Origin: Lacrimispora sphenoides
Lineage (GTDB): Bacteria; Bacillota; Clostridia; Lachnospirales; Lachnospiraceae
Assembly: GCF_900105215.1 (NCBI RefSeq)
Contig: NZ_FOIP01000001.1
Coordinates: 2,606,501-2,670,500 of the forward strand
DNA length: 64,000 nt
Direction of reading: 5' to 3'
In this document: positions 1 through 64,000 of the stretch, piece by piece
How positions within the stretch are numbered: the stretch's first letter is position 1
Layout: each line of letters begins with the position of its first letter
The notes under the pieces: model-generated
What the model was told of the DNA's origin: nothing
The model's input: the letters and a program-made list of their open reading frames with translations, nothing else
Databases searched by the model: none
Position numbers and translations under genes: made by a program

Positions 1-21
1 TAATCTTGAATTTATAAAAAA

Positions 22-33
22 GAACATATGTTC
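22..33. promoter_or_regulatory. LexA (SOS) box 1
   Basis: GAACATATGTTC is a perfect palindrome matching the Gram-positive LexA core GAAC-N4-GTTC. It lies 9 bases upstream of a consensus -35 element. A second box lies downstream of the same promoter, which makes SOS control likely. Confidence 0.75.
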
Positions 34-42
34 GAAAAAGTA

Positions 43-71
43 TTGACAACTGGATTCGATAGTATTATAAT
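43..71 (+). promoter_or_regulatory. Consensus sigma-A promoter between two LexA boxes
   Basis: TTGACA (43-48), a 17-base spacer and TATAAT (66-71) form a perfect vegetative promoter. An 11-bp perfect inverted repeat (45-55 and 70-80, GACAACTGGAT and its complement) overlaps both core elements and could bind a further regulator. LexA boxes flank it at 22-33 and 90-101. Transcription would run into the tail-fibre gene at 247. Confidence 0.8.
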
Positions 72-89
72 CCAGTTGTCGACAGAACA

Positions 90-101
90 GAACATGTGTT
101 C
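90..101. promoter_or_regulatory. LexA (SOS) box 2
   Basis: GAACATGTGTTC fits GAAC-N4-GTTC and is followed by G, as in CGAAC-type SOS boxes. It sits about 18 bases after the -10 element, near the expected transcript start, where bound LexA would block the promoter. Confidence 0.75.
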
Positions 102-246
102 GAAAATGTAAGAAGAATAACGTAGGATCAGAGATTGTTTCGTGGCAATGTTTGTAACAGTTTAATGATCAGAGTTAACGTGTTTAGCGGTAAAATAACT
201 AAAGAAATCAAAGAAGAAAAATTCAAATTAAAAGAGGAGAAATAAT

Positions 247-396
247 ATGTCAAGTACAAATAAAACATCATTAGGATTAAATATGTGGGAAGCATCAAAT
301 AAGCCTGTAAGACAGGATTTTGTCAATGATAATGTTATTATTGATGAGAAAATTACTAAGTTAAATAGTGATTTAAATAATAAATGCTTAATTTAA
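247..396 (+). CDS. Phage-type tail fibre, conserved N-terminus (currently truncated)
   Basis: This 49-codon ORF follows AGAGGAG at good spacing. Its start (MSSTNKTSLGLNMWEAS, then a KPVRQDFVNDN stretch) resembles the N-terminus of tail-fibre and tail-collar proteins in Firmicute prophages, the part that docks on the baseplate. The frame runs into the recombination site at 362-378 (residues NSDLN) and stops 6 codons later, so it has no receptor-binding part in this arrangement. Alternative C-terminal cassettes lie downstream in both orientations. I infer that it is the constant half of a phase-variable tail fibre under SOS control. The gene could also be a decayed prophage remnant. Upstream structural genes are outside the window. 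Confidence 0.6.
   Translation: MSSTNKTSLGLNMWEASNKPVRQDFVNDNVIIDEKITKLNSDLNNKCLI
362..378 (+). repeat. Inversion site 1 (expression site)
   Basis: TAAATAGTGATTTAAAT lies inside the tail-fibre reading frame at residues NSDLN. It is repeated exactly, inverted, at 2876-2892. Its TAGTGATTTA core recurs at 976-990 (inverted) and 2186-2200 (direct). It is the likely crossover point for exchanging C-terminal cassettes. Confidence 0.65.
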
Positions 397-577
397 TCAA
401 CTGTAAGTATGCTACAGAACAAATATAAATTTATGCTATACGGAGCATATGCTGGATCTAGTTATTACAGGTAAAATAGGATTTTAAAAGTCTTATCTAA
501 TGGCATAGCAAAGTTGGACTACTCTGTGGATTAAATGATTATTTAAGTTATTTGAGTTCACGGAATACGTTATACTA
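379..577 (+). pseudogene. Tail-fibre C-terminal cassette A (in the expression slot, broken)
   Basis: The stretch between site 1 and the left inverted repeat aligns patchily with cassette D at 2601-2875 read in reverse. Shared blocks include CTGTAAGTAT and ATTACAGGTAAAA, plus the segment entering the repeat. All frames contain stops. It appears to be one allele of a variable fibre tip disrupted by indels. Confidence 0.45.
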
Positions 578-990
578 GTTTGGTCTCACTGATGCTTAAA
601 ATGATCATTTACATCTAATAAGCACTAAAATTATATATATTCAGCACTTCCGGGATTCCACCGTCAACAGGCCGCAAAAACAGTATCACCAATCTCATTT
701 ACAAACGAATAGATATAACCAGCCTTATAAGTGCTTAATAGTACTGGAGCTACAACAGGTTTTAGTTTTTTGTTAATGTAAAAAAATGTAGTTTCATTTG
801 CTAACCACTGACGGTGCAGTTATAGAAAGAAATATTAATCTGATCTCCTGATATACCTGAGCATTACGTTTATGGTCCTAAAAAACGCCTAATGTGTTAA
901 TGAAATTGGCCTTATACCATTTATATTATCGCTTACCGTTACTAAATTGCTATTTGTTGTAGCAATCTGATTCTGTAAATCACTATATTA
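578..990 (-). repeat. Left arm of large inverted repeat (cassette B)
   Basis: This ~413-bp arm is nearly identical to the reverse complement of 2186-2600. It begins at inversion site 2 (976-990, minus strand). Read on the minus strand it yields fragments such as NSDLQNQIATTNSNLV and STYKAGYIYSFVNEIGDTVF in shifting frames, consistent with a tail-fibre C-terminus. The two arms differ mainly by single-base indels, often in homopolymers. The cassette converges on cassette A and would join the fibre N-terminus after inversion. Confidence 0.75.
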
Positions 991-1051
991 TTGAGTAGTG
1001 GACCAAAACGGCTCTATCTTTTACAATAATGTGGAAGGAGGGCTTTAACAA

Positions 1052-2071
1052 ATGATAGAGCAGATTTTGGAAAAAGTAATCAATACTATGCTGCCGCACC
1101 TGGATAGTGGACAAATGGAGCAGTTGCATAATGCACTGTATATTAATTTTCACGGCGTGGAAGTAAGGGAAGAATGTTACGAGGTAGCAGAAACGGGCAT
1201 TGACGGCGACACCTTAAAGGTCAAGATGTTCGTGGCAAGCAAAAAGGCAGTTAACCGACAGGAAAATACCTTAAAGCAATATACAACGGAGATCTGCAAG
1301 ATGCTGGATTTCCTGGGGAAACGGATTGAGGACATTACCGCCATGGATCTCCGATATTATTATGGGGTCATGAGGGAGCAGCACGGCATTAAAATGACCA
1401 CCATGCAGACAAGGCTGCATTATTTATCCAGCTTCTGGGATTTCCTCACTACAGAGGAGCTTGTGACCAGTAACCCGGTTAAGCGGGTAGGGATCCTGAA
1501 GCTGGCCAAGACCATCAAAAAGCCGTTTTCCCAGGAAGAAATGGAAGCACTTAGGGTTAATTGTACGGTACTGAGGGACCGTGCCTTAATGGAGTTTTTG
1601 TACAGTACAGGTGTCAGGGTGTCAGAGTTGGCGTTACTGAATGTTTGTGATATAGAAATGGGGCGGCAGGAGTTGATTGTATTTGGTAAGGGAAGTAAGG
1701 AAAGAAAGGTGTATTTGACGGATAATGCTAGGTTTTACTTAAAGAGATACCTTAAGGAGCGTATGAAGGAGGAGGGGATAACCGAGGAAGAATTGGTAAA
1801 TAAGCCTTTATTTGCAACACTAGATCAGCCTCATGCTCGCCTAACTGTTGCCGGAATCCAATATATGTTTAGGCAGCTTGGGCGGCGTGCAGGTGTGAAG
1901 AAGGTCCATCCGCATCGTTTCCGAAGGACTATAGCTACTGATCTATTGAATAGAGGGATGCCGGTGGAGCAGGTGTCAAAACTTCTGGGACATGAAAAAT
2001 TAGATACGACAATGATCTACTGCACTGTCCAGGAGGAAAATGTGAAAGAGTCTCACCGAAAGTTTGCATAA
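1052..2071 (+). CDS. Tyrosine recombinase / DNA invertase of the tail-fibre locus
   Basis: This 339-residue XerC/D-type recombinase follows GGAAGGAGGG with 9-base spacing. It has an N-terminal SAM-like core-binding domain (about residues 60-150) and a catalytic domain (about 160-335). The catalytic set is complete: Arg in STGVRVSEL, Lys in GKGSKERK, HPHRFRR, His in LLGHEKLDT, and Tyr in MIYC. An extra ~55 residues precede the usual start of the family. It lies between the two arms of a large inverted repeat with inversion sites at both edges. By analogy with Rci of plasmid shufflons, I infer that it inverts the flanking segments to swap tail-fibre C-termini. It could instead be an ordinary integrase, but no attachment site was seen. 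Confidence 0.85.
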   Translation: MIEQILEKVINTMLPHLDSGQMEQLHNALYINFHGVEVREECYEVAETGIDGDTLKVKMFVASKKAVNRQENTLKQYTTEICKMLDFLGKRIEDITAMDLRYYYGVMREQHGIKMTTMQTRLHYLSSFWDFLTTEELVTSNPVKRVGILKLAKTIKKPFSQEEMEALRVNCTVLRDRALMEFLYSTGVRVSELALLNVCDIEMGRQELIVFGKGSKERKVYLTDNARFYLKRYLKERMKEEGITEEELVNKPLFATLDQPHARLTVAGIQYMFRQLGRRAGVKKVHPHRFRRTIATDLLNRGMPVEQVSKLLGHEKLDTTMIYCTVQEENVKESHRKFA

Positions 2072-2185
2072 ATAGCTGAAATGGATTGATTTTAAGTAGC
2101 TGGAAACGGATGCTTTATTAAGTTTACCCTTTTTCCAAACAAAAACTGGGAATAAAGTAATAAGGAGATATGAGAGATGGCTTAA
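2072..2185. other. Spacer between recombinase and right repeat arm
   Basis: This AT-rich spacer has no ORF with a ribosome site and no clear terminator. It is followed directly by inversion site 3. Confidence 0.4.
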
Positions 2186-2600
2186 TAATATAGTGATTTA
2201 AGATCAGATTGCTACAAAAATAGCAATTTAGTAACGGTAAGCGATAATATAAATGGTATAAGGCCAATTTCATTAACCACATTAGGCGTTTTTTAGGACA
2301 TAAACCGTAATGCTCAGGTATATCAGGAGATCAGATAATATTTCCTTTCTATAACTGCACCGTCAGTGGTATAGCAAATGAAACTACATTTTTTACATTA
2401 ACAAAAAACTAAAACCTGTTGTAGCTCCAGTACTATTAAGCACTTATAAGGCTGGTTATATCTATTCGTTGTAAATGAGATTGTGATACTGTTTTTGCGG
2501 CCCGTTTGACGGTGAATCCCCGGAAGTGCTGAGATATATATAAATTTTAGCTGCTTATTAGATGATTAAATGATCATTTTAAGCATCAGTGAGACCAAAC
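2186..2600 (+). repeat. Right arm of large inverted repeat (cassette C)
   Basis: This copy starts at inversion site 3 (2186-2200) and ends at GAGACCAAAC. It is the reverse complement of 578-990 with scattered one-base indels and few substitutions. It is in the same orientation as the fibre N-terminus. A direct exchange with site 1 would delete DNA, so it probably needs a prior inversion to be expressed. Reading frames are broken as in cassette B. Confidence 0.75.
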
Positions 2601-2875
2601 AGTAACGATATTCGGAACGAAAAAGTTGCTACAGCATTAAATCCAATCTGTATTGTAGTATCATCATAACGATGACAGTATAGTATCCGAAAGTCACTGC
2701 TATGCCGTTCCACGATAAGCAGGCTATTGGTGCACAATAGTCCGGTAGTTTTTACCTGTAATACCGAGATCGGCCAGCCTTATATGCATCCAAGTATTAC
2801 GCCGTATTTAATGCGGCGATTTGTTTACTCGCTAGATACTTACAGTCCTGATTAAGGATTAATTTGCTGTTCAAT
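2601..2875 (-). pseudogene. Tail-fibre C-terminal cassette D (silent, broken)
   Basis: Read on the minus strand from inversion site 4, this begins NSDLNIEQQIN, continuing the fibre frame seen at 362, and then meets stops. It shares blocks with cassette A and looks like a second allele of the same tip. Inversion between sites 1 and 4 would bring it behind the fibre N-terminus and flip the recombinase gene. Confidence 0.45.
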
Positions 2876-2892
2876 ATTTAAATCACTATTTA
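2876..2892 (-). repeat. Inversion site 4
   Basis: This is the exact reverse complement of 362-378 (17 of 17 bases). It marks the outer right boundary of the invertible region, about 2.5 kb from site 1. Confidence 0.65.
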
Positions 2893-2910
2893 CTTGAGTC
2901 AAACGGAACT

Positions 2911-2949
2911 GATACTCCTTCTTCCCCTCAATAGGAAAGAAGGAGTATC
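2911..2949. terminator. Hairpin terminator at the end of the inversion locus
   Basis: There is a 13-bp perfect stem (GATACTCCTTCTT with AAGAAGGAGTATC) and a 13-base loop. There is only a weak T-rich tail, so termination is plausible rather than certain. Bases 2950-3156 hold no gene I can support. Confidence 0.55.
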
Positions 2950-3156
2950 AATATAATAAATTATTTATTCTATCATAAAGTTTACCATTGGCAAAAAAAG
3001 AAATATGGCAAGAAACCACATGGTACTGAAACGGAAGATATCATAAACACGACGGGATGCAGGTGAGGAGTACCAGACAAAAAACTCCAAATACAATCAA
3101 TTATGAAACAAAAACTAAAATTACCAATAGAAAATGAAAGGAGGAACTTATTATTT

Positions 3157-4212
3157 ATGAACCGACCGGAATGTTTACATATCCCTACCCTCCACGAGGG
3201 AGAACAAGCACAAATCAGCTGGGGAGCGGTGGAAGCAGATAAAAATTATATTGCAGAACGGGTATTTAATGAATCTTTTTTACAGGCCCTGTCCGGATAC
3301 ACCTGGGATAATATTGACAGTACCAATGATCCATGGAGCATGTATGATCAGGATGCCCTCACCTGGCATCAAATCGAAACCAGAACAGGCAAAGGTCAGC
3401 ACTGGGAACGCCTGGATTATGAGCAGTTAAGCTGGTCGCAGCTTGAGAACCATTCGCATACCTGGCAGCAGTTAGAAAGTCAGGAAATCAGTTTTGAAAT
3501 ATTTAAAGGTCCCGGCGATGAACGGCCCGGCATTGAGCAGGGGTGTACCTGGCTGGAACTGGACGAGCTTAATAAAACCTGGACTAGCCTAGAAAACTCC
3601 GGACATTCATGGGAAGAAGGGGAGAAAATGACGCTGCCTGGCCTCTCATGGGAGAGTATTGACTCCAGATGGCGGACGTTTAACGAATGGGAAGGAAAAG
3701 AATTGACCTTTCATGAACTGGATACACAGAAACAGATTGAAGAACACCGGGGAATGACAGATTTCATCCCAATTGGGGCATTAAACACAATGTACCGGAT
3801 CAAAGCATATGATTCAAACGGTGATGAGTTTGATTATTTAGCAACAGCACAATTGCCGGTTATTCCTATATTTTACCGCAACAGCACCATGGAATACCCG
3901 GTAAAGACCGGCAAACGTTACTCAGTCCTGCTGAAAGCCCAGGAGGTCAGCGGTCTTGACAAGATCCGCATGAACCTCCGGTATGATCCATACTTACTGG
4001 AATTAACCAGTCTAGCAGCCGGCAGCCTAAGAAGCATAGCAGAACCAGGAAATTATCCGGAAGAAAATTTAAGAATATATTCCAGTATACCGGGAAAGCT
4101 GTGGTTTCAATCAACCAGACAGTTAAGTCAGAATGAATGCTTTAGCGGTTCCATTGCATTGGTAGAATTTATCGCCAAGGGAACTGGAAGTGCAGCAGTA
4201 TCATTATTTTAA
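3157..4212 (+). CDS. TW-repeat protein with C-terminal cohesin-like domain, Rhs partner
   Basis: I start this 351-residue protein at ATG 3157, which has AAAGGAGG 12 bases upstream; an in-frame ATG at 3103 lacks a ribosome site. Residues 45-190 carry about ten degenerate repeats of the form (T/S)W-x2-(L/I)-(E/D), with Trp near 50, 70, 83, 93, 103, 132, 142, 152, 165 and 172. Residues ~205-240 look like a fibronectin-type strand pair. Residues ~245-351 resemble the cohesin fold (TGKRYSVLLKA, then LDKIRMNLRYDP, and a VEFIAKGTG ending). There is no signal peptide. It ends 17 bases before the Rhs toxin gene, so the two are probably co-transcribed. I infer an adaptor, chaperone or display role for the toxin, but no function is established by sequence alone. 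Confidence 0.65.
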   Translation: MNRPECLHIPTLHEGEQAQISWGAVEADKNYIAERVFNESFLQALSGYTWDNIDSTNDPWSMYDQDALTWHQIETRTGKGQHWERLDYEQLSWSQLENHSHTWQQLESQEISFEIFKGPGDERPGIEQGCTWLELDELNKTWTSLENSGHSWEEGEKMTLPGLSWESIDSRWRTFNEWEGKELTFHELDTQKQIEEHRGMTDFIPIGALNTMYRIKAYDSNGDEFDYLATAQLPVIPIFYRNSTMEYPVKTGKRYSVLLKAQEVSGLDKIRMNLRYDPYLLELTSLAAGSLRSIAEPGNYPEENLRIYSSIPGKLWFQSTRQLSQNECFSGSIALVEFIAKGTGSAAVSLF

Positions 4213-4229
4213 GATGAAGAAGGGATTAG

Positions 4230-7200
4230 ATGAACGATAAAAAAATTATAGAGGACTATATAGATAAAAATGAATGGGAAGCGCCTGACACAAATGCGGA
4301 TGAGGACGTATCAGGCGAAGTATCATCTGAAGCAGAAAGCCTGAAAATACGAGTTCGCCGGGCGGCACTATCTTCGGAGTATGAATTTATCGAAACAAAA
4401 CAGTATCCGGAATCCCCATTTAACTACTTTGAAACAAATCAGGTAAATGCCCAGTTAAACACCGGCAATGTCCAATATGATACAACCGATTTTGTACTGC
4501 CCGGCAGGGATGGCTTCGATGTATCCATAGCCAGACGCTATGATTCCGGCTGTGCAAATTTAGTGGATATGGCTCCACATGTCCTCGGTTCAGTTATAAG
4601 AACAGGTTCTATAAATAACACATTTTATACCTCAACCTATGGACTAGGACACGGATGGTCCTTTGTTCTGCCGTCCATTGAGACTGTGCAGAATTTTGGT
4701 TGGACTTGGTGGCCCCAATTATCAACAACTCGCAGTTATGATTATATTCTACATCTTGAAGATGGAAGAAGTTTAAGAATGAACCGGGATTTCGACGTAT
4801 TTGAAAATTATCATTTAAAAGATGTGGAAATTGATACCAAGTCAGGTGAGATTTGGCACCCTTATAAGGCGGATACTCCCAAATCTTATCATCTCATAAT
4901 TAAATACAAGAATGGAAACAGGGATTATTTTAATTCTAATACAGGTGATGGTGACCGAAATATGGGCCGAGTAGATTTTAAATTGGTCGCCCGCCAGGAT
5001 AGGTTTGGAAATACCATTTTTTATAATCTAAAGGGCTCCCAAGGTATGGAGATTGTGGACACCTGGGGGCGTACAATCACACTGAGTAGAACCAATGACG
5101 GATTTGTCTGGGAATTACCGGAAATTACGGCAGGAAATGCATGCAAAATTGCCTACCATATCAATAGGAAAGGTACTCAAACACTCACCGAAGTAATAGG
5201 CCCTGTAGGCAGCTTGACCGAGTATAACTACGAAACTTCCAGAGGTTATATGAAATGTGCCTCCTCTGGAGTAATAGGAAACGACCCCGGAACGCAATAT
5301 CGCGAGTATCTGCTGCTAAAGAGCGTCACATACCCCAATCATGCCTCCACACAGTTTACCTATGACAGGAAAATTAGCATTAATAATAGTACTGGTGGAT
5401 ATATTGACCATTTTGCATTGACGATGAAAAAGGATATTGCTGACGGAGCCGAATACAACAAGGGAGAATATAACTACACGCTTGATTCTGAACTCCAAAA
5501 TGGTAAGTATATCGAATATGCAAAAGTAACAAATCACCAGGACATTGTGGAAACCTATAAGTTCTATAGTGATGGGCAGCTAGATATAAAGGAGGTTAAG
5601 GATCATAATAACCTTATTTCAAAGAGCGATTATACATATAGCAATAAACTAATGATAAGAGCCATTGACCAGGTATTTGACAGAAACGATCAATCAAAAT
5701 TTCTGAAAAAGGAAACCAACTGGACTTATTCCTCCGATCAAAAAGCAAATGTCATTAAGTTTAAGGAAACCTATACGGATGACCCTTCCAGTGATCAGGA
5801 AATCATTACAGAGTATGGAGACTACAGCCTCATTCTTAAAACAGAAAGAATAAATGGCACTGACCTGATCATAGAAAAAAATGAGCTTCATAAGGATTTA
5901 GGAAATAGGGTCATAAAATATCATCGGGTCTATGAAAATGGAGTCTTAAAAGAAAAGACAGAATATGATTATCAGGATAAGGCCAATCCCTATTGCGTGA
6001 CCAACGAAAGAAAATACTTCCTGGCTGATAGCGGGAACCTGGAACAGTCAGGTGAATATGCGGAAACCATTTATAAATACAGTTCTCCATCTAGTACCGC
6101 CAGCAGATACACACATAACGTTATATCAAAAGAACAGACCGTCATCCGCGATGCAGACGGCAAACTCTGCGATCCAATCAAGGAAGAATTTCAATATGAC
6201 AATTGGGGACGGATGGTCTACAAAAAGGATTCCAGGAATCAGGTAACTACCTATCGCTATGACGAACTGGGACGGTTTGTGGTAGAGACGCTCCCTCCGA
6301 TAGACGGCAATCAGGCATTAAATGAAACCTATTATAATGACAGCTTAAACTTTATCACAACAACAGATGCAAATCACCAGAAAAGACGAATTCAATACAC
6401 ACCCTTTGGACAGATTCAGCAGGTCTGCCTAGCCGTATCCAAGGAACCGGCCACAGGTGATGTTGTGCTCCAGGATTTCCGGTATAATTCATGGGGAGAG
6501 CTGACAGAAGCGGTTACATATGATGGGAACGGCACAGCAGCGGATAATATAAGAAAAACTGAACGTTATTCCTACGATTCATTTGGCCGGGTGCTATCCT
6601 ACACGATTCCACAAGTGGACTATGAGGAGAAGCATGAATACAATGAGGTATTTACCGATCCGGCGGATGGCATGAAATACTTTCGTGAGGTAAAAAAAGT
6701 CATAGGAGACGCCTTCGCTCCGGATATAGTGACAGAATGTTATAAAGACCAAAAAGACCAGGTTAGAAAGGAATTTTTAGCCGGAAAAAGGGTGTTTACC
6801 TACATATATGACAATGCAGGAAACAATATTAGTAAAATTGATGACAGGAACACAGAACGCTTTGAGTACGATTACGCAGGCCGTGTAGTAAAATCCATAC
6901 GGACAGACTCCGGTCAGGAAAGAATTACCAGCATTCAATATGATGCATTAGGCAATAAACGCTTCCAATGGGATGAAGCTGGAAAGAGAACCGAATTCCA
7001 ATACGATAAAGCAGGACGTCTTGTTCAAACCTTAGCGCCGTTTGACCACCGCAGCCAGAAAGTAAAATATTACTATGATGGAGCCGGTAATATCATATGT
7101 GAAAAGAAGACACAAAAAGATGGCTGGCAGGAGACTCAGTATGTGTATGATGCCAGGAACCGTTTGACTGATACCTACCAGTACCTAAGTCCGGGCAGTT

Positions 7201-9443
7201 GGATTAAGACTACCTGCCGGTATGATGCAATCAATCAGGTCATTCTAAGGAGAACTGGGGATACCCCATCCGGCCAAGGACGGGAGGTGACAAAATACAC
7301 TTATGACCGCTTTGGAAATGTCACGGCAATGACGGATGCCCGTGGCTATACGGAATACTATGAGTTTGACAAAGCCGGAAGATTGCAGAAAAAAACGGAC
7401 AGAAACAAGGACCAGACCGTTTATCAGCATGATGCCCTGGAACGACTGATAAAGGAAACCGTGCAAAAGAGAACTCCTGATGGAATGGCAGTCAGTGAGA
7501 GGGAGTACGCCTATGGTAAGAACGGCAAGCGGATTCGGGAAGTCAGCCGAGAATTCGTGGGAGGAAAACAAACCCTCCTCCTGGAGACGAAGTACCGTTA
7601 CAATAATAAAGGACAGCTAACACGCCAGGAAGATCCCGGAAATGTAAGGAAAGATTATACTTATGACATATATGGAAACCGGCAGTCCTTTCAACTGATT
7701 TGTGAAGGAAAGGCAAGCCCGGAGGTCAGTATGTATTACGTGTATGGTGACTTATACCGTTTAAAGCAGGTAAGAAAAAGTAACGCTGCCGGGGTGATAC
7801 TGGCAGAGTACGAATACGACGAAAAAGGCAACCGAAAAACCCTCCGCTATCCGCAATCCGGTATGGAAACCAGTTATAAGTATAATGACGGCAACCGGGT
7901 AATATCTTTAGAGAATAAACGGCAGGGAACTGTGATTACTGCATGGGAATACAGCTATGATGTAGATGGGAATATTCTAAGCAAAATTAATAAAGCCAAT
8001 TCTGCCCCAGTCACCATATCATATCAATATGACCGGCTGGGCCGTCTGACAGAAGAAGACTATTCCGACTGGAAGCGGACGATTTATACCTATGATGCCT
8101 ATTCCAACCGTATGAAAATGATGGTGGAAGGAAGAACAAAGGATGAGCTGGTCAGTGTTACCAGCTATGAGTATGGTTCGAACAACCGATTGGAAAAGGA
8201 GACAAAGAAGCAGGGGAAAACGACGGAAACTTATCGGTACCGTTATGATAATAATGGGAATGAGACCTTCCGGATTTGGGAGAAAACAGCGCCAACACCG
8301 GACTATCCTGGAAATGTCAAGTTATCGGGGAATTATCAAAAGGAGACTCCAACGGTTTATGAATGGAGACATTATGATGGATACAACCAGCTAATCCGAA
8401 TCAATCAGGACGAGAAAGAGATTACCTACCAGTACCGGGGAGATGGCCTGCGCCATAGCGCCCAAGTGAGGAAACTCACTGAAAGCCAGGGAAAAACGAA
8501 CCTGTATTGTTGGGATGGAAGCGATATTGTAGCGGAACAGGCGGACGGCGATAAAATGAAAACCTATTTAAGAGGAATCAATTTGATTGCCGGAGAAATA
8601 GACCATGTGGTATACTACTATATATTGAATGAACATGGGGATGTGACCCAGCTTTGGAGTCAAAACGGAACTTGTAAAGCCTCGTATGAGTATGATGCTT
8701 TTGGAACTGAGCGAAATCTAGATAAGGAGGATGATAATCCGTACCGGTATTGTGGCGAGTACTACGATTCGAGCAGTGGCACTTATTATCTCCGTAGTCG
8801 TTATTACGATCCAGTAACAGCTCGCTTTACAACAGAGGATAGTGTCCGTGCACGTAGGAAGAACATTTTTGATCCTTACGGAAATTATCAAGATATTCAG
8901 TTAAATGGTGGGGTATATGTTGATCGGACAAAAGGTCAATATATTGTAGATGATCCGCTTGGTTTGAACTTATATACCTATTGCCAAAATAATCCTATTA
9001 TGTTCACTGATCCAAGTGGGCACGAAGTTACAAAGGATAAGCCGCCGACAGACAATGAAGGATATGTTGCCCCTAAAGGAGGGCCTGTACAAGGCAAAGA
9101 TAAAAGCGGTAATAAAGGCTGGGTTGATAAGAATGGTAACATATGGGTACCAGTTCCTGATGGAAGTCCCAACGCTCATGGTGGTGGGCATTGGGATGTT
9201 CAACGGCCTGATGGAAAAGGATATGTTAACAAATACCCGGGTGGCGCTGAACGTAAGGGATCAGGCAAGGTGCCTAATTTACCTAAAGTTCCCAACAACA
9301 ATGCAGTAAAAGCAGTTGCTACTGGGGTAGCGGTTGCAGCTGGAGGATTTTTAATCTGGACAGGCGTAAAATGGATTACTGCAGCTCTCGTAGCCGCGCC
9401 AACTGGGGGAGTAAGTTTAGTCGTTGCCGCTGTAACGCCATAA
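4230..9443 (+). CDS. Rhs repeat polymorphic toxin (YD-repeat shell, C-terminal toxin)
   Basis: This 1,737-residue protein has an N-terminal Rhs-type domain (LPGRDGFDVSIARRYDS near 90-110) and dozens of YD repeats from about 640 to 1500. The conserved Rhs core follows (YYLRSRYYDPVTARFT near 1520, then GLNLYTYCQNNP and DPSGH near 1577-1600). The variable C-terminal tip of about 138 residues contains HGGGHWDVQRPDGKGY near 1650, resembling the polymorphic toxin type 37 (Ntox37) family. It ends in a glycine- and alanine-rich hydrophobic tail. About 30 residues sit inside the core before GLNLYTY, which is longer than usual. No signal peptide is visible, so the export route is unknown. The shell is known to encapsulate the toxin in this family. 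It is flanked by a TW-repeat gene and a candidate immunity gene. Confidence 0.9.
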   Translation: MNDKKIIEDYIDKNEWEAPDTNADEDVSGEVSSEAESLKIRVRRAALSSEYEFIETKQYPESPFNYFETNQVNAQLNTGNVQYDTTDFVLPGRDGFDVSIARRYDSGCANLVDMAPHVLGSVIRTGSINNTFYTSTYGLGHGWSFVLPSIETVQNFGWTWWPQLSTTRSYDYILHLEDGRSLRMNRDFDVFENYHLKDVEIDTKSGEIWHPYKADTPKSYHLIIKYKNGNRDYFNSNTGDGDRNMGRVDFKLVARQDRFGNTIFYNLKGSQGMEIVDTWGRTITLSRTNDGFVWELPEITAGNACKIAYHINRKGTQTLTEVIGPVGSLTEYNYETSRGYMKCASSGVIGNDPGTQYREYLLLKSVTYPNHASTQFTYDRKISINNSTGGYIDHFALTMKKDIADGAEYNKGEYNYTLDSELQNGKYIEYAKVTNHQDIVETYKFYSDGQLDIKEVKDHNNLISKSDYTYSNKLMIRAIDQVFDRNDQSKFLKKETNWTYSSDQKANVIKFKETYTDDPSSDQEIITEYGDYSLILKTERINGTDLIIEKNELHKDLGNRVIKYHRVYENGVLKEKTEYDYQDKANPYCVTNERKYFLADSGNLEQSGEYAETIYKYSSPSSTASRYTHNVISKEQTVIRDADGKLCDPIKEEFQYDNWGRMVYKKDSRNQVTTYRYDELGRFVVETLPPIDGNQALNETYYNDSLNFITTTDANHQKRRIQYTPFGQIQQVCLAVSKEPATGDVVLQDFRYNSWGELTEAVTYDGNGTAADNIRKTERYSYDSFGRVLSYTIPQVDYEEKHEYNEVFTDPADGMKYFREVKKVIGDAFAPDIVTECYKDQKDQVRKEFLAGKRVFTYIYDNAGNNISKIDDRNTERFEYDYAGRVVKSIRTDSGQERITSIQYDALGNKRFQWDEAGKRTEFQYDKAGRLVQTLAPFDHRSQKVKYYYDGAGNIICEKKTQKDGWQETQYVYDARNRLTDTYQYLSPGSWIKTTCRYDAINQVILRRTGDTPSGQGREVTKYTYDRFGNVTAMTDARGYTEYYEFDKAGRLQKKTDRNKDQTVYQHDALERLIKETVQKRTPDGMAVSEREYAYGKNGKRIREVSREFVGGKQTLLLETKYRYNNKGQLTRQEDPGNVRKDYTYDIYGNRQSFQLICEGKASPEVSMYYVYGDLYRLKQVRKSNAAGVILAEYEYDEKGNRKTLRYPQSGMETSYKYNDGNRVISLENKRQGTVITAWEYSYDVDGNILSKINKANSAPVTISYQYDRLGRLTEEDYSDWKRTIYTYDAYSNRMKMMVEGRTKDELVSVTSYEYGSNNRLEKETKKQGKTTETYRYRYDNNGNETFRIWEKTAPTPDYPGNVKLSGNYQKETPTVYEWRHYDGYNQLIRINQDEKEITYQYRGDGLRHSAQVRKLTESQGKTNLYCWDGSDIVAEQADGDKMKTYLRGINLIAGEIDHVVYYYILNEHGDVTQLWSQNGTCKASYEYDAFGTERNLDKEDDNPYRYCGEYYDSSSGTYYLRSRYYDPVTARFTTEDSVRARRKNIFDPYGNYQDIQLNGGVYVDRTKGQYIVDDPLGLNLYTYCQNNPIMFTDPSGHEVTKDKPPTDNEGYVAPKGGPVQGKDKSGNKGWVDKNGNIWVPVPDGSPNAHGGGHWDVQRPDGKGYVNKYPGGAERKGSGKVPNLPKVPNNNAVKAVATGVAVAAGGFLIWTGVKWITAALVAAPTGGVSLVVAAVTP

Positions 9444-9460
9444 AATGGGAGGAGAATATT

Positions 9461-10360
9461 TTGAATAGCAATTTACACGTGGAATCAGTCAATGGAGCTG
9501 CTTTGGAAGCATTAAGTCAAAACGAGGTATATCAAGCCCAAACTCTTTTTAGGCAAAATGCTAAGAAAAATCCTTGCTTCATAACTTTCAATAATTTGGG
9601 AGTGTTTCATGTTTTTGAAGGTTTAGTAAAATCTAATAATAGTGTACATAGGGCAACAAAGTTGGGTGTAGGATACTTAAAAAAAGCTGAAGCATATCAA
9701 AAATCAAATCTTACATTATCGGCTTTTGGATCGGTATGTTTTGACGCTAAGGACTACGAAGAAGCAAGTGAGTATTTTAGACAAGCATGTGAATTAAAAC
9801 CTGATTATGCTTCTCTATATAACTGTGGAGTGTCCTATTATATGCAAGGCAAATATGGTGAAGCGGTACAATGGTTTCAAAAAGCCTTTGCTATTTGTGG
9901 CGATGACGATTATTCTAAGGCGTCCGTACACTATGCTTTTTCATTGCTCTATAGCAATAGGAAAGAGTTTCTCGTAGCTTTTCATAAAATGTTTAAAGTT
10001 AAGGATGAAAGCATGGAATGGGAAAAGTTTATTTTGGCATATTTTGCTGACGATTTGCTAATGGCAGAAAGTCAAATCGAATCTATGTTAAAACACTTCA
10101 GCATCGACCTCCATGATATGGCAATTGTCTTTGACTGTTTACTTAAATTGGGTAAAGGAGAAAAAGCAACGGAATACTTGAAACAAAAAGTGGAGGCTTT
10201 GGAGGAAAGCGATTATAATATGCGACCTGAGATGAACCGAATGAAAAAGGCACTTTTTCAAGCTGACTATCGAGCAAAGTTGATTTCTGAGTATAGATAT
10301 AAAATACCGCTTATTAAACAATGTTGTTATTACGGTTGTAAACAGCACAATCCCATCTAA
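9461..10360 (+). CDS. TPR-repeat protein, candidate immunity protein for the Rhs toxin
   Basis: Starting at TTG 9461 behind GGGAGGAG gives 299 residues; a longer in-frame extension would overlap the Rhs gene and lacks a ribosome site. Residues ~15-150 contain tetratricopeptide-like helices (for example EEASEYFRQACELKPDYASLYNCG, interrupted, and KYGEAVQWFQKAFAIC). The gene follows the toxin tip by 17 bases and is more AT-rich than the toxin shell. This is the usual position and character of an immunity gene swapped together with its toxin. The immunity role is inferred from position; a regulatory TPR protein is possible. Confidence 0.6.
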   Translation: MNSNLHVESVNGAALEALSQNEVYQAQTLFRQNAKKNPCFITFNNLGVFHVFEGLVKSNNSVHRATKLGVGYLKKAEAYQKSNLTLSAFGSVCFDAKDYEEASEYFRQACELKPDYASLYNCGVSYYMQGKYGEAVQWFQKAFAICGDDDYSKASVHYAFSLLYSNRKEFLVAFHKMFKVKDESMEWEKFILAYFADDLLMAESQIESMLKHFSIDLHDMAIVFDCLLKLGKGEKATEYLKQKVEALEESDYNMRPEMNRMKKALFQADYRAKLISEYRYKIPLIKQCCYYGCKQHNPI

Positions 10361-10370
10361 TTTAATATGG

Positions 10371-10406
10371 CAGCCGCCTTGGGATCAATCTCTTGGCGGC
10401 TGTTTT
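10371..10406 (+). terminator. Terminator after the Rhs-TPR unit
   Basis: CAGCCGCC pairs with GGCGGCTG across a 16-base loop, and TTTT follows. Confidence 0.75.
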
Positions 10407-10650
10407 CATATAATGCTTTAAGAATCAAGTAAGTTAGAAAAGTCAATCGAAAGGTCTTGGATTTGGAGCAGCAACAGTGGGGCCTGCTGGAGTATCATGT
10501 TTGTGAGGAGCTTATATAAATTTAACGTGACATAAACATTAGTGTGCAATTTTTTAGTTTTGACACACTCCTATAGACGAAACGCTTTAACTACTTAACT
10601 TATTGGCATTGTCTGCAATACCAGCTACCGGTACAGTAACCTTTTTATGC
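10407..10650. other. Intergenic stretch with a possible Rhs tail scar
   Basis: No intact gene was seen. Bases ~10457-10504 can be read as a glycine- and alanine-rich peptide (FGAATVGPAGVS) that resembles the hydrophobic tails of Rhs toxin tips. It may be the remains of a displaced toxin end. The rest is AT-rich with no clear signal. Confidence 0.25.
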
Positions 10651-12441
10651 TCATTGGCTATAAATATCTTCATCATTTAAAATAGCTAATGTAATTTTTC
10701 CTGCCGTGCTTCCATTCGCCTGAGTCCCGCCCTGAATGTTTGTCGCAAACACATAGGTTTCATTTCCGGTCTCCACAAAGCCGATGAACCAGCCGTTTAC
10801 ATTTTTCCCTTCCACAGTCCCGGTCCCGGTTTTCCCGTACAGGGAAGCACCATTGGAAGAAGAGAGGAGTAAGGACTCTTTTACCGCCTTTATATTCTCC
10901 TGTCTGAATGGAAGATCATCCTGATAGAACCGAGCTAAAAGCTTCACCTGCTCAACCGGTGAAATCTTTAACGAAGATTGGATCCAGTAACGCCCTATTC
11001 CGCCGGATAAGTCCTTGTTACCATATCCGATAGTATCTAAGTATTGCTTTAACCTAGGCAGCCCGGTCTTTTCATCCAGGGAAGTGAAATACCAGTTAAC
11101 CGAACGCTTCATGGCAGTATCAAGAGTCTGGTCCTGGTTCCAGGCTTCAAAAGGGTAACTGGTCCCATCCCAGGAAAGCAGGGAGGCTTCCGGCGTTATG
11201 GTTCCAATTTCCAGAGCGGCTAAGGCACTGTAAATCTTATAAGTGGAATCCGGGGAAACCCTCCTTGTTCCGGCGTCACGATTATAGATGCAGTACTGTC
11301 CCGAATCTAAGCAATACAGAACAAAACAGCCATCGTATCCTTTGAAATAAGAGGATAAATCCAGCGTAGTTACATTTTCAGCCGTAAAGTCGTATTCTGT
11401 ACCAGTGTAGGCATCTGCAGACAATACTGGAATACAACCCAGCACCAGTGCTGCAATCACAGTAAAAAGAATTCTACTTTTCACCACACGCCACCTGGAT
11501 TCTTTGTGGTAACCGGCAATGTTCAGAATGCGCCTTTTTATCTCTTTCTTTGAGCCGCTGATACTGGCGGCGGAATAGGAAAATAAGGATATCTTTTCTG
11601 CAAAATTTATCAGCGTGCTTCCATAATCCAGATAGCTGTCCGAATCCAGGAGGGACAGGACTGATGAATCGCAGGCAATCTCCCGGTCGCTTCTCATTTC
11701 CTTAAAAGCAAACCAGACAAAGGGGTGGAACCAATAAATGATTTGTGCCAAAGCCATAAGCCTGTTTACCAGAAGGTCCTTGTGTTTGCAGTGTAAAGTC
11801 TCATGGAGAAGAATATACCGGATTTCCTTTTTGGAAAGCTCAGTAAGCATATTAATAGGAACAATGATGCAGGGATTCCATAATCCGGCCGCAATAGGAG
11901 AGGAGATATAAGCGCTGCTATAAATCGGTATTTCTTTTCTAACACCAGATTCATCCATACATGTTGCAAATAGTTCCCGTATCTCCTTATTCTGAAGTGG
12001 AAGAGAGGACCTTTTCAGCTGCCTGATTTTCCTGCTAGAATGGATATGAAAACCAGTCATTAATACCATGCCGGTGATCCAGATACCAGTTAAAACAGTT
12101 GGAAGTACCGGATGCGCTACACGGCTTACGGAAACAGAAAAATCCTGGAGAAAATATTCGGTGGCTGCCGCGGTCTTATAGGCAGCCCCTAAGGTACCTG
12201 CATGCTCAGGCGAAAAGGAGCCGCCCAAAAACCGCAGCAGCTTAAACGCATATCCAGGAAAAAGAAAAGAGCAGGGTAGAAATGGTGCAGCCAGCACAAA
12301 CAGAAACAGGAACCACAGATTGTACCGGATTCTTGCAGTCAGCTGTTGGTTTAATAATTTCCTGACCAGCAGGATTGCGGCAAGCAAAATGGCCAGGACC
12401 ACGCTGTTAAGACAAAGGCGTGTCATAAAAGAATCGAGCAT
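10651..12441 (-). CDS. blaR1: BlaR1/MecR1-family beta-lactam sensor-transducer
   Basis: This 596-residue membrane protein has an N-terminal M56 metalloprotease part: transmembrane helices, zinc motif HETLH at 213-217 with the downstream DREIACD at ~252-258, and a further helix near 325-340. It ends in an extracellular penicillin-binding sensor domain (about 360-596) with STYK at 399-402, SVN near 447 and KTGT at 537-540, as in class D beta-lactamase-like sensors. Acylation of Ser399 by a beta-lactam should activate the protease and lead to loss of the repressor BlaI. It is two bases downstream of blaI in one operon. No beta-lactamase gene is adjacent, so the regulated target lies elsewhere. 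Confidence 0.9.
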   Translation of the reverse strand: MLDSFMTRLCLNSVVLAILLAAILLVRKLLNQQLTARIRYNLWFLFLFVLAAPFLPCSFLFPGYAFKLLRFLGGSFSPEHAGTLGAAYKTAAATEYFLQDFSVSVSRVAHPVLPTVLTGIWITGMVLMTGFHIHSSRKIRQLKRSSLPLQNKEIRELFATCMDESGVRKEIPIYSSAYISSPIAAGLWNPCIIVPINMLTELSKKEIRYILLHETLHCKHKDLLVNRLMALAQIIYWFHPFVWFAFKEMRSDREIACDSSVLSLLDSDSYLDYGSTLINFAEKISLFSYSAASISGSKKEIKRRILNIAGYHKESRWRVVKSRILFTVIAALVLGCIPVLSADAYTGTEYDFTAENVTTLDLSSYFKGYDGCFVLYCLDSGQYCIYNRDAGTRRVSPDSTYKIYSALAALEIGTITPEASLLSWDGTSYPFEAWNQDQTLDTAMKRSVNWYFTSLDEKTGLPRLKQYLDTIGYGNKDLSGGIGRYWIQSSLKISPVEQVKLLARFYQDDLPFRQENIKAVKESLLLSSSNGASLYGKTGTGTVEGKNVNGWFIGFVETGNETYVFATNIQGGTQANGSTAGKITLAILNDEDIYSQ

Positions 12442-12443
12442 AA

Positions 12444-12827
12444 TCAGCGTTCCTCCTCTTGTCCGCCCAGAAGAAGCTTTCTCAGTTCTGCCAGGTCTTC
12501 GCTTGATACATAATCACTGTTTAAATAGTTGGTCACCATGCTTGATATCTTTCCGTTGTAGAAACGGTTTAAAAAATGATCATTTTCTTTCGTTAAATAT
12601 TCTTTTTTTTCCACGAGCGGGGTATAGACGAAAACACGGCCTTCCTTCCGATAGGTGGCAGCACCCTTTTGAACCAGTCTTTTTAAGAGTGTGTGAATGG
12701 TCTTTGGGTTCCAGCTGGTGGTCTTCACCAGTTTGTCCGTCACTTCGTTGGTACTGATGGGGGCATCATTCCATAGCACCTTCATTACCTCATATTCTGC
12801 TTCGGATATTTGCGGCAGTTGATTCAT
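12444..12827 (-). CDS. blaI: BlaI/MecI-family transcriptional repressor
   Basis: This 127-residue winged-helix repressor (ISEAEYEVMKVLWNDAPIS opening, then NPKTIHTLLKRLVQKG as the recognition region) has the usual family length. It precedes blaR1 by two bases and has its own consensus promoter. A TACA-N2-TGTA operator lies in the leader, so it should repress its own operon until BlaR1 signals. The start ATG at 12827 follows CAGGAGA on the minus strand. Confidence 0.92.
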   Translation of the reverse strand: MNQLPQISEAEYEVMKVLWNDAPISTNEVTDKLVKTTSWNPKTIHTLLKRLVQKGAATYRKEGRVFVYTPLVEKKEYLTKENDHFLNRFYNGKISSMVTNYLNSDYVSSEDLAELRKLLLGGQEEER

Positions 12828-12843
12828 ATGCGGTCTCCTGTTC

Positions 12844-12855
12844 TTACAATTGTAA
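12844..12855. promoter_or_regulatory. BlaI operator
   Basis: TTACAATTGTAA is a perfect 12-bp palindrome with the known BlaI/MecI core TACA-N2-TGTA. It sits 7 bases after the blaI -10 element. Confidence 0.8.
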
Positions 12856-12862
12856 TAATACT

Positions 12863-12891
12863 ATTATAAGAGCACGATGCAGGCATGTCAA
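12863..12891 (-). promoter_or_regulatory. Sigma-A promoter of blaI-blaR1
   Basis: On the minus strand TTGACA (12891-12886), a 17-base spacer and TATAAT (12868-12863) form a perfect consensus promoter. Confidence 0.85.
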
Positions 12892-13037
12892 TGAGTTCTA
12901 TGACTCTGTCTATTTGCAATCAGCGAAACATTAAAAATATAAACAGATTTTAAACATGGGACCGTCGGATATTGCATTTACTTAACAGCCATTTTTCCGT
13001 AAAATGAAACCATAAACAAACAAGGGAGGTTTAAGGG

Positions 13038-14480
13038 ATGAAATTAAGGAGATTAAGCGGCATACTGTTGGCAGGGCTGATGGCGGCTGGAACGCTGGCC
13101 GGATGTTCAGGGTCCAAAACAGATGCCACAACAGCGGCAGCAGGCGGACAGACGGCTGCTCAGACAGAAGCGGAAAAGACTCAGTCAGCAAGTGGGGAAA
13201 AAACTGTCATTAAGGTCTGGTCCAAAGACCGGCACGACGCCACCTATGTTCAGAAAAAGGTAGACGAATACAATGCAAGTAACACGGATAATATTCAGAT
13301 AGATTATCAGCTCTATACGGATAATTATGTGCAGGCCATTGATATGGCGGTACAAAGCGGGGAACTCCCTGATATTTTGGTACAGCAGGATCAGATGTTT
13401 GATAAATATGTAAACGAGGGTCAGTGGGCAGATTTTTATGATTACATGGATTCTGATATGAAAGAATATTTTAAATCTGTGGTTTATCCCGGTTACAACG
13501 AACTGGATGGAAAGCTGTATTTCATCCCAACCACCGGAACTACCTGCCGTCTTTTCTATAACAAAGAAATCTTTGACCGTGTAGGGATTACGGAACCACC
13601 AAAAACACTGGAAGAGGTGGTGGAGTATGCTAAAAAAATCAATACGGAATTATCCAAAGAAGGAATTTATGGATTTGCAGAAAATATGAAAAGTGCCAGC
13701 TCAGGCTTGCAGCGTTCCATGTGCGTCGGCCTGGATCGAGAGACCGGTCTGGTACGTGGATACGACTTCGTAAAGGGAGAGTACGACTTTTCACAGTGGG
13801 CAGATACTTTGAAGCTTTGGAAGGAACTGCTGTCCGACGAATGTGCGTTTCCTGGATGTGAATCACTGGATATCGATCCCTTAAGAACTCAGTTTGCAGC
13901 CGGCAAGATTGGTATGTATATGTCTTACAGCCATGCAGAGCCAGGGGTATACCAGAATCAGTTCCCTATGGATTCCTCTAAATGGGACTGCGTACCCATT
14001 CCAACCGTTGGCGGAAAAGCCACAGGAAAACAGTATTTTACCGGTACAGGAAGTTATGTTTTAAATGCAAAAAGTCCTAACGTGGATAAAGCATTTAAGG
14101 TTTATAAGGATATCTTTGCAAATGAAGATTATTTAATCGGATACTACGAAGGTGGATTTGGCGTAAGCATTCTTCCAAGTGTTATTGAAAAGGCAAAGCC
14201 AGGTAAAGATTTCCAGGATAAAAAATGGCTGCTCATCAGTGATATTGATGCCCTCCTTCCTAAGCCTCCTCACACTGCCTTCGCATCTGGTATGGTGGTG
14301 GAAGGTGAAGATATGTTTAAAACCTGCGAATCTATTTATTATGGAGACGCGGATATAGATTCTACCTTAAAGGATCTGACAGACCGTTACAATAAAGCGT
14401 ATCAGGAAGCAGTGAAAAATGGAAGCGGTCATGAAGTAAAGATTGAAAACTATGACCCGATGAATCCAACTTTACAGTAA
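13038..14480 (+). CDS. Extracellular solute-binding lipoprotein of a CUT1 sugar ABC transporter
   Basis: This 480-residue family 1 solute-binding protein has a lipoprotein signal (LLAGLMAAGTLAGC, Cys23) followed by a Ser/Thr/Ala linker. A maltose-binding-type fold begins near KVWSKDRHDATYV. It follows GGGAGG and heads an operon of two permeases, a sensor kinase, a response regulator and a heparinase-family lyase. Its substrate is therefore probably an oligosaccharide made by such a lyase, perhaps uronic-acid-containing; this is an inference from neighbours. A hairpin after its stop may keep it at higher dose than the permeases. Confidence 0.88.
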   Translation: MKLRRLSGILLAGLMAAGTLAGCSGSKTDATTAAAGGQTAAQTEAEKTQSASGEKTVIKVWSKDRHDATYVQKKVDEYNASNTDNIQIDYQLYTDNYVQAIDMAVQSGELPDILVQQDQMFDKYVNEGQWADFYDYMDSDMKEYFKSVVYPGYNELDGKLYFIPTTGTTCRLFYNKEIFDRVGITEPPKTLEEVVEYAKKINTELSKEGIYGFAENMKSASSGLQRSMCVGLDRETGLVRGYDFVKGEYDFSQWADTLKLWKELLSDECAFPGCESLDIDPLRTQFAAGKIGMYMSYSHAEPGVYQNQFPMDSSKWDCVPIPTVGGKATGKQYFTGTGSYVLNAKSPNVDKAFKVYKDIFANEDYLIGYYEGGFGVSILPSVIEKAKPGKDFQDKKWLLISDIDALLPKPPHTAFASGMVVEGEDMFKTCESIYYGDADIDSTLKDLTDRYNKAYQEAVKNGSGHEVKIENYDPMNPTLQ

Positions 14481-14484
14481 TATT

Positions 14485-14523
14485 GAAAGAGGGGCGCAAA
14501 ATCAGCGAGGCCCCTCTTTCTTT
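14485..14523 (+). terminator. Intra-operon hairpin after the binding-protein gene
   Basis: GAAAGAGGGGC pairs with GCCCCTCTTTC (11 bp) and is followed by TTTG. It is likely an attenuating terminator or mRNA-stabilising hairpin between the binding protein and the permease. Confidence 0.65.
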
Positions 14524-14543
14524 GAAAAGAAAGGAGTATGCAG

Positions 14544-15482
14544 ATGAAAGACTGGAATAGCAAAAGTGCCTTGCGGGGAAGTAAGATTGTGAAAAAAAAC
14601 CTGCAGGCCTATTCATTTATGCTTCCCAACTTGATTTTGTTCACCGTCTGTTCCTTATATCCGGTGGTGTGGACTTTGAAATATGTATTTTTCCAGTATG
14701 GGGGATATGGAACAGGAGTACCGAGATTTGTCGGCCTTGCAAATTTCGCCCGGGTGTTCCGGGATAAAGTTTATTGGGAAAGTGTGATCCATACTTTTAC
14801 ATACGGTTTCGGGAAGGTGGTTTTTATCATTCCTCTGGCCTTTTTTCTGGCATTTCTCTTAAATCAGCAAAAACGGGGGAATGGCGCGGCCCAGAGCATT
14901 GTATTTTTGCCTACCATTATGAGCTCCGCCGTCATGGGTCTGGTGTTTTATCTTTTATTCAATGCCTACAATGGTGAGGTCAATAAGTATTTAATGACGG
15001 CAGGTCTGATACAAAAACCCATAAACTGGCTGGGGAAAGAACATGCCATGAAAACCCTGATCCTGACAGCGGTCTGGGGCGGTGTGGGGAATTACATGGT
15101 ATATTTTATAGCCGGAATCCAGCAGGTATCCGGGGAAGCAATCGAAAGCGCCAGGATCGACGGGGCCGGCAAGATCCAGACCATCTGGTACATCATCATT
15201 CCAATGCTGGGCCCCATATTAAAGATTATACTTATGCTGGCGATCACCTCTGCGTTTCACGACATTACCAATGTGATGGTATTAACTGAGGGCGGCCCCA
15301 CCAATGCTACCATGGTCATGTCCCTGTACGGATACCGTTACTTCTTCCCCATTTCAGCGGCTGAAGCCACGGTTCCCCAATATGGCTACGGTGCTGCGGT
15401 CAGCGTCATATCCGCAGTGATCGCTGGTATGGTAACCGTAGGTTATCTGCGAATATCTAAAAAACTGGATGAAATTTATTAA
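14544..15482 (+). CDS. ABC transporter permease, CUT1 family (MalF/LplB type)
   Basis: This 312-residue permease has six predicted membrane spans. The EAA loop (EAIESARIDGAGKIQTIWYI) that contacts the ATPase lies near residues 195-215. I choose ATG 14544 because GGAG (14533-14536) gives 7-base spacing, while ATG 14538 is too close. It pairs with the next gene. No ATP-binding subunit is encoded here, so a shared MsmK-type ATPase elsewhere is expected, which is common for CUT1 systems of this group. Confidence 0.9.
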   Translation: MKDWNSKSALRGSKIVKKNLQAYSFMLPNLILFTVCSLYPVVWTLKYVFFQYGGYGTGVPRFVGLANFARVFRDKVYWESVIHTFTYGFGKVVFIIPLAFFLAFLLNQQKRGNGAAQSIVFLPTIMSSAVMGLVFYLLFNAYNGEVNKYLMTAGLIQKPINWLGKEHAMKTLILTAVWGGVGNYMVYFIAGIQQVSGEAIESARIDGAGKIQTIWYIIIPMLGPILKIILMLAITSAFHDITNVMVLTEGGPTNATMVMSLYGYRYFFPISAAEATVPQYGYGAAVSVISAVIAGMVTVGYLRISKKLDEIY

Positions 15483-15494
15483 GGAGGCGGCAGC

Positions 15495-16358
15495 ATGAAA
15501 AACTGGAATGGAAAACATCTATCAAAAGCCGCCTGGCTTTCTCTGGCCGCAAAATGGGTATTTCTGGGCATTATGATTTTATTTACACTTTATCCGGTCA
15601 TTTATACAGTGCTGGGATCTTTGAAAACCAATGCTGAGCTGACCCAGGGCGGCGGCTTTTTCCCGGAGAAATGGCATTTTGAGAATTATTACCAGGCTTT
15701 TGTCCAGGCAGACTTTACAAAATATACGTTTAACAGCATCGTGGTCAGTGTTTCCGTTACACTTCTCGCTGTGGTTACCTGCTCGCTGGCCGGTTTTATT
15801 CTGGCCAGAAGAGAGTTTGCCGGGAAAAAGGTGCTCTTAGCTCTTTACTTATCCATGATGTTCGTATCCTTAGGGTCAGTTACCCTGTATCCAATCTACG
15901 AATTACTTCGGGCATTAAAGTTAAATAAGTCCATAATTGCCCTTATTGTGGCTCTTACGGGAGGGCAGGCCACCAATGTTTTTCTGGTCATGGGATTTAC
16001 AAAGGGGATTCCAAAAGAGCTTGATGAAGCTGCCATCATTGACGGCTGCAGCATTTATGGAGTTTATTCCCGGGTCATTTTACCCTTAAGTAAGCCAATC
16101 CTGGCGGTAGTAGCCCTATTTTCTTTCCGAAATGCCTGGAATGATTATATCACCAGTCTGATCATGACGATTTCCATGCCGAAGCTTCAGACTCTTACCG
16201 TGGCGGTCGTTCAGCTAAAATATTCTGTCAATGCCGCGGCCGAGTGGCACATCATGCTGGCGGGAGCGTCCATCGCTATCATCCCGATCCTGATTGTCTA
16301 TTTGTTTGCCAATAAACAGTTCATTGCAGGCCTTACGGCAGGTGCAGTAAAAGGATAG
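15495..16358 (+). CDS. ABC transporter permease, CUT1 family (MalG/YtcP type)
   Basis: This 287-residue second permease has about six membrane spans and the EAA motif ELDEAAIIDGCSIYGVYSRV near 175-195. AAGGAGG precedes the start by 6 bases. It lies 12 bases after the first permease and completes the membrane channel. Confidence 0.9.
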   Translation: MKNWNGKHLSKAAWLSLAAKWVFLGIMILFTLYPVIYTVLGSLKTNAELTQGGGFFPEKWHFENYYQAFVQADFTKYTFNSIVVSVSVTLLAVVTCSLAGFILARREFAGKKVLLALYLSMMFVSLGSVTLYPIYELLRALKLNKSIIALIVALTGGQATNVFLVMGFTKGIPKELDEAAIIDGCSIYGVYSRVILPLSKPILAVVALFSFRNAWNDYITSLIMTISMPKLQTLTVAVVQLKYSVNAAAEWHIMLAGASIAIIPILIVYLFANKQFIAGLTAGAVKG

Positions 16359-16422
16359 GAAAAAGGGCGGGTCCTGTGATATACTGGTAAAAAACAGAAG
16401 AGCAGGAAAACGGGGGGAAAGC

Positions 16423-18246
16423 ATGAAGAAATTTATAAACAATTTAAGATTCCGCAGTAAAATCATCTGGCTGTTCGGAATTATGTTTTTCTTTACTACC
16501 GCCATTAGTGGATTATCCTATTATCAGTACGCCTCCAATGATATTGAAGAGAATTTCAAAGTGGGGTCAGAGGACGTCCTGGCTCAGATTGTGAATACCT
16601 TGGGCCAGCGGCTGGGTGTCATCAATCAGAGGGCTAAGGGAATGCTTGCTAATTATACCTTTATGGTAACCCTTTCCGATTATTTAAATAATCCTAATGA
16701 CATCAATCTGGTAAAAGCCTTAGGGACCATTCCGGATTTCATGAGAGACTTTGAGACCGGGGAGGGGCTGATCCACTCCACCTATATTTATACGGATAAA
16801 GGGAGCTTCGATAATTTTGTCCGAATGAGAAATTGGGAGTTTGATTTTAAAGAATCTGTTTTTTACAAAAGCTACCAGGCAGGCGGAGGCGATGCCATTC
16901 GCTGGTTCCCGATGTGGAAAGATGAGATATTTCAGGACAATGACCAGGTGATTCCCTGTGTCTGGCAGTTCAGTGTTCAGGGCTATGTGGGAAAGGAATA
17001 TTTGGTGATCCAGTTAAAGAAAACCGAACTGGAGCGTCTTTTAGAAGGAAAATATGAATTTTTTGACAAAATACTTATTCTAGATGGTGCAGGAAATGTA
17101 ATGATAGGTTCCCATGATATGGATCCGGGAGAACTAAGAAAGCTTTCGGAGTCCAGGGAAGGGGGAAGCAATGTCATTACCAGCGACTTTCAGTACGAGG
17201 GAGATTCCTATCTGGTCACCTATGAACGTCTTAAGGAAAATGGCTGGCAGATCTATGGGCTGAAATCAAGGCAGAGCCTGCTTGGAAGTCTGAAAATTCT
17301 TAGAAATACGATATTTGAGATCATGGGCGTTGTTTTCTTACTGGGAGTAGGGGTCATCCTGTGGTTGTCCCACCAGCTGACAAATTCTTTAAGACGGTTA
17401 GAAAAGCGTATGAGCTGCGTGGAAAAAGGTGACCTGGGAGTTCGGTTTTTCTACCCCTATAAGGATGAAGTAGGCAGCCTTGCAAAATCTTTTAACTATA
17501 TGATCGGAGAGATCCAGAGCCTGGTCCGGAAACAGGAGGAGACCATTGAGGAGCTGAAACGGGAACGGGATTATGTGGCTGAGGTTCAGAAGCAGAAGCG
17601 GAAAGCGGAATTAAAGGCCCTGCAGGCTCAGATCAATCCTCATTTCCTCTATAATACCTTAAATGCCATCACCTGGCAGGCCGCCGATCAGGGAGCAGAA
17701 GAAATCAGCATCCTTTCTAATTCTCTTGGTAAGTTTTTCAGGATCGGCCTAAGTAAGGGGGCAGAGGTGATCACCCTTCGGGAAGAACTGGAACATGTGT
17801 CAAGCTATTTAGACATCCAGAGCATCCGCTATCATTCCCGTTTAAGCTACGAAATTCATGCGGATGACAAATGCCTGGATTTCCGTATGATCAAACTGAT
17901 TCTGCAGCCTCTGGCTGAAAATTCCATTTATCATGGAATCAAAGAGAAACAGGGGGCCGGTATCATAAAGATCTCCGTCAGTGAAGAAGGATCTGGCAAA
18001 GAAACGGTCACGGAGCTTGTAGTATGGGATAATGGGGCAGGGATTCCGGAAGAAAAGCTTGCATTCATCAATGAAACCTTAAAAAAGGGCGGAACGGACT
18101 GTGGAGCAGGCTATGGCATCTACAATGTCAATGAAAGGATCCGGCTGTTTTACGGAAAAGAATATGGGCTGTATTATGAAAGCAGCTTCGGCCATTGGAC
18201 AAAAGCGGTTCTTAGGATTCCGGCAATGACAGAGGAGGTGGAATGA
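16423..18246 (+). CDS. YesM-type sensor histidine kinase
   Basis: This 607-residue kinase has membrane helices near 15-35 and 295-315 flanking an extracytoplasmic sensor domain. Then come a HAMP linker (about 318-370), a coiled coil and a His_kinase domain with QINPHFLYNTLNAI (phosphoacceptor His407). The HATPase_c domain has an N-box PLAENSIYHGIK and a glycine box DNGAGIPEE. It overlaps the response regulator start by four bases (ATGA), so the pair is translationally coupled. It probably senses the carbohydrate handled by the adjacent transporter. Confidence 0.92.
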   Translation: MKKFINNLRFRSKIIWLFGIMFFFTTAISGLSYYQYASNDIEENFKVGSEDVLAQIVNTLGQRLGVINQRAKGMLANYTFMVTLSDYLNNPNDINLVKALGTIPDFMRDFETGEGLIHSTYIYTDKGSFDNFVRMRNWEFDFKESVFYKSYQAGGGDAIRWFPMWKDEIFQDNDQVIPCVWQFSVQGYVGKEYLVIQLKKTELERLLEGKYEFFDKILILDGAGNVMIGSHDMDPGELRKLSESREGGSNVITSDFQYEGDSYLVTYERLKENGWQIYGLKSRQSLLGSLKILRNTIFEIMGVVFLLGVGVILWLSHQLTNSLRRLEKRMSCVEKGDLGVRFFYPYKDEVGSLAKSFNYMIGEIQSLVRKQEETIEELKRERDYVAEVQKQKRKAELKALQAQINPHFLYNTLNAITWQAADQGAEEISILSNSLGKFFRIGLSKGAEVITLREELEHVSSYLDIQSIRYHSRLSYEIHADDKCLDFRMIKLILQPLAENSIYHGIKEKQGAGIIKISVSEEGSGKETVTELVVWDNGAGIPEEKLAFINETLKKGGTDCGAGYGIYNVNERIRLFYGKEYGLYYESSFGHWTKAVLRIPAMTEEVE

Positions 18247-19841
18247 TGTACCGCATATTAATCGTAGATGACGAAGACTATGTAAGAGACTTACTGGTCA
18301 GAAACATCCAAAAATCCGCCCTGGAAGTGGATGTGGTTGCGGTGGCAGGTGACGGAGAGGAAGGGCTTAGAGAAGCTCTGTTAAATAAGCCTGATATTAT
18401 CATTACGGACATAGCCATGCCCTTTATGAATGGCCTGGAATTGATCCGCAGGATTCAGGAAGCCGGGCTTTACAGTAAAAATGTGGTCATAAGCGGTTAC
18501 GATGAATTTGACTATGCAAAGCAGGCCATTTCACTTGGAGTCAAGGATTATTTACTAAAGCCCTTTTTGCCCAGGGAAATGATTGATGTTTTGGCAAAGG
18601 TGATACAAGAGCTGGACAGCCAGAAGGCGCTTTTGCAAAATATGAGCCTGTTAAAGGAACAGGCCGTGAGCCGGGCCGGACTTGCCAGGGAAAAGGCGCT
18701 GAAGGCGCTCTTAAGGGGAAAGGAGTGTACAGAGGAACCGGACTTCATACTGGAAGGCAGTTTTTATGCGGCAGGAGTGATCCGCATGGAAGGCGGAGCA
18801 TGGGATTTTGGCAAGCAGGAGCATGTGGAGGAGTTTCTGATGCTGATACGGAACGGTTACCTTTCTGCCGGGATCTGCCTGTATGCGGTCAGCTTTGACG
18901 GGATTCAGCTGGCGTCCATCTGGTGCGGTGACGGGGAAAACGAGGAGCACTTCCTTAAAAAGATTGGGGAAAGTCTGGAAAAAGTCAGTATGAGCCTGGA
19001 GAAGTATTACCATATACAAATGAACAGCGCCCTTGGCCGTGCTTACCGGAGTCAGACAAAGCTGGTGGATTCCTACCGGGAAGCTATGGCTGTGTGGCGG
19101 GGAAACTTAGACGTAGAAAAGCGATTCCTGTTTTATGGTGAGGAAAGCAGCCGGAAAGAGGAAATCAGCAGCAGCCAGATCCGGGAGTGGAAAAACCAGA
19201 TCCGGCTTTCTGTGCGTGCAGGACAGGAGGCAGGGGCTCTTGCTGGGCTGTCAGGCCTGATGAAGTGTTATGCCTCCATGTCCAACAGGAAGAATGATTA
19301 TGTGGGCGTATCTGTGGGGGAACTGGTTTATGCCATTCAGAATGATATGGAGCAGGATGGATATGACCGGGCGGATACGGAGCCTCTATCTTCCATGCAG
19401 GATCGGATCAATTACGGAAGCCTGATGGATATGAACCATATGCTGGCCACCTATATTGAAAAGTGCTGCCGGGTAGTACGGGAAAATTCAGAGGAAACCA
19501 GGGCAGATGCAGTGGTGAAGCAAATGAAGCAGATCATTGAAAATGATCTGCATAAGACGGAGCTGGACCTGGAGGCAGTGGCTTTAAAGGTGCATTTCAG
19601 CTCCAGCTATGTCAGGCAGATTTTCAAACAGTACGCAGGAGAGTGTTTTGGTGAATATTTAATCCGAAAGCGCATGGAACGAGCCGGGAGTCTGCTCCAG
19701 AAAACAAGCATGAAAATCCAGGAGGTGGCAGACCAATGCGGGTATGAAAACCAGCGATACTTTGCCAGCAGCTTTAAGAAATTTTATGGCTGCACTCCCA
19801 CGGAATTTAAAAAATTGGTGGAAGAAGAGAATTTATATTAG
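18243..19841 (+). CDS. YesN-type response regulator with AraC DNA-binding domain
   Basis: This 532-residue protein has a receiver domain (Asp10, Asp11, phospho-acceptor Asp56 in DIIITDIAMPF, Lys in YLLKPF). A middle region of unknown role follows, and two AraC-type helix-turn-helix motifs end it (VALKVHFSSSYVRQIFKQY and VADQCGYENQRYFASSFKKF). It is coupled to the sensor kinase and probably activates the transporter-lyase operon. Confidence 0.92.
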   Translation: MMYRILIVDDEDYVRDLLVRNIQKSALEVDVVAVAGDGEEGLREALLNKPDIIITDIAMPFMNGLELIRRIQEAGLYSKNVVISGYDEFDYAKQAISLGVKDYLLKPFLPREMIDVLAKVIQELDSQKALLQNMSLLKEQAVSRAGLAREKALKALLRGKECTEEPDFILEGSFYAAGVIRMEGGAWDFGKQEHVEEFLMLIRNGYLSAGICLYAVSFDGIQLASIWCGDGENEEHFLKKIGESLEKVSMSLEKYYHIQMNSALGRAYRSQTKLVDSYREAMAVWRGNLDVEKRFLFYGEESSRKEEISSSQIREWKNQIRLSVRAGQEAGALAGLSGLMKCYASMSNRKNDYVGVSVGELVYAIQNDMEQDGYDRADTEPLSSMQDRINYGSLMDMNHMLATYIEKCCRVVRENSEETRADAVVKQMKQIIENDLHKTELDLEAVALKVHFSSSYVRQIFKQYAGECFGEYLIRKRMERAGSLLQKTSMKIQEVADQCGYENQRYFASSFKKFYGCTPTEFKKLVEEENLY

Positions 19842-19854
19842 GAGGGGTAGGATA

Positions 19855-21852
19855 ATGATTCAATTTACAGAACAGGAAATCCGGCACTTAAGAGAAAAGT
19901 ACCAAAGGCAGCGGTCAGCTGTTAATCGTATCATGGAAGATGTAAAGGAAATCATGGCAGAGCCTGTTTTGGTTCCCAAAACAGGGATCGCTAACTGGAC
20001 CCTTTATTATTACTGCCCGGATTGTTCTGTGCGGCTTACTTTTGACAGAAACGATAAGTATCATCACAGTTGCCCCTCCTGTGGTCGGGTTTATTCCGGT
20101 GAGCCATATGACAGCACCTGGTGGGGGCTTATTAACAGCAGAAATTACACGGCAGTATTTCAGATGGCACTGATCCATCTGATCACAGGAGAAGCTGACT
20201 ATGCCAGAAAGGCCGTAGATATCATGATGGAATATTCCAGATACTATAAGGACTATGAGGTCCACGGCAATATTCCTTATAATGGTCCCGGTAAGTCAGG
20301 CGCTCAGACTCTTGATGAGGCTAATTTCCTCAGAAGCTTTGCCATGAGCTATGATCTTCTGTCTGAATTCATGACGGAGGAGGAAAAAGAGTTTATTGGA
20401 AAGGAAATGCTCATCCCTGGAGCTGAATTTTTGATGGAACACCGCCATAACCAGCTGCACAATCATGAAGTGATCATAAGCTCAGCCATTGCGGTCATTG
20501 GACTGATCTTTGACATTGACCGGTATATCCAGTTTGCCGTTTATGAGCCTTATGGGATTCTATATCAGCTGGAGAATGGGGTGCTCCCGGATCACATGTG
20601 GTTCGAAGGAGCGCTGGGCTATCACTTTTATGCCCTTACCAGTTTCTTTGCCTATGAAAAGTTTGCCCTTCATACGCCTCACAGCCATATCGGTCATCCA
20701 AATTATAAAGCCATGATGGAGCTGCTGGCATCCTATCTGGAACCGGGATTCCGTATTCCCATGTTAAATGATACTAATTATGGACATACATCCTCAAGTC
20801 TATATTTATATGAATTTGCATACCGGGAACTGGGAGGAGAAAAGCTTCTTTTTATACTGAACCAGCTGTATGAAGAAGAAAAGAGAGATAATCTGGAAGC
20901 CTTTATTTATGGGGCAGATGAGCTGCCTAAGTGCAGTATGGAGCCAGGGAATTACCATGTGGAAGCAGGGCAGTCTGGGAGCACGATTTTAAGAGGGAAG
21001 GATGATAGATATCTGCTGATCAAGCATGACCGCTATGGCGGGGAGCATGATCATTATGATCGTCTTGGCATCAGTTATCTGTCTCATGGAAAGAGGATAT
21101 CTCCTGATCTTGGGACCACCGGATACGGTGCGGTTATGCACTATGATTTTTATAAGAATACAGGTTCCCACAATACGATAAACATTGACGGAGATAATCA
21201 GGCGCCGGTCAATGCAAGGCTAACCCGTTATGAAGATAGAGATGGGGGCATATATGTGGAAGCAGAAGCGGACTGGACCAAACCCTATGAAATGCCGGAC
21301 AGCTTTACCATCGTTCAGTGGAAGGAAGAAATTTACCGGCCTGTAAAAATGGTGAGAAAGATCGCATGGGAGGAAGATTATTTTGCGGAAGTATTCCAGG
21401 TAAAGGGGGCAGGGAAGGATCTGCCTGTGGACTGGGTCATGCATTTTTCAGGAAAACGGATCATACAGCCTGAGGGAATGGAAATAGAAAAGTTTTCTGA
21501 CAGGAAGCCATATAGCTATCTTCATCACATGAAAAAGGCCATTCTGTCAGAAGATCAAACCACTGTGATCCATGATTATGAGGATGGAGGCATACATACC
21601 CGTGTATTTACCTGGAACCAGGGGATGGAATTGTATGATGGGATGGGGCCTGATAACCCGTCTATATCCGATATCAATTACCAGATCGAACGCGGGTATG
21701 GACCGGATCTTGTATTTGCCCATGTGATTACCAGCAGCAATGGGCCTTGCCTGCTCATGAATGTAAACTTTTCTGTAGATGGGGACTGTATCGTGATTGA
21801 AGTGGAAGGAGAAAAGGACGAAAGGAAATGGAGCAAGATCCATAAGATGTAA
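19855..21852 (+). CDS. Heparinase II/III-family polysaccharide lyase-like protein
   Basis: Starting at ATG 19855 behind GGAGGGG gives 665 residues. A Zn-ribbon-like patch (CPDC, then CPSC) lies near 45-75. An alpha-helical toroid with NHEVIISSAIA follows (about 100-370). The C-terminal beta-sandwich of the heparinase II/III family includes GGEHDHYDRLG and FYKNTGSHNTI. His and Tyr residues in these stretches are those used in beta-elimination by the family. There is no signal peptide, so it should act in the cytoplasm on imported uronic-acid oligosaccharides. The exact substrate cannot be told from sequence. It ends the YesMN-transporter operon. Confidence 0.82.
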   Translation: MIQFTEQEIRHLREKYQRQRSAVNRIMEDVKEIMAEPVLVPKTGIANWTLYYYCPDCSVRLTFDRNDKYHHSCPSCGRVYSGEPYDSTWWGLINSRNYTAVFQMALIHLITGEADYARKAVDIMMEYSRYYKDYEVHGNIPYNGPGKSGAQTLDEANFLRSFAMSYDLLSEFMTEEEKEFIGKEMLIPGAEFLMEHRHNQLHNHEVIISSAIAVIGLIFDIDRYIQFAVYEPYGILYQLENGVLPDHMWFEGALGYHFYALTSFFAYEKFALHTPHSHIGHPNYKAMMELLASYLEPGFRIPMLNDTNYGHTSSSLYLYEFAYRELGGEKLLFILNQLYEEEKRDNLEAFIYGADELPKCSMEPGNYHVEAGQSGSTILRGKDDRYLLIKHDRYGGEHDHYDRLGISYLSHGKRISPDLGTTGYGAVMHYDFYKNTGSHNTINIDGDNQAPVNARLTRYEDRDGGIYVEAEADWTKPYEMPDSFTIVQWKEEIYRPVKMVRKIAWEEDYFAEVFQVKGAGKDLPVDWVMHFSGKRIIQPEGMEIEKFSDRKPYSYLHHMKKAILSEDQTTVIHDYEDGGIHTRVFTWNQGMELYDGMGPDNPSISDINYQIERGYGPDLVFAHVITSSNGPCLLMNVNFSVDGDCIVIEVEGEKDERKWSKIHKM

Positions 21853-21865
21853 AGGATAGAAACAG

Positions 21866-21907
21866 GGCGGCCCAAAAGTTGGTAATCGACTTTTGGGCCG
21901 CCTTATT
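21866..21907 (+). terminator. Strong terminator of the lyase operon
   Basis: The 14-bp stem pairs GGCGGCCCAAAAGT with ACTTTTGGGCCGCC across 9 bases and is followed by TTATTT. Confidence 0.9.
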
Positions 21908-21926
21908 TAAGAAGGGAAAAAGCAGT

Positions 21927-21957
21927 GTAAATAAAATGGAACCTGTTTTTTATTTAC
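21927..21957. promoter_or_regulatory. Inverted repeat upstream of feoA
   Basis: GTAAATAAAA and TTTTATTTAC form a 10-bp inverted repeat with an 11-base spacer, 51 bases before the feoA start. It may be an operator for a metal-dependent regulator. It does not match the classical Fur box well, so the regulator is unknown. Confidence 0.35.
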
Positions 21958-22007
21958 TGCATATGTTAGGATATGGAAACTTTTTTTAGATGTATGGAGG
22001 CAGAAGG

Positions 22008-22310
22008 ATGTCTGAAAATATATGCTTAACAGATTTAAAAAGGGGTCAGAAGGCAGTGATTGCAAAGCTGGCCGCCTATGATGATATGAGAAGGCGCTTA
22101 CAGGATATTGGCATTATAGAGGGTACTACTGTGGAGTGCCTGGGAAAGAGCCCTTTGGGAGATCCTACGGCATTTTTAATACGGGGTGCGGTAATCGCTC
22201 TTAGAAGCGAGGATTCCGGCCGCGTCTTGGTGCAGTCAAATATAGAGGAAAAAGCAAACCGTCATTATGGGAAAGAAATGGTGGCTGCTAACCTTTCGCT
22301 GGAGGATTAG
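22008..22310 (+). CDS. feoA: FeoA, ferrous iron transport accessory protein
   Basis: This 100-residue protein has a FeoA/SH3-like domain (LKRGQKAVIAKLAAYDDM, then LQDIGIIEGTTVE, and an AVIALRSEDSGRVLV ending). I place the start at ATG 22008 because GGAGG (21996-22000) gives proper spacing; ATG 21990 has none. It is two bases upstream of the feoB 5' part. FeoA is a cytosolic modulator of the FeoB ferrous iron transporter. Confidence 0.92.
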   Translation: MSENICLTDLKRGQKAVIAKLAAYDDMRRRLQDIGIIEGTTVECLGKSPLGDPTAFLIRGAVIALRSEDSGRVLVQSNIEEKANRHYGKEMVAANLSLED

Positions 22311-22312
22311 GT

Positions 22313-23620
22313 ATGGGATTAAGCAGGGAATCGATGGGAATAAAGTCTGTGGACTGCGGTCTGGAAATTAAGAAACGGAAGGAAGAGGATAAGGTCATTG
22401 CACTGGCCGGAAATCCCAATGTAGGTAAGAGTACGGTATTTAATCAGCTTACTGGGATGAATCAGCATACAGGAAATTGGCCGGGAAAAACCGTTGCCAA
22501 TGCCCAGGGCTGGTGCTCGGATGGTCAGCAGGGATATGTTATGGTGGATATTCCCGGCTGCTATTCCCTGATGGCCCATTCCACGGAAGAAGAGGTTGCC
22601 AGAGACTTTATTTGCTTTGAAAACCCGGATGCAGTAGTCGTAGTCTGTGATGCCACATGCCTGGAGAGAAACTTAAACCTGGTGCTGCAGATCATGGAGG
22701 CAACGACCAATGTGGTGGTATGTGTAAACCTTATGGATGAGGCTAAAAAGAAGAAAATTTTCTTAAACCTTGATATCTTGGAACAGCGCCTGGGGGTCCC
22801 GGTTGCCGGAACTGCAGCCAGGAGCAATAAGGGACTTGATCAGATCTACACCGGTTTAAAACACTGCCTGGAACAAAAAGAAGAGGTAGAGGAAAAACCT
22901 GCTCTCATCCAATATCCCCAATATATTGAAGATGCCATTGCCAGGCTCCTGCCCGCAGTGGAACAATTGGCCAAGGGAAAGGCAGAGGCCCGATGGCTTT
23001 GTGCCAGACTGTTGGATGCCAATGAGAATCTGATGGAAGCCGTAAGAAGATACCGAAAGACCGTGGCCGATTCCGAAGAAGTGGCTTCCTGTCTTGCTGA
23101 AATCTGGGAAGAATGGAAGACTGCCGGGATCAGCCAGGAGCAGGTAAGCGACGACATGGCTACTGTTTTCATAAATAAGGCAGAAAATTTATGCATGGAT
23201 ATCGTGGAATATGAAAATCAGACCTATAACCGGAAGGACCGGAAGCTGGATTGGATTTTTACCAGTAAGGCTACGGGCTTTCCCATTATGTTCCTGGTTT
23301 TACTTGGAATCTTCTGGATTACCATAACAGGGGCCAATTACCCGTCAGAGTTAATAAGCACCGTACTGTTTAAGATAGAAGCCTGGCTGATCGGGCTGGC
23401 TGACGCTGCCGGTGTGCCGGTGATTATCACTGAACTGCTGTTTCATGGCATTTACCGGGTTCTGGCCTGGGTAGTAGCGGTTATGCTGCCTCCTATGGCA
23501 ATATTTTTCCCATTGTTTACTCTTCTGGAAGATTTTGGATACCTTCCCAGAGTGGCTTTTAATTTAGACAGATGCTTTAAAAAGTGTTCTGCCTGCGGAA
23601 AGCAGGCGCTTACCATGTGA
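22313..23620 (+). pseudogene. feoB: feoB 5' part (GTPase domain and first membrane spans), interrupted
   Basis: This 435-codon segment holds the FeoB G domain with GNPNVGKST (G1), DIPGCYS (G3) and NLMDEA (G4), a helical linker, and the first membrane part ending LPRVAFNLDR and GKQALTM. The reading frame then stops at TGA where an inserted element begins. The missing remainder is found intact at 31966-32811. Joining at CATGTG gives TM-CMGFGC, a standard FeoB sequence, in frame. As it stands it cannot form a complete Fe(II) transporter. If the element excises, it encodes the first 435 of 715 residues. The soluble GTPase could still be made. Confidence 0.93.
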
Positions 23621-23661
23621 CAATGGAAATCTATGCTTTTTTTGATTCTTCCATGTTTAAC

Positions 23662-23690
23662 TTGACACTTTTTCTTAGAAATGTTATATT
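23662..23690 (+). promoter_or_regulatory. Promoter of the CcdA-TlpA gene
   Basis: TTGACA (23662-23667), a 17-base spacer and TATATT (23685-23690) lie about 100 bases before the gene and inside the element's left end. Confidence 0.7.
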
Positions 23691-23788
23691 TATTTACACG
23701 TAAACTGTAACTGAAAATAATACAGAATCACAACTAAAAACGCCGGAAATCAGTAACATATGGCACAACCAAAAAGGAGGTACAGTAT

Positions 23789-25102
23789 TTGGGCTTTTCT
23801 ATCGACGTAAGTATTCCAGTTATGACCGTGTTTCTTCAGGGGATTATCAGCTTCTTTTCTCCCTGTGTGCTGCCACTCATCCCGCTTTACATAGGGTATC
23901 TGTCGGGAGGGACGGGAGTCCGCGGGGAGGACGGGCGGATTTATTATAAACGCAGCAAGGTTATGCTTCACACTGTCTGCTTTGTTATCGGGGTCAGCTT
24001 CGCATTCTTCCTGTTGGGGCTGGGATTCTCAGCTCTTGGAAGCTTTTTTAAATCAAACCAGCTTCTTTTTGCAAGAGTGGGAGGTATCCTGGTAGTTTTA
24101 TTCGGTTTATACCAGCTGGGAGTTTTTGGGACCTCATCTGTATTGGGAAGGGAACGCAGACTGCCATTTTCCCTTAATACCCTGGCCATGTCGCCCTTAA
24201 CTGCGCTAATCATGGGCTTCACCTTCAGCTTTGCCTGGACGCCTTGTGTGGGACCGGCCCTTGCCAGTGTCCTGCTTATGGCTGCCTCAGCCTCCACAAA
24301 GGCAATGGGTTTTGTCCTGATTGGAGTATATACCCTGGGATTTGTTCTGCCGTTTCTGGCAGTGGGATTCTTTACTACCACAGTGCTTGAATTTTTTAAG
24401 ACTCACGGCAATATTGCAAAGAATGCGGTAAAAGTCGGAGGAGTTCTCATGGTATTTATGGGAATTTTAATGTTCACCGGAAAGATGAATGCTGTGACCG
24501 GATACCTTTCATCCATTCCGTCACCTACGGCCACAGAATCAAGAGAGACGCCGCAGCCGGAAACGACTGCAAAAGCATCGGAAGAAGAATCTGCATCTGA
24601 AGAAGAATCCGTATCGGAATCGGGGAATACCGGTGAGTCAGATGAAGCCAATGAGCCTCTTCCGGCAGTTGATTTTACTTTAACCGATCAGTACGGCAAT
24701 ACTCATTCTCTTTCTGATTATAAAGGAAAGACGATCTTTTTAAACTTCTGGGCGACCTGGTGTCCCCCATGCAGGGCGGAGATGCCGGACATCCAGAAAA
24801 TATATGAAACTGCTGATACAGAAGGGGATAATGCACTGATCATTCTGGGTGTGGCAGCACCTAATTATGGAAATGAAAAAGATGAAGAGGGAATTAAACA
24901 ATTCCTGAACGAAAACGGATACACCTATCCGGTTCTGATGGACACGAATGCGGAACTGTTTGAAGCTTATGGAGTATTCTCTTATCCGACCACATTTATG
25001 ATTGATAAGGATGGCAATGTATTTGGTTATGCAAGCGGTCAGCTTTCGGAAGATACAATGCGCAGTATTATAGAACAGACCATGAAGGGGCAGCGGAAAT
25101 AA
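23789..25102 (+). CDS. CcdA-TlpA fusion: membrane thiol-disulfide carrier with thioredoxin domain
   Basis: This 437-residue protein begins at TTG 23789 after AAAGGAGGT. Residues 1-230 form a CcdA/DsbD-type six-helix domain (FFSPCVLPLIPLYIGYLSG, then FAWTPCVGPALASV, each with a redox Cys). An acidic Ser/Glu linker spans ~245-290. A TlpA/ResA-type thioredoxin domain follows, with NFWATWCPPCRAEMPDI near 320-335. It should carry reducing equivalents across the membrane to extracytoplasmic disulfides. It is the first gene inside the feoB element and has its own promoter and terminator. Confidence 0.9.
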   Translation: MGFSIDVSIPVMTVFLQGIISFFSPCVLPLIPLYIGYLSGGTGVRGEDGRIYYKRSKVMLHTVCFVIGVSFAFFLLGLGFSALGSFFKSNQLLFARVGGILVVLFGLYQLGVFGTSSVLGRERRLPFSLNTLAMSPLTALIMGFTFSFAWTPCVGPALASVLLMAASASTKAMGFVLIGVYTLGFVLPFLAVGFFTTTVLEFFKTHGNIAKNAVKVGGVLMVFMGILMFTGKMNAVTGYLSSIPSPTATESRETPQPETTAKASEEESASEEESVSESGNTGESDEANEPLPAVDFTLTDQYGNTHSLSDYKGKTIFLNFWATWCPPCRAEMPDIQKIYETADTEGDNALIILGVAAPNYGNEKDEEGIKQFLNENGYTYPVLMDTNAELFEAYGVFSYPTTFMIDKDGNVFGYASGQLSEDTMRSIIEQTMKGQRK

Positions 25103-25131
25103 TCTGCCGATATGGTTAAAACAGAGCAATT

Positions 25132-25175
25132 ATGGCATTCCAAAGGGGAAAAGAATCTTTGGAATGCCATTTTTA
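25132..25175. terminator. Bidirectional terminator between ccdA-tlpA and the FadR-type gene
   Basis: The 14-bp stem pairs ATGGCATTCCAAAG with CTTTGGAATGCCAT and is followed by TTTTTATT. It can serve both converging genes. Confidence 0.88.
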
Positions 25176-25880
25176 TTGGTTGAAATTACTGGAGGATTTT
25201 TCTTCATGAGCCTTGCGCAAACGGTCCCGGTTGTAAATGAGATGAAGAGTCATGGCATCCTGTGCGGCAATGGCATCGTTTTTTTGTATGGCATTTACAA
25301 TTGCCATATGTGTTCTTATGGTTTCTTCTTTTAACTCGGAATGGGTAATGTCAATAAGCATATCAATAGCATGCATAATAAGAGGCTCAAGCTGCGGTAC
25401 GATGACATTTCCGCTGATCTCTGCAATCTTAGCATGGAAAATGGCATCGGCTTCTGAGTGGGATTTTCCTAAGTCGTAACATTCCGCCACCCGTTCCGCC
25501 AGGTGGAGAAGCTCCTCGGCCTGCTCCGGTGTGGCCTTTGAGGCAGCCATAGCGGCGACCCTTGGCTCGATCATCATGCGGAATTCTAAAAGATCAGTCA
25601 CCAGTTTCTCCTTATTTTCTATAAAGGTGAATCCAAGTGGATCATCAGCCACACCTGTATTGTGGCAGACGTAGATTCCGGACCCTTGCTGAACTGTCAG
25701 AATGTTGCGTGAAACAAGAGCCCGTATGGCTTCCCGCAGAGTGCTCCGCCCAACGCCCATAAGAGAGGAAAGCGTGGTTTCATTGGGGAGCTGTGCACCT
25801 TCTTTTAATTTATTATCAATGATATATTTGATGATTCCTTCCGCTGTTGTATCGGCAAGAGATTTATGTGATGGTGTCAT
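25173..25880 (-). CDS. GntR/FadR-family transcriptional regulator
   Basis: This 235-residue protein has an N-terminal winged helix (ANETTLSSLMGVGRSTLREAIRAL-type, seen as PNETTLSSLMGVGRSTLREA) and an all-helical FCD ligand domain. The FCD domain has the metal-binding Asp/His pattern (EADAIFHAKIAEISGN, and a late AIQKNDAIAAQDAMTLHL). It is divergent from the IlvD/Edd dehydratase gene. FadR-subfamily regulators next to such dehydratases usually respond to sugar acids, so it probably controls 26166-27881. Confidence 0.88.
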   Translation of the reverse strand: MTPSHKSLADTTAEGIIKYIIDNKLKEGAQLPNETTLSSLMGVGRSTLREAIRALVSRNILTVQQGSGIYVCHNTGVADDPLGFTFIENKEKLVTDLLEFRMMIEPRVAAMAASKATPEQAEELLHLAERVAECYDLGKSHSEADAIFHAKIAEISGNVIVPQLEPLIMHAIDMLIDITHSELKEETIRTHMAIVNAIQKNDAIAAQDAMTLHLIYNRDRLRKAHEEKSSSNFNQ

Positions 25881-25931
25881 GGCAAATTCCTTTCAGGTGA
25901 ACAATAGTTTTATCTGATTATAAATGTAATT

Positions 25932-25961
25932 TCTGATTCATTCAAGTGCAAATGAATCAGA
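25932..25961. promoter_or_regulatory. Candidate FadR-type operator
   Basis: TCTGATTCATT and AATGAATCAGA form an 11-bp perfect inverted repeat around CAAGTGCA in the divergent region 25881-26165. Further ATGAAT/ATGAGTCAT-like copies follow up to the dehydratase promoter, suggesting clustered operators. Confidence 0.5.
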
Positions 25962-26083
25962 TGAGTCATGAGTACATGAATATTGGTCTGATGAATATAT
26001 AAAAGAAATAGATAATACATGATAGTATGTATGAAAATATTAGGAAAATACATGAAATAATGAAATGAATCATGAGGAATAGT

Positions 26084-26112
26084 TGACAATCATGTGATGA
26101 ATTATTATAATC
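26084..26112 (+). promoter_or_regulatory. Promoter of the IlvD/Edd gene
   Basis: TTGACA (26084-26089), a 17-base spacer and TATAAT (26107-26112) give a consensus promoter 53 bases before the start codon. Confidence 0.8.
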
Positions 26113-26165
26113 AAGATATAAATATAAAATGAAAAATTCAAGATAAACAGGAAAGGAGCATTATT

Positions 26166-27881
26166 ATGGTTAGTCAGGATATACGGAAACTAGCTCCGGA
26201 AATCGACCCGCTTCGGATGGGTATGGGCTGGAAGGTAGAGGACCTTTCTAAAATGCAGATCATGGTGGAGAGCACCTTTGGAGACAGCCATCCGGGAAGT
26301 GCTCATCTAATGGAACTGGTAAATAAGACAGTGGATGGGGTAAGAGATAAAGGAGGAAAGGCAGCCAGATATTTTACAACGGATATCTGTGATGGAATGG
26401 CCCAGGGCCATGACGGCATCAACTATTCTCTGGTCTCCCGTGATACGATCTGCAATATGATTGAAATTCATGCTGGCGCAACTCCATTTGACGGCGGAGT
26501 ATATATTTCAAGCTGTGATAAGGGAGTGCCTGCTCATCTTATGGCAATCGGCCGGGTGAATATGCCTTCCATTCTGGTAACCGGCGGTGTTATGGATGCC
26601 GGCCCGGATCTTCTTACCCTGGAACAGATCGGTAAGTACAGCGCCATGTGCCAGAGAGGGGAACTGGAGCCGGAAAAGCTGGAATATTATAAGCAGCATG
26701 CCTGTCCATCCTGCGGAGCCTGTTCTTTTATGGGAACGGCATCAACCATGCAGGTCATGGGAGAGGCCCTTGGCCTTATGCTTCCAGGATCCGCTCTTAT
26801 GCCAGCAACCTGCCCGGATTTAAAGGATATGGCTGAAAGAGCCGGACATCAGATCATAGAACTTGCAAAAAAGGGAATAAAACCAAGAGATATTGTTACC
26901 ATGGAATCCTTCGAAAATGCGATTATGGTACATGCCGCCATATCCGGATCAACCAATTCCCTGATCCATCTGCCGGCGATTGCCCATGAATTTGGTTTGG
27001 AAATAGATTCTGAGATGTTTGACCGGCTGCACAGGGGGGCCCATTATCTTCTTGATATCCGGCCCGCTGGAAAATGGCCGGCTCAGTACTTCTACTATGC
27101 AGGCGGAGTGCCCAGGATCATGGAAGAGATCAAATCCGTGCTTCACCTGGATGCAATGACTGTAACAGGAAAGACTCTGGGTGAAAATCTCGATATATTG
27201 AAACAAAATGGCTTTTATGATAAATGCGATGAATATTGTGCAAACGTCGGTGTGAAAAAAGAAGAAATAATCCGGCCGTTTCATGATGCCATCGGAACAG
27301 ATGGGGCAATTGCCATCTTAAAAGGAAATCTGGCACCGGAAGGTGCGGTCATTAAGCATACGGCATGTCCAAAGGAGATGTTTGAGGCGGTGTTAAATGC
27401 ACGCCCCTTTGACAGCGAGGAAGAGGCGATTGAGGCGGTTTTGAAACACCGCGTAAAACCTGGAGATGCTGTATTCATCCGATATGAAGGTCCAAAGGGA
27501 AGCGGAATGCCGGAAATGTTCTACACCTCTGAGGCGATTTCATCGGACAAAGAGCTTGGACGCACCATTGCCCTGATCACAGACGGGCGTTTTTCCGGAG
27601 CTTCCACAGGTCCTTCCATCGGACATGTTTCTCCGGAAGCAGCGGATGGCGGTCCCATTGCACTCGTGGAGGAAGGGGATATGATCCAAATTGATATTCC
27701 TAACCGGATCCTTGCAATTGTAGGTGTAAAGGGCCAGCGAAAGACAGAAGATGAGATGGAAAAGATTCTTACGGAGCGGCGGGAGCAATGGCAGCCAAGA
27801 CCTTCAAAATACCAGTCGGGAGTATTGAAAATATTCAGTGAACGTGCAGTATCGCCAATGAAGGGCGGTTATATGGAGTAA
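26166..27881 (+). CDS. IlvD/Edd-family dehydratase (dihydroxy-acid or sugar-acid)
   Basis: This 571-residue enzyme of the IlvD/Edd family has Fe-S cluster cysteines in SSCDKGVPAH and CPSCGACSFMGTAS, and the family ending DGRFSGASTGPSIGHVSPEA. It follows AGGAAAGGAG. IlvD acts in branched-chain amino acid synthesis, while relatives dehydrate aldonic acids such as xylonate, arabinonate or gluconate. The divergent FadR-type regulator and the absence of other ilv genes favour a sugar-acid dehydratase; this is an inference. It is cargo of the feoB element. Confidence 0.85.
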   Translation: MVSQDIRKLAPEIDPLRMGMGWKVEDLSKMQIMVESTFGDSHPGSAHLMELVNKTVDGVRDKGGKAARYFTTDICDGMAQGHDGINYSLVSRDTICNMIEIHAGATPFDGGVYISSCDKGVPAHLMAIGRVNMPSILVTGGVMDAGPDLLTLEQIGKYSAMCQRGELEPEKLEYYKQHACPSCGACSFMGTASTMQVMGEALGLMLPGSALMPATCPDLKDMAERAGHQIIELAKKGIKPRDIVTMESFENAIMVHAAISGSTNSLIHLPAIAHEFGLEIDSEMFDRLHRGAHYLLDIRPAGKWPAQYFYYAGGVPRIMEEIKSVLHLDAMTVTGKTLGENLDILKQNGFYDKCDEYCANVGVKKEEIIRPFHDAIGTDGAIAILKGNLAPEGAVIKHTACPKEMFEAVLNARPFDSEEEAIEAVLKHRVKPGDAVFIRYEGPKGSGMPEMFYTSEAISSDKELGRTIALITDGRFSGASTGPSIGHVSPEAADGGPIALVEEGDMIQIDIPNRILAIVGVKGQRKTEDEMEKILTERREQWQPRPSKYQSGVLKIFSERAVSPMKGGYME

Positions 27882-27899
27882 TAAAATGAAGAGAAAATG

Positions 27900-27930
27900 G
27901 GTATGGCAGGGGAGCTGCCATGCCTTTTTC
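27900..27930 (+). terminator. Terminator after the dehydratase
   Basis: GGTATGGCAG pairs with CTGCCATGCC (one G-U) and is followed by TTTTTC. Confidence 0.85.
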
Positions 27931-27977
27931 TATTATTGAGGATATAGTATGAGATTAACATATGGTGGAGGGGCGCG

Positions 27978-28020
27978 GTATATGGTACAAACCTGTTTGA
28001 ATAGGATTTCTCAGGAGGTG
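27978..28020 (+). repeat. Duplicated leader, copy 1
   Basis: This 43-base segment matches 30240-30282 at 38 of 43 positions. It includes GTATATGGTACAAACCTG and ends in the ribosome site CAGGAGGTG of the small gene at 28027. Confidence 0.8.
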
Positions 28021-28026
28021 GATGAT

Positions 28027-28170
28027 ATGGATTCATCAGATCAGGTGACTTATGAGGAAAAAAACATGACCATAAAGGTGGAGCGGGTTTTTATTGGTGA
28101 AAAAACAGCTAAGGAGCGGGTTTTGGAATTATTGAAAAAACGCAGGGATGCCGGGGAGTTTCGGACATGA
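28027..28170 (+). CDS. Small conserved-looking protein of the feoB element
   Basis: This 47-residue protein (MTIKVERVFIGEKTAKERV in its middle, charged LLKKRRDAG end) has CAGGAGGTG six bases upstream. Its leader is a near copy of the serine recombinase leader at 30240-30282. Small proteins next to large serine recombinases can be recombination directionality factors, so that role is worth considering, but no recognised family supports it. It could also be the remnant head of a duplicated recombinase operon. A strong hairpin follows. Confidence 0.55.
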   Translation: MDSSDQVTYEEKNMTIKVERVFIGEKTAKERVLELLKKRRDAGEFRT

Positions 28171-28274
28171 TCAGATTCAGTTATGATCGTTCCGTAGCCT
28201 GGCTCAGGATGCATTGCACTTCTGTATGGGGAAGTCGCTTTGAATATTGTTGGAAGTATGTGTATAATGGTGTT

Positions 28275-28332
28275 AAAACAGGACTTAATCAGCCCCTTAA
28301 TAGAGGAGGGGTACTGGAAAGCCCTGTTTTTC
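28275..28332 (+). terminator. Two-tier hairpin terminator
   Basis: An outer stem (AAAACAGGACTT with AAAGCCCTGTTTT) and an inner stem (CCCCTT with GAGGGG) are followed by a T-run. It separates the small gene from the repair operon. Confidence 0.7.
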
Positions 28333-28450
28333 TATACCCATTGTTAGGTTTTCAGGTAAGGAAGAGTAAATTTAAAATTAAATGGTGCAAAATAGGAGGA
28401 CACGCGAACTGATTTCGGATATATTAGTAATAGAAAAGGAGGCAAATCTT

Positions 28451-28921
28451 ATGAAACATACAGCATATATTAAAACTGCCTTGGGTCCGATTAAAATATC
28501 CGAAGTGGATGGTTTTATTACTGAGTTGCTTTTTGTAAAAGATACCCTTGAAATTCCCGGAGAACAGAAGACCCCTTTGTTGGAGAAAGCGGAAAAGCAG
28601 ATTAAGGAATATCTGGACGGGACAAGCAGGGGATTTGATTTGCCGCTTGCTGCAAAAGGGACGGAGTTTCAAAAGACCGTATGGGAAGCCCTGCATAAAA
28701 TTCCGTATGGAGAGACGCGAAGCTATAAGCAGGTTGCGGAAATGATCGGAAGTCCGGACGCATCCCGGGCGGTTGGTATGGCAAATGGCAAAAATCCCAT
28801 ACTGATCCTGACACCGTGTCACCGTGTAGTGGGTTCAGATGGCAAGTTGACAGGCTATGCGGCAGGCCTTGAAATCAAGGAACAACTACTGGAATTGGAA
28901 CTGACATATGGCGGCCGTTGA
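28451..28921 (+). CDS. ogt: Methylated-DNA-protein-cysteine methyltransferase
   Basis: This 156-residue O6-alkylguanine transferase has the helix-turn-helix IPYGETRSYKQVAEMIG and the acceptor motif PCHRVVG (single-use Cys). I start at ATG 28451, 9 bases after AAAGGAGG. It transfers alkyl groups from O6-guanine to itself. It overlaps the glycosylase gene by 14 bases. It equals AdaB/Ogt in the Gram-positive adaptive response. Confidence 0.93.
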   Translation: MKHTAYIKTALGPIKISEVDGFITELLFVKDTLEIPGEQKTPLLEKAEKQIKEYLDGTSRGFDLPLAAKGTEFQKTVWEALHKIPYGETRSYKQVAEMIGSPDASRAVGMANGKNPILILTPCHRVVGSDGKLTGYAAGLEIKEQLLELELTYGGR

Positions 28922-29525
28922 GACGAAGTTCTTTGATTACGGCAGGAAGGAAATAGAATACCTCTCCAATTCAGATCCGGTGCTTGGTGATGCGATGGCA
29001 CGGTTCGGAAGGGTGGAGAGGGAGGTAATTCCTGATCCCTTTGCTGCTCTGGTCAATGCGATTATAGGCCAGCTAATATCTGTAAGTTCTGCCAAAACCG
29101 TATGGAGCCGAATTCAGGAAAGTCTCGGAGATATTACCCCGGAAAACTTATCAGCCGTTTCCGCGGATGAAATTCAGCGCTGCGGCATGATCATGAAAAA
29201 GGCTATAACCATCTCTGAGCTGTCAAAGGACATTTTACAGGGTAAGGTATGTCTGAATAATTTGCGGCAACTGCCAGACCAGGAGATCATCCGGTACTTA
29301 ACGACGATAAAAGGGGTTGGGCTTTGGACAGCTGAAATGCTTCTCATTAATTGCCTGGAACGTCCCGATGTGGTTAGCTGGGGTGACATCGCCATTCGCA
29401 GGGGAATGGAAAAACTGTATGATTTTCCTAAGCTGACAAAGGACCAATTCGAAGTGTGCAAGAGACGGTATTCACCCTATGGCTCGGTAGCTTCCATTTA
29501 TTTGTGGAAGATTTCCTTTTTATAA
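28908..29525 (+). CDS. DNA-3-methyladenine glycosylase, AlkA-type HhH-GPD
   Basis: This 205-residue protein of the HhH-GPD fold has the hairpin LTTIKGVGLWTAEMLL and the catalytic Asp in SWGDIAIRRG. It lacks the N-terminal extension of E. coli AlkA, as do many Firmicute forms. It removes alkylated purines. The gene lies between ogt and adaA, so the three probably respond together to alkylating agents. Confidence 0.88.
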   Translation: MAAVETKFFDYGRKEIEYLSNSDPVLGDAMARFGRVEREVIPDPFAALVNAIIGQLISVSSAKTVWSRIQESLGDITPENLSAVSADEIQRCGMIMKKAITISELSKDILQGKVCLNNLRQLPDQEIIRYLTTIKGVGLWTAEMLLINCLERPDVVSWGDIAIRRGMEKLYDFPKLTKDQFEVCKRRYSPYGSVASIYLWKISFL

Positions 29526-29597
29526 GGTAGGATAACATGGCAATGGAACGGAAGAATACCCATGGTACGGCAAATATATGAAAGGAGGTGTATTGCC

Positions 29598-30161
29598 ATG
29601 CTGACAGAGGAGGAAAAATGGAAGGCAGCGCTTGAATGTGATACGTCTTATGACGGAAGATTTTATTACGGAGTAAAAACAACAGGAATTTTCTGCCGTC
29701 CTTCCTGTAAATCAAAAAGCCCTAAACGTGAAAACGTTGAATTCTTTGATACACCAGAGCAGGCACGTGAAAGCGGGCTTCGCCCCTGTAAGCGCTGCCG
29801 TCCTGATTTGCTGGAATTTCACCCGCAGAGAGAGAATGCGGAAAAAATTAAAGTAGTTTATGACCTTTATTATTCAGACAATGATCGCTTAAGGGAGGAA
29901 TTGAAAAATCTTGGGCTCAGCAGAAACAGAATCCTCCAGCTGTTTCAGAATCAATATGAAAAGACCCCGACGGAGTATTTAAATGGTTTACGCATAGACA
30001 ATGCAAAAAAGCTTCTGGCAAATACCCCGGATAATATTCTGCAGATTGCTTTACAAAGCGGCTTTGGAAGTCTTTCATCTTTTTACACACAGTTTAAGCG
30101 TGTAACGGATGTTTCTCCCAATGAATACCGGGAGAATCTCACAGGAAAGAATGCTGATTAG
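29598..30161 (+). CDS. adaA: AdaA-type methylphosphotriester sensor / AraC regulator
   Basis: Starting at ATG 29598 behind AAAGGAGGTG gives 187 residues. The N-terminal Ada zinc domain has FCRPSC and CKRC ligands, one of which accepts a methyl group from DNA phosphotriesters. The C-terminal AraC motif includes NILQIALQSGFGSLSSFYTQF. The order and partners match the adaptive response, in which methylated AdaA activates the repair genes. It sits directly upstream of the serine recombinase, separated only by tandem repeats and a leader, so read-through could link alkylation damage to recombinase expression (inference). Confidence 0.9.
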   Translation: MLTEEEKWKAALECDTSYDGRFYYGVKTTGIFCRPSCKSKSPKRENVEFFDTPEQARESGLRPCKRCRPDLLEFHPQRENAEKIKVVYDLYYSDNDRLREELKNLGLSRNRILQLFQNQYEKTPTEYLNGLRIDNAKKLLANTPDNILQIALQSGFGSLSSFYTQFKRVTDVSPNEYRENLTGKNAD

Positions 30162-30172
30162 GAGAATGGTGA

Positions 30173-30232
30173 ACTTTAGGAAGCAGTACTTTAGGAAGCA
30201 GTACTTTAGGAAGCAGTACTGTAGGAAGCAGC
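30173..30232 (+). repeat. Four 15-bp tandem repeats upstream of the recombinase
   Basis: ACTTTAGGAAGCAGT is repeated three times exactly and a fourth time with two changes. The array lies between adaA and the recombinase leader. It could be a protein-binding array or a slippage-prone spacer. Confidence 0.9.
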
Positions 30233-30239
30233 ACCTATA

Positions 30240-30282
30240 GTATATGGTACAAACCTGCTGGAATAAGATTTTCCAGGAGGTG
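30240..30282 (+). repeat. Duplicated leader, copy 2 (recombinase leader)
   Basis: This near copy of 27978-28020 (38 of 43 identical) carries the AGGAGGTG ribosome site for the recombinase. Confidence 0.8.
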
Positions 30283-30288
30283 TAAGTG

Positions 30289-31953
30289 ATGGATCGATTA
30301 ACTCAGGCAGCTTATGAGAAAAAGAACGTCTTTACAAAGGCGTCAGCCTGCTACAAGGCGGCGCTTTACATGCGCCTGTCAAAAGACGACGATGGTACAG
30401 GGGAAAGCTCCAGCATTGGCACTCAGCGGAAAATGCTTCGTTCCTATGCGATAGAAAATGACTTTGAAGTTTACGGGGAATATGTGGATGACGGCTACAG
30501 CGGAACCAATTTTGACCGCCCGTCCTGGAAACGGCTGTTGAAAGATATAGATGCAAGGAAGGTAAACCTGGTAATTACCAAGGATTTATCCCGCCTTGGA
30601 AGGGATTATATCATGACAGGACAGCTTACTGAAATTTATTTTCCTTCCAGAGGGATCCGATACATAGCGGTCAATGATGGATATGATTCCGATAGTCCGT
30701 GGAGTGATATTGCACCGTTTAAGAACATTGTAAATGAGATGTATGCCAGAGATACTTCAAAAAAGATCCGCAGTGCATTCCAGACCAAAATAAATGAGGG
30801 GGCATTTATCGGAAATTTTGCTCCCTACGGCTACCAGAAGGATCCGCAAAATAAAAACCACCTTCTCATTGATCCTGTGGCAGCTTCCATTGTCCGGGAG
30901 ATATTTGAATGGGCGGAGCAGGGGGCGGCTCCAACCCAAATTGCAGAGTATTTAAATGAGAGAAAGGTGTTGACACCGGCCATGTACCGCTGCGCCGAAC
31001 GGCCTTATTTGAACTCGGATGATTATTCTAGGAGAAAGGAATGGACATCAGGCACGGTCTGTAAGCTGTTAAGCAACCCCGTATACTTAGGCCACATTGT
31101 TCAGGGAAAGACTGTAAAGGTTTCCTTTAAAAGCAGTATGACCCTTCGGAAGCCCAGAAACGAGTGGGTAGTCGTTGAGGATAAGCATGAGCCACTCATT
31201 TCCGGGGAGACTTATGAACGGGTAAGAAGACGGAGCGTTTCCCGCAAAAGCACAGCGGTAACCGGTTTTACCAATATTTTTTCCGGACTTGCCAAGTGTG
31301 GGGACTGCGGCCGAAACATGTCGTCCACAGGAACCGGTAGAAAAGCGAAATCCCGCAAGCTGGTATGCGGAGGGTATAAGCTTTACGGAAGGAAAGAATG
31401 TACGAATCACTTTTTAGATTACGAACTTCTTTATCGCGTAGTGCTTCAGGAAATCCGCAGCCTGCTATCATTTACGGAAAGTGAAAAGGAAGAAATCGAA
31501 GAAACCCTTCGTGAGCCTGTTAGCCCTGTAGAAATGCAGGGGGAAGAAAAGGCAGTGTTTTCACTGAAAAAAAGAAAAAAAGAGCTTGGTTACATAATTG
31601 AAAAACTCTATGAAGACCGGGTAAATGAAAGGATTAGTGAGGAGCGGTTTTATATAATGCTGGATTCCTGTGAAAAGGAGGAAAAGAAGATTGCAGAAAG
31701 CCTGGCCTTGATGGAAAGACCCTGTTCTTTGGATCAGGAAAGTGAGCCTGCTTCTGACTGTCTGCTATCAAGCCTGTTAAAGGATATAAGCCAGGAAAAA
31801 GGGCTTTCTTCCGATTTGCTGGGAAAATTTATAGATAGAATTGAGATTTTCCAAAGCAGTGAAGGGGGAGAGGGGAAAGCAGGGCGTAAATACCAGACGA
31901 TCCGGATCTATTACAAAGTGGCTCCTATAGAAGATAGGAATGGTTTAGCATAA
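30289..31953 (+). CDS. Large serine recombinase of the feoB element
   Basis: This 554-residue recombinase starts at ATG 30289 behind AGGAGGTG; the preceding GTG is in frame but too close. The N-terminal resolvase domain has the nucleophile Ser in GESSSIGTQR, YSGTNFDRP, and the catalytic Arg region KDLSRLGRDY. A recombinase domain and a zinc ribbon follow (CGDCGRNM, then VCGGY and KECTNH near 340-375). A coiled-coil region comes after that. It resembles TnpX/TndX-type recombinases. Its stop is 11 bases from the right feoB junction, so it is the likely enzyme for integration and excision of the element. All catalytic features seem intact. Confidence 0.93.
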   Translation: MDRLTQAAYEKKNVFTKASACYKAALYMRLSKDDDGTGESSSIGTQRKMLRSYAIENDFEVYGEYVDDGYSGTNFDRPSWKRLLKDIDARKVNLVITKDLSRLGRDYIMTGQLTEIYFPSRGIRYIAVNDGYDSDSPWSDIAPFKNIVNEMYARDTSKKIRSAFQTKINEGAFIGNFAPYGYQKDPQNKNHLLIDPVAASIVREIFEWAEQGAAPTQIAEYLNERKVLTPAMYRCAERPYLNSDDYSRRKEWTSGTVCKLLSNPVYLGHIVQGKTVKVSFKSSMTLRKPRNEWVVVEDKHEPLISGETYERVRRRSVSRKSTAVTGFTNIFSGLAKCGDCGRNMSSTGTGRKAKSRKLVCGGYKLYGRKECTNHFLDYELLYRVVLQEIRSLLSFTESEKEEIEETLREPVSPVEMQGEEKAVFSLKKRKKELGYIIEKLYEDRVNERISEERFYIMLDSCEKEEKKIAESLALMERPCSLDQESEPASDCLLSSLLKDISQEKGLSSDLLGKFIDRIEIFQSSEGGEGKAGRKYQTIRIYYKVAPIEDRNGLA

Positions 31954-31965
31954 ATTTCCGCTGTC

Positions 31966-32811
31966 ATGTGCATGGGGTTTGGATGCAATGCGGCAGGAAT
32001 TATCGGATGCCGGATCATCGATTCTCCGAGAGAGCGGCTGATTGCCATGATTACCAATAATTTTGTGCCGTGCAACGGGCGATTCCCCACCATGATCGCC
32101 ATTATAACCATGTTTTTCGTGGGAGGGGCCACGGGTGCTTTTTCCTCCATATTGTCTGCGGCTATCCTGTCAGGTGTGATTATCCTTGGGATTATCATGA
32201 CGCTTGTCATATCAAAGCTGTTATCGGCTACCATATTGAAGGGGGTTCCCTCCTCCTTTACCTTGGAGCTGCCGCCTTACCGGAGGCCTCAGATCGGCAA
32301 GGTCATCGTGCGTTCCATATTTGACCGTACCCTGTTTGTATTAGGCCGTGCTGTTTCCGTAGCGGCTCCGGCCGGGCTGGTCATCTGGCTTCTGGCCAAT
32401 ATATCGGTTGGTAATGCGACCCTGCTGGCCCACTGTTCCGGCTTTCTGGATCCTTTAGCCAGACTCATGGGCTTAGACGGAGTTATCCTTCTGGCTTTTA
32501 TCCTGGGTTTTCCGGCCAATGAAATCGTGGTTCCCATCATCATCATGTCTTATATGGCAGAGGGAAGCATTCGGGATATCAGCGACCTGTCCGTCTTAAA
32601 AGAGCTTCTTGTAGCCAATGGATGGACCTGGATTACTGCAGTAAGCACCATGCTGTTCTCCCTGATGCACTGGCCTTGCTCCACCACCTGTCTTACCATC
32701 CGGAAAGAGACACAGAGCATGAAATGGACGGCTGTTTCCTGGTTGGTCCCCACTGTAACCGGATTTGTGGTATGCTTTTTATTCACAACTATTGCAAGGG
32801 TTTTCCTCTGA
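31966..32811 (+). pseudogene. feoB: feoB 3' part (membrane domain), separated by the element
   Basis: This 281-codon stretch begins MCMGFGCNAAGIIGCRIIDS and continues through the FeoB Gate and core membrane domains to the end of the protein. It matches exactly what is missing from the 5' part at 22313-23620. No ribosome site precedes the ATG, so it is probably silent unless the element excises. The frame is open without further damage, which argues that the gene is still under selection or was interrupted recently. Confidence 0.93.
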
Positions 32812-32877
32812 TGTTTAAATTTCCCTGTGATTGTCTACAATAGGAGTAGAATACCGAATGGGAAAGGAGGGTGAAGC

Positions 32878-33105
32878 GTGAGCAGGATCTACCACGTTTA
32901 CTCCCTGTCAGACCGGTTGAAAGCCAGAAAAATCGAGGGCGAGATTGCCAAGGTTGACGGGGTGAAAGATATCAGAATCTCGGAAGACTTAAAAGAAATG
33001 AAAATTGATATGGACAAAGGAAAAACATCCGCTGTCATGGAGCGGGTGGTAAACATCTGCAGCCGGATATCCTACGGATGTGAAGTAAAATATAAGTTTA
33101 TTTAA
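32878..33105 (+). CDS. Small ferredoxin-fold (HMA-like) protein downstream of feoB
   Basis: This 75-residue protein starts at GTG 32878 behind GGAAAGGAGGG. The pattern IYHVYSLSDRLKARKIEGEI, KVDGVKDIRIS and LKEMKIDM matches a beta-alpha-beta heavy-metal-associated fold, but the usual CxxC metal pair is absent. It follows feoB by 66 bases and probably belongs to the feo operon, perhaps as an FeoC-like partner. The exact role is unknown. Confidence 0.7.
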   Translation: MSRIYHVYSLSDRLKARKIEGEIAKVDGVKDIRISEDLKEMKIDMDKGKTSAVMERVVNICSRISYGCEVKYKFI

Positions 33106-33117
33106 ACAGGACATTGA

Positions 33118-33146
33118 AAAAGGCGGCCAACGGGGCCGCCCTTTTT
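33118..33146 (+). terminator. Terminator of the feo operon
   Basis: GGCGGCC pairs with GGCCGCC across AACGG, with A-rich flank before and CTTTTTC after. Confidence 0.85.
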
Positions 33147-33158
33147 CATCAGTAAAAA

Positions 33159-33557
33159 TTAATGAGCATTCTTTGCATAATCACCAATTTTTTTATCCAT
33201 GTTAGAAATATGTTTTGTGAGCCAATCCACTACCATTTGATTGGCGTTTAAAATCACCAGAAGATTGCCTCCGGAAGATTTATATTCACTCCTTAATTTC
33301 TCCAGCTGCGCAATGAAAGCGGTATGAGCCTGCTTTTGCTCCGCATAACCGGGGTAATGAATGCTCATCATGTATTTTTCTTCGTCTGCAAAATGCTTTT
33401 TTGTATAAGCATCCAAAAAATCAAGAAGCTCTCCAACGTATTCCTTTGCGCGGTTGTTTTTCCCTGCTTCAAACAGCGCTTCTGCTTTTTCAAACCACAT
33501 TTTATGCTGATCATCAATCATTGATATCCCTACGGATAAATTCGGTGTCCACGGCAT
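33159..33557 (-). CDS. Bacteriohemerythrin-like protein with one His ligand replaced
   Basis: This 132-residue four-helix protein matches the bacteriohemerythrin family, which binds O2 or acts in O2/iron sensing through a di-iron centre. Ligands present by alignment are His18, His55, Glu59, His78, His116 and Asp121. The expected first His of the HxxxH pair reads Gln74 (YAEQKQAH). The start is behind AGGAGG on the minus strand. It stands alone downstream of, and convergent with, the feo operon. Confidence 0.88.
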   Translation of the reverse strand: MPWTPNLSVGISMIDDQHKMWFEKAEALFEAGKNNRAKEYVGELLDFLDAYTKKHFADEEKYMMSIHYPGYAEQKQAHTAFIAQLEKLRSEYKSSGGNLLVILNANQMVVDWLTKHISNMDKKIGDYAKNAH

Positions 33558-33736
33558 AACAATTCCTCCTAATGTTTTAAAAATTTACATCTTCTTCCAT
33601 TCTATACTAGAATTTCCAAAAGTTCAACCGTAGATATAGACAGAAAGGACATTTCAGATAAAATGCGGACATTTTTATTATTAAATATAAATTCAAAGAG
33701 AGCAGGGGAAAACAACGTTCAAAATAAGCAGATGAA

Positions 33737-33765
33737 TTGACGTACCTTCCCGGTAATGCTATAAT
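33737..33765 (+). promoter_or_regulatory. Promoter of the rluF-ligA-metA group
   Basis: TTGACG (33737-33742), a 17-base spacer and TATAAT (33760-33765) lie about 80 bases before the pseudouridine synthase gene. The remainder of 33558-33846 shows nothing else. Confidence 0.75.
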
Positions 33766-33846
33766 TTTTACTTAGTATGTAGTAAAAAAAATAGAACCCT
33801 ATGGGGATGCCATTATGCCCAAAAGTATGGGCAGGAAAGAGGAAAC

Positions 33847-34635
33847 ATGGAGACAGAAGGAATCCGTCTGAACAAATTTTTAAGTGAAGCCGGGGTATGT
33901 TCCCGAAGGGAGGCGGATCGCTTCATTGAGGCTGGGAAAGTCTGTATAAACGGACAAGCGGCTAAGCCCGGCCAGAGAGTTTTACCTGGTCAGTCAGTTA
34001 CAGTAAACGGACGCACCATTCACGCAGGAAAAGGAGATAATAGCCATAAGGAAGATCCGGTCCTTCTGGCAGTTCATAAACCCAAAGGTATCGTATGCAC
34101 AACATCGGATAAAGACCGTGCCCCCAACATTGTGGATTTGGTGGATTATCCTGTAAGAATTTACCCCATCGGCCGCCTGGACAAGGATTCGGAGGGGCTG
34201 ATCCTCATGACCAACCAGGGCACTCTGGTGAATAAGATGATGCGCAGCGGAAATGCTCATGAAAAAGAATATTTAGTAAAGGTCAACCGCCCGATAACCG
34301 ATGAATTTATCCGGAATATGAAAAAGGGAGTATTCTTACCGGAGCTAAATGAGACCACAAGGCCCTGCGTTGTAAAGAAGGCCGGTGAAAAAGCGTTCCG
34401 TATCATTTTGACCCAGGGGCTAAACCGCCAGATCCGCCGAATGTGCGGACAGCTTGGCTTTGAAGTACGGATGCTGAAACGATTGCGAATTATGAATGTT
34501 GAACTGGGAGAATTAAAACCCGGAGCTTACCGGGAGCTTTCGAAAAGGGAGTACCACCAGATGAAAGAGGCCTTAAAAGGCTCGACGAATCGTTCTTATA
34601 AAGAACAGAAAAAGGAGATATCTGATGGACGCTAA
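33847..34635 (+). CDS. rluF: RluF/RluB-type 23S rRNA pseudouridine synthase
   Basis: This 262-residue enzyme has an N-terminal S4 RNA-binding domain ([20 protein letters not shown]) and the catalytic [10 protein letters not shown] with its essential Asp. [12 protein letters not shown] lies near 195. The pattern is closest to RluF. It overlaps ligA by 11 bases. Confidence 0.88.
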
Positions 34636-36583
34636 CATAAGCAGAATGAAAGAATTGATTGCCGTTTTGACGGCAGCAGGAAAGGCTTACTATCAGGAAA
34701 GCCGGGAAATCATGAGCAATTTTGAGTATGACAGGCTTTATGATGAGTTAAAGGATCTGGAAGAGGAGACTGGAATCATACTTTCTCAAAGCCCCACGCA
34801 GTATGTAGGATACCAGGCGTTAAGCGAGCTTCCAAAAGAGGCTCACGAAACTCCCATGCTTTCCCTTGATAAGACCAAGAGCACGGAGAGTCTGCAGGAG
34901 TGGCTGGGCGGCCAGACCGGAGTGCTGTCCTGGAAGCTTGACGGTCTGACCGTTGTTCTTTCCTATAACCACGGAACCCTCCAAAAGGCCGTAACAAGGG
35001 GAAACGGAGAGATCGGCGAAGTTATCACAAATAATGCAAAAGTATTTTCTAACATTCCTTTAAATATAACCCATCAGGGAGAACTGGTTTTACGCGGAGA
35101 GGCAGTGATCAAGTATTCGGATTTTAACCGGATCAATGAAGAGATCGAAGAGGTTGCTGCCAAATACAAGAATCCAAGGAATTTATGCAGCGGATCCGTA
35201 AGGCAGTTAAACAACCAGATCACAGCTAAGAGAAATGTGAATTTCAAGGCATTCGGCCTGGTAACGGCTGAGGACGTTGACTTTAAAAACTCCAGAAAAG
35301 AGCAGTTTGAATGGTTAAAGAGACAGGGCTTCGATGTGGTGGATTATAAAATGGTGATCAGAGATACTCTGCCTGAAGCGGTAGAAGAGTTTTCCAAAGC
35401 CATTTCCAGTTATGATATTCCTTCAGACGGCCTGGTGCTTTTGTTAGATGATATCGCTTACGGAGAATCTCTTGGCCGTACATCCAAATTTCCCCGTAAT
35501 GCCATTGCTTTTAAATGGGCTGATGAAATCAAAGAAACAAAACTTGACCACATCGAATGGAGCCCATCCAGAACCGGGCTCATTAACCCAGTGGCAATCT
35601 TTGACCCGGTGGAACTGGAAGGAACTACGGTTAGCCGGGCCAGCGTTCACAATCTAAGCATTATGGAGGCATTGGAGCTGGGAGAGGGAGATGAAATTAC
35701 TGTTTATAAGGCTAACATGATCATTCCCCAGATTGCCGATAACCTGACAAGAAGCAAAAAGATACGGATCCCTGAACAATGTCCAGTCTGCGGCGGAAAA
35801 ACGGAGATCCGCAAGGTGAATGATGTCAAGAGTTTATACTGCACCAACCCGGACTGTCAGGCCAAACGGTTGAAAGGTTTCACCCTTTTTACGAGCAGGG
35901 ATGCATTAAACATTGACGGTTTATCAGAGGCGACCTTAGAAAAATTTATCGGAGCCGGGTTCATCCGGGAATTTGCGGATATTTTCCATTTAGAGCAGCA
36001 TGAGGAAGTCATCACCCAGATGGAAGGCTTTGGAAAAAAGTCTTACGACAACCTGATAAAAGCAATACAGAAAGCTTCCCATACCACCCTTCCAAGGCTG
36101 ATCTATGGTCTGGGGATCGCAGGTATCGGATTGGCAAATGCCAAGATGCTGTGCCAGGAATTTAAGTTTGATTTTGAAAAGATGCGCGCAGCAGGGGAAG
36201 AGGAACTGACCGCAGTTCCAGGAATCGGAAAGGTGTTAGCGGATGCCTGGATCACTTATTTTAAGGAAGAGAAGAATGATGAGATGGTGGACCGCCTGCT
36301 GTCTGAGGTAAGCTTTGAGGGCGATATGGAGGCCAGGGGGGACGGAATCTTTGAAGGTATGGTATTTGTCATTACTGGTTCCGTGGACCACTATGAAAAC
36401 CGGAAGGCCCTTCAGGAGGCCATAGAAGCCCACGGAGGCAAGGCTACTGGTTCGGTGACCTCTAAGACCACCTATTTGATCAACAATGATACTACGTCCA
36501 ATTCTTCCAAGAATAAAAAGGCAAAGGAACTTGGAGTGCCCATTATTTCAGAAGAGGATTTCATTAAAATGCTGGAGGAATAA
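34625..36583 (+). CDS. ligA: NAD-dependent DNA ligase
   Basis: This 652-residue ligase has the adenylated Lys in SWKLDG (about residue 101), an OB fold, and a four-Cys zinc finger (CPVCGG, then YCTNPDCQ near 385-410). Helix-hairpin-helix repeats and a C-terminal BRCT domain (from about 575) follow. It seals nicks using NAD+. It is slightly shorter than E. coli LigA, so it may be the main or a second ligase; I cannot tell from this window. The start follows AAAAGGAGA. Confidence 0.9.
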
Positions 36584-36586
36584 AAT

Positions 36587-37504
36587 ATGCCGATTAAAGT
36601 ACAAAAGGATTTACCTGCAAAAGCCATACTGGAAAAAGAGAACATTTTTATGATGGATGAGGACCGTGCCTTAAGCCAGGACATCCGTCCTCTTCAGATC
36701 TTGATCATTAATCTCATGCCTGTAAAGGAAGAGACAGAGACTCAGCTTCTCCGGGCCCTATCAAACACTCCGCTGCAGGTGGACGGTACTTTTTTGATGC
36801 TGGAAAGCCATACCTCCAAGAATACGTCAGCCAGCCATTTAAATAAATTTTATGTTTATTTTGATGAGGTAAAGAAAAGAAAATTCGACGGAATGATCAT
36901 CACCGGTGCGCCGGTGGAGAACATGGAATTCGAAGAGGTGAACTACTGGGAAGAATTAAAGAAGATCATGGAATGGAGCAAAACCCATGTGACCAGTACC
37001 CTTCATATCTGCTGGGGAGCCCAGGCAGGGCTTTATTACCATTATGGCATTCAGAAATACAAGAGAGAGAGTAAACTGTCAGGCATCTACCGGCATAAGG
37101 TTCTGGACCGGAAGGTTCCCCTTGTCCGCAGTCTGGATGATTATGTGATGGCTCCTCATTCCCGCTTCACAGAGGTAAGGAGAGAGGATATTGAAAAGCA
37201 GCCGGAGCTGGTGATTCTTGCGGAATCAAAAGAGGCCGGGATTCTTCTGGTAATGAGCCGGGACGGAAAGCAGGTATTTGTCCAGGGACATCCGGAATAC
37301 GACCGTATGACTTTAGACGGAGAATATCACAGGGATTTGGATAAGGGATTGGAACCTGAGATTCCATGCAATTATTATGAGAATGATGATCCTGATACGG
37401 TGCCGGTGCTTAATTGGAGGAATGGGGCGAACACCATGTATGGGAACTGGCTGAATTTCTATGTATATCAGATCACTCCATATTTACTGGAGGCGGAGGA
37501 ATAA
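36587..37504 (+). CDS. metA: Homoserine O-acyltransferase (probably acetyl-CoA dependent)
   Basis: This 305-residue MetA-family enzyme has the catalytic Cys in HICWGAQAGL, the His in VQGHPEYD, and starts MPIKVQKDLPA. The residue after GAPV is Glu (ITGAPVENMEF). In characterised MetA proteins Glu at this place favours acetyl-CoA, while Gly favours succinyl-CoA, so I predict homoserine O-acetyltransferase. It performs the first committed step of methionine synthesis. It is three bases downstream of ligA. Confidence 0.92.
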   Translation: MPIKVQKDLPAKAILEKENIFMMDEDRALSQDIRPLQILIINLMPVKEETETQLLRALSNTPLQVDGTFLMLESHTSKNTSASHLNKFYVYFDEVKKRKFDGMIITGAPVENMEFEEVNYWEELKKIMEWSKTHVTSTLHICWGAQAGLYYHYGIQKYKRESKLSGIYRHKVLDRKVPLVRSLDDYVMAPHSRFTEVRREDIEKQPELVILAESKEAGILLVMSRDGKQVFVQGHPEYDRMTLDGEYHRDLDKGLEPEIPCNYYENDDPDTVPVLNWRNGANTMYGNWLNFYVYQITPYLLEAEE

Positions 37505-37603
37505 AAGCCCTTTATTTTACAATGTTTTCCGCATTTTAAATTAATTTAATGTAATTTAAAAAGTATCGTACACTATCGCATTATAACAGTATCTATCATG
37601 GAA

Positions 37604-37644
37604 ATGGGGTACAGATGGGGTACAAAAACGTATTAAATGGGGTA
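37604..37644 (+). repeat. Three phased ATGGGGTA repeats
   Basis: ATGGGGTA occurs at 37604, 37615 and 37637, spaced 11 and 22 bases, close to one and two helical turns. The block marks the border between the metA group and an AT-rich accessory region. It may be an integrase or excisionase arm site or an old attachment site. Confidence 0.45.
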
Positions 37645-37714
37645 TGACATATATTAAAAACGACCTGTATAATATAATGATTAATTATGTAAAATAGACC
37701 CTCTATTAGTTGTG

Positions 37715-38197
37715 ATGATAAACATTATTTTTATGTCTTTATTTCTTGGAGTATACATTGCGAGCACATCGTTTGCTTCAGAAGTGGATAAAGATCACGC
37801 ATTTAATAGCTATGAGAGTGTAGCTAAGATTTCTAACTCTGAAACTATATCAGGTAATGATAACGGTTTCCTCAGAAAAGCAAGTAGAACTACTGCAGTG
37901 TGCCTAGATTACTTGGAAATCGATAAAAGATTCTTGAAAAACCAATGGAGGGCAGTCGGGGAGACTGAAATCACTCCAACAGTAACCTGGAAAATTGCAA
38001 TGGAACTAGAATTATATAAAAATGACCATATTGTAGCAACTGCTGGTAAGACCAAAAATAATACAAGTAGTTATACTGGAAGAACAAAGTGGTGTTCCGG
38101 TAAAAGCAGTGATACTTGGTCATCAGAGGGGATATTCAGAGTATTTGATGACAATGGAGTAAAAATACATGAACAAGAGTTATATGTAGATATGTAG
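37715..38197 (+). CDS. Hypothetical secreted protein
   Basis: The 160-residue product begins with a hydrophobic signal-like stretch (IIFMSLFLGVYIAS, then TSFAS) followed by a polar, probably beta-rich body ending VFDDNGVKIHEQELYVDM. An in-frame GTG lies 3 bases earlier. I see no good ribosome site, so the N-terminus is uncertain or damaged. I do not recognise the family. A 13-bp terminator hairpin follows. Confidence 0.5.
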   Translation: MINIIFMSLFLGVYIASTSFASEVDKDHAFNSYESVAKISNSETISGNDNGFLRKASRTTAVCLDYLEIDKRFLKNQWRAVGETEITPTVTWKIAMELELYKNDHIVATAGKTKNNTSSYTGRTKWCSGKSSDTWSSEGIFRVFDDNGVKIHEQELYVDM

Positions 38198-38227
38198 ATT
38201 AAAAGTTGATTGACCATAAAAATGTAT

Positions 38228-38274
38228 AATCAGACCATCTTCATATAGTTTTGATGCAGATGGTCTGATTAAAT
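38228..38274 (+). terminator. Terminator after the secreted hypothetical gene
   Basis: AATCAGACCATCT pairs perfectly with AGATGGTCTGATT (13 bp) and is followed by AAATTTATT. Confidence 0.7.
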
Positions 38275-38311
38275 TTATTCTAATCTTTGAAGTTTAGATT
38301 GAAGGAGTCAA

Positions 38312-38515
38312 ATGAAATCTAAAAAAACAGGCGTAGTCACAATTATTGGGGAGGGCATACTCCCGGTTAAAGTGTGCGATATTAAGAATGGAAGACCAAA
38401 AGTAAAAAAAATTGAAACAGAGAATTATTACGAATTTACACTAATTTATTCAATATTTCATAGGGAAAAGAAGAGGTATGATAAAAACACACTTAAAGAA
38501 ATAGAGGTAGAGTAA
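38312..38515 (+). CDS. Small hypothetical protein
   Basis: This 67-residue lysine-rich protein (KTGVVTIIGEGILPVKVCDI opening) follows GAAGGAG at good spacing. There is no recognised domain. It is in an AT-rich accessory region. Confidence 0.45.
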   Translation: MKSKKTGVVTIIGEGILPVKVCDIKNGRPKVKKIETENYYEFTLIYSIFHREKKRYDKNTLKEIEVE

Positions 38516-38560
38516 AAAATAAGGAATAGAAGAGTATTGAACTCAACTATTCCCTATAAA

Positions 38561-38692
38561 TTATTTCGTAGTTTTTAGAATTTTTGTTTTCTGATTATCA
38601 GTAATATATCCCTTTATAACTGCATTAACCAACATTGCGGCCGTAAGTTGACCCTTACCGCAATCATATAATCTCATTAATGTCTCAAACAT
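38561..38692 (-). CDS. XkdX-family phage tail-module protein
   Basis: This 43-residue protein (MFETLMRLYDCGKGQLTAAM, then NAVIKGYITDNQ) has the typical size and pattern of XkdX proteins found next to tail-fibre and holin genes in Firmicute prophages. GGAGGG precedes the start on the minus strand. It is probably a prophage scrap here. Confidence 0.7.
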   Translation of the reverse strand: MFETLMRLYDCGKGQLTAAMLVNAVIKGYITDNQKTKILKTTK

Positions 38693-38694
38693 AA

Positions 38695-38772
38695 TTATCC
38701 CTCCAGACTTGATAATACTAATGTGTCAACAGTTGCTCTTAAAGACTGATTCTCTGCTTCCAGGGCGGCTAG
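38695..38772 (-). pseudogene. C-terminal fragment of a small phage tail protein
   Basis: Twenty-five codons (LAALEAENQSLRATVDTLVL, then SSLEG) end two bases into the XkdX start, as in prophage tail modules where a small coiled-coil protein precedes XkdX. The frame is stopped immediately upstream, so only the end remains. Confidence 0.55.
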
Positions 38773-38947
38773 TTATAGTTTTCAATATTTGATTTCCAAT
38801 AAAAGCGCAGATTTATAGATTGTCGTATCATATGAGTCAAGCGCATTATAAAAACCGTAAAATTCCTTATTCTATGCAGGATAATAAAATGCCGTTTGAT
38901 ATATTTATCATCCGATTTCACCATAAAAATATCGAAGCAAAAGGGAC

Positions 38948-38976
38948 TTGACAAAAGTGTATAGCAACCATATACT
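38948..38976 (+). promoter_or_regulatory. Promoter and operator of the MarR-type gene
   Basis: TTGACA (38948-38953), a 17-base spacer and TATACT (38971-38976) form the promoter. GTGTATAGCAACCATATAC (38957-38975) lies in the spacer and overlaps the -10. It is repeated as a near-identical inverted copy at 39470-39488, indicating a shared operator and autoregulation. Confidence 0.75.
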
Positions 38977-38982
38977 ATTAAC

Positions 38983-39456
38983 ATGGAAGAGATTAAAAAC
39001 AACAAACATAAAATTGCATATGAATCTTTAGATTTGGCGTTTGCTTTAATGGAACTAGATAAAAAGACGCGTTACTATGGAACTGATGTGCCAATTTTTC
39101 ACTCTGAAATACATGTAATAAAGGCAATAGCCGAACACCCAGGCATTCATGTGGGCGGTCTGGCGGATATTCTAGGAGTAACAAAAGGGGCTGTCTCGGA
39201 AATTATTAAAAAGCTGGAGAGAAAGGCTCTGATTATAAAGGAAGTTGATGAGCTGAATTTATCTAGATATTCACTGAGCCTGTCGAAAAAAGGGGAAAAA
39301 GCTCATAAAATCCATATGCATTACCATGCTATTTTAAATGGTGTTGTGGAAAATGAGCTGCAAAATGCTACCGAGTCTGAATTGAATTTTTTGTCAAACT
39401 TCTTGTTATCCCTTAAAAGCAGGGTTGAAAATTTCGATGAAAATATTGTTAAATAA
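38983..39456 (+). CDS. MarR-family transcriptional regulator
   Basis: This 157-residue winged-helix protein has the recognition region GGLADILGVTKGAVSEIIKKLERK and a wing followed by dimerisation helices. No strong ribosome site precedes the start; the transcript is nearly leaderless, with the -10 ending 7 bases before ATG. Operator-like sequences overlap its promoter and lie after its stop, so it probably represses itself and the next gene. Confidence 0.82.
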   Translation: MEEIKNNKHKIAYESLDLAFALMELDKKTRYYGTDVPIFHSEIHVIKAIAEHPGIHVGGLADILGVTKGAVSEIIKKLERKALIIKEVDELNLSRYSLSLSKKGEKAHKIHMHYHAILNGVVENELQNATESELNFLSNFLLSLKSRVENFDENIVK

Positions 39457-39469
39457 AAATTTTACATAA

Positions 39470-39488
39470 GTGTATGGTAGCTATACAC
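39470..39488. promoter_or_regulatory. Second MarR-type operator
   Basis: GTGTATGGTAGCTATACAC is a near-perfect palindrome and the reverse-complement match (17 of 19) of the site at 38957-38975. It lies just upstream of TATAAT (39497-39502) and the gene at 39522. Confidence 0.7.
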
Positions 39489-39521
39489 ATTTTTATTATA
39501 ATTAGGTTAGGAGGAACTAAC

Positions 39522-39767
39522 ATGAAAAAGAAAAGAATATTAGAAGAAGATAATACTACTGATAATATTGAAACTAATGAGCGGAGATATAGACAAATGC
39601 TTCAAACTAACGAAAGGATTTTCGGGGCTATTTATAATTCTTTTGCTTCGTATGCTCCCTTTTGTTTTTATCCATATACATATTCAATGCTTCTACAATC
39701 CAATCCTATTGATAACGTAGTGGAAAATAATGAAATTGAAGAACTTTTAAAAAAGCAAGATGAATAA
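39522..39767 (+). CDS. Small hypothetical protein under the MarR-type operator
   Basis: This 81-residue protein starts at ATG 39522 behind TAGGAGGAAC. It has charged ends and an aromatic middle (FASYAPFCFYPYTYS), perhaps a short membrane-associated helix. I do not recognise the family. The palindromic site in its promoter suggests it is the regulated target of the preceding MarR-type protein. Confidence 0.6.
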   Translation: MKKKRILEEDNTTDNIETNERRYRQMLQTNERIFGAIYNSFASYAPFCFYPYTYSMLLQSNPIDNVVENNEIEELLKKQDE

Positions 39768-39805
39768 ATCATTAAATCAAAGAGTAAAAGGGGGGATGAA
39801 AAGCA

Positions 39806-40219
39806 GTGTATAAAAATATGTGTTGTCATTCAAGAAAAAAACTTAGTCCTTCAAAAGAAAATTATTTAAAAGCTATATATAAGTTATCCGAGACAGCACA
39901 AGCAGTACGCTCAATTGATCTTGCTACCTATTTAGGAGTTTCTAAACCGAGTGTTTATAATGCTGTGACCATATTGCAAGAGGAAGGATTAGTTATTAAA
40001 CCTTTACGTGGAGAAATCCATCTCACTGACGAAGGGTATAACCAAGGGAAAATCATTATATATAAATTTCAACTAATAAAACAATTCTTAATTTCCTGTT
40101 GCAATGTTAATGAGCGGATAGCGAGTGAAGATGCTTGTAAAATAGAGCATCTTATCAGTGACGAAACTATGTTTGCTCTAAAAAGTATACTGCATGAATG
40201 GCATCACCAAATCCGGTAA
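39806..40219 (+). CDS. DtxR/MntR-family metal-dependent regulator, C-terminus altered by an IS fragment
   Basis: This 137-residue protein starts at GTG 39806 with GGGGGG upstream. It has an N-terminal winged helix (YLKAIYKLSE, SIDLATYLGVSKPSVYNAV) and the dimerisation/metal-binding helices (EDACKIEHLIS). Family members normally continue a few more helical turns. Here the last ~10 residues (LHEWHHQIR) are encoded by the truncated IS256-type element that abuts it. It probably still folds and could sense Fe(II) or Mn(II). Confidence 0.75.
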   Translation: MYKNMCCHSRKKLSPSKENYLKAIYKLSETAQAVRSIDLATYLGVSKPSVYNAVTILQEEGLVIKPLRGEIHLTDEGYNQGKIIIYKFQLIKQFLISCCNVNERIASEDACKIEHLISDETMFALKSILHEWHHQIR

Positions 40220-41030
40220 GGCCATCTACAGAAACAATCAGGATATCCTCTACTTCCCGGTTTTTAATTTCTGTCAGAACTCCAAGCCAGTATTTTGCAC
40301 TTTCATTTCCTCCAACCCACATACCCAGAACTTCCTTTGAGCCGTTTAAGTGAATTCCGATAGCAATATAGACTGCTTTTTTGACAGTTGCATTATCCTG
40401 CCTTACATAATAGTGAATGGCATCCATGAACACAACCGCATATTTTCTATCAAGGGGACGATTTTGCCACTCTTTTGCCAGGGACAGAATGCGGTCTGTC
40501 ATCTTAGATATCATTTCAGCAGAGGCTTCTACTCCATAAACACTGTGCAGATGAGTTGAGATATCTCTTGTGGACATTCCTTTCGCATACATGGAAAGTA
40601 CTTGATCCTCAATATTGGATATATCTGTTTGATTCTTTTTTACAATCTGTGGCTCAAAATCACCTTTTCTATCTCTCGGAATATCCAGAGAGATTTCTCC
40701 CATGGAAGAGACTACGTTTTTCTTACTGTAGCCGTTTCGGCTGTTGTCCGTTTCTTTTGCCGAATAGTCATACTTAGAGTATCCGAGCTATGTATCCAGT
40801 TCCACCTCCAGCATACCTTGCAAGGTATCACCAAGCAGGTCTTTTAGCATCTCCTGGACGTCCTGTGCAGTTTTGGGCTGATAATGCTTTAAGAGCCCAT
40901 TGATGAATGCTTTTCGTTCCGGTGAAAGTTTTCTTTGTCTTGCCATAAAAATATCCTCCTGGATTAATATTTATTTTAACATTAATCCAAGAGGATTTCT
41001 CTTAGTTTACACAAAATTTTTTACAGTCTC
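40178..41030 (-). pseudogene. Truncated IS256-family element with broken transposase
   Basis: On the minus strand from ATG 40946 the transposase begins MARQRKLSPERKAFINGLLK and continues as an IS256-type mutator transposase. An in-frame TAG replaces a Trp codon after VELDT, before LGYSKYDYSAKE. The rest stays open with DAIHYYVRQ and ILIVSVDGLTGFGDAI, but ends near residue 255 where it meets the DtxR-type gene. About a third of the usual protein is missing. The outer end, near 41030, carries ACAGTCTC as the likely terminal repeat. The element is dead. Confidence 0.85.
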
Positions 41031-41435
41031 AACTTCGACATAAATAGAAGTTACTCATTGAAACTAGAAGTCACCTCTTTATTTTACTTCTACCATTAAT
41101 TTGGTTAAATAAAGAGGTAACTTCTATAAAAGACATAATGCTTGCAAGAACAGTACTTACTTCTACTTTTTCTTCACTTAACAAATAGAATTTCTGGGTC
41201 TATAATAATGATTAAGGCATCATTTCGTTTTTTGGCAGTACCTTATTAAGGCATCCGGAATAAGTGACAAGACTAAATATATGCCAAAAATATAGGACTA
41301 AGTTCTACAATGGAACCGTCTGTGCCAAGTCAACTTATTTCTTTATTAGTTCAGGACGCAGCGTTACGTCATCTGGTAAGATTTTTTAAATGAAGCGTAT
41401 CATGCAGCCTGTAATTCTGCCAAGGCGTAAGTATA
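41031..41435. other. Gene-free stretch with a long hairpin
   Basis: Arms 41066-41084 and 41107-41125 form a 19-bp inverted repeat with one mismatch (AGAAGTcACCTCTTTATTT type). AGAAGT motifs recur nearby. It could be a terminator-like hairpin or the remains of a small transposable repeat. No gene is visible. Confidence 0.4.
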
Positions 41436-43109
41436 TTAAGTCCCCATGGTAAGCTGCCTGAATAAATTGACCACATTAACCTGTCCGTATCCCCATATGT
41501 TATTTGGATAGGTGTATGAGCTTGCCCGCACGGCACCTCTCATCATCAGTCGGCTGACATCGACTCCATTCATCGTTTTGTAATACTCCTTGACAATGGC
41601 CCACTCAAAGGCCATGGCAATGATGCCGGCCACATGAGCAGCAGCAGCCCCTGTGCCTGTAACAGAACCATATCCATTACCGGGAACCGCACAGGTAAGC
41701 TGATAACCAGGAGCAGCAATATCCGGTTTAATAAGGCCGGTTCTTGTATAGCCCCTGCTTGATTCTCCAATTATTGAGTTATTAATCTGATTGTATGCAG
41801 TCACAGTCGTTTGGTGACTACCGTTTCCGGGTGAAGTGATGGTGGTATCAGGAGAGGAATTAAGAAAAAAGGTCTGATTGGATATGAGACCGTTTGAAGG
41901 GAGCCAGGCATGAAAGGACAAAGGTTCATTTTCAACGCTCCTGATCCGTATGCGCCAGACTCCGGGAGTGGTATTCTGAAAGCGTACAAGAATCATCTGG
42001 TCTCCGGTTTCCACTTCAAAAACATTATTACTGATATAAAGAGTGGTAGGGGTGAATATAAAGTTAATTATCCTGCAAGCACCAAATTCAGGATAGATCG
42101 ACTGGGAGGATTCTCTATATGGTGAGGAAATATCAATGGAAAGCCGTCCAAGGGAACTTGACCAGATTTCCATAGCAAACATTTTATCTTTTTCCCCTAT
42201 TCTTAATTCAAAATCATTGTAATAAGGCTCTGATTGGGTAGAATTAAAATAATGTCTTTGACTGTTTCCCTCGTTACCGGCAGAGACGGATATGCCGATA
42301 CCGGGCTGCAATGCCATGTCGTTTAGGTAACTACTTAGTGAGCTACTTCCATCATTGCCCCCAAAGCTGCTTCCAAGGGCAATACAGGTAACCACAGGTT
42401 GGTTAAATCTTTCCTGAATGGTAAGGGAATAACGGAAGCCAAGTATAAGATCTGATTCCTGGAAGCATAAAGCATCATTAGGAATAAAATAAAAGTTTTT
42501 TAGATTCTCTTTTGCTTCCTTAAGCTTTACGATCACCAGATCAGATTGAGGGACTACACCGCTAAAGGATTCCAGTAAGTTGGGAGTGCCGGCAATAACG
42601 CTTGCAATGGCCGTTCCGTGTCCATTGGTGTCTGTTGTTGGTACAATGGAGAAGGGGGCTTCAGAGTTTAACGCGGTATTGATTGTCTCCCGGCTGTATT
42701 CCGTACCAAAGGTAAACGTATCGGGAGGAGAGCCCTCTTGCTGAGTCTGGTCCCATATAGTAAGGATACGGGTTGAACCATCGCTGTTGCAGAACGCGGG
42801 ATGCTGGTAATCAATACCGGTATCAATGACAACTACAATTACACCCTGTCCGAATAGAGCTAAGGTAGGATTCCTCTGCACCTCACCAATGCCGGTCTTT
42901 TCAAGGCTGACCGTAGAAGTGAGTGTGTATATTAAAGGAAAGGTGTGAACAGGATACTTTTCAAAATCACAAATATGTATGTCAGCAGTTGGGACATGGA
43001 GTAAGGAATGACGGTTGTTTAAATAGGTAATGTTATCCTCACTGACAGATGGAGCCACTGGGTTTGTAATAATTAAATCATAATAATCATTATCCAAAAT
43101 TTTTATCAT
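41436..43109 (-). CDS. Csp-like subtilisin-family pseudoprotease (catalytic Ser replaced by Gly)
   Basis: This 557-residue S8-family protein has no signal peptide. The catalytic Asp96 (VVIDTGIDYQHP) and His164 (NGHGTAIAS) are present. The serine motif, normally GTSxA, reads TGTGAAAAHVAG with Gly487 where Ser is required. The codon is GGG, two substitutions from a serine TCG or AGC codon. A jelly-roll-like insertion spans about 300-430. The pattern resembles Csp/Csp-like proteases of spore-forming Clostridia, in which CspA and CspC are pseudoproteases in germinant signalling. A regulatory or binding role is therefore more likely than proteolysis; this is an inference. AAGGAGA precedes the start. 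Confidence 0.85.
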   Translation of the reverse strand: MIKILDNDYYDLIITNPVAPSVSEDNITYLNNRHSLLHVPTADIHICDFEKYPVHTFPLIYTLTSTVSLEKTGIGEVQRNPTLALFGQGVIVVVIDTGIDYQHPAFCNSDGSTRILTIWDQTQQEGSPPDTFTFGTEYSRETINTALNSEAPFSIVPTTDTNGHGTAIASVIAGTPNLLESFSGVVPQSDLVIVKLKEAKENLKNFYFIPNDALCFQESDLILGFRYSLTIQERFNQPVVTCIALGSSFGGNDGSSSLSSYLNDMALQPGIGISVSAGNEGNSQRHYFNSTQSEPYYNDFELRIGEKDKMFAMEIWSSSLGRLSIDISSPYRESSQSIYPEFGACRIINFIFTPTTLYISNNVFEVETGDQMILVRFQNTTPGVWRIRIRSVENEPLSFHAWLPSNGLISNQTFFLNSSPDTTITSPGNGSHQTTVTAYNQINNSIIGESSRGYTRTGLIKPDIAAPGYQLTCAVPGNGYGSVTGTGAAAAHVAGIIAMAFEWAIVKEYYKTMNGVDVSRLMMRGAVRASSYTYPNNIWGYGQVNVVNLFRQLTMGT

Positions 43110-43274
43110 AATTAAGTCTCCTTATTACTACAACAGTAGTATTCATGTAATTTAAAAAAAAGAGAGCATCCGTCAAATATATTCCGGTAGCGTTGCCGGA
43201 TTGATATGCGTGTTAAATGATATGACAGAAGATGAATAAAAATGAAGTAGTTGTAGGAAAAAAAAAGGAATCTT

Positions 43275-43649
43275 ATATTGGTTTTAAGAAATCAAGAGAT
43301 TGGAAGAAGATTAAGTACTCAAAGACGAAGATTTTGTTTGCATAGAATATATACTAAACAAAAACAGCATGACGACGCTGATCCTGGCAAAGTACGATGA
43401 TAATGATGAATTAATTATTACAAACCATGTTTCTCTTGGCGTTAGAAACTCAGGCAGCATGGAATGATAATTTCAAATTGTCCTTTAAAACACTTAAAGG
43501 GATATACTGATGCAACATGGATTGATCCATTGGTATGTACAATCGAATACATGCCTTCTGAAAAAGAGGGAATACGTCAACCAACATTTAAAGAAGTGAG
43601 AGATGATAAACTACCAAGGCAATGCAGGATTAAGGAAGATGACAAGTGA
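43275..43649 (+). pseudogene. Remnant of a LigD-type ATP-dependent DNA ligase
   Basis: Fragments in shifting frames spell a ligase C-terminal domain: RDWKKIKY, then DEDFVCIEYILNKNSMTTLI with YDDNDELIITNHVSLGV, then WIDPLVCTIEYM and GIRQPTFKEVRDDK. This order matches the OB-fold end of DNA ligase D-type enzymes. A deletion and frameshifts have destroyed the gene. Bases 43110-43274 show nothing else. Confidence 0.7.
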
Positions 43650-43795
43650 GAGAGTACTGCAATTTGAAAGTGCTGTTGATGCTGAACTCGAAGCACAAGG
43701 GATAAAAGTACTTGGAGGATAGTCAAAAATATTACATCCAGATAAATCAGGAAATTTAAAAGCAAAACCATCTACTGTATATGTAACGTGGCGTA

Positions 43796-44095
43796 TTGGC
43801 TACACAGCAGCAAATGGATTTTTATACAAGAGCATATTCTAATGATTTAAATTGTCTTCTTAAAAGTATGGTGGGGGCAAATGAATATCAGGATCTAGGA
43901 AGTGCTGCTAAGGGATATTATGAGATTAGGGTAACAAATATTGTACCAACATATGCTATTAATCATACAACCGAAACAAATAAAAAATTCACTTCCGGTA
44001 CAGTCTTAGAATGTCAAGCCTATGTAGACATTGATGCCATAAATGTAATTTCTGGTGGAGAGTGGTATGGCTCTGATGTAGTAACAATTCCATAA
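43796..44095 (+). pseudogene. C-terminal fragment of an unrecognised protein
   Basis: The 99-codon open stretch has only a TTG start without a ribosome site. Plausible coding sequence continues upstream in another frame (VLQFESAVDAELEAQGIKV). It ends GGEWYGSDVVTIP. It appears to be the surviving end of a frameshifted gene; family unknown. Confidence 0.35.
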
Positions 44096-44261
44096 TTTAG
44101 CTCTTTGTTAATATTAACAATAAAGCAGTATTATTTTAAAGTTTATTATCTGTTTCTAGGGTGTCTTGGCCTACGAATAATAGCAAAATGATTCCTTTAA
44201 ACGAGCTGCTGTATTTTTGCAAAAGATATGATATACTATAGTAAAAGGTAGGTAAAAAATT

Positions 44262-44417
44262 ATGGATAATATTATTGGTGGTTCTTCAGGCTGGACATAT
44301 ATTTATCTTGATGATCAAGATATAGAGTCTCCGGTATCGCCTAGTTCCATAGAAGCAATTAATAACAACTTAAAAATCATAGAAGAATTAGAAAAAGAAA
44401 ATAGGAAAGCAAATTAA
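44262..44417 (+). CDS. Small hypothetical protein
   Basis: The 51-residue product (MDNIIGGSSGWTYIYLDDQD opening, acidic and helical end EELEKENRKAN) follows AAAAGGTAGG, with a TATACT element about 30 bases upstream. There is no recognised family. Confidence 0.4.
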   Translation: MDNIIGGSSGWTYIYLDDQDIESPVSPSSIEAINNNLKIIEELEKENRKAN

Positions 44418-44984
44418 TTATTAACAATCTTAGAAGAAAAATAATGGATACTAAACATGAGGATGGGGGATCAAAAAATGTCAATACTATATAATGTAGT
44501 TGGAATTAAACAAAAATACAATGTATAGATTGAAGTATTAATAAAAGAGTACTTTTATATGAATTGCAATATATTAGAATTGGAATTTAATATATAATAG
44601 GTAATTATTTTTTTTAGAAATATTGCTGACAAATCCCCACTTTTCATTTATATTATGATAAAAATTTAACATCAATGAAACTCGATTGCTGAAAGCGATC
44701 GTTGGTAGTTGATTGGATAGGTTCTTGTGTTTTTTCGCCAAGTACTGATTATCCAATACGCCAATGGTCGCTTTTTTAATATTCTATAGAATTTAATTCA
44801 TCTCGTAGAGTTCAAAAAAGCTGTAATGGATAGGAGTAATTATCTTTTTTGGATAGAAGAATTCTTAGCAGAGAGATAAAATAATTATTTATTATTTGTT
44901 TATTTAGGGGGTGATTCCATCGCACTAAGTAGAGGAAATGAGACTACAATGTTACATAAAAAATATCAAAGGGGATAATGAACT
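44418..44984. other. AT-rich stretch without a supported gene
   Basis: A 60-codon minus-strand frame (44574-44756) reads like a protein end (LAKKHKNLSNQLPTIAFSN) but has no ribosome site. It may be a decayed mobile-element remnant. Nothing else is supported. Confidence 0.3.
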
Positions 44985-45116
44985 ATGAGAAAAGTCAAAT
45001 ATGAAACAAAAAAGATTGTGGCGGCTATATTAGCAGGAATAATTACAGTAAGTAGTTCGGCCACGGCCTTCGCGTCTGTTCCACAAAGGGATACTATAAG
45101 GCGAAATTCATTATAA
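44985..45116 (+). CDS. Short secreted peptide or truncated secreted protein
   Basis: The 43-residue ORF follows AAAGGGG. It consists of a good signal peptide (KKIVAAILAGIITVSSSATA, cleavage expected after AFA) and only about 13 residues beyond it (SVPQRDTIRRNSL). It could be a small exported peptide or the head of a gene cut by a frameshift. Sequence downstream does not continue a recognisable protein. Confidence 0.4.
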   Translation: MRKVKYETKKIVAAILAGIITVSSSATAFASVPQRDTIRRNSL

Positions 45117-45776
45117 ACAATATTGTAATTTTTCTTATAAATACCTTGTATACATAGAAAGAAATTATCTATAAAAAACAACAGCACTGGTTTATTGGGC
45201 TATGATAGAGTTGGAGGAATAAAACCCTATATTCTACAACGTTTTTATTAAAAATATGTAAAAGAATAATTTAAAAAATTATTGCAAAATAATATTTAAA
45301 GTAGAAATGAGAGTAGAAACAGAGGAAGATACCCATGTGAATTTAAGGTAGATTTTCAATTGCAATTCCGTAATGTTTTTATCATCAGATATTAGTATAA
45401 GGGTATTATTTATTGATTGAATCAGTAAATAGTACCCTTATATTTATTGTTTATTTATTATAAAAAGACTGGTATTTATTCAATGAAGGATTGAATAACC
45501 AGTCTTTTTTAACCTCATTAATTACTTCAATGCCGAAAAGGAAGTGGTGGGAGAGGGCTTACTTATGCCCGATAAAGCGTAGCACGCTGTGAGCAAGCAG
45601 GGAAGCGGATTGCGAATATCCGATTAACTCTGTAATCATCATGGGTTGGAAATAGCAGGAACGGAAAAACAGAGATAAGAATATCCATATATATGCAATT
45701 GAGCCATTTTTTGCGCGTTGTTCAAAGAATAACCAGCATGTTATACTTGTGAAAAACTAAGAGAGAAAAGGATCAT
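45117..45776. other. Intergenic stretch with two hairpins
   Basis: Hairpins at 45398-45440 (TAAGGGTA...TACCCTTA) and 45463-45510 (AAAAGACTGGT...ACCAGTCTTTT plus T-run) look like terminators. The GC-richer segment 45540-45660 before the chitinase gene has no recognised RNA or gene. Confidence 0.45.
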
Positions 45777-45779
45777 GTG

Positions 45780-47150
45780 ATGAACAAAAGTATTATGAAG
45801 AAACTATTTCTGTCTGTTTCCGTTTTTATGGTGATCGTTCTGAGTTGTTATTTAGGCAGGGTGGCATTTGCTGAAAGACCTAACAGAATTTCCTCAGAAC
45901 CTACCCAAAACTCCACAACCGTTGCGGTTGCAGACACACCGGTACCTCTTTCCCCGAAAACTATTGCAGATAATCCTGAAACGGCTGCTGTCCTTGCCGC
46001 AGAGGAATCATATACATCGCCCGCAACAGAACCGCCTGCTTCGCCCGCAGCGGAATCATCTGATCTGCCCGCAGCAGAATCCTCTAACCTGCAGACTGGT
46101 AAATTAGTTGGATATTATGCAGCATGGGCGGCCTATTATAATCACTATCCAAACCAGATCGATGCAAGGAAGCTGACCCATATTAATTATGCTTTTGCCA
46201 ACATTGGTTCTGACTTAAAACTAACCCTGGGATATCCTGACGTGGATGCCTCTAACATAAAGCTTTTAAATTCCTTAAAACAGACCAATCCGGATTTAAA
46301 AACACTGATTTCCGTTGGAGGCTGGAACTGGTCCGGGAAGTTCTCGGATGTGGCCCTGACAGAGGAGACCAGAACTGCATTTGCAGACAGCTGCGTTGAT
46401 TTCATTAAAAAATACGGATTTGACGGAGTCGACTTAGACTGGGAGTATCCGGTCAGCGGAGGTCTGGCGGCAAATTCCAGGCGCGGGGAAGATAAACATA
46501 ATTTTACTCTGCTTCTTAAAAAGATTCGGGAAAAACTGGATGCGAAAGGTACTGCTGACAATAAGCATTACTTACTGACCATTGCAGGAGGAGCGGATAC
46601 TTCTTACATAAACAATGTGGAGCTGTCAAAGCTGGCTCAGTATCTGGATTATGCAAATATCATGACCTATGATCTGCATGGATACTGGGATTCTAATACA
46701 GATCTCCTTGCTCCTTTATATGACAACGATGATTCTTCTCCCCAGTATAAGGCGAGTGTGGAAAGAGCTGTTAATGCCTGGCTCGGAGCCTCTTTTCCGG
46801 CAGAAAAGCTGGTAATGGGTATTCCGTTTTACGGATATTTATATTCTTCTGTAAATAATTCAAACAATGGATTGTACCAGACCTTTGGCGGTTCCAATTC
46901 CATCGGATATCAGGATATTAAAGAAAATTATTTAAATAAATCTGGCTATACCAGTCATTTCCATACCCAGTCAAAGGTTCCATGGCTATTTAATGGTACG
47001 GTCTTTATAAGCTATGAGGATCCGAAGTCCATAGGCTATAAAACTGATTATATCAAATCAAAGAAGTTAGGCGGCGCTATGGTTTGGGAGCTGAGTCAGG
47101 ATTCGGAGGGAGAACTTCTAAACGCACTGTATCATGGACTGAAACAATAA
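45780..47150 (+). CDS. Secreted or membrane-anchored GH18 chitinase
   Basis: The 456-residue protein starts at ATG 45780 (in-frame GTG 45777 just before). An N-terminal hydrophobic signal/anchor spans ~8-32. A Pro/Thr/Ser/Glu-rich linker with degenerate SPAAESSDLP repeats follows, then the GH18 barrel from about residue 105 (KLVGYYAAWAAYYNHYP). The catalytic motif DGVDLDWEY lies near 215-223 with the proton-donor Glu. NIMTYDLHGYWD is also typical. It hydrolyses chitin or related GlcNAc polymers outside the cell. The gene stands alone with its own terminator. Confidence 0.92.
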   Translation: MNKSIMKKLFLSVSVFMVIVLSCYLGRVAFAERPNRISSEPTQNSTTVAVADTPVPLSPKTIADNPETAAVLAAEESYTSPATEPPASPAAESSDLPAAESSNLQTGKLVGYYAAWAAYYNHYPNQIDARKLTHINYAFANIGSDLKLTLGYPDVDASNIKLLNSLKQTNPDLKTLISVGGWNWSGKFSDVALTEETRTAFADSCVDFIKKYGFDGVDLDWEYPVSGGLAANSRRGEDKHNFTLLLKKIREKLDAKGTADNKHYLLTIAGGADTSYINNVELSKLAQYLDYANIMTYDLHGYWDSNTDLLAPLYDNDDSSPQYKASVERAVNAWLGASFPAEKLVMGIPFYGYLYSSVNNSNNGLYQTFGGSNSIGYQDIKENYLNKSGYTSHFHTQSKVPWLFNGTVFISYEDPKSIGYKTDYIKSKKLGGAMVWELSQDSEGELLNALYHGLKQ

Positions 47151-47153
47151 AAG

Positions 47154-47206
47154 AAGGCGTCAGCCCCATATCCCGGACAGGGAATATGGGACTGACGCCT
47201 TTTTTG
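47154..47206. terminator. Terminator between chitinase and the PII-like gene
   Basis: A ~20-bp stem (AAGGCGTCAG...CTGACGCCTT with inner CCCATAT/ATATGGG) is followed by TTTTTTG. It can serve both converging genes. Confidence 0.92.
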
Positions 47207-47233
47207 TTCCAGACGGTCCATATAAGGATTTTA

Positions 47234-47944
47234 TTATTTTTCCAGGGTGCTGAGTCCTGCAACTTCATCTACGGGAAGAGAAAAAGCAATGGCATGTTCT
47301 CCGGTTTCCTTTAACACTGTTTCGCAGATGGATTTAAGAACCGCCTGTTTATCCGTGAAGGGAACCAGGATGAGGAGAATTTCCTTCTCACTGGAAAGAG
47401 TCAGACCAAAAAGCTTTTTTGAATCATCAGCAAGAGCTTCTCTGGCTTTGACCAGGGTTCCTCCCTTACAACCGGCATTTCTGGCAGCCTCCATGATAGG
47501 AGCAGAAAGGTCGGTATTGATGACAGCAGCAATTAGTTCGTATCTGATCGTATCTGACATAGAGCGATCCTCCTTGTGATAATCTGTGGATGAGGGCATA
47601 TCCCCGGATGACGGGGCATTTTCTAATATATTGGAAGCTGCGGCGCTGATTCCTGACAGGGGGATGGTAAATACTATGCCATAGCCTTGTTTTTCAAGTT
47701 CTAATTTTTCATGCAGAGCAGATAATAAGCGCTTGGTAGCCGCTTCCTCCACAATTCCGATAACCAGATCTTTTTCCGGCTCATCAAACCCAAGACAATC
47801 CCTGATTGCAGAGCTTGCGGTCCCGTGTCCTCTGGTAATGAGAAGCAGTTCCTGATGATGTTCTCTAAAAACGGAAGCTGCCTTTTCGCCCTTTCCCCTG
47901 GCAACGATAATCGTTATCCAGTTTATTTTACGATTGGAAGTCAT
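47234..47944 (-). CDS. Tandem PII-like domain protein, partner of the DUF1538 membrane protein
   Basis: This 236-residue protein seems to contain two ferredoxin-fold, PII-like halves. The first half (INWITIIVARGKGEKAASVF, residues 7-26) is about 95 residues, joined by a linker to the second (TIRYELIAAVINTDLSAPIM, from ~132). It overlaps the upstream DUF1538 gene by 17 bases. PII-like proteins adjacent to transporters often gate them in response to nucleotides or carbon/nitrogen signals, so a regulatory role is likely. I cannot identify the ligand. Confidence 0.7.
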   Translation of the reverse strand: MTSNRKINWITIIVARGKGEKAASVFREHHQELLLITRGHGTASSAIRDCLGFDEPEKDLVIGIVEEAATKRLLSALHEKLELEKQGYGIVFTIPLSGISAAASNILENAPSSGDMPSSTDYHKEDRSMSDTIRYELIAAVINTDLSAPIMEAARNAGCKGGTLVKAREALADDSKKLFGLTLSSEKEILLILVPFTDKQAVLKSICETVLKETGEHAIAFSLPVDEVAGLSTLEK

Positions 47945-49469
47945 CAGCCTCCTCCTTTCCTAAGTCAATAAATTCAAGTTCCATATTAAGAAGCGGCGCA
48001 TTCGCCGGAACGTTCGCTTTTTTCGTTTTGTAGTTATAAGAGACGCCGATAAGCTGTATGATGATCAGGGGCGTCATAGCGACCATGGCTACAATACCAA
48101 AGGCATCGGTCACAATATTTCCACCCAAAGCCTCACAGGCTCCCATAGCAAAGGGAAGGAGGAAGGTAGCCGTCATAGGACCGGAAGCCACACCACCTGA
48201 ATCAAAGGCAATGGATGTAAAAATCGGCGGGACTACAAAGGAAAGGCCAAGGGCCAGGGCGTAGCCGGGAAGCAGGAGTGCCAGTAAGGGCAGGCCTGTC
48301 ATGACCCTTATAATTGATAATCCAAGGGAGATAGCCATGCCGATGGATAATCCGGTCATCATGGTTTTTTCCGAGATGGAGCCTCCTGTAATGTCCTCTA
48401 CCTGCTTATTTAAAACCTGTACGGCCGGTTCGGCTTTTACGATATAGAATCCAATAAGCATTCCGATGGGAACCATGACCCAATTATAAGGGAGTGAGGC
48501 AAGCTGCTGTCCCAGATAATTACCGGCAGGCATAAAGCCTACGTTGACGCCGGTAAGGAAAAGCGTCAGTCCGATGTAGGAGTAGATGAGTCCTACCAGG
48601 ATTTTGATTAACTGCCTTTTTCGAAGCTTCAGAAAGAAGAGCTGGAATACGATAAAGAACAGCAAAACGGGTAAAAGAGCCAAGAAGACCTCCCAGGCAT
48701 AATCAGGAAGTTCATGCTGAAAAGCCAGCCAAAGATCCTGGGAATTGTTTATGGAAGGGATCATCAAGGGTTCATAATCAGTGGCAGAGGATTTATAGAC
48801 CAGACCCAGTATCATAACGGAAAGAATCGGTCCTATGGAACAAAGTGCGACCAGGCCGAAGCTGTCGCTATCCGAATTCTTACCCCGTCCGATGGTTGAG
48901 AGACCTACGCCAAGTGCCATGATAAAGGGCACCGTAATAGGGCCAGTTGTAACTCCGCCGGAGTCAAAGGCCACAGCCAGAAATTCTTTTGGAACAAAAG
49001 CGGATGTAATAAAGAGTATGGCATAGCAGATCATAAGGATATGGGATAAGCTCCAGCCAAACAGGGTTCTTAAAAATGCAATTGCCAGGAATACTCCTAC
49101 TCCTGCGGCCACAGAAAGGATCAGGACCATGTCAGGAACTGCGGGTGTCTGTCCCGCCAGGACCTGAAGGTCCGGTTCTGCGATGGTAATAATAAAACCA
49201 ATGACAAAACAGGCAAAAACAATAAGCGGAAGCTTTTTGGATTTTGCCAGGTGGGCACCCGCTTTTTCCCCGATGATCATCATGGACATGTCTACACCAA
49301 GTGTAAAAAAGCCCATTCCAACGGTTAAAAGGGTTGCACCTACCAGAAACAGCATCAGTGGGTCAAGTGGCATGGGAGTGATGGTTATGCACAGGATCAA
49401 CACGATACATGTAACGGGCAGGACAGATGATAGGGATTCTACTATTTTTTCTTTTAATTTTTGATTCAA
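47928..49469 (-). CDS. DUF1538-family integral membrane protein
   Basis: This 513-residue polytopic protein has two homologous halves, each with a DSGGVxxGP signature (VAFDSGGVTTGPITVPF and IAFDSGGVASGPMTATF), as in DUF1538 proteins. About 12 membrane spans are expected. Function is unproven; transport is likely from its topology and from the coupled PII-like gene downstream. GGAGGT precedes the start on the minus strand. Confidence 0.85.
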   Translation of the reverse strand: MNQKLKEKIVESLSSVLPVTCIVLILCITITPMPLDPLMLFLVGATLLTVGMGFFTLGVDMSMMIIGEKAGAHLAKSKKLPLIVFACFVIGFIITIAEPDLQVLAGQTPAVPDMVLILSVAAGVGVFLAIAFLRTLFGWSLSHILMICYAILFITSAFVPKEFLAVAFDSGGVTTGPITVPFIMALGVGLSTIGRGKNSDSDSFGLVALCSIGPILSVMILGLVYKSSATDYEPLMIPSINNSQDLWLAFQHELPDYAWEVFLALLPVLLFFIVFQLFFLKLRKRQLIKILVGLIYSYIGLTLFLTGVNVGFMPAGNYLGQQLASLPYNWVMVPIGMLIGFYIVKAEPAVQVLNKQVEDITGGSISEKTMMTGLSIGMAISLGLSIIRVMTGLPLLALLLPGYALALGLSFVVPPIFTSIAFDSGGVASGPMTATFLLPFAMGACEALGGNIVTDAFGIVAMVAMTPLIIIQLIGVSYNYKTKKANVPANAPLLNMELEFIDLGKEEADDFQS

Positions 49470-49642
49470 AGAGATACCTCCTGTTGTCCGTTTTTAATGA
49501 TAGGGATTCTTAAGAATGATAATTTGCACAGAATTGTGCATGAGCCTGCAGACTCTTTTTAGATCATGACTAGTTTAACACATAATTAGTTGCGAGTGCA
49601 ACTAAAATCTTTATGAATAATTAATATCACTGGAAAAAGTTG

Positions 49643-50617
49643 TCATCGGTTTACAAATGTACAATTACCTGTCTTACTAATTTCATATCCCTTAAATGGA
49701 AGGAGACTGTTTTTAAATTCCTTAGAACTTATCGTGTCGGCAATTCTTTGAAAAGCCGGATGGCTCAAGGCTTCTACAGAAAAGACTAAGTCCATGGAGG
49801 CGGAGGACAGAGGGATATAATCCAGCTGCGGGTATGCAGCCAGGTGGGAGATATCTCCGATGCCTGCATCAGCAGCTCCCGATGCGACTGCATTTGCGGC
49901 TGACATATGGGAGAGACATTCCTTCTGGTATCCGGAGATAGCGGTCTTTTCAATGCTTTGGGCTGAAAGGCTGGAGTCCATATAGATCCGGTACCCGTTT
50001 CCCTTCTCCCTGTTTATGAACCGGATATCCGGCCGGCATAAATCCTTTAAGGTGTGTATGCCCTTTGGATTTCCTTTTCTGATATAAAAACCTGCCTGAA
50101 GGCTGCAGATATGGATGATTACTGCTTCCTTTCCTGGCAGCAGGCTTTGAATCTGCTGGATTTCCTGACCTTCCCGGCCGGTGCAGAAAGAGGTGAGGGC
50201 CATATGGGTCTTTTCATAATACAGGGAATACAGGCTGTTATATTCATTCATATAGGAATGCAGGATGGGAAGGCTGTCCGGACGCAGGCTCAGCTGGCTG
50301 CGAAGCAGTTCCACAACTCTGGATTCCTGACTGCTTATGATCAGGCCGCTGGCGTTAAGAAGGTAATCCATCTGCCGGATCGCGGAATCAGCGGTAAACA
50401 GGGGGATATCCATGATCCCGGGAAGAGGCTCATCTGCCTGGAAAGAACTGCTGCTGTTTGGAACCTTTAAGTATTCATCCAGCTGTTCCTGGCTGATCCT
50501 TATCTGCTTGCCCACCTTATTTGCCCTTAATTCTCCTCTTTTTATCAATTCATAAACAGTAGATTTTTTGATTTTAAGCTGATCTGCGACTTCCTGGGTG
50601 GTATATATTTTTTCCAT
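49643..50617 (-). CDS. HTH regulator fused to a molybdate-binding-like domain
   Basis: The 324-residue protein has an excisionase/MerR-like helix-turn-helix at 1-52 (YTTQEVADQLKIKKSTVYEL) and a periplasmic-binding-protein type domain (about 75-315) of the COG1910 kind. It is divergent from modABC by about 240 bases, so it most likely senses molybdate and controls that operon, replacing ModE. Confidence 0.82.
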   Translation of the reverse strand: MEKIYTTQEVADQLKIKKSTVYELIKRGELRANKVGKQIRISQEQLDEYLKVPNSSSSFQADEPLPGIMDIPLFTADSAIRQMDYLLNASGLIISSQESRVVELLRSQLSLRPDSLPILHSYMNEYNSLYSLYYEKTHMALTSFCTGREGQEIQQIQSLLPGKEAVIIHICSLQAGFYIRKGNPKGIHTLKDLCRPDIRFINREKGNGYRIYMDSSLSAQSIEKTAISGYQKECLSHMSAANAVASGAADAGIGDISHLAAYPQLDYIPLSSASMDLVFSVEALSHPAFQRIADTISSKEFKNSLLPFKGYEISKTGNCTFVNR

Positions 50618-50744
50618 ACGATTTCCTCTTTATTTCTTGTGGTTTCCATCAGTTATAATTAGTTATAGCATATTTCATTTCATTGTCAATCAAAGCTGCA
50701 AAAGCGGGTCTAAATCCCGATGTTATTATATAATTAGATTGGCA

Positions 50745-50773
50745 TTGACATTCCTTAAAATTTCATCTAAAAT
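50745..50773 (+). promoter_or_regulatory. Promoter of modABC
   Basis: TTGACA (50745-50750), a 17-base spacer and TAAAAT (50768-50773). AT-rich TATAATTAG motifs at about 50655 and 50730 may be binding sites of the divergent regulator. Confidence 0.7.
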
Positions 50774-50861
50774 GAATTGGTAATTACCAAACGGGACAAA
50801 ACCCAACAAAACATAATTAAAATGAACAACTTGTTGTTCAAAAAAATCAGGAGGAAGTATT

Positions 50862-51755
50862 ATGAAACAAGGAAAGAAATTACTGGCAGTAATGTTGGCA
50901 GCAATGTTTGCTGCTGGTACGGTTGCGGGGTGCGGTTCAACCGGTACAAAGGCTACGCAGGCGGATCAGACAACTGCAGCGGAGGAAACCAGTAAAGCTG
51001 AGGAAACTACGAAGGCAGAAGAAACCACCGAGGCAAAGGCAGAGAAGGAAGACCTTTATGTCTTTATTGCAGCCAGTTTAAAAAACACAATGGAAAAGAT
51101 CAAGGAAACTTATGAAAAGGATTATCCAAATGTAAACATAATATACAATGCAGACAGCTCAGGCACTCTTCAGACTCAGATCGAAGAAGGCGCCCAGTGT
51201 GACATTTTCTTTTCTGCGGCAACAAAGCAGATGGATGCGTTAAAGGATGGCGGATTTGTAGTAGACGGCTCCATCAGCAACCTTCTTGAGAATAAAATTG
51301 TTCTCATTAAGCCAAAGGATGGGAAAACTGAAGTAACCGGCTTTGACAATATTACAAAGGCATCAAGCCTTGCTCTCGCAGGAGAGGATGTTCCTGTAGG
51401 CCAGTATGCAAGAAAGCTGTTCACCAATCTGGGAACTCTTGATCAGGTGATGAAGATGGAAATTAACGAAGGCGCCAATGTTACTGCTGTTCTGACAGCT
51501 GTTGCAGAAGGAAGCAACGAAGTTGGAGTTGTTTATGCAACTGATGCGGCTTCTATGGCGGGCAAGGTTGAAATCATTGCTGAAGCAGATAATACCATGA
51601 TCGATCCTGCTGTTTATCCGGTAGGCCTGATCATTGACAAGGAGGCATCAGAAGGGCAGGCAAAGGCAGCCGCTGATTTTAAAGAGTTTCTGGTAAACGA
51701 TGAAGGCGTTATGAAGCTGTTTACGGATGCCGGATTCGCAAAATCTTCTAAATAA
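50862..51755 (+). CDS. modA: ModA molybdate-binding lipoprotein
   Basis: The 297-residue protein has a lipoprotein signal (AAMFAAGTVAGC), a Glu/Thr-rich linker of repeated EETTKAE units, and the ModA fold starting LYVFIAASLKNTMEKI. Conserved ligand-contact patches NADSSGTLQTQI and NEVGVVYATDA are present. AGGAGG precedes the start. It captures molybdate or tungstate for ModBC. Confidence 0.93.
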   Translation: MKQGKKLLAVMLAAMFAAGTVAGCGSTGTKATQADQTTAAEETSKAEETTKAEETTEAKAEKEDLYVFIAASLKNTMEKIKETYEKDYPNVNIIYNADSSGTLQTQIEEGAQCDIFFSAATKQMDALKDGGFVVDGSISNLLENKIVLIKPKDGKTEVTGFDNITKASSLALAGEDVPVGQYARKLFTNLGTLDQVMKMEINEGANVTAVLTAVAEGSNEVGVVYATDAASMAGKVEIIAEADNTMIDPAVYPVGLIIDKEASEGQAKAAADFKEFLVNDEGVMKLFTDAGFAKSSK

Positions 51756-51785
51756 ATAATTCATAAAAAAAGGGGGTGAAAATCT

Positions 51786-52484
51786 ATGCTTGAACTGATG
51801 AAAACAATAGATTGGAGTCCCCTTTTTATTTCTCTTAAAACGGGGATTCTGGCAACGGTGCTGACATTTTTTCTGGGGATAGGCGCCGCAAGGCTGATTA
51901 TGAAGCTGAATAACACGGCAAAATCCATTGTAGATGGTATCCTAACATTGCCTTTGGTACTCCCGCCTACTGTGGCCGGGTTCTTTCTTCTGTTGATCTT
52001 CAGCCTTCGAAGACCCTTCGGCAAATTTCTTTTTGAGGAATTTAATATAAAGATGGTACAGACATGGCCTGGCTGTGTCATAGCTGCTTTTGTTATCGCA
52101 TTTCCTTTGATGTACCGGAATGCGAGGGCGGCTTTTGAGCAGGTGGACGTTGACATGATCCATGCGGGAAGGACCCTGGGGCTGTCGGAGAGGAAGATTT
52201 TCTGGAAAATCATCGTTCCCATTGCAGCTCCTGGACTGGCTTCCGGAACCGTACTCGCCTTTGCCAGAGCCATCGGAGAATACGGGGCGACCGCCATGCT
52301 GGCAGGAAACATCCTAGGAAAGACCAGAACGGTTTCCGTTGCAATTGCTTCCGAAGTTGCGGCAGGAAACTGGGATACAGCTGGATTCTGGGTATGTGTC
52401 ATTGTAATCTTGTCTTTTTTTATTGTTGCTGTTATAAATTATATATCTGGAAAAAATATGAAACATGTGAACAGGTGGATTTGA
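51786..52484 (+). CDS. modB: ModB molybdate ABC permease
   Basis: The 232-residue permease has about five membrane spans and the EAA-type loop DMIHAGRTLGLSERKIFWKI near 120-140. It is one base upstream of modC. AAGGGGGTG is the ribosome site. Confidence 0.93.
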   Translation: MLELMKTIDWSPLFISLKTGILATVLTFFLGIGAARLIMKLNNTAKSIVDGILTLPLVLPPTVAGFFLLLIFSLRRPFGKFLFEEFNIKMVQTWPGCVIAAFVIAFPLMYRNARAAFEQVDVDMIHAGRTLGLSERKIFWKIIVPIAAPGLASGTVLAFARAIGEYGATAMLAGNILGKTRTVSVAIASEVAAGNWDTAGFWVCVIVILSFFIVAVINYISGKNMKHVNRWI

Positions 52485-52485
52485 T

Positions 52486-53538
52486 ATGGCATTGCAGGTA
52501 AACATCCGAAAAAAGTTTTCAGGATTTGAATTAAATGTGGAATTTGAAACTGAGGCTGGCTGCATGGGGATCTTAGGAGCCTCAGGCTGCGGGAAAAGCA
52601 TGACTTTAAAATGTGTGGCAGGAATTGAAAAACCGGATCAAGGCCGGATTGTTTTAAACGGGAAGGTATTGTTTGATTCGGAAAAGGGGATCAATCTGCC
52701 TGCCAGAGAACGCCGTACCGGCTACCTGTTTCAGAACTATGCCCTGTTTCCCACCATGACGGTAGAAGAAAACTTGAGTATCGTGATTCCGGGAAAAAAA
52801 CGGGATAAGCTTCCCCTTGTCGCTGAACAGCTAAGGCGCTTTCAGCTGGAAGGGCTGGAAAAAAGATATCCCTCCCAGCTGTCGGGAGGGCAGCAGCAAA
52901 GAGTGGCACTTGCCCGCATGCTTTTATACAAGCCGGATATTATTATGTTAGATGAGCCGTTTTCTGCATTGGATGGCTTTTTAAAGGATACGCTTCAGAT
53001 GGAAATGCTGGAACTGATCAGGGAATATAAAGGTGATGTGCTCATGGTATCCCATTCCAGAGATGAAATCTACAAATTCTGTGACCATATGATGCTTCTT
53101 TCAGAAGGAAAAACCATATTAAAAGGCTGCACAAAAGATATTTTCCGCAGACCGGAAAGAATGGAAGCAGCAAAGCTGACCGGCTGCAAAAATATATCAT
53201 CCATAGAGAAAATAAGTGATTATGAGCTTTATGCCTGTGAATGGAAGATAAAGCTTAAAACAGAGGAGAAAATCGGAGATTCCGTCAGGTACGTAGGAAT
53301 CCGGGGCCATAACCTGATTCCGGTTCAGGAACGGTCGGAGGAAAATGTCATGGGAATTGAATTGGCTGGATTTGCCGATACGCCTTTCCAAAGGCAGTAC
53401 CTGTTCCAGAACTCAGACGATAAAACCTCCTCAAAGATCTGGTGGGTCCAGGATAAAATGGACTTTGAGGAAGGAAAGATTCAAAATATTCCGCCATTTA
53501 TGAAGTTTCCCAAGGAAGACCTCCTGCTTTTGCTATAG
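52486..53538 (+). CDS. modC: ModC molybdate ABC transporter ATPase
   Basis: The 350-residue ATPase has Walker A GASGCGKSM, signature LSGGQQQRVALARM, and Walker B IIMLDEPFSALDG. A C-terminal region past ~240 resembles a degenerate molybdate-binding (TOBE-like) domain. It energises ModAB. Confidence 0.93.
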   Translation: MALQVNIRKKFSGFELNVEFETEAGCMGILGASGCGKSMTLKCVAGIEKPDQGRIVLNGKVLFDSEKGINLPARERRTGYLFQNYALFPTMTVEENLSIVIPGKKRDKLPLVAEQLRRFQLEGLEKRYPSQLSGGQQQRVALARMLLYKPDIIMLDEPFSALDGFLKDTLQMEMLELIREYKGDVLMVSHSRDEIYKFCDHMMLLSEGKTILKGCTKDIFRRPERMEAAKLTGCKNISSIEKISDYELYACEWKIKLKTEEKIGDSVRYVGIRGHNLIPVQERSEENVMGIELAGFADTPFQRQYLFQNSDDKTSSKIWWVQDKMDFEEGKIQNIPPFMKFPKEDLLLLL

Positions 53539-53753
53539 TATTTGTGAGAACCGGTTGACAATGAGTATAGAAATGCTTACAATCATTTTATGAAAAAGCA
53601 GTATAATCTTTTGGCTTATAATCCATAATTACTTCTATATATTTCCACTTTCCTGCCATGCATTTTTGGCAGAACCCGCCCCGTTTTACCGGGTGTAAAG
53701 GTAACCGAAGTATATTTCCACAGGCCAGGATTGAATGAGAGGAGGCATATGAG
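53539..53753 (+). ncRNA. Structured leader candidate upstream of mop
   Basis: Two consecutive hairpins (CTGCC/GGCAG near 53657-53675, and ACCCG/CGGGT near 53678-53696) are followed by GTAACCGAAG. CCACTTTCCTG before them and CCACAGGCCAGG after them could close an outer stem (CCTG/CAGG). The gene controlled is a molybdopterin/molybdate-binding protein, so a molybdenum-cofactor-type riboswitch or other cis-RNA is possible. I cannot match it to the Moco consensus from memory. Confidence 0.35.
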
Positions 53754-53963
53754 ATGAAACTCAGTGCAAGAAATCAGTTTAAGGGAAAAGTTGTAGGAAT
53801 TGAGACAGGTGCGGTAAACGCCATTGTAACCATTGATATTGGCGGCGGCAATATCGTATCGTCCACAGTTTCCATGGCGGCGGTGAAGGACTTAGGACTG
53901 GAAGTCGGAAAGGATGCCTATGCCATCATTAAAGCGACTTCTGTAATGGTTGGGATTGATTAA
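53754..53963 (+). CDS. mop: Mop-type molybdate/molybdopterin-binding protein
   Basis: The 69-residue single TOBE/Mop domain (MKLSARNQFKGKVVGIETGA, then VNAIVTIDIGG and a YAIIKATSVMVG end) forms hexamers in known relatives and stores molybdate. GAGAGGAGG precedes it. It has its own leader and terminator, separate from modABC. Confidence 0.92.
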   Translation: MKLSARNQFKGKVVGIETGAVNAIVTIDIGGGNIVSSTVSMAAVKDLGLEVGKDAYAIIKATSVMVGID

Positions 53964-53976
53964 AAACGGAAATTAT

Positions 53977-54005
53977 AAAAACGGACTTTTGACAGTCCGT
54001 TTTTT
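53977..54005. terminator. Terminator after mop
   Basis: AAAAACGGACT pairs with AGTCCGTTTTT across a short loop. The A- and T-rich flanks suit both directions. Confidence 0.88.
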
Positions 54006-54050
54006 ACTTTTTAAATATGTAGAACGTAAATCCTCAGCAAAGAATAATCC

Positions 54051-55601
54051 TTAAAGGTCCCTGGATTTATCCCCTTTCATAATATGAGCACCAAGAAGGA
54101 GTACCAGATAGAATATGCTTAATATAGTAATATGGAATGCGGTTTTTATAAATAATGGCATACTCTTAAATGGATCTGTCACGGAAAACAGCGCAAAGTA
54201 GATACCGATGGCGAGCACCATCAGGGCCGCCGGCTTTAGGATCATATCCCAAGCGTTCCACACAAAATCCACCTTTTTCCGCAGGGTCAGCACATGCATC
54301 ATGGCCAGAAGCAGTTCACTGGCCAGCATTCCCACCAAATAGGCTAAGATCCCATATTTGGGAATTCCAAAGAGAACAAATCCTAAACGCAATAACAATG
54401 CAATGGCGTTCTGGACAAAGGTGACAGAGGTTTTCCCCAGGCCGTTTAAAATACTTCCCATAGTAGTTACCAGATAGAGGAAGGGACAAAGCCATGCTAA
54501 TATGGTCATATAGGTTCCGGCGCTATTATCCTTAAATACGCTGACACCCAAGTCATTACCAAACAGGGTAAAGATACCGATGCAAAGGATTCCCACGTAC
54601 AGGCAGTAACGAAGTGACATGGAAATGGCATCACCGATCCTCCGGTCATTTCCCTCTGACTGGGCCTCGGCTACCGTTGGCAGCAAAAGGACGGCCAGGG
54701 AATTAAATATGGTGGAAGGGAACAGAATAAAGGGCAAAGCCATTCCGGTTAAAACACCATATACGGAAAATGCTCCTGAATCGGAAAGCCCTGACATCTG
54801 CAGTCTGCTGGGAATCAGGATGGCTTCTGCGCTTGCAAGGACATTTAAGACCAGGCGGTTCCCCATAAGAGGCATTGCCAGGTGCATAAGCCCGGGAGCA
54901 GTTTCATGGAAGGAAGAGGCAACCGCTGTGACGCCTTCGGGCATTTTTGGTGAAAAAAAGCGATAGGCCGTGATCGTATAAAGAGAAGAAACAATTTCTC
55001 CTATCAGATGTCCCATGGCTGCCAGCTGGACAGTGATTTTAATCCCGGATTCTATCATGATATCTGCAATGAGGAACACGGCTCCGATTCTTATGAACTG
55101 TTCGATCACCTGAGCAGATGCCGGGACATGTGGGCGCTGCATACCATAATAGTAACCATTGATACAGGCGTGAATGGCCGCACAGGGGACGGATAACGCA
55201 ATAAAGAGAAGAAGAGGGGCACAGCGGGGTTCCATCAGGATATTGACGGCCAGGAAATCCTTAAACCGGATGATGGCGTATGCCAGGATCAAGGAAATAG
55301 CCACTGAAATAATAAGGCCGGTTCGGAAAATGGAACGGCCTTTTCTCACATTAGCGGCTACGGACTGGGATATGGCGGTCTGAATAGAACCGGCGCATAA
55401 GGCAAAGCATACGCCAAACACCGGATGGATCAGGTTAAAGATTCCAAGTCCTTCTGCGCCAATGGTCCGTGAGAGAAAAATCCGGTAAAAAAAGCCTAAC
55501 AACCGGGTGATCAGCCCGGCAGAAGTCAAAAGAAGGGTGCCGGTGAGAAGCGCATATTTTCTTGGCGAAAGTTTTCGGGGAAATTTCAGAGAATCATTCA
55601 T
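54051..55601 (-). CDS. SpoVB-like polysaccharide/lipid flippase (MOP superfamily)
   Basis: The 516-residue protein has about 14 membrane spans and the family opening (LLLTSAGLITRLLGFFYRIF). It resembles SpoVB and related MurJ-like lipid flippases of Firmicutes, which move cell-wall or spore-cortex precursors. A Fur-like box lies 11 bases upstream of its start, unusual for this family and perhaps coincidental. Confidence 0.88.
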   Translation of the reverse strand: MNDSLKFPRKLSPRKYALLTGTLLLTSAGLITRLLGFFYRIFLSRTIGAEGLGIFNLIHPVFGVCFALCAGSIQTAISQSVAANVRKGRSIFRTGLIISVAISLILAYAIIRFKDFLAVNILMEPRCAPLLLFIALSVPCAAIHACINGYYYGMQRPHVPASAQVIEQFIRIGAVFLIADIMIESGIKITVQLAAMGHLIGEIVSSLYTITAYRFFSPKMPEGVTAVASSFHETAPGLMHLAMPLMGNRLVLNVLASAEAILIPSRLQMSGLSDSGAFSVYGVLTGMALPFILFPSTIFNSLAVLLLPTVAEAQSEGNDRRIGDAISMSLRYCLYVGILCIGIFTLFGNDLGVSVFKDNSAGTYMTILAWLCPFLYLVTTMGSILNGLGKTSVTFVQNAIALLLRLGFVLFGIPKYGILAYLVGMLASELLLAMMHVLTLRKKVDFVWNAWDMILKPAALMVLAIGIYFALFSVTDPFKSMPLFIKTAFHITILSIFYLVLLLGAHIMKGDKSRDL

Positions 55602-55611
55602 GCAATCTCCT

Positions 55612-55630
55612 GAAAATGAGAATTATTATA
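55612..55630. promoter_or_regulatory. Fur-box-like site 1
   Basis: GAAAATGAGAATTATTATA matches the classical 19-bp Fur box at 15 of 19 positions. It lies just upstream of the SpoVB-like gene. Confidence 0.5.
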
Positions 55631-55725
55631 AATATATGGAATGGGCTTCTTCTTCATGACATCTGTTGCAGTTCAGTTATGCCAGCTCCGATTGTACAAA
55701 TTTTTGTGCATGGCTGAACTGTAAC

Positions 55726-55744
55726 TATAATGAGAATCATTCCT
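55726..55744. promoter_or_regulatory. Fur-box-like site 2 upstream of nifS
   Basis: TATAATGAGAATCATTCCT matches the 19-bp Fur box at 14 of 19 positions. It ends one base before a TTGAAA -35 element. Confidence 0.55.
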
Positions 55745-55745
55745 A

Positions 55746-55773
55746 TTGAAATTCTAGGAAATGTGTGTATAAT
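55746..55773 (+). promoter_or_regulatory. Promoter of nifS-iscU
   Basis: TTGAAA (55746-55751), a 16-base spacer and TATAAT (55768-55773) are immediately downstream of the Fur-like site. Confidence 0.65.
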
Positions 55774-55829
55774 AGAATTTGTAGATGAAGCTTTTAACTT
55801 TAGAACTACAGAAAGGCGGAACTAACAAT

Positions 55830-57014
55830 ATGAAGCAATTGATTTATCTTGACAATGCAGCGACTACCCAAACACGGCCCGAGGTCGTGGAAGCCATGCT
55901 GCCTTATTTTACGGAGTTTTATGGAAATCCATCCTCCGTATACGAGTTTTCCGGCATCTCAAAAAAAGCCGTCTCAGGAGCCAGAGAAACCATTGCAAAC
56001 ACTTTGGGAGCCAAGGCTAATGAGATCTATTTTACTGCAGGCGGTTCAGAGTCTGATAACTGGGCACTGATTGCAACAGCAGAGGCTTATGCTTCAAAAG
56101 GAAAACACATCATCACCAGTAATATTGAACACCATGCCGTGCTTCACACCTGTGAGTATTTGGAGAAGCAGGGCTTTGAGGTAACCTATTTAAGTGTAGA
56201 TGAGAATGGGGTTATAAAGCTGGAGGAGCTTAAAAAAGCGATCCGCCCAGACACCATCCTTATTTCCATCATGTTTGCTAATAATGAGATAGGAACCATA
56301 GAACCGATCAAAGAAATCGGAGAGATTGCAAAAGAACGGGGAATATTATTCCACACAGATGCGGTCCAGTCATTTGGCCATGTGCCCATTAACGTAGATG
56401 AATACCATATCGATATGCTCAGTGCCAGCGCCCATAAGATCAATGGACCCAAAGGCATTGGCTTTCTCTATATCAGAAGCGGCATTAAATCCCGTTCCTT
56501 CATTCATGGAGGCGCTCAGGAGAGAAAACGCCGTGCCGGTACGGAGAATGTGCCGGGGATCGTAGGCTTTGGCAAGGCTGTGGAGCTTGCGGTTGCAGGT
56601 ATGGCTGATAGAGCAAATAAGGAATATGAGCTTCGTAATTATCTGATGGACCGGGTTATGGCAGAGGTTCCTTTTACAAGAATTAACGGACACAGGAAAA
56701 ACAGGCTGTCCAACAACGTAAATTTTGCTTTCCAGTTTATTGAAGGAGAGTCCCTGCTGATCATGCTGGATATGAAAGGTATATGCGGCTCCAGCGGTTC
56801 TGCCTGTACTTCAGGCTCCTTGGACCCATCTCATGTGCTGCTTGCCATTGGCCTTCCTCACGAAATCGCCCATGGTTCCCTTCGTCTGACCTTAGATGAG
56901 AACAACACAAAGGAAGAGATGGACTATGTTGTGGAATCCATTAAGGAGATCGTGGAAAAACTGCGCAGTATGTCCCCGCTTTATGAGGATTATATCAAGC
57001 ATCAGGCGAAATAA
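55830..57014 (+). CDS. Cysteine desulfurase (NifS/IscS type)
   Basis: Starting at ATG 55830 after GAAAGGCGG gives 394 residues, the usual length; the longer frame from 55785 lacks a ribosome site. The PLP lysine is in SASAHKINGPKGIGF and the persulfide Cys in SSGSACTSGSL. It mobilises sulfur from cysteine for the IscU-type scaffold and for MnmA downstream. Confidence 0.93.
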   Translation: MKQLIYLDNAATTQTRPEVVEAMLPYFTEFYGNPSSVYEFSGISKKAVSGARETIANTLGAKANEIYFTAGGSESDNWALIATAEAYASKGKHIITSNIEHHAVLHTCEYLEKQGFEVTYLSVDENGVIKLEELKKAIRPDTILISIMFANNEIGTIEPIKEIGEIAKERGILFHTDAVQSFGHVPINVDEYHIDMLSASAHKINGPKGIGFLYIRSGIKSRSFIHGGAQERKRRAGTENVPGIVGFGKAVELAVAGMADRANKEYELRNYLMDRVMAEVPFTRINGHRKNRLSNNVNFAFQFIEGESLLIMLDMKGICGSSGSACTSGSLDPSHVLLAIGLPHEIAHGSLRLTLDENNTKEEMDYVVESIKEIVEKLRSMSPLYEDYIKHQAK

Positions 57015-57083
57015 TTCAAAGTGCCGCCTATTAGCGGCTGGAAACAAAGCAGATTGATTACCTTGAAATGGAGAAAATAAATT

Positions 57084-57521
57084 ATGTATACAGAAAAAGT
57101 TATGGATCATTTTGAGCATCCAAGAAATGTAGGGGAAATTGATAACCCCAGCGGCATGGGCACCGTAGGTAATGCCAAGTGCGGCGATATTATGAGAATC
57201 TATCTGGATATTGATGAAAATCAGATTATCCGTGATGTGAAATTTAAAACCTTTGGCTGCGGAGCCGCGGTTGCTACCAGCAGCATGGCTACAGAGATGG
57301 TAAAGGGAAAATCCGTTCAGGAGGCCATGGCTGTGACGAATATGGCTGTCTGTGAAGCGCTTGATGGATTACCCCCGGTTAAGGTTCACTGTTCCCTGCT
57401 GGCAGAGGAAGCAATTCACGCTGCCTTATGGGACTATGCAAAGAAAAACGGACTTGAGATTGAGGGCTTAAAGAAACCCAAGTCTGATATCGGTGAGGAA
57501 GAAGTGGAAGAAGAATATTAA
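57084..57521 (+). CDS. iscU: IscU/NifU-type Fe-S cluster scaffold
   Basis: The 145-residue scaffold has the three cluster cysteines in GNAKCGD, TFGCGAA and [10 protein letters not shown], with Asp in KCGD. A charged C-terminal tail (GEEEVEEEY) is extra. It is paired with the cysteine desulfurase upstream in one operon. Confidence 0.93.
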
Positions 57522-57568
57522 GATGCCGGGCTTTTGCTTATCCGGCTAGAAAGTGGAAACATAAAGCT

Positions 57569-58648
57569 ATGAGCAAAGGGAAAGTAGTAGTAGGAATGTC
57601 TGGAGGTGTGGATTCTTCTGTGGCGGCATGGCTCCTGAAAGAACAGGGGTATGAAGTCATAGGTGTTACCATGCAGATATGGCAGGATGAGGATACCGGG
57701 ACCCAGGAGGAAAACGGAGGCTGCTGCGGCTTAAGCGCCGTGGACGATGCCAGACGGGTGGCCTGGGACCTGGAGATTCCTTATTATGTCATGAATTTTA
57801 AAGAAGAATTCAAATCCCAGGTCATTGATTATTTTGTAGGAGAATACCAGAAGGGGCGTACGCCCAATCCCTGCATTGCCTGCAACCGTTATGTCAAATG
57901 GGAGTCTCTTTTAAAGCGAAGCCTGGATATCGGGGCTGATTTTATTGCCACAGGCCATTATGCCCAGATCGATAAGCTTCCAAGCGGAAGATATGCATTA
58001 AAGAAGTCCGTGACTGCGGCAAAGGACCAGACGTATGCCCTTTACAATCTAACGCAGAACCAGCTGGCCCATACCTTAATGCCGGTAGGAGCTTATTCCA
58101 AGGACCAGATCCGTGAGATCGCGGACAGGATCAATTTAATGGTAGCCCATAAGCCGGACAGTCAGGAGATCTGCTTTATTCCGGATAATGATTATGCAGG
58201 TTTCATTGAAGAAAGTGCAGGGGAAAAAGCGCCGGAGGGGAACTTTGTGGATCTTTCCGGCCAGGTGATCGGCAGACACAAGGGAATTACCCATTACACC
58301 GTAGGCCAGAGAAAAGGGCTTAACTTATCCATGGGCCACCCGGTTTTTGTGGTGGAGATACGGCCTGAAACCAATGAAGTAGTAATCGGAACAGGCGATG
58401 ACGTTTATGACCATACTCTGCGGGCCAACCATATTAACTGGATGGCAGTTCCCGGACTTCAAGGAGAAACCATGCGGGTATCGGCAAAGATCCGCTACAG
58501 CCATAAGGGTGCCATGTGTACCATACAGGAAGTGGAGGATGGAGTGGTGGAATGCAAATTTGACGAACCTCAGCGTGCCATCACTCCTGGGCAGGCTGTG
58601 GTATTCTATGATGGAGACTATGTTGTCGGAGGAGGAACCATACTTTGA
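57569..58648 (+). CDS. mnmA: tRNA-specific 2-thiouridylase
   Basis: The 359-residue MnmA has the PP-loop [14 protein letters not shown], the catalytic Cys in [13 protein letters not shown], and the second Cys in DSQEICFIP. It thiolates U34 of Lys, Glu and Gln tRNAs using sulfur relayed from the desulfurase. Its stop overlaps the start of the next gene. Confidence 0.94.
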
Positions 58649-59784
58649 GGAATGTAAGAAAAGGTCGCGGTTGGCTGTTATTGGCCTCTATCCTTCTTTG
58701 CGCATTTATGCTAGCAGGCTGTGCCAGGAAATATGAAGCAGTAAAAGCACCTGCTCTGGAAGAAGCCCAGGGCGGTTTAGGCCAGGAGGAGGGAGAAGAA
58801 ACGGCTCCCGTGTCCATTGCGGAGGATAAAACCGGAGAAACTGAGACCGGAAAATCAGCGGAGACAAGCTCCCATGAAGCTACTGTAACCATGGAGACAG
58901 CTCCTTCTTTTGAGGCAGCCGATGAGACCGTTTATGTTACCGGATCCCAGGTAAATATAAGAAAGTTTCCTTCTGCTGACGGAGAGATTCTGGACAAACT
59001 TGATAAGGGTGCTGTCCTTAAACGGACCGGATCCAGCGAGAGCTGGAGCCGGGTAGTTTATAAGGACAAGGAATGCTATATTTCCTCCCGGTACGTGTCA
59101 AAAGACAAGCCGGTTCAGGAGACGGCGAGTGCAGCTCCTTCTGTTTCCGGAAACGGGACGGGGAAGATCATTGCCATAGACGCAGGCCATCAGGCAAAGG
59201 GCAATTCCGAAAAGGAGCCCATCGGGCCAGGCTCTTCTGAGATGAAGGCAAAGGTGGCTTCCGGAACTCAGGGAACGGCAACAGGTATCCCGGAATACCA
59301 GCTCACTCTTGCGGTTTCTTTAAAACTAAAGCAGGAGCTTATAAACAGGGGCTATCAGGTTTATATGATCCGGGAAACCCATGATGTAAACATCAGCAAT
59401 GCAGAACGTGCCCAGATGGCGGATAAAAGCGGAGCAGATATCTTCGTTCGGGTCCATGCCAATTCCTTAAATGACAGTAGCGTTCAGGGGGCTCTTACCA
59501 TGTGCCAGACGGCTAAGAATCCTTACAACGGAAACTTATACAGCAAGAGCCAGGCTCTTTCCAAAGCCGTTGTGAATGGAATCTGCAATCAGACCGGATT
59601 TAAGAACCGGGGAGTGCAGGAGACAGATTCCATGAGCGGCATCAACTGGTGTAATATACCGGTTACCATTGTGGAGATGGGATTCATGAGCAATGCGGAC
59701 GAAGATAAGAAGATGGCTACCGAGGAATACCGCGATAAGATCGTAAAAGGGATTGCCGACGGAATCGATGCATATTATAAATAA
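58645..59784 (+). CDS. N-acetylmuramoyl-L-alanine amidase lipoprotein with SH3 domain
   Basis: The 379-residue protein starts at TTG 58645, overlapping the mnmA stop. It has a lipoprotein signal ([10 protein letters not shown]), a bacterial SH3 domain near 90-155 ([19 protein letters not shown]) and an Amidase_3 domain from ~170. The latter has zinc ligands in IDAGHQ, a second Glu and VHANS, and the catalytic Glu in IVEMGFMSN. It cleaves peptidoglycan side chains. Confidence 0.92.
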
Positions 59785-59792
59785 TATCAAAG

Positions 59793-59836
59793 AAGAACAG
59801 TTGTTTTGAGCCTGACTCAAAGCCTGTTCTTTTTTG
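59793..59836 (+). terminator. Terminator after the amidase gene
   Basis: AAGAACAG pairs with CTGTTCTT and is followed by a T-run. Confidence 0.75.
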
Positions 59837-59918
59837 CGTTTGCCGGACTAGGCATAAATGAAAAAGAAATGGCATACATTTTCCTGAAATGCGGCTGAGT
59901 AACAAGGAGAATGGAAGC

Positions 59919-60809
59919 ATGGCAGATTATGGACTGGCGATGGCAGGTGGCGGAACCAGGGGAGCAGCTCATGTGGGAGTATTATCGGCGCTGGAAGAAG
60001 TAGGACTTCTTCCCGACAGGGTAGCAGGGGCCAGTGCCGGAAGCATTGTAGCAGGGCTTTATGCAGCAGGCATGACAATCGGAGATATGAGGGAAACGGT
60101 GCGGTGGCTGATAAAACATGGCAGAAGCCTGATTGATCCGGATATTTTAGGAATTGCCCTATTTCTTCCCCAGTTCCTGATGGGAAGGGAGACAACGCTT
60201 CAAGGGCTTATAAAAGGAAACCGGCTTCAGCGTTTTCTCTGCGATTTAACGGATGGGATGGAGATACAGGGTAACTGCTGCAAGGGCCTGCTGGTTCCGG
60301 CTGTGGATATTAACAGCGGGGATACGGTAGCCTTTACAAACATGTTTGCAGAAGAAATTCCCCTTTCCGCATTGAGACAGGAGCACGTGAAATGGGAACG
60401 GAGCGGACTTCTTTGTGATATCATGATGTCAAGTTCCTCAGTTCCTGCCGTATTCCGGCCAAGGCAGATGAACGGCTTTCTGTTAGTGGATGGGGGTGTG
60501 ACGAACAATCTTCCTGTAGACCTTTTGATCGCGGCGGGGGAAACAAGAGTCATTGCAGTGGACATTGGAGAAGAATATGAAATGCCTCACGATTATTCCA
60601 TCATTGAGACTGCATTCCATTCCTTCTCCATTATGAGCAGGGAGCTTAAGGACTGCCGTTCCAGAGGTGAGATCCTTCTGTTAAAGCCGCCCATGCCAAA
60701 AGGTGCAGGACTTTTGACCTTTGAATGCATGGAAGAGTGTATGGAAAATGGCTACCTTTACACAAAAAAAATGATCCCAAGGATCAGGCGGGTACTGGAA
60801 ATGAGATAG
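59919..60809 (+). CDS. Patatin-like phospholipase
   Basis: Starting at ATG 59919 after AAGGAGA gives 296 residues. The oxyanion loop GGGTRG, the nucleophile elbow GASAGS and the catalytic Asp in VDGGVTNN define the patatin/RssA-type family. No signal peptide, so cytoplasmic or membrane-peripheral. Substrate unknown. Confidence 0.88.
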   Translation: MADYGLAMAGGGTRGAAHVGVLSALEEVGLLPDRVAGASAGSIVAGLYAAGMTIGDMRETVRWLIKHGRSLIDPDILGIALFLPQFLMGRETTLQGLIKGNRLQRFLCDLTDGMEIQGNCCKGLLVPAVDINSGDTVAFTNMFAEEIPLSALRQEHVKWERSGLLCDIMMSSSSVPAVFRPRQMNGFLLVDGGVTNNLPVDLLIAAGETRVIAVDIGEEYEMPHDYSIIETAFHSFSIMSRELKDCRSRGEILLLKPPMPKGAGLLTFECMEECMENGYLYTKKMIPRIRRVLEMR

Positions 60810-60856
60810 GATTTATAGTATTCTATAAAAACAGATTGCGATCAGGAGGAAGAGAA

Positions 60857-61330
60857 ATGGAATTGACATTCAGATACGCCGAAAGAAAAGATACGGCTCT
60901 AATATTGAAATTTATTAAGGAACTTGCAGAATACGAAAAGATGCTTGATGAGGTGGTGGCCACAGAGAATCTGCTGGAAGACTGGATTTTTAACAGGCAA
61001 AAGGCTGAGGTGATCTTTGCCCTGGCTGACGGGAAAGAGGTTGGTTTCGCTTTGTTCTTCCATAACTTTTCTACATTTTTAGGGAGAGCTGGAATCTATC
61101 TGGAAGATTTGTACATAAATACAGAGTACAGAGGCTGTGGAATTGGAAAGGCATTATTAAAGAAGCTGGGGGAGATCACGGTGGAACGGGGCTGCGGCAG
61201 GCTGGAATGGTGGTGCCTGGATTGGAACAAACCCAGCATTGATTTTTACCGTTCCATGGGAGCGGAGCCTATGGAGGACTGGACGGTTTACCGGATAGCA
61301 GGCAATGCTTTAAAAGAGCTGGCGGACTAA
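60857..61330 (+). CDS. GNAT-family N-acetyltransferase
   Basis: The 157-residue protein starts at ATG 60857 behind AGGAGGAAG. It has the acetyl-CoA loop YRGCGIGKALLKKL and a WWCLDWNKPSIDFYRSMGA strand-helix typical of the diamine/thialysine acetyltransferase branch. Substrate is not certain. Confidence 0.85.
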   Translation: MELTFRYAERKDTALILKFIKELAEYEKMLDEVVATENLLEDWIFNRQKAEVIFALADGKEVGFALFFHNFSTFLGRAGIYLEDLYINTEYRGCGIGKALLKKLGEITVERGCGRLEWWCLDWNKPSIDFYRSMGAEPMEDWTVYRIAGNALKELAD

Positions 61331-61354
61331 CTTTAAATATTTGCTCATAGCCTA

Positions 61355-61399
61355 AAAAAGGACGTACACAAAACAAGTATCTGTGTACGTCCTTTTTCT
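61355..61399. terminator. Bidirectional terminator between the GNAT gene and argG
   Basis: AAGGACGTACACA pairs with TGTGTACGTCCTT, with A-run before and T-run after. Confidence 0.9.
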
Positions 61400-61402
61400 T
61401 GC

Positions 61403-62629
61403 TTATTTATTTGTTTTTTCAATTTCCTGCATCTTCATCGCACGAACCTTTAACGGAAGTCCGAAAAGAGTGATGAAGCCATCTGCGTCGTGGTGGTCAT
61501 ATAAGTCTCCTGTTGTAAAGGAAGCCAGGGACTCGCTGTACAGGGAATAAGGAGAAGTGGTTCCGGCCTTAATGATATTACCCTTATAAAGCTTCAGCTT
61601 TACTTCTCCGGTCACATACTTCTGTGTGGATTCCACAAATGCCTGAACTGCTTCACGCAGGGGGGTAAACCATTTTCCTTCATAAACGATCTGCGCAAAT
61701 TTATTGCCCATATCTTTCTTCACTTCCATCGTAGCACGGTCTAAGACCAATTCCTCTAATTGCTGATGAGCCTCAAGAAGAATGGTTCCGCCGGGAGTTT
61801 CATAAACGCCGCGGGATTTCATTCCCACAACCCGGTTTTCCACGATATCCACAATGCCGACACCGTGCTTGCCGCCCAGTTCATTTAACTTGGTAATGAT
61901 ATCAGAAACTTTCATCTTTTCCCCATTGACGCTGGCAGGGATACCTTTTTCAAAGGTCATGGTCACATATTCTCCCTCATTCGGAGCCTTTTCAGGAGAT
62001 ACACCCAGTACTAATAAATGGTCATAGTTAGGTTCGTTTGCCGGATCTTCAAGCTCCAGGCCTTCATGGCTGATGTGCCATAAGTTACGATCACGGCTGT
62101 AGCTGTTGTCAGCAGAGAAAGGAAGGTCGATTCCGTGCTGCTTGCAGTATTCAATCTCATCCTCGCGGGACTGCATGGTCCATACATCGGTCATACGCCA
62201 TGGAGCAATGATCTTTAAATCAGGAGCCAGAGCCTTGATTCCCAGCTCAAAACGGATCTGGTCGTTTCCTTTACCCGTAGCGCCGTGGCAGATGGCGGTA
62301 GCGCCTTCTTTCCTTGCGATTTCCACCAGCCTCTTTGCAATGGCCGGACGTGCCATGGATGTTCCTAATAAGTATTTGTTTTCATAAACCGCATTTGCCT
62401 GCACACATGGAATGATGTAATTGTCGCAGAAGTCATCAACCAGATTTTCAACATATAATTTGGTAGCACCGGATAATTTTGCTCGTTCCTCTAAACCGTC
62501 TAATTCATTTCCCTGACCGCAGTCGATGCAGCAGCAGATTACCTCATAATCAAAATTTTCCTTTAACCACGGGATAATGGCTGTGGTATCAAGACCGCCG
62601 GAATAGGCTAAAATAACTTTCTCTTTCAT
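61403..62629 (-). CDS. argG: Argininosuccinate synthase
   Basis: The 408-residue enzyme has the PP-loop AYSGGLDTTAIIPWL and the ATGKGNDQIRFE motif. It ligates citrulline and aspartate with ATP in arginine synthesis. It is divergent from argC across ~270 bases. Confidence 0.95.
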   Translation of the reverse strand: MKEKVILAYSGGLDTTAIIPWLKENFDYEVICCCIDCGQGNELDGLEERAKLSGATKLYVENLVDDFCDNYIIPCVQANAVYENKYLLGTSMARPAIAKRLVEIARKEGATAICHGATGKGNDQIRFELGIKALAPDLKIIAPWRMTDVWTMQSREDEIEYCKQHGIDLPFSADNSYSRDRNLWHISHEGLELEDPANEPNYDHLLVLGVSPEKAPNEGEYVTMTFEKGIPASVNGEKMKVSDIITKLNELGGKHGVGIVDIVENRVVGMKSRGVYETPGGTILLEAHQQLEELVLDRATMEVKKDMGNKFAQIVYEGKWFTPLREAVQAFVESTQKYVTGEVKLKLYKGNIIKAGTTSPYSLYSESLASFTTGDLYDHHDADGFITLFGLPLKVRAMKMQEIEKTNK

Positions 62630-62903
62630 TTATAGATCCTCCTCGATTTTAAATGGATTTTTTTTCATTGAACTTTCATAAATATACACCCAAATCATGA
62701 AAAATGCAAGGGTAAAATAAAAAATATAAAAAAAACTTGCATATTATACGCTATCAATGTATAATTATAAACTATCAGTTATAGAAAAATATGGAAAAGC
62801 GTTCTTTATAACAGAAGAGCCTGTATAAATAAGGTATAAAACGCCAAAAACCGGCAGAAATAAAAAACAAATGACCTATGAAAAAATATAAGGAGAGATG
62901 AAT
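62630..62903. promoter_or_regulatory. Divergent argG-argC control region
   Basis: This AT-rich region contains TTGCATATTATACGC and ATGTATAATTATAAACT (about 62735-62775), which resemble ArgR-type boxes. I see no T-box or riboswitch. Assignment of ArgR sites is tentative. Confidence 0.4.
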
Positions 62904-63944
62904 ATGATTAAGGCAGGAATAATAGGATCCACCGGATATGCAGGCGGCGAGCTTGCAAGACTTTTGCTACAGAGAGACGATATAGAGATCCTATGGTACG
63001 GATCAAAAAGCTATGTAGATCAGAAATACGCTTCTATTTACCAAAACATGTTTCAGATTGTGGACGATTTCTGCCGGGATGATAATGTGGAGACCCTGGC
63101 TGAAATCGCAGATGTAATTTTTACGGCGACGCCTCAGGGTTTTTGTGCATCTCTTATAAATGAGGAGATTTTAAGTAAGACAAAGGTGATTGATTTAAGC
63201 GCAGATTACCGGATCAAGGATGTGGCTGTCTATGAGGAATGGTATAAGATGGAGCACAAGACACCTCAGTTTATAAAGGAAGCAGTCTACGGACTACCGG
63301 AAATCAATCGGGAGAAAATTAAAAATGCCAGACTCATCGCCAATCCAGGCTGTTATCCTACCTGCTCTACTCTATCCATTTATCCTCTGGTAAAGGAAGG
63401 GCTCATTGACCCCAGCACAATCATCATTGATGCCAAGTCAGGAACCTCCGGTGCCGGAAGAGGAGCTAAGGTGGATAACTTATACTGTGAGGTCAATGAA
63501 AACATAAAGGCTTACGGCGTAGGCGTTCACAGACACACTCCGGAAATTGAGGAGCAATTATCCTATGGGGCGGGCCGTCCGGTCACCATAAGCTTTACCC
63601 CCCATCTGGTGCCCATGAACCGGGGCATTCTCATAACGTCCTATGCGGCTCTCACCAAGTCAGTTTCTTATGAGGAAGTAAAAGCGGTCTATGATAAATA
63701 TTATTCTAAAGAATACTTTATCCGGGTTCTGGAAAAGGATGTGGTTCCCCAGACCAAATGGGTGGAAGGAAGCAATTTTGTGGATGTGAATTTCAAGATT
63801 GATCCAAGAACTAACAGGGTAATCATGATGGGTGCTATGGATAATCTGGTAAAGGGAGCCGCAGGACAGGCGGTGCAAAACATGAATATCCTGTTTGGAC
63901 TGCCGGAGAATAAAGGGCTTAAGCTCATTCCTCTGTTCCCGTAA
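62904..63944 (+). CDS. argC: N-acetyl-gamma-glutamyl-phosphate reductase
   Basis: I start at ATG 62904 because AAGGAGAG lies 8 bases upstream; ATG 62898 is too close. The 346-residue enzyme has the NADP-binding GSTGYAGGELARLL and the catalytic Cys in ANPGCYPTCS, followed by GVHRHTPEIEEQLS. It is a step of arginine synthesis. Confidence 0.95.
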   Translation: MIKAGIIGSTGYAGGELARLLLQRDDIEILWYGSKSYVDQKYASIYQNMFQIVDDFCRDDNVETLAEIADVIFTATPQGFCASLINEEILSKTKVIDLSADYRIKDVAVYEEWYKMEHKTPQFIKEAVYGLPEINREKIKNARLIANPGCYPTCSTLSIYPLVKEGLIDPSTIIIDAKSGTSGAGRGAKVDNLYCEVNENIKAYGVGVHRHTPEIEEQLSYGAGRPVTISFTPHLVPMNRGILITSYAALTKSVSYEEVKAVYDKYYSKEYFIRVLEKDVVPQTKWVEGSNFVDVNFKIDPRTNRVIMMGAMDNLVKGAAGQAVQNMNILFGLPENKGLKLIPLFP

Positions 63945-64000
63945 GGGGTATGAGTGAAGACTGAGTCAAGAAAGAAACAACCGCATAATACAACAGGCGC

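What the first reader, a model, noticed from the sequence alone, without database searches (positions are those of the whole stretch)
22313..32811. feoB is split by an 8.35-kb serine-recombinase element that could excise and restore the gene
Seen: the 5' part (435 codons) ends at ALTM and the 3' part begins at MCMGFGC. CATGTG occurs at both junctions (23614-23619 and 31965-31970). Joining them gives an uninterrupted 715-codon FeoB in frame. The recombinase ends 11 bases from the right junction and its catalytic motifs are intact, as are both feoB halves. Known: skin, comK prophage and heterocyst elements split host genes and leave by site-specific recombination. Inference: this may be a switch that toggles ferrous iron uptake, or a recent insertion not yet decayed.
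Basis: partly seen in the sequence, partly recalled or inferred. Interest (0 to 1): 0.92.

Follow-up and report, generated by a model that had tools for sequence, protein, structure and literature searches.

The report
Iron-importer gene split by excisable element
In Lacrimispora bacteria a gene for importing iron, whose promoter resembles those used by the spore-forming mother cell, has long been interrupted by one to three apparently removable DNA elements, which are probably cut out when spores form so that the gene becomes whole.

Summary
It is not recent. All 20 Lacrimispora genomes with both junctions readable have it at the same codon; recombinase and FeoB diverge together (Mantel r 0.96, 17 genomes). 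The 3' half has no Shine-Dalgarno motif (0 of 19) yet a median dN/dS of 0.06, so selection must see the rejoined gene. Circle joints are dyads of 15-21 of 22 bp centred on TG. Twelve of the 20 genomes have a second element (codon ~52), eight a third (~478).

The feoAB promoter fits the mother-cell sigma-K consensus in 19 of 19 genus loci; C. difficile feoAB is sigma-K dependent in print. In 3 of 23 element-bearing genomes contigs end at, or 15 bases beyond, the att core, and one MAG contig holds an attP-type joint: indirect signs of excision. Among 80 named-genome loci, recombinases at least 43% identical lie at feoB in 36 of 41, weaker ones in 0 of 39.

Best reading: a skin-like element excised in the sporulating mother cell, new for feoB. 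Excision itself was not observed.

The parts
21941..21968 (+). Promoter of feoAB matching the sigma-K consensus (AC-N17-CATATGTTA)
   Evidence: Invariant block TGCATATGTTAGGATATGGAAAC upstream of feoA in the genus alignment; strict motif in 19 of 19 genus loci vs shuffle mean 0.07
21990..22310 (+). feoA
   Evidence: Directly upstream of feoB and conserved with it. No NCBIfam hit and not scanned in Pfam, so the name rests on position and recall
22313..23620 (+). feoB 5' part, codons 1-435
   Evidence: FeoB_N, FeoB_Cyto, partial Gate; median dN/dS 0.083, 17 sequences
23614..23619 (+). Left core CATGTG (attL); dyad centre TG at 23616-23617, the probable crossover dinucleotide
23618..23639 (+). 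Left end of the element: one arm of the attP dyad
23789..25102 (+). CcdA/DsbD-TlpA (ResA/StoA-like) fusion, at the left end of the element in all 23 element-bearing genus genomes
   Evidence: DsbD_TM + Redoxin; ResA and StoA models below cut-off; dN/dS 0.077, 16 sequences
25173..25880 (-). GntR/FCD regulator (variable cargo)
26166..27881 (+). IlvD/EDD-type dehydratase (variable cargo, 7 genomes)
27979..27992 (+). TATATGGTACAAAC motif, copy 1, upstream of the small ORF
28027..28170 (+). Small (47-aa) protein; its relatives lie just upstream of the recombinase in 17 of 23 element-bearing genus genomes; candidate directionality factor
   Evidence: no Pfam or NCBIfam hit
28442..28921 (+). O6-methylguanine-DNA methyltransferase (variable cargo)
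28908..29525 (+). HhH-GPD DNA glycosylase (variable cargo)
29562..30161 (+). Ada metal-binding domain + AraC HTH (variable cargo)
30241..30254 (+). TATATGGTACAAAC motif, copy 2, upstream of the recombinase
30286..31953 (+). Large serine recombinase of a clade found at feoB
   Evidence: Resolvase, Recombinase, Zn_ribbon_recom; phrog_95 integrase; dN/dS 0.159, 18 sequences
31945..31966 (+). Right end of the element: other arm of the attP dyad
31965..31970 (+). Right core CATGTG (attR)
31966..32811 (+). feoB 3' part (codons 436-715 after joining); no Shine-Dalgarno of its own
   Evidence: Gate, FeoB_C; dN/dS 0.062, 12 of 12 without stops; SD motif 0 of 19

Best explanation
A long-resident, skin-like gene-intervening element in a sporulation (mother-cell) feoAB operon. 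Shown by sequence: feoB is cut at codon 435/436 by an element whose ends form a serine-integrase-type attP dyad around TG; it is at the same codon in all 20 Lacrimispora genomes with both junctions readable; feoB and recombinase diverge together; both gene halves are under purifying selection although the 3' half has no translation start signal; the operon has a sigma-K-type promoter. Inferred: during sporulation the recombinase, probably with the small protein encoded just upstream of it in 17 of 23 genomes as directionality factor, excises the element in the mother cell. That chromosome then carries an intact feoB, which sigma-K transcribes to bring in ferrous iron late in spore formation. 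The spore chromosome keeps the element because excision is confined to a cell that dies, so the gene can also collect further elements (codons ~52 and ~478).
For: Same codon and core, 20 of 20. Recombinase-FeoB Mantel r 0.963 over 17 genomes, 0 of 2000 permutations. Median dN/dS: FeoB 5' 0.083, 3' 0.062, recombinase 0.159; 3' half stop-free 12 of 12. Shine-Dalgarno motif before the 3' half 0 of 19, before feoA 18 of 18 (search stretches of 20 and about 27 bases). Circle-joint dyads 15-21 of 22 in 20 genomes. Sigma-K motif 19 of 19 genus loci vs 0 of 38 window ORFs and 4 of 329 ORFs in other loci; not found within 450 bp upstream of either paralogous feo locus. C. difficile feoA CD1518 and feoB CD1517 listed in the sigma-K regulon with ratio 0.05 and a sigma-K promoter (PMC3789822 passages). 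This genome's own sigK is split by a recombinase-bearing element, while sigE is whole. Contig ends at or 15 bases beyond the att core in 3 of 23 genomes (chance per core 0.0007-0.005), in one also at the codon-54 site. attP-type joint in MAG contig L126, 16 of 22. The element-3 recombinase is 40% identical to that of this genome's sigK element.
Against: No excised chromosome was seen: the intact-junction pattern is absent from 21 of 23 element-bearing genomes, and in G009 and G020 it lies in a separate intact copy. The attP pattern is absent from 25 of 25 genus genomes; two attP-type patterns gave 0 in viral contigs. 20 of 23 genomes show no contig end at these cores, and further breaks in G021 and G015 are not at att. 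The strict sigma-K motif is in only 4 of 13 split and 13 of 29 intact feoAB outside the genus, and the 19 genus loci are related, so not independent. No sporulation promoter could be assigned to the recombinase. In G023 the recombinase hit is in three reading frames and CcdA-TlpA in two. One rebuilt dyad outside the genus is weak (L144, 11 of 22), and the feoB site itself is little symmetric (8 of 20). G009 and G020 keep a second, intact feoB, which itself has the sigma-K motif, so excision cannot be strictly essential there. G012 has only the intact form. Orthology to CD1517 was not tested.
Confidence: 0.8

Rival explanations
1. A reversible switch: the element leaves and re-enters in growing cells (iron starvation, alkylation stress) and toggles ferrous iron uptake.
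For: For C. difficile skin the recombinase alone suffices for integration (PMC5025042 abstract), so re-entry is possible. The cargo of this genome includes alkylation-repair genes.
Against: Sigma-K-type promoter; alkylation genes are in part of the genus only; two other FeoBs are present; no excised state of this orthologue in any genus assembly.
Confidence: 0.08
2. FeoB works as separately translated chains that assemble without excision.
For: Both halves are conserved; in the window the 3' half's ATG lies 12 bases after the recombinase stop, so translational coupling is conceivable.
Against: A Shine-Dalgarno motif precedes the 3' half in 0 of 19 loci; in 9 of the 36 feoB-associated loci the recombinase is not the gene directly before the 3' half (it is next to the 5' half or on the opposite strand); seven genomes have three interruptions, leaving a near-invariant piece of about 41 residues.
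Confidence: 0.05
3. A selfish integrative element fixed in feoB; the gene is dead or on the way out.
For: It brings its own integrase and variable cargo; the genome has other FeoBs.
Against: Median dN/dS 0.06-0.08 in both halves across the genus sample, where the split is shared; no stops in the 3' half 12 of 12; promoter block invariant.
Confidence: 0.05

Closest known systems
skin elements in sigK (B. subtilis; C. difficile skinCd with CD1231 recombinase and CD1234 directionality factor)
   Same: Large serine recombinase inside the element, in-frame restoration, mother-cell gene (PMC5025042 abstract and passages); this genome has a split sigK too
   Different: Host gene is an iron transporter; the recombinase is only 24% identical to that of this genome's sigK element; no phage genes among the eight cargo and recombinase proteins of the window element scanned
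SPbeta in spsM, vfbin in spoVFB, vrin in spoVR, gin in gerE, yin in yabG
   Same: Elements in sporulation genes; spsM is under sigma-K; the small protein SprB is needed for excision (PMC4191935 abstract and passages; PMC10747680 passages; PMC5595907 abstract in search listings only)
   Different: None of these is a transport gene; the passages I read mention no gene with several unrelated elements and no recombinase clade shared by many genera at one gene
Heterocyst nif elements of cyanobacteria (recalled, except for the XisF model hit)
   Same: Genes needed in a terminal cell collect several elements that are excised there (recalled)
   Different: Different phylum and trigger; the XisF hit is far below its cut-off (99 vs 375 bits)

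Membership tests
Sporulation gene-intervening (skin-like) elements | Element splits an ORF precisely between copies of a short core; removal leaves the frame open | tested here: met
Sporulation gene-intervening (skin-like) elements | Site-specific recombinase gene inside the element | tested here: met
Sporulation gene-intervening (skin-like) elements | Host gene transcribed by a mother-cell sigma factor | tested here: inconclusive
   Promoter motif in 19 of 19 genus loci, 4 of 13 split loci elsewhere; expression not measured; C. difficile feoAB is sigma-K dependent (PMC3789822), orthology not tested
Sporulation gene-intervening (skin-like) elements | Excision during sporulation | not testable with these tools
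   Only indirect signs: contig ends at att in 3 of 23 genomes and one attP-type joint; no excised junction found
Sporulation gene-intervening (skin-like) elements | Directionality factor controls timing | tested here: inconclusive
   A small protein upstream of the recombinase (17 of 23 genus genomes; elsewhere about half of 24 loci by eye); no family hit
Large serine recombinases | Resolvase + Recombinase + zinc-ribbon domains | tested here: met
Large serine recombinases | attP dyad with a 2-bp centre | tested here: met
Prophage or conjugative element | Phage structural or conjugation genes in the element | tested here: not met
   None among the eight proteins of the window element; PHROGs was run on only two of them; cargo of other genomes was not family-searched

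The most novel reading that the evidence does not exclude
Mother-cell feoB is a standing 'DNA-intron' gene of Clostridia: a recombinase clade has specialised on one feoB codon across many genera, and in Lacrimispora up to three unrelated elements sit in the same gene and would all have to be excised before one iron transporter can be made. Elements accumulate there because a gene needed only in a dying cell is a cost-free harbour, and they serve as changeable cargo islands (redox, DNA-repair, sugar-uptake genes).
Probability: 0.55. Interest if true: 0.88.

Novelty: new variant of a known kind. Interest (0 to 1): 0.82.

Why it matters
If true, programmed excision in sporulating bacteria reaches beyond coat, germination and sigma-factor genes to metal transport. 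It would show convergence with heterocyst nif genes (several elements in one terminal-cell gene) and make testable the idea that terminal-cell genes are safe harbours for mobile DNA. It also supplies a clade of integrases with one conserved target site and readable attP/attB sites, and predicts that FeoB-driven iron import is a late, sigma-K-stage step of sporulation in these bacteria.

Tried and rejected
Recent insertion: rejected. The 6-bp repeat as evidence by itself: rejected. A general sporulation promoter for the TATATGGTACAAAC motif: not supported; 5 genome hits against 4 for the reversed control, and the three outside the element were not upstream of a gene I recognise as sporulation-related. 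It is nevertheless conserved upstream of the recombinase (21 of 22 genus loci; 6 of 26 loci outside, shuffle expectation 0.02), so its role stays open. Phage form of the element: two attP-type patterns in viral contigs gave 0; the recombinase scan of viral contigs gave 72 loci, of which the two at 53% were examined: L267 is itself a feoB locus (recombinase, then the start of the feoB 3' part, then a second recombinase), and L332 has no feoB in the part held. 5' half in G005/G018/G021 by DNA pattern: 0 of 3 (the pattern runs to the core ATG and so misses a contig that ends before it). The protein search found residues 1-54 in G018 ending at the contig end, residues 1-58 in G021 with the contig running on into element 2, and none of this orthologue in G005. 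Orthology to CD1517 was not tested: no C. difficile sequence was fetched, and the one scan of named genomes was used for the recombinase. Papers holding feoB with attachment sites and integrase (7 listed): I looked at passages of two; one has feoA/feoB as island genes, the other reports feoB inside prophages; neither passage describes a split feoB; the other five were not opened.

Rows left out: the promoter counts use 19 of 23 element-bearing genus genomes (G005, G006, G018 and G021 were not given) and 13 of 16 listed split loci. The Mantel test uses 17 of the 20 genomes (not G006, G023, G024). dN/dS medians use pairs with dS 0.05-2 only; FeoB 3' 12 sequences (eight others are cut by element 3), recombinase 18 (not G023, G024). 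Two 5'-half pieces there (L080, L083) have a stop near their start, which I read as element-2 sequence at the edge of the hit. Element 3 is called from its left boundary in eight genomes; its right end was found in three (G017, G016, G024). For G006 only the 3' boundary of element 2 was seen.

Papers: passages only for PMC3789822, PMC2530871, PMC8745062, PMC10747680, PMC13141850 and PMC6070778; passages including abstract text for PMC5025042 and PMC4191935; PMC5595907 only in search listings. No paper reporting an element in feoB turned up in the listings; preprints and most subscription journals are not held.
Full report
CHECK. The coordinates hold: feoB 5' part 22313-23620, 3' part 31966-32811, CATGTG at 23614 and 31965, element 8,351 bp, recombinase stop 11 bases before the right core. 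Joining gives 435+280 = 715 codons. Pfam supports the FeoB halves and a three-domain large serine recombinase. The repeat alone is not remarkable (32 CATGTG in the window, 26.5 expected).

HOST AND AGE. The window lies in a two-contig genome. Its close relatives are Lacrimispora (contig length of G007:C7 equals NZ_JPME01000007.1, L. celerecrescens). In 20 of the 25 genus genomes I could read both junctions (in G015 on two contigs): all 20 are split at the same codon with ATGTG on both sides. Three more (G005, G018, G021) have the element on a contig of its own. G012 has an intact 722-codon feoB and no close recombinase; in G010 (67% complete) neither was found. Element length was 4.9-17.1 kb in the 16 loci measured, 8.35 kb in the window, 4.8 kb in G022 and 20.2 kb in G008. 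In all 23 the left end holds a CcdA-TlpA fusion; the recombinase is towards the right end where that end is held; what lies between varies, and the window's alkylation-repair genes are one version. Recombinase and FeoB distances correlate at r 0.963 over 17 genomes, 0 of 2000 permutations as high, as expected if the element was already in their ancestor.

SELECTION. Median dN/dS is 0.083 for the 5' half (17 sequences), 0.062 for the 3' half (12 sequences, no stops), 0.159 for the recombinase (18) and 0.077 for CcdA-TlpA (16). The 3' half begins in the membrane part, is preceded by a Shine-Dalgarno motif in 0 of 19 loci (feoA: 18 of 18), and lies kilobases from the promoter. Purifying selection on it is hard to explain unless the gene is rejoined, at least in some cells.

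MECHANISM OF JOINING. The circle joint formed by the two element ends is a dyad of 17 of 22 positions centred on TG (0 of 20,000 shuffles; 2 of 63,840 real window positions score 17 or more). In the 20 genomes it is 15-21 of 22. The feoB site itself is only weakly symmetric (8 of 20). The core ATGTG is at 14 of 14 5' junctions and 17 of 19 3' junctions of related elements outside the genus (exceptions L142 and L146; counted from the 26 loci given). Dyads rebuilt from three loci outside the genus were 20, 16 and 11 of 22 (L139, L145, L144), so one of three is weak. A MAG contig (L126) carries an attP-type joint, 16 of 22, directly behind its recombinase with no feoB beside it, as expected of an excised circle or of an element sitting elsewhere.

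HINTS OF EXCISION IN DATA. In G005 the element is a contig that starts and ends exactly at the core. In G018 it is a contig with 15 bases beyond the core on each side, and the 3'-half contig ends at the core. In G021 the element contig starts at the core; its other end lies inside the recombinase gene. The chance of a contig end within 16 bp of a given core is 0.0007-0.005 per assembly. In G018 the 5' fragment (residues 1-54) also ends at a contig end, at the codon-54 att site. Mixed integrated and excised DNA would produce this; it is not proof. Other breaks in G021 and the break in G015 are not at att sites, the other 20 genomes show no break at these cores, and no intact junction of this orthologue and no attP was found in the genus assemblies.

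MORE ELEMENTS IN THE SAME GENE. Of the 20 genomes, 12 are also split near codon 52 and 8 near codon 478: 7 have element 1 only, 5 have 1+2, 1 has 1+3 and 7 have all three (counted). In G003 element 2 spans about 2.4 kb and its recombinase, on the opposite strand, is 24% identical to the first over 361 residues. In G017 element 3 spans about 10.7 kb; its ORFs read as a beta-galactosidase, sugar-transport and two-component genes (from the translations, not family-searched), and its recombinase is 40% identical to that of this genome's sigK element and 21% to the first. Rejoining at the shared cores is in frame for both by reading the sequences. The piece of about 41 residues between elements 1 and 3 is nearly invariant in eight genomes.

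WHEN. Upstream of feoA the block TGCATATGTTAGGATATGGAAAC is invariant in the 20 aligned sequences of 19 genus loci. With AC 17 bases before CATATGTTA it fits the sigma-K consensus (-35 AC, against ATA for sigma-E, with very similar -10; PMC3789822 passages; the spacing and the CATAnnnTA form are recalled from B. subtilis). The strict motif occurs in 19 of 19 genus loci (shuffle mean 0.07; the loci are related, so not independent), in 13 of 29 intact and 4 of 13 split feoAB elsewhere (0.45 and 0.05), in 0 of 38 ORFs of the window and 4 of 329 ORFs in other loci. It is absent within 450 bp upstream of the two paralogous feo loci of this genome, where I see by eye Fur-box-like AATGATTCTCA words (motif recalled). 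In the C. difficile table feoA CD1518 and feoB CD1517 stand in the sigma-K regulon with ratio 0.05 and a sigma-K promoter (PMC3789822 passages), and a FeoB matched to CD1517 is listed among Moorella spore proteins (PMC8745062 passage). This genome's own sigK is split: both pieces score best for SigK models, while an intact SigE lies elsewhere, and a three-domain serine recombinase abuts the sigK 3' piece. So a sigma-K-type feoAB exists both with and without elements, and the element fits the pattern that intervening elements sit in mother-cell genes (PMC4191935).

HOW WIDE. In the one scan of named genomes the best 80 of 263 relatives were kept. Of 41 with recombinase identity of 43% or more, 36 lie at feoB (35 within 302 bp, one at 1.6 kb); the other five are on contigs of 5.0-6.1 kb, three of them the Lacrimispora contigs described above; of 39 below 40% none lies at feoB. 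Hosts include Sporobacter, Anaeromicropila, Anaerovorax, Blautia parvula, Cuneatibacter, Anaerotignum, Fusibacillus and many MAGs. In the order survey 64 of 392 genomes had a FeoB of this type at E <= 1e-90; by open-frame length (443-484 codons) 13 outside the genus look split at this site, most others are intact, and both states occur within single genera; the recombinase was not examined in these.

WHAT IS NOT SETTLED. No expression, no reads, no excision assay. The directionality factor (the small protein) and the promoter of the recombinase are guesses. Outside Lacrimispora the sigma-K motif is missing in 9 of 13 split loci by the strict rule. G009 and G020 carry a second, intact feoB with the same motif, so excision is not strictly needed there. 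G023 has frame breaks in recombinase and CcdA-TlpA, decay or sequencing error. I put 0.8 on mother-cell excision, and higher on the weaker claim that the element is excisable and the gene functional after excision.

VERDICT. New variant of a known kind: a skin-like element in a metal-transport gene, with a feoB-associated recombinase clade and up to three elements in one gene. No paper reporting an element in feoB turned up in eight searches of the held library.

Noticed in passing
L231 (G000:C2:1708500-1721500), about 2905-9494, minus strand: sigK of this genome is split by an element of roughly 6 kb that carries NiFe-hydrogenase small and large subunit ORFs, a cytochrome-b5-like protein, a hydrogenase maturation protease and a serine recombinase.
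   Followed up: partly
window 27979-27992 and 30241-30254: TATATGGTACAAAC occurs upstream of both the small ORF and the recombinase; a relaxed form is in 21 of 22 genus loci and 6 of 26 others; role unknown, not a general promoter.
   Followed up: partly
L126, about 2125-2170: Intact attP-type joint behind a feoB-clade recombinase on a 6.1-kb MAG contig that starts with a tRNA-Arg gene and has no feoB.
   Followed up: partly
L080 and L101 (G001): Scaffold with a run of unknown bases and duplicated feoA/feoB pieces around element 2; could reflect mixed excised and integrated DNA in assembly.
   Followed up: partly
L090, L091, L092 (G006, G016, G024): Extra length inside the FeoB 5' part, about 170 codons in G006 and about 66 in the other two, within an open frame as far as one search shows.
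   Followed up: no
L102 (G017), element 3: Element 3 cargo reads as beta-galactosidase, ABC sugar transporter and two-component system, unlike element 1 cargo (not family-searched).
   Followed up: no
window 30172-30235: Short tandem repeats of about ggaagcagtacttta just upstream of the recombinase leader.
   Followed up: no
window 23660-23695: TTGACA and TATATT spaced like a sigma-A promoter (consensus recalled) at the left end before the CcdA-TlpA gene, suggesting vegetative expression of that cargo.
   Followed up: no
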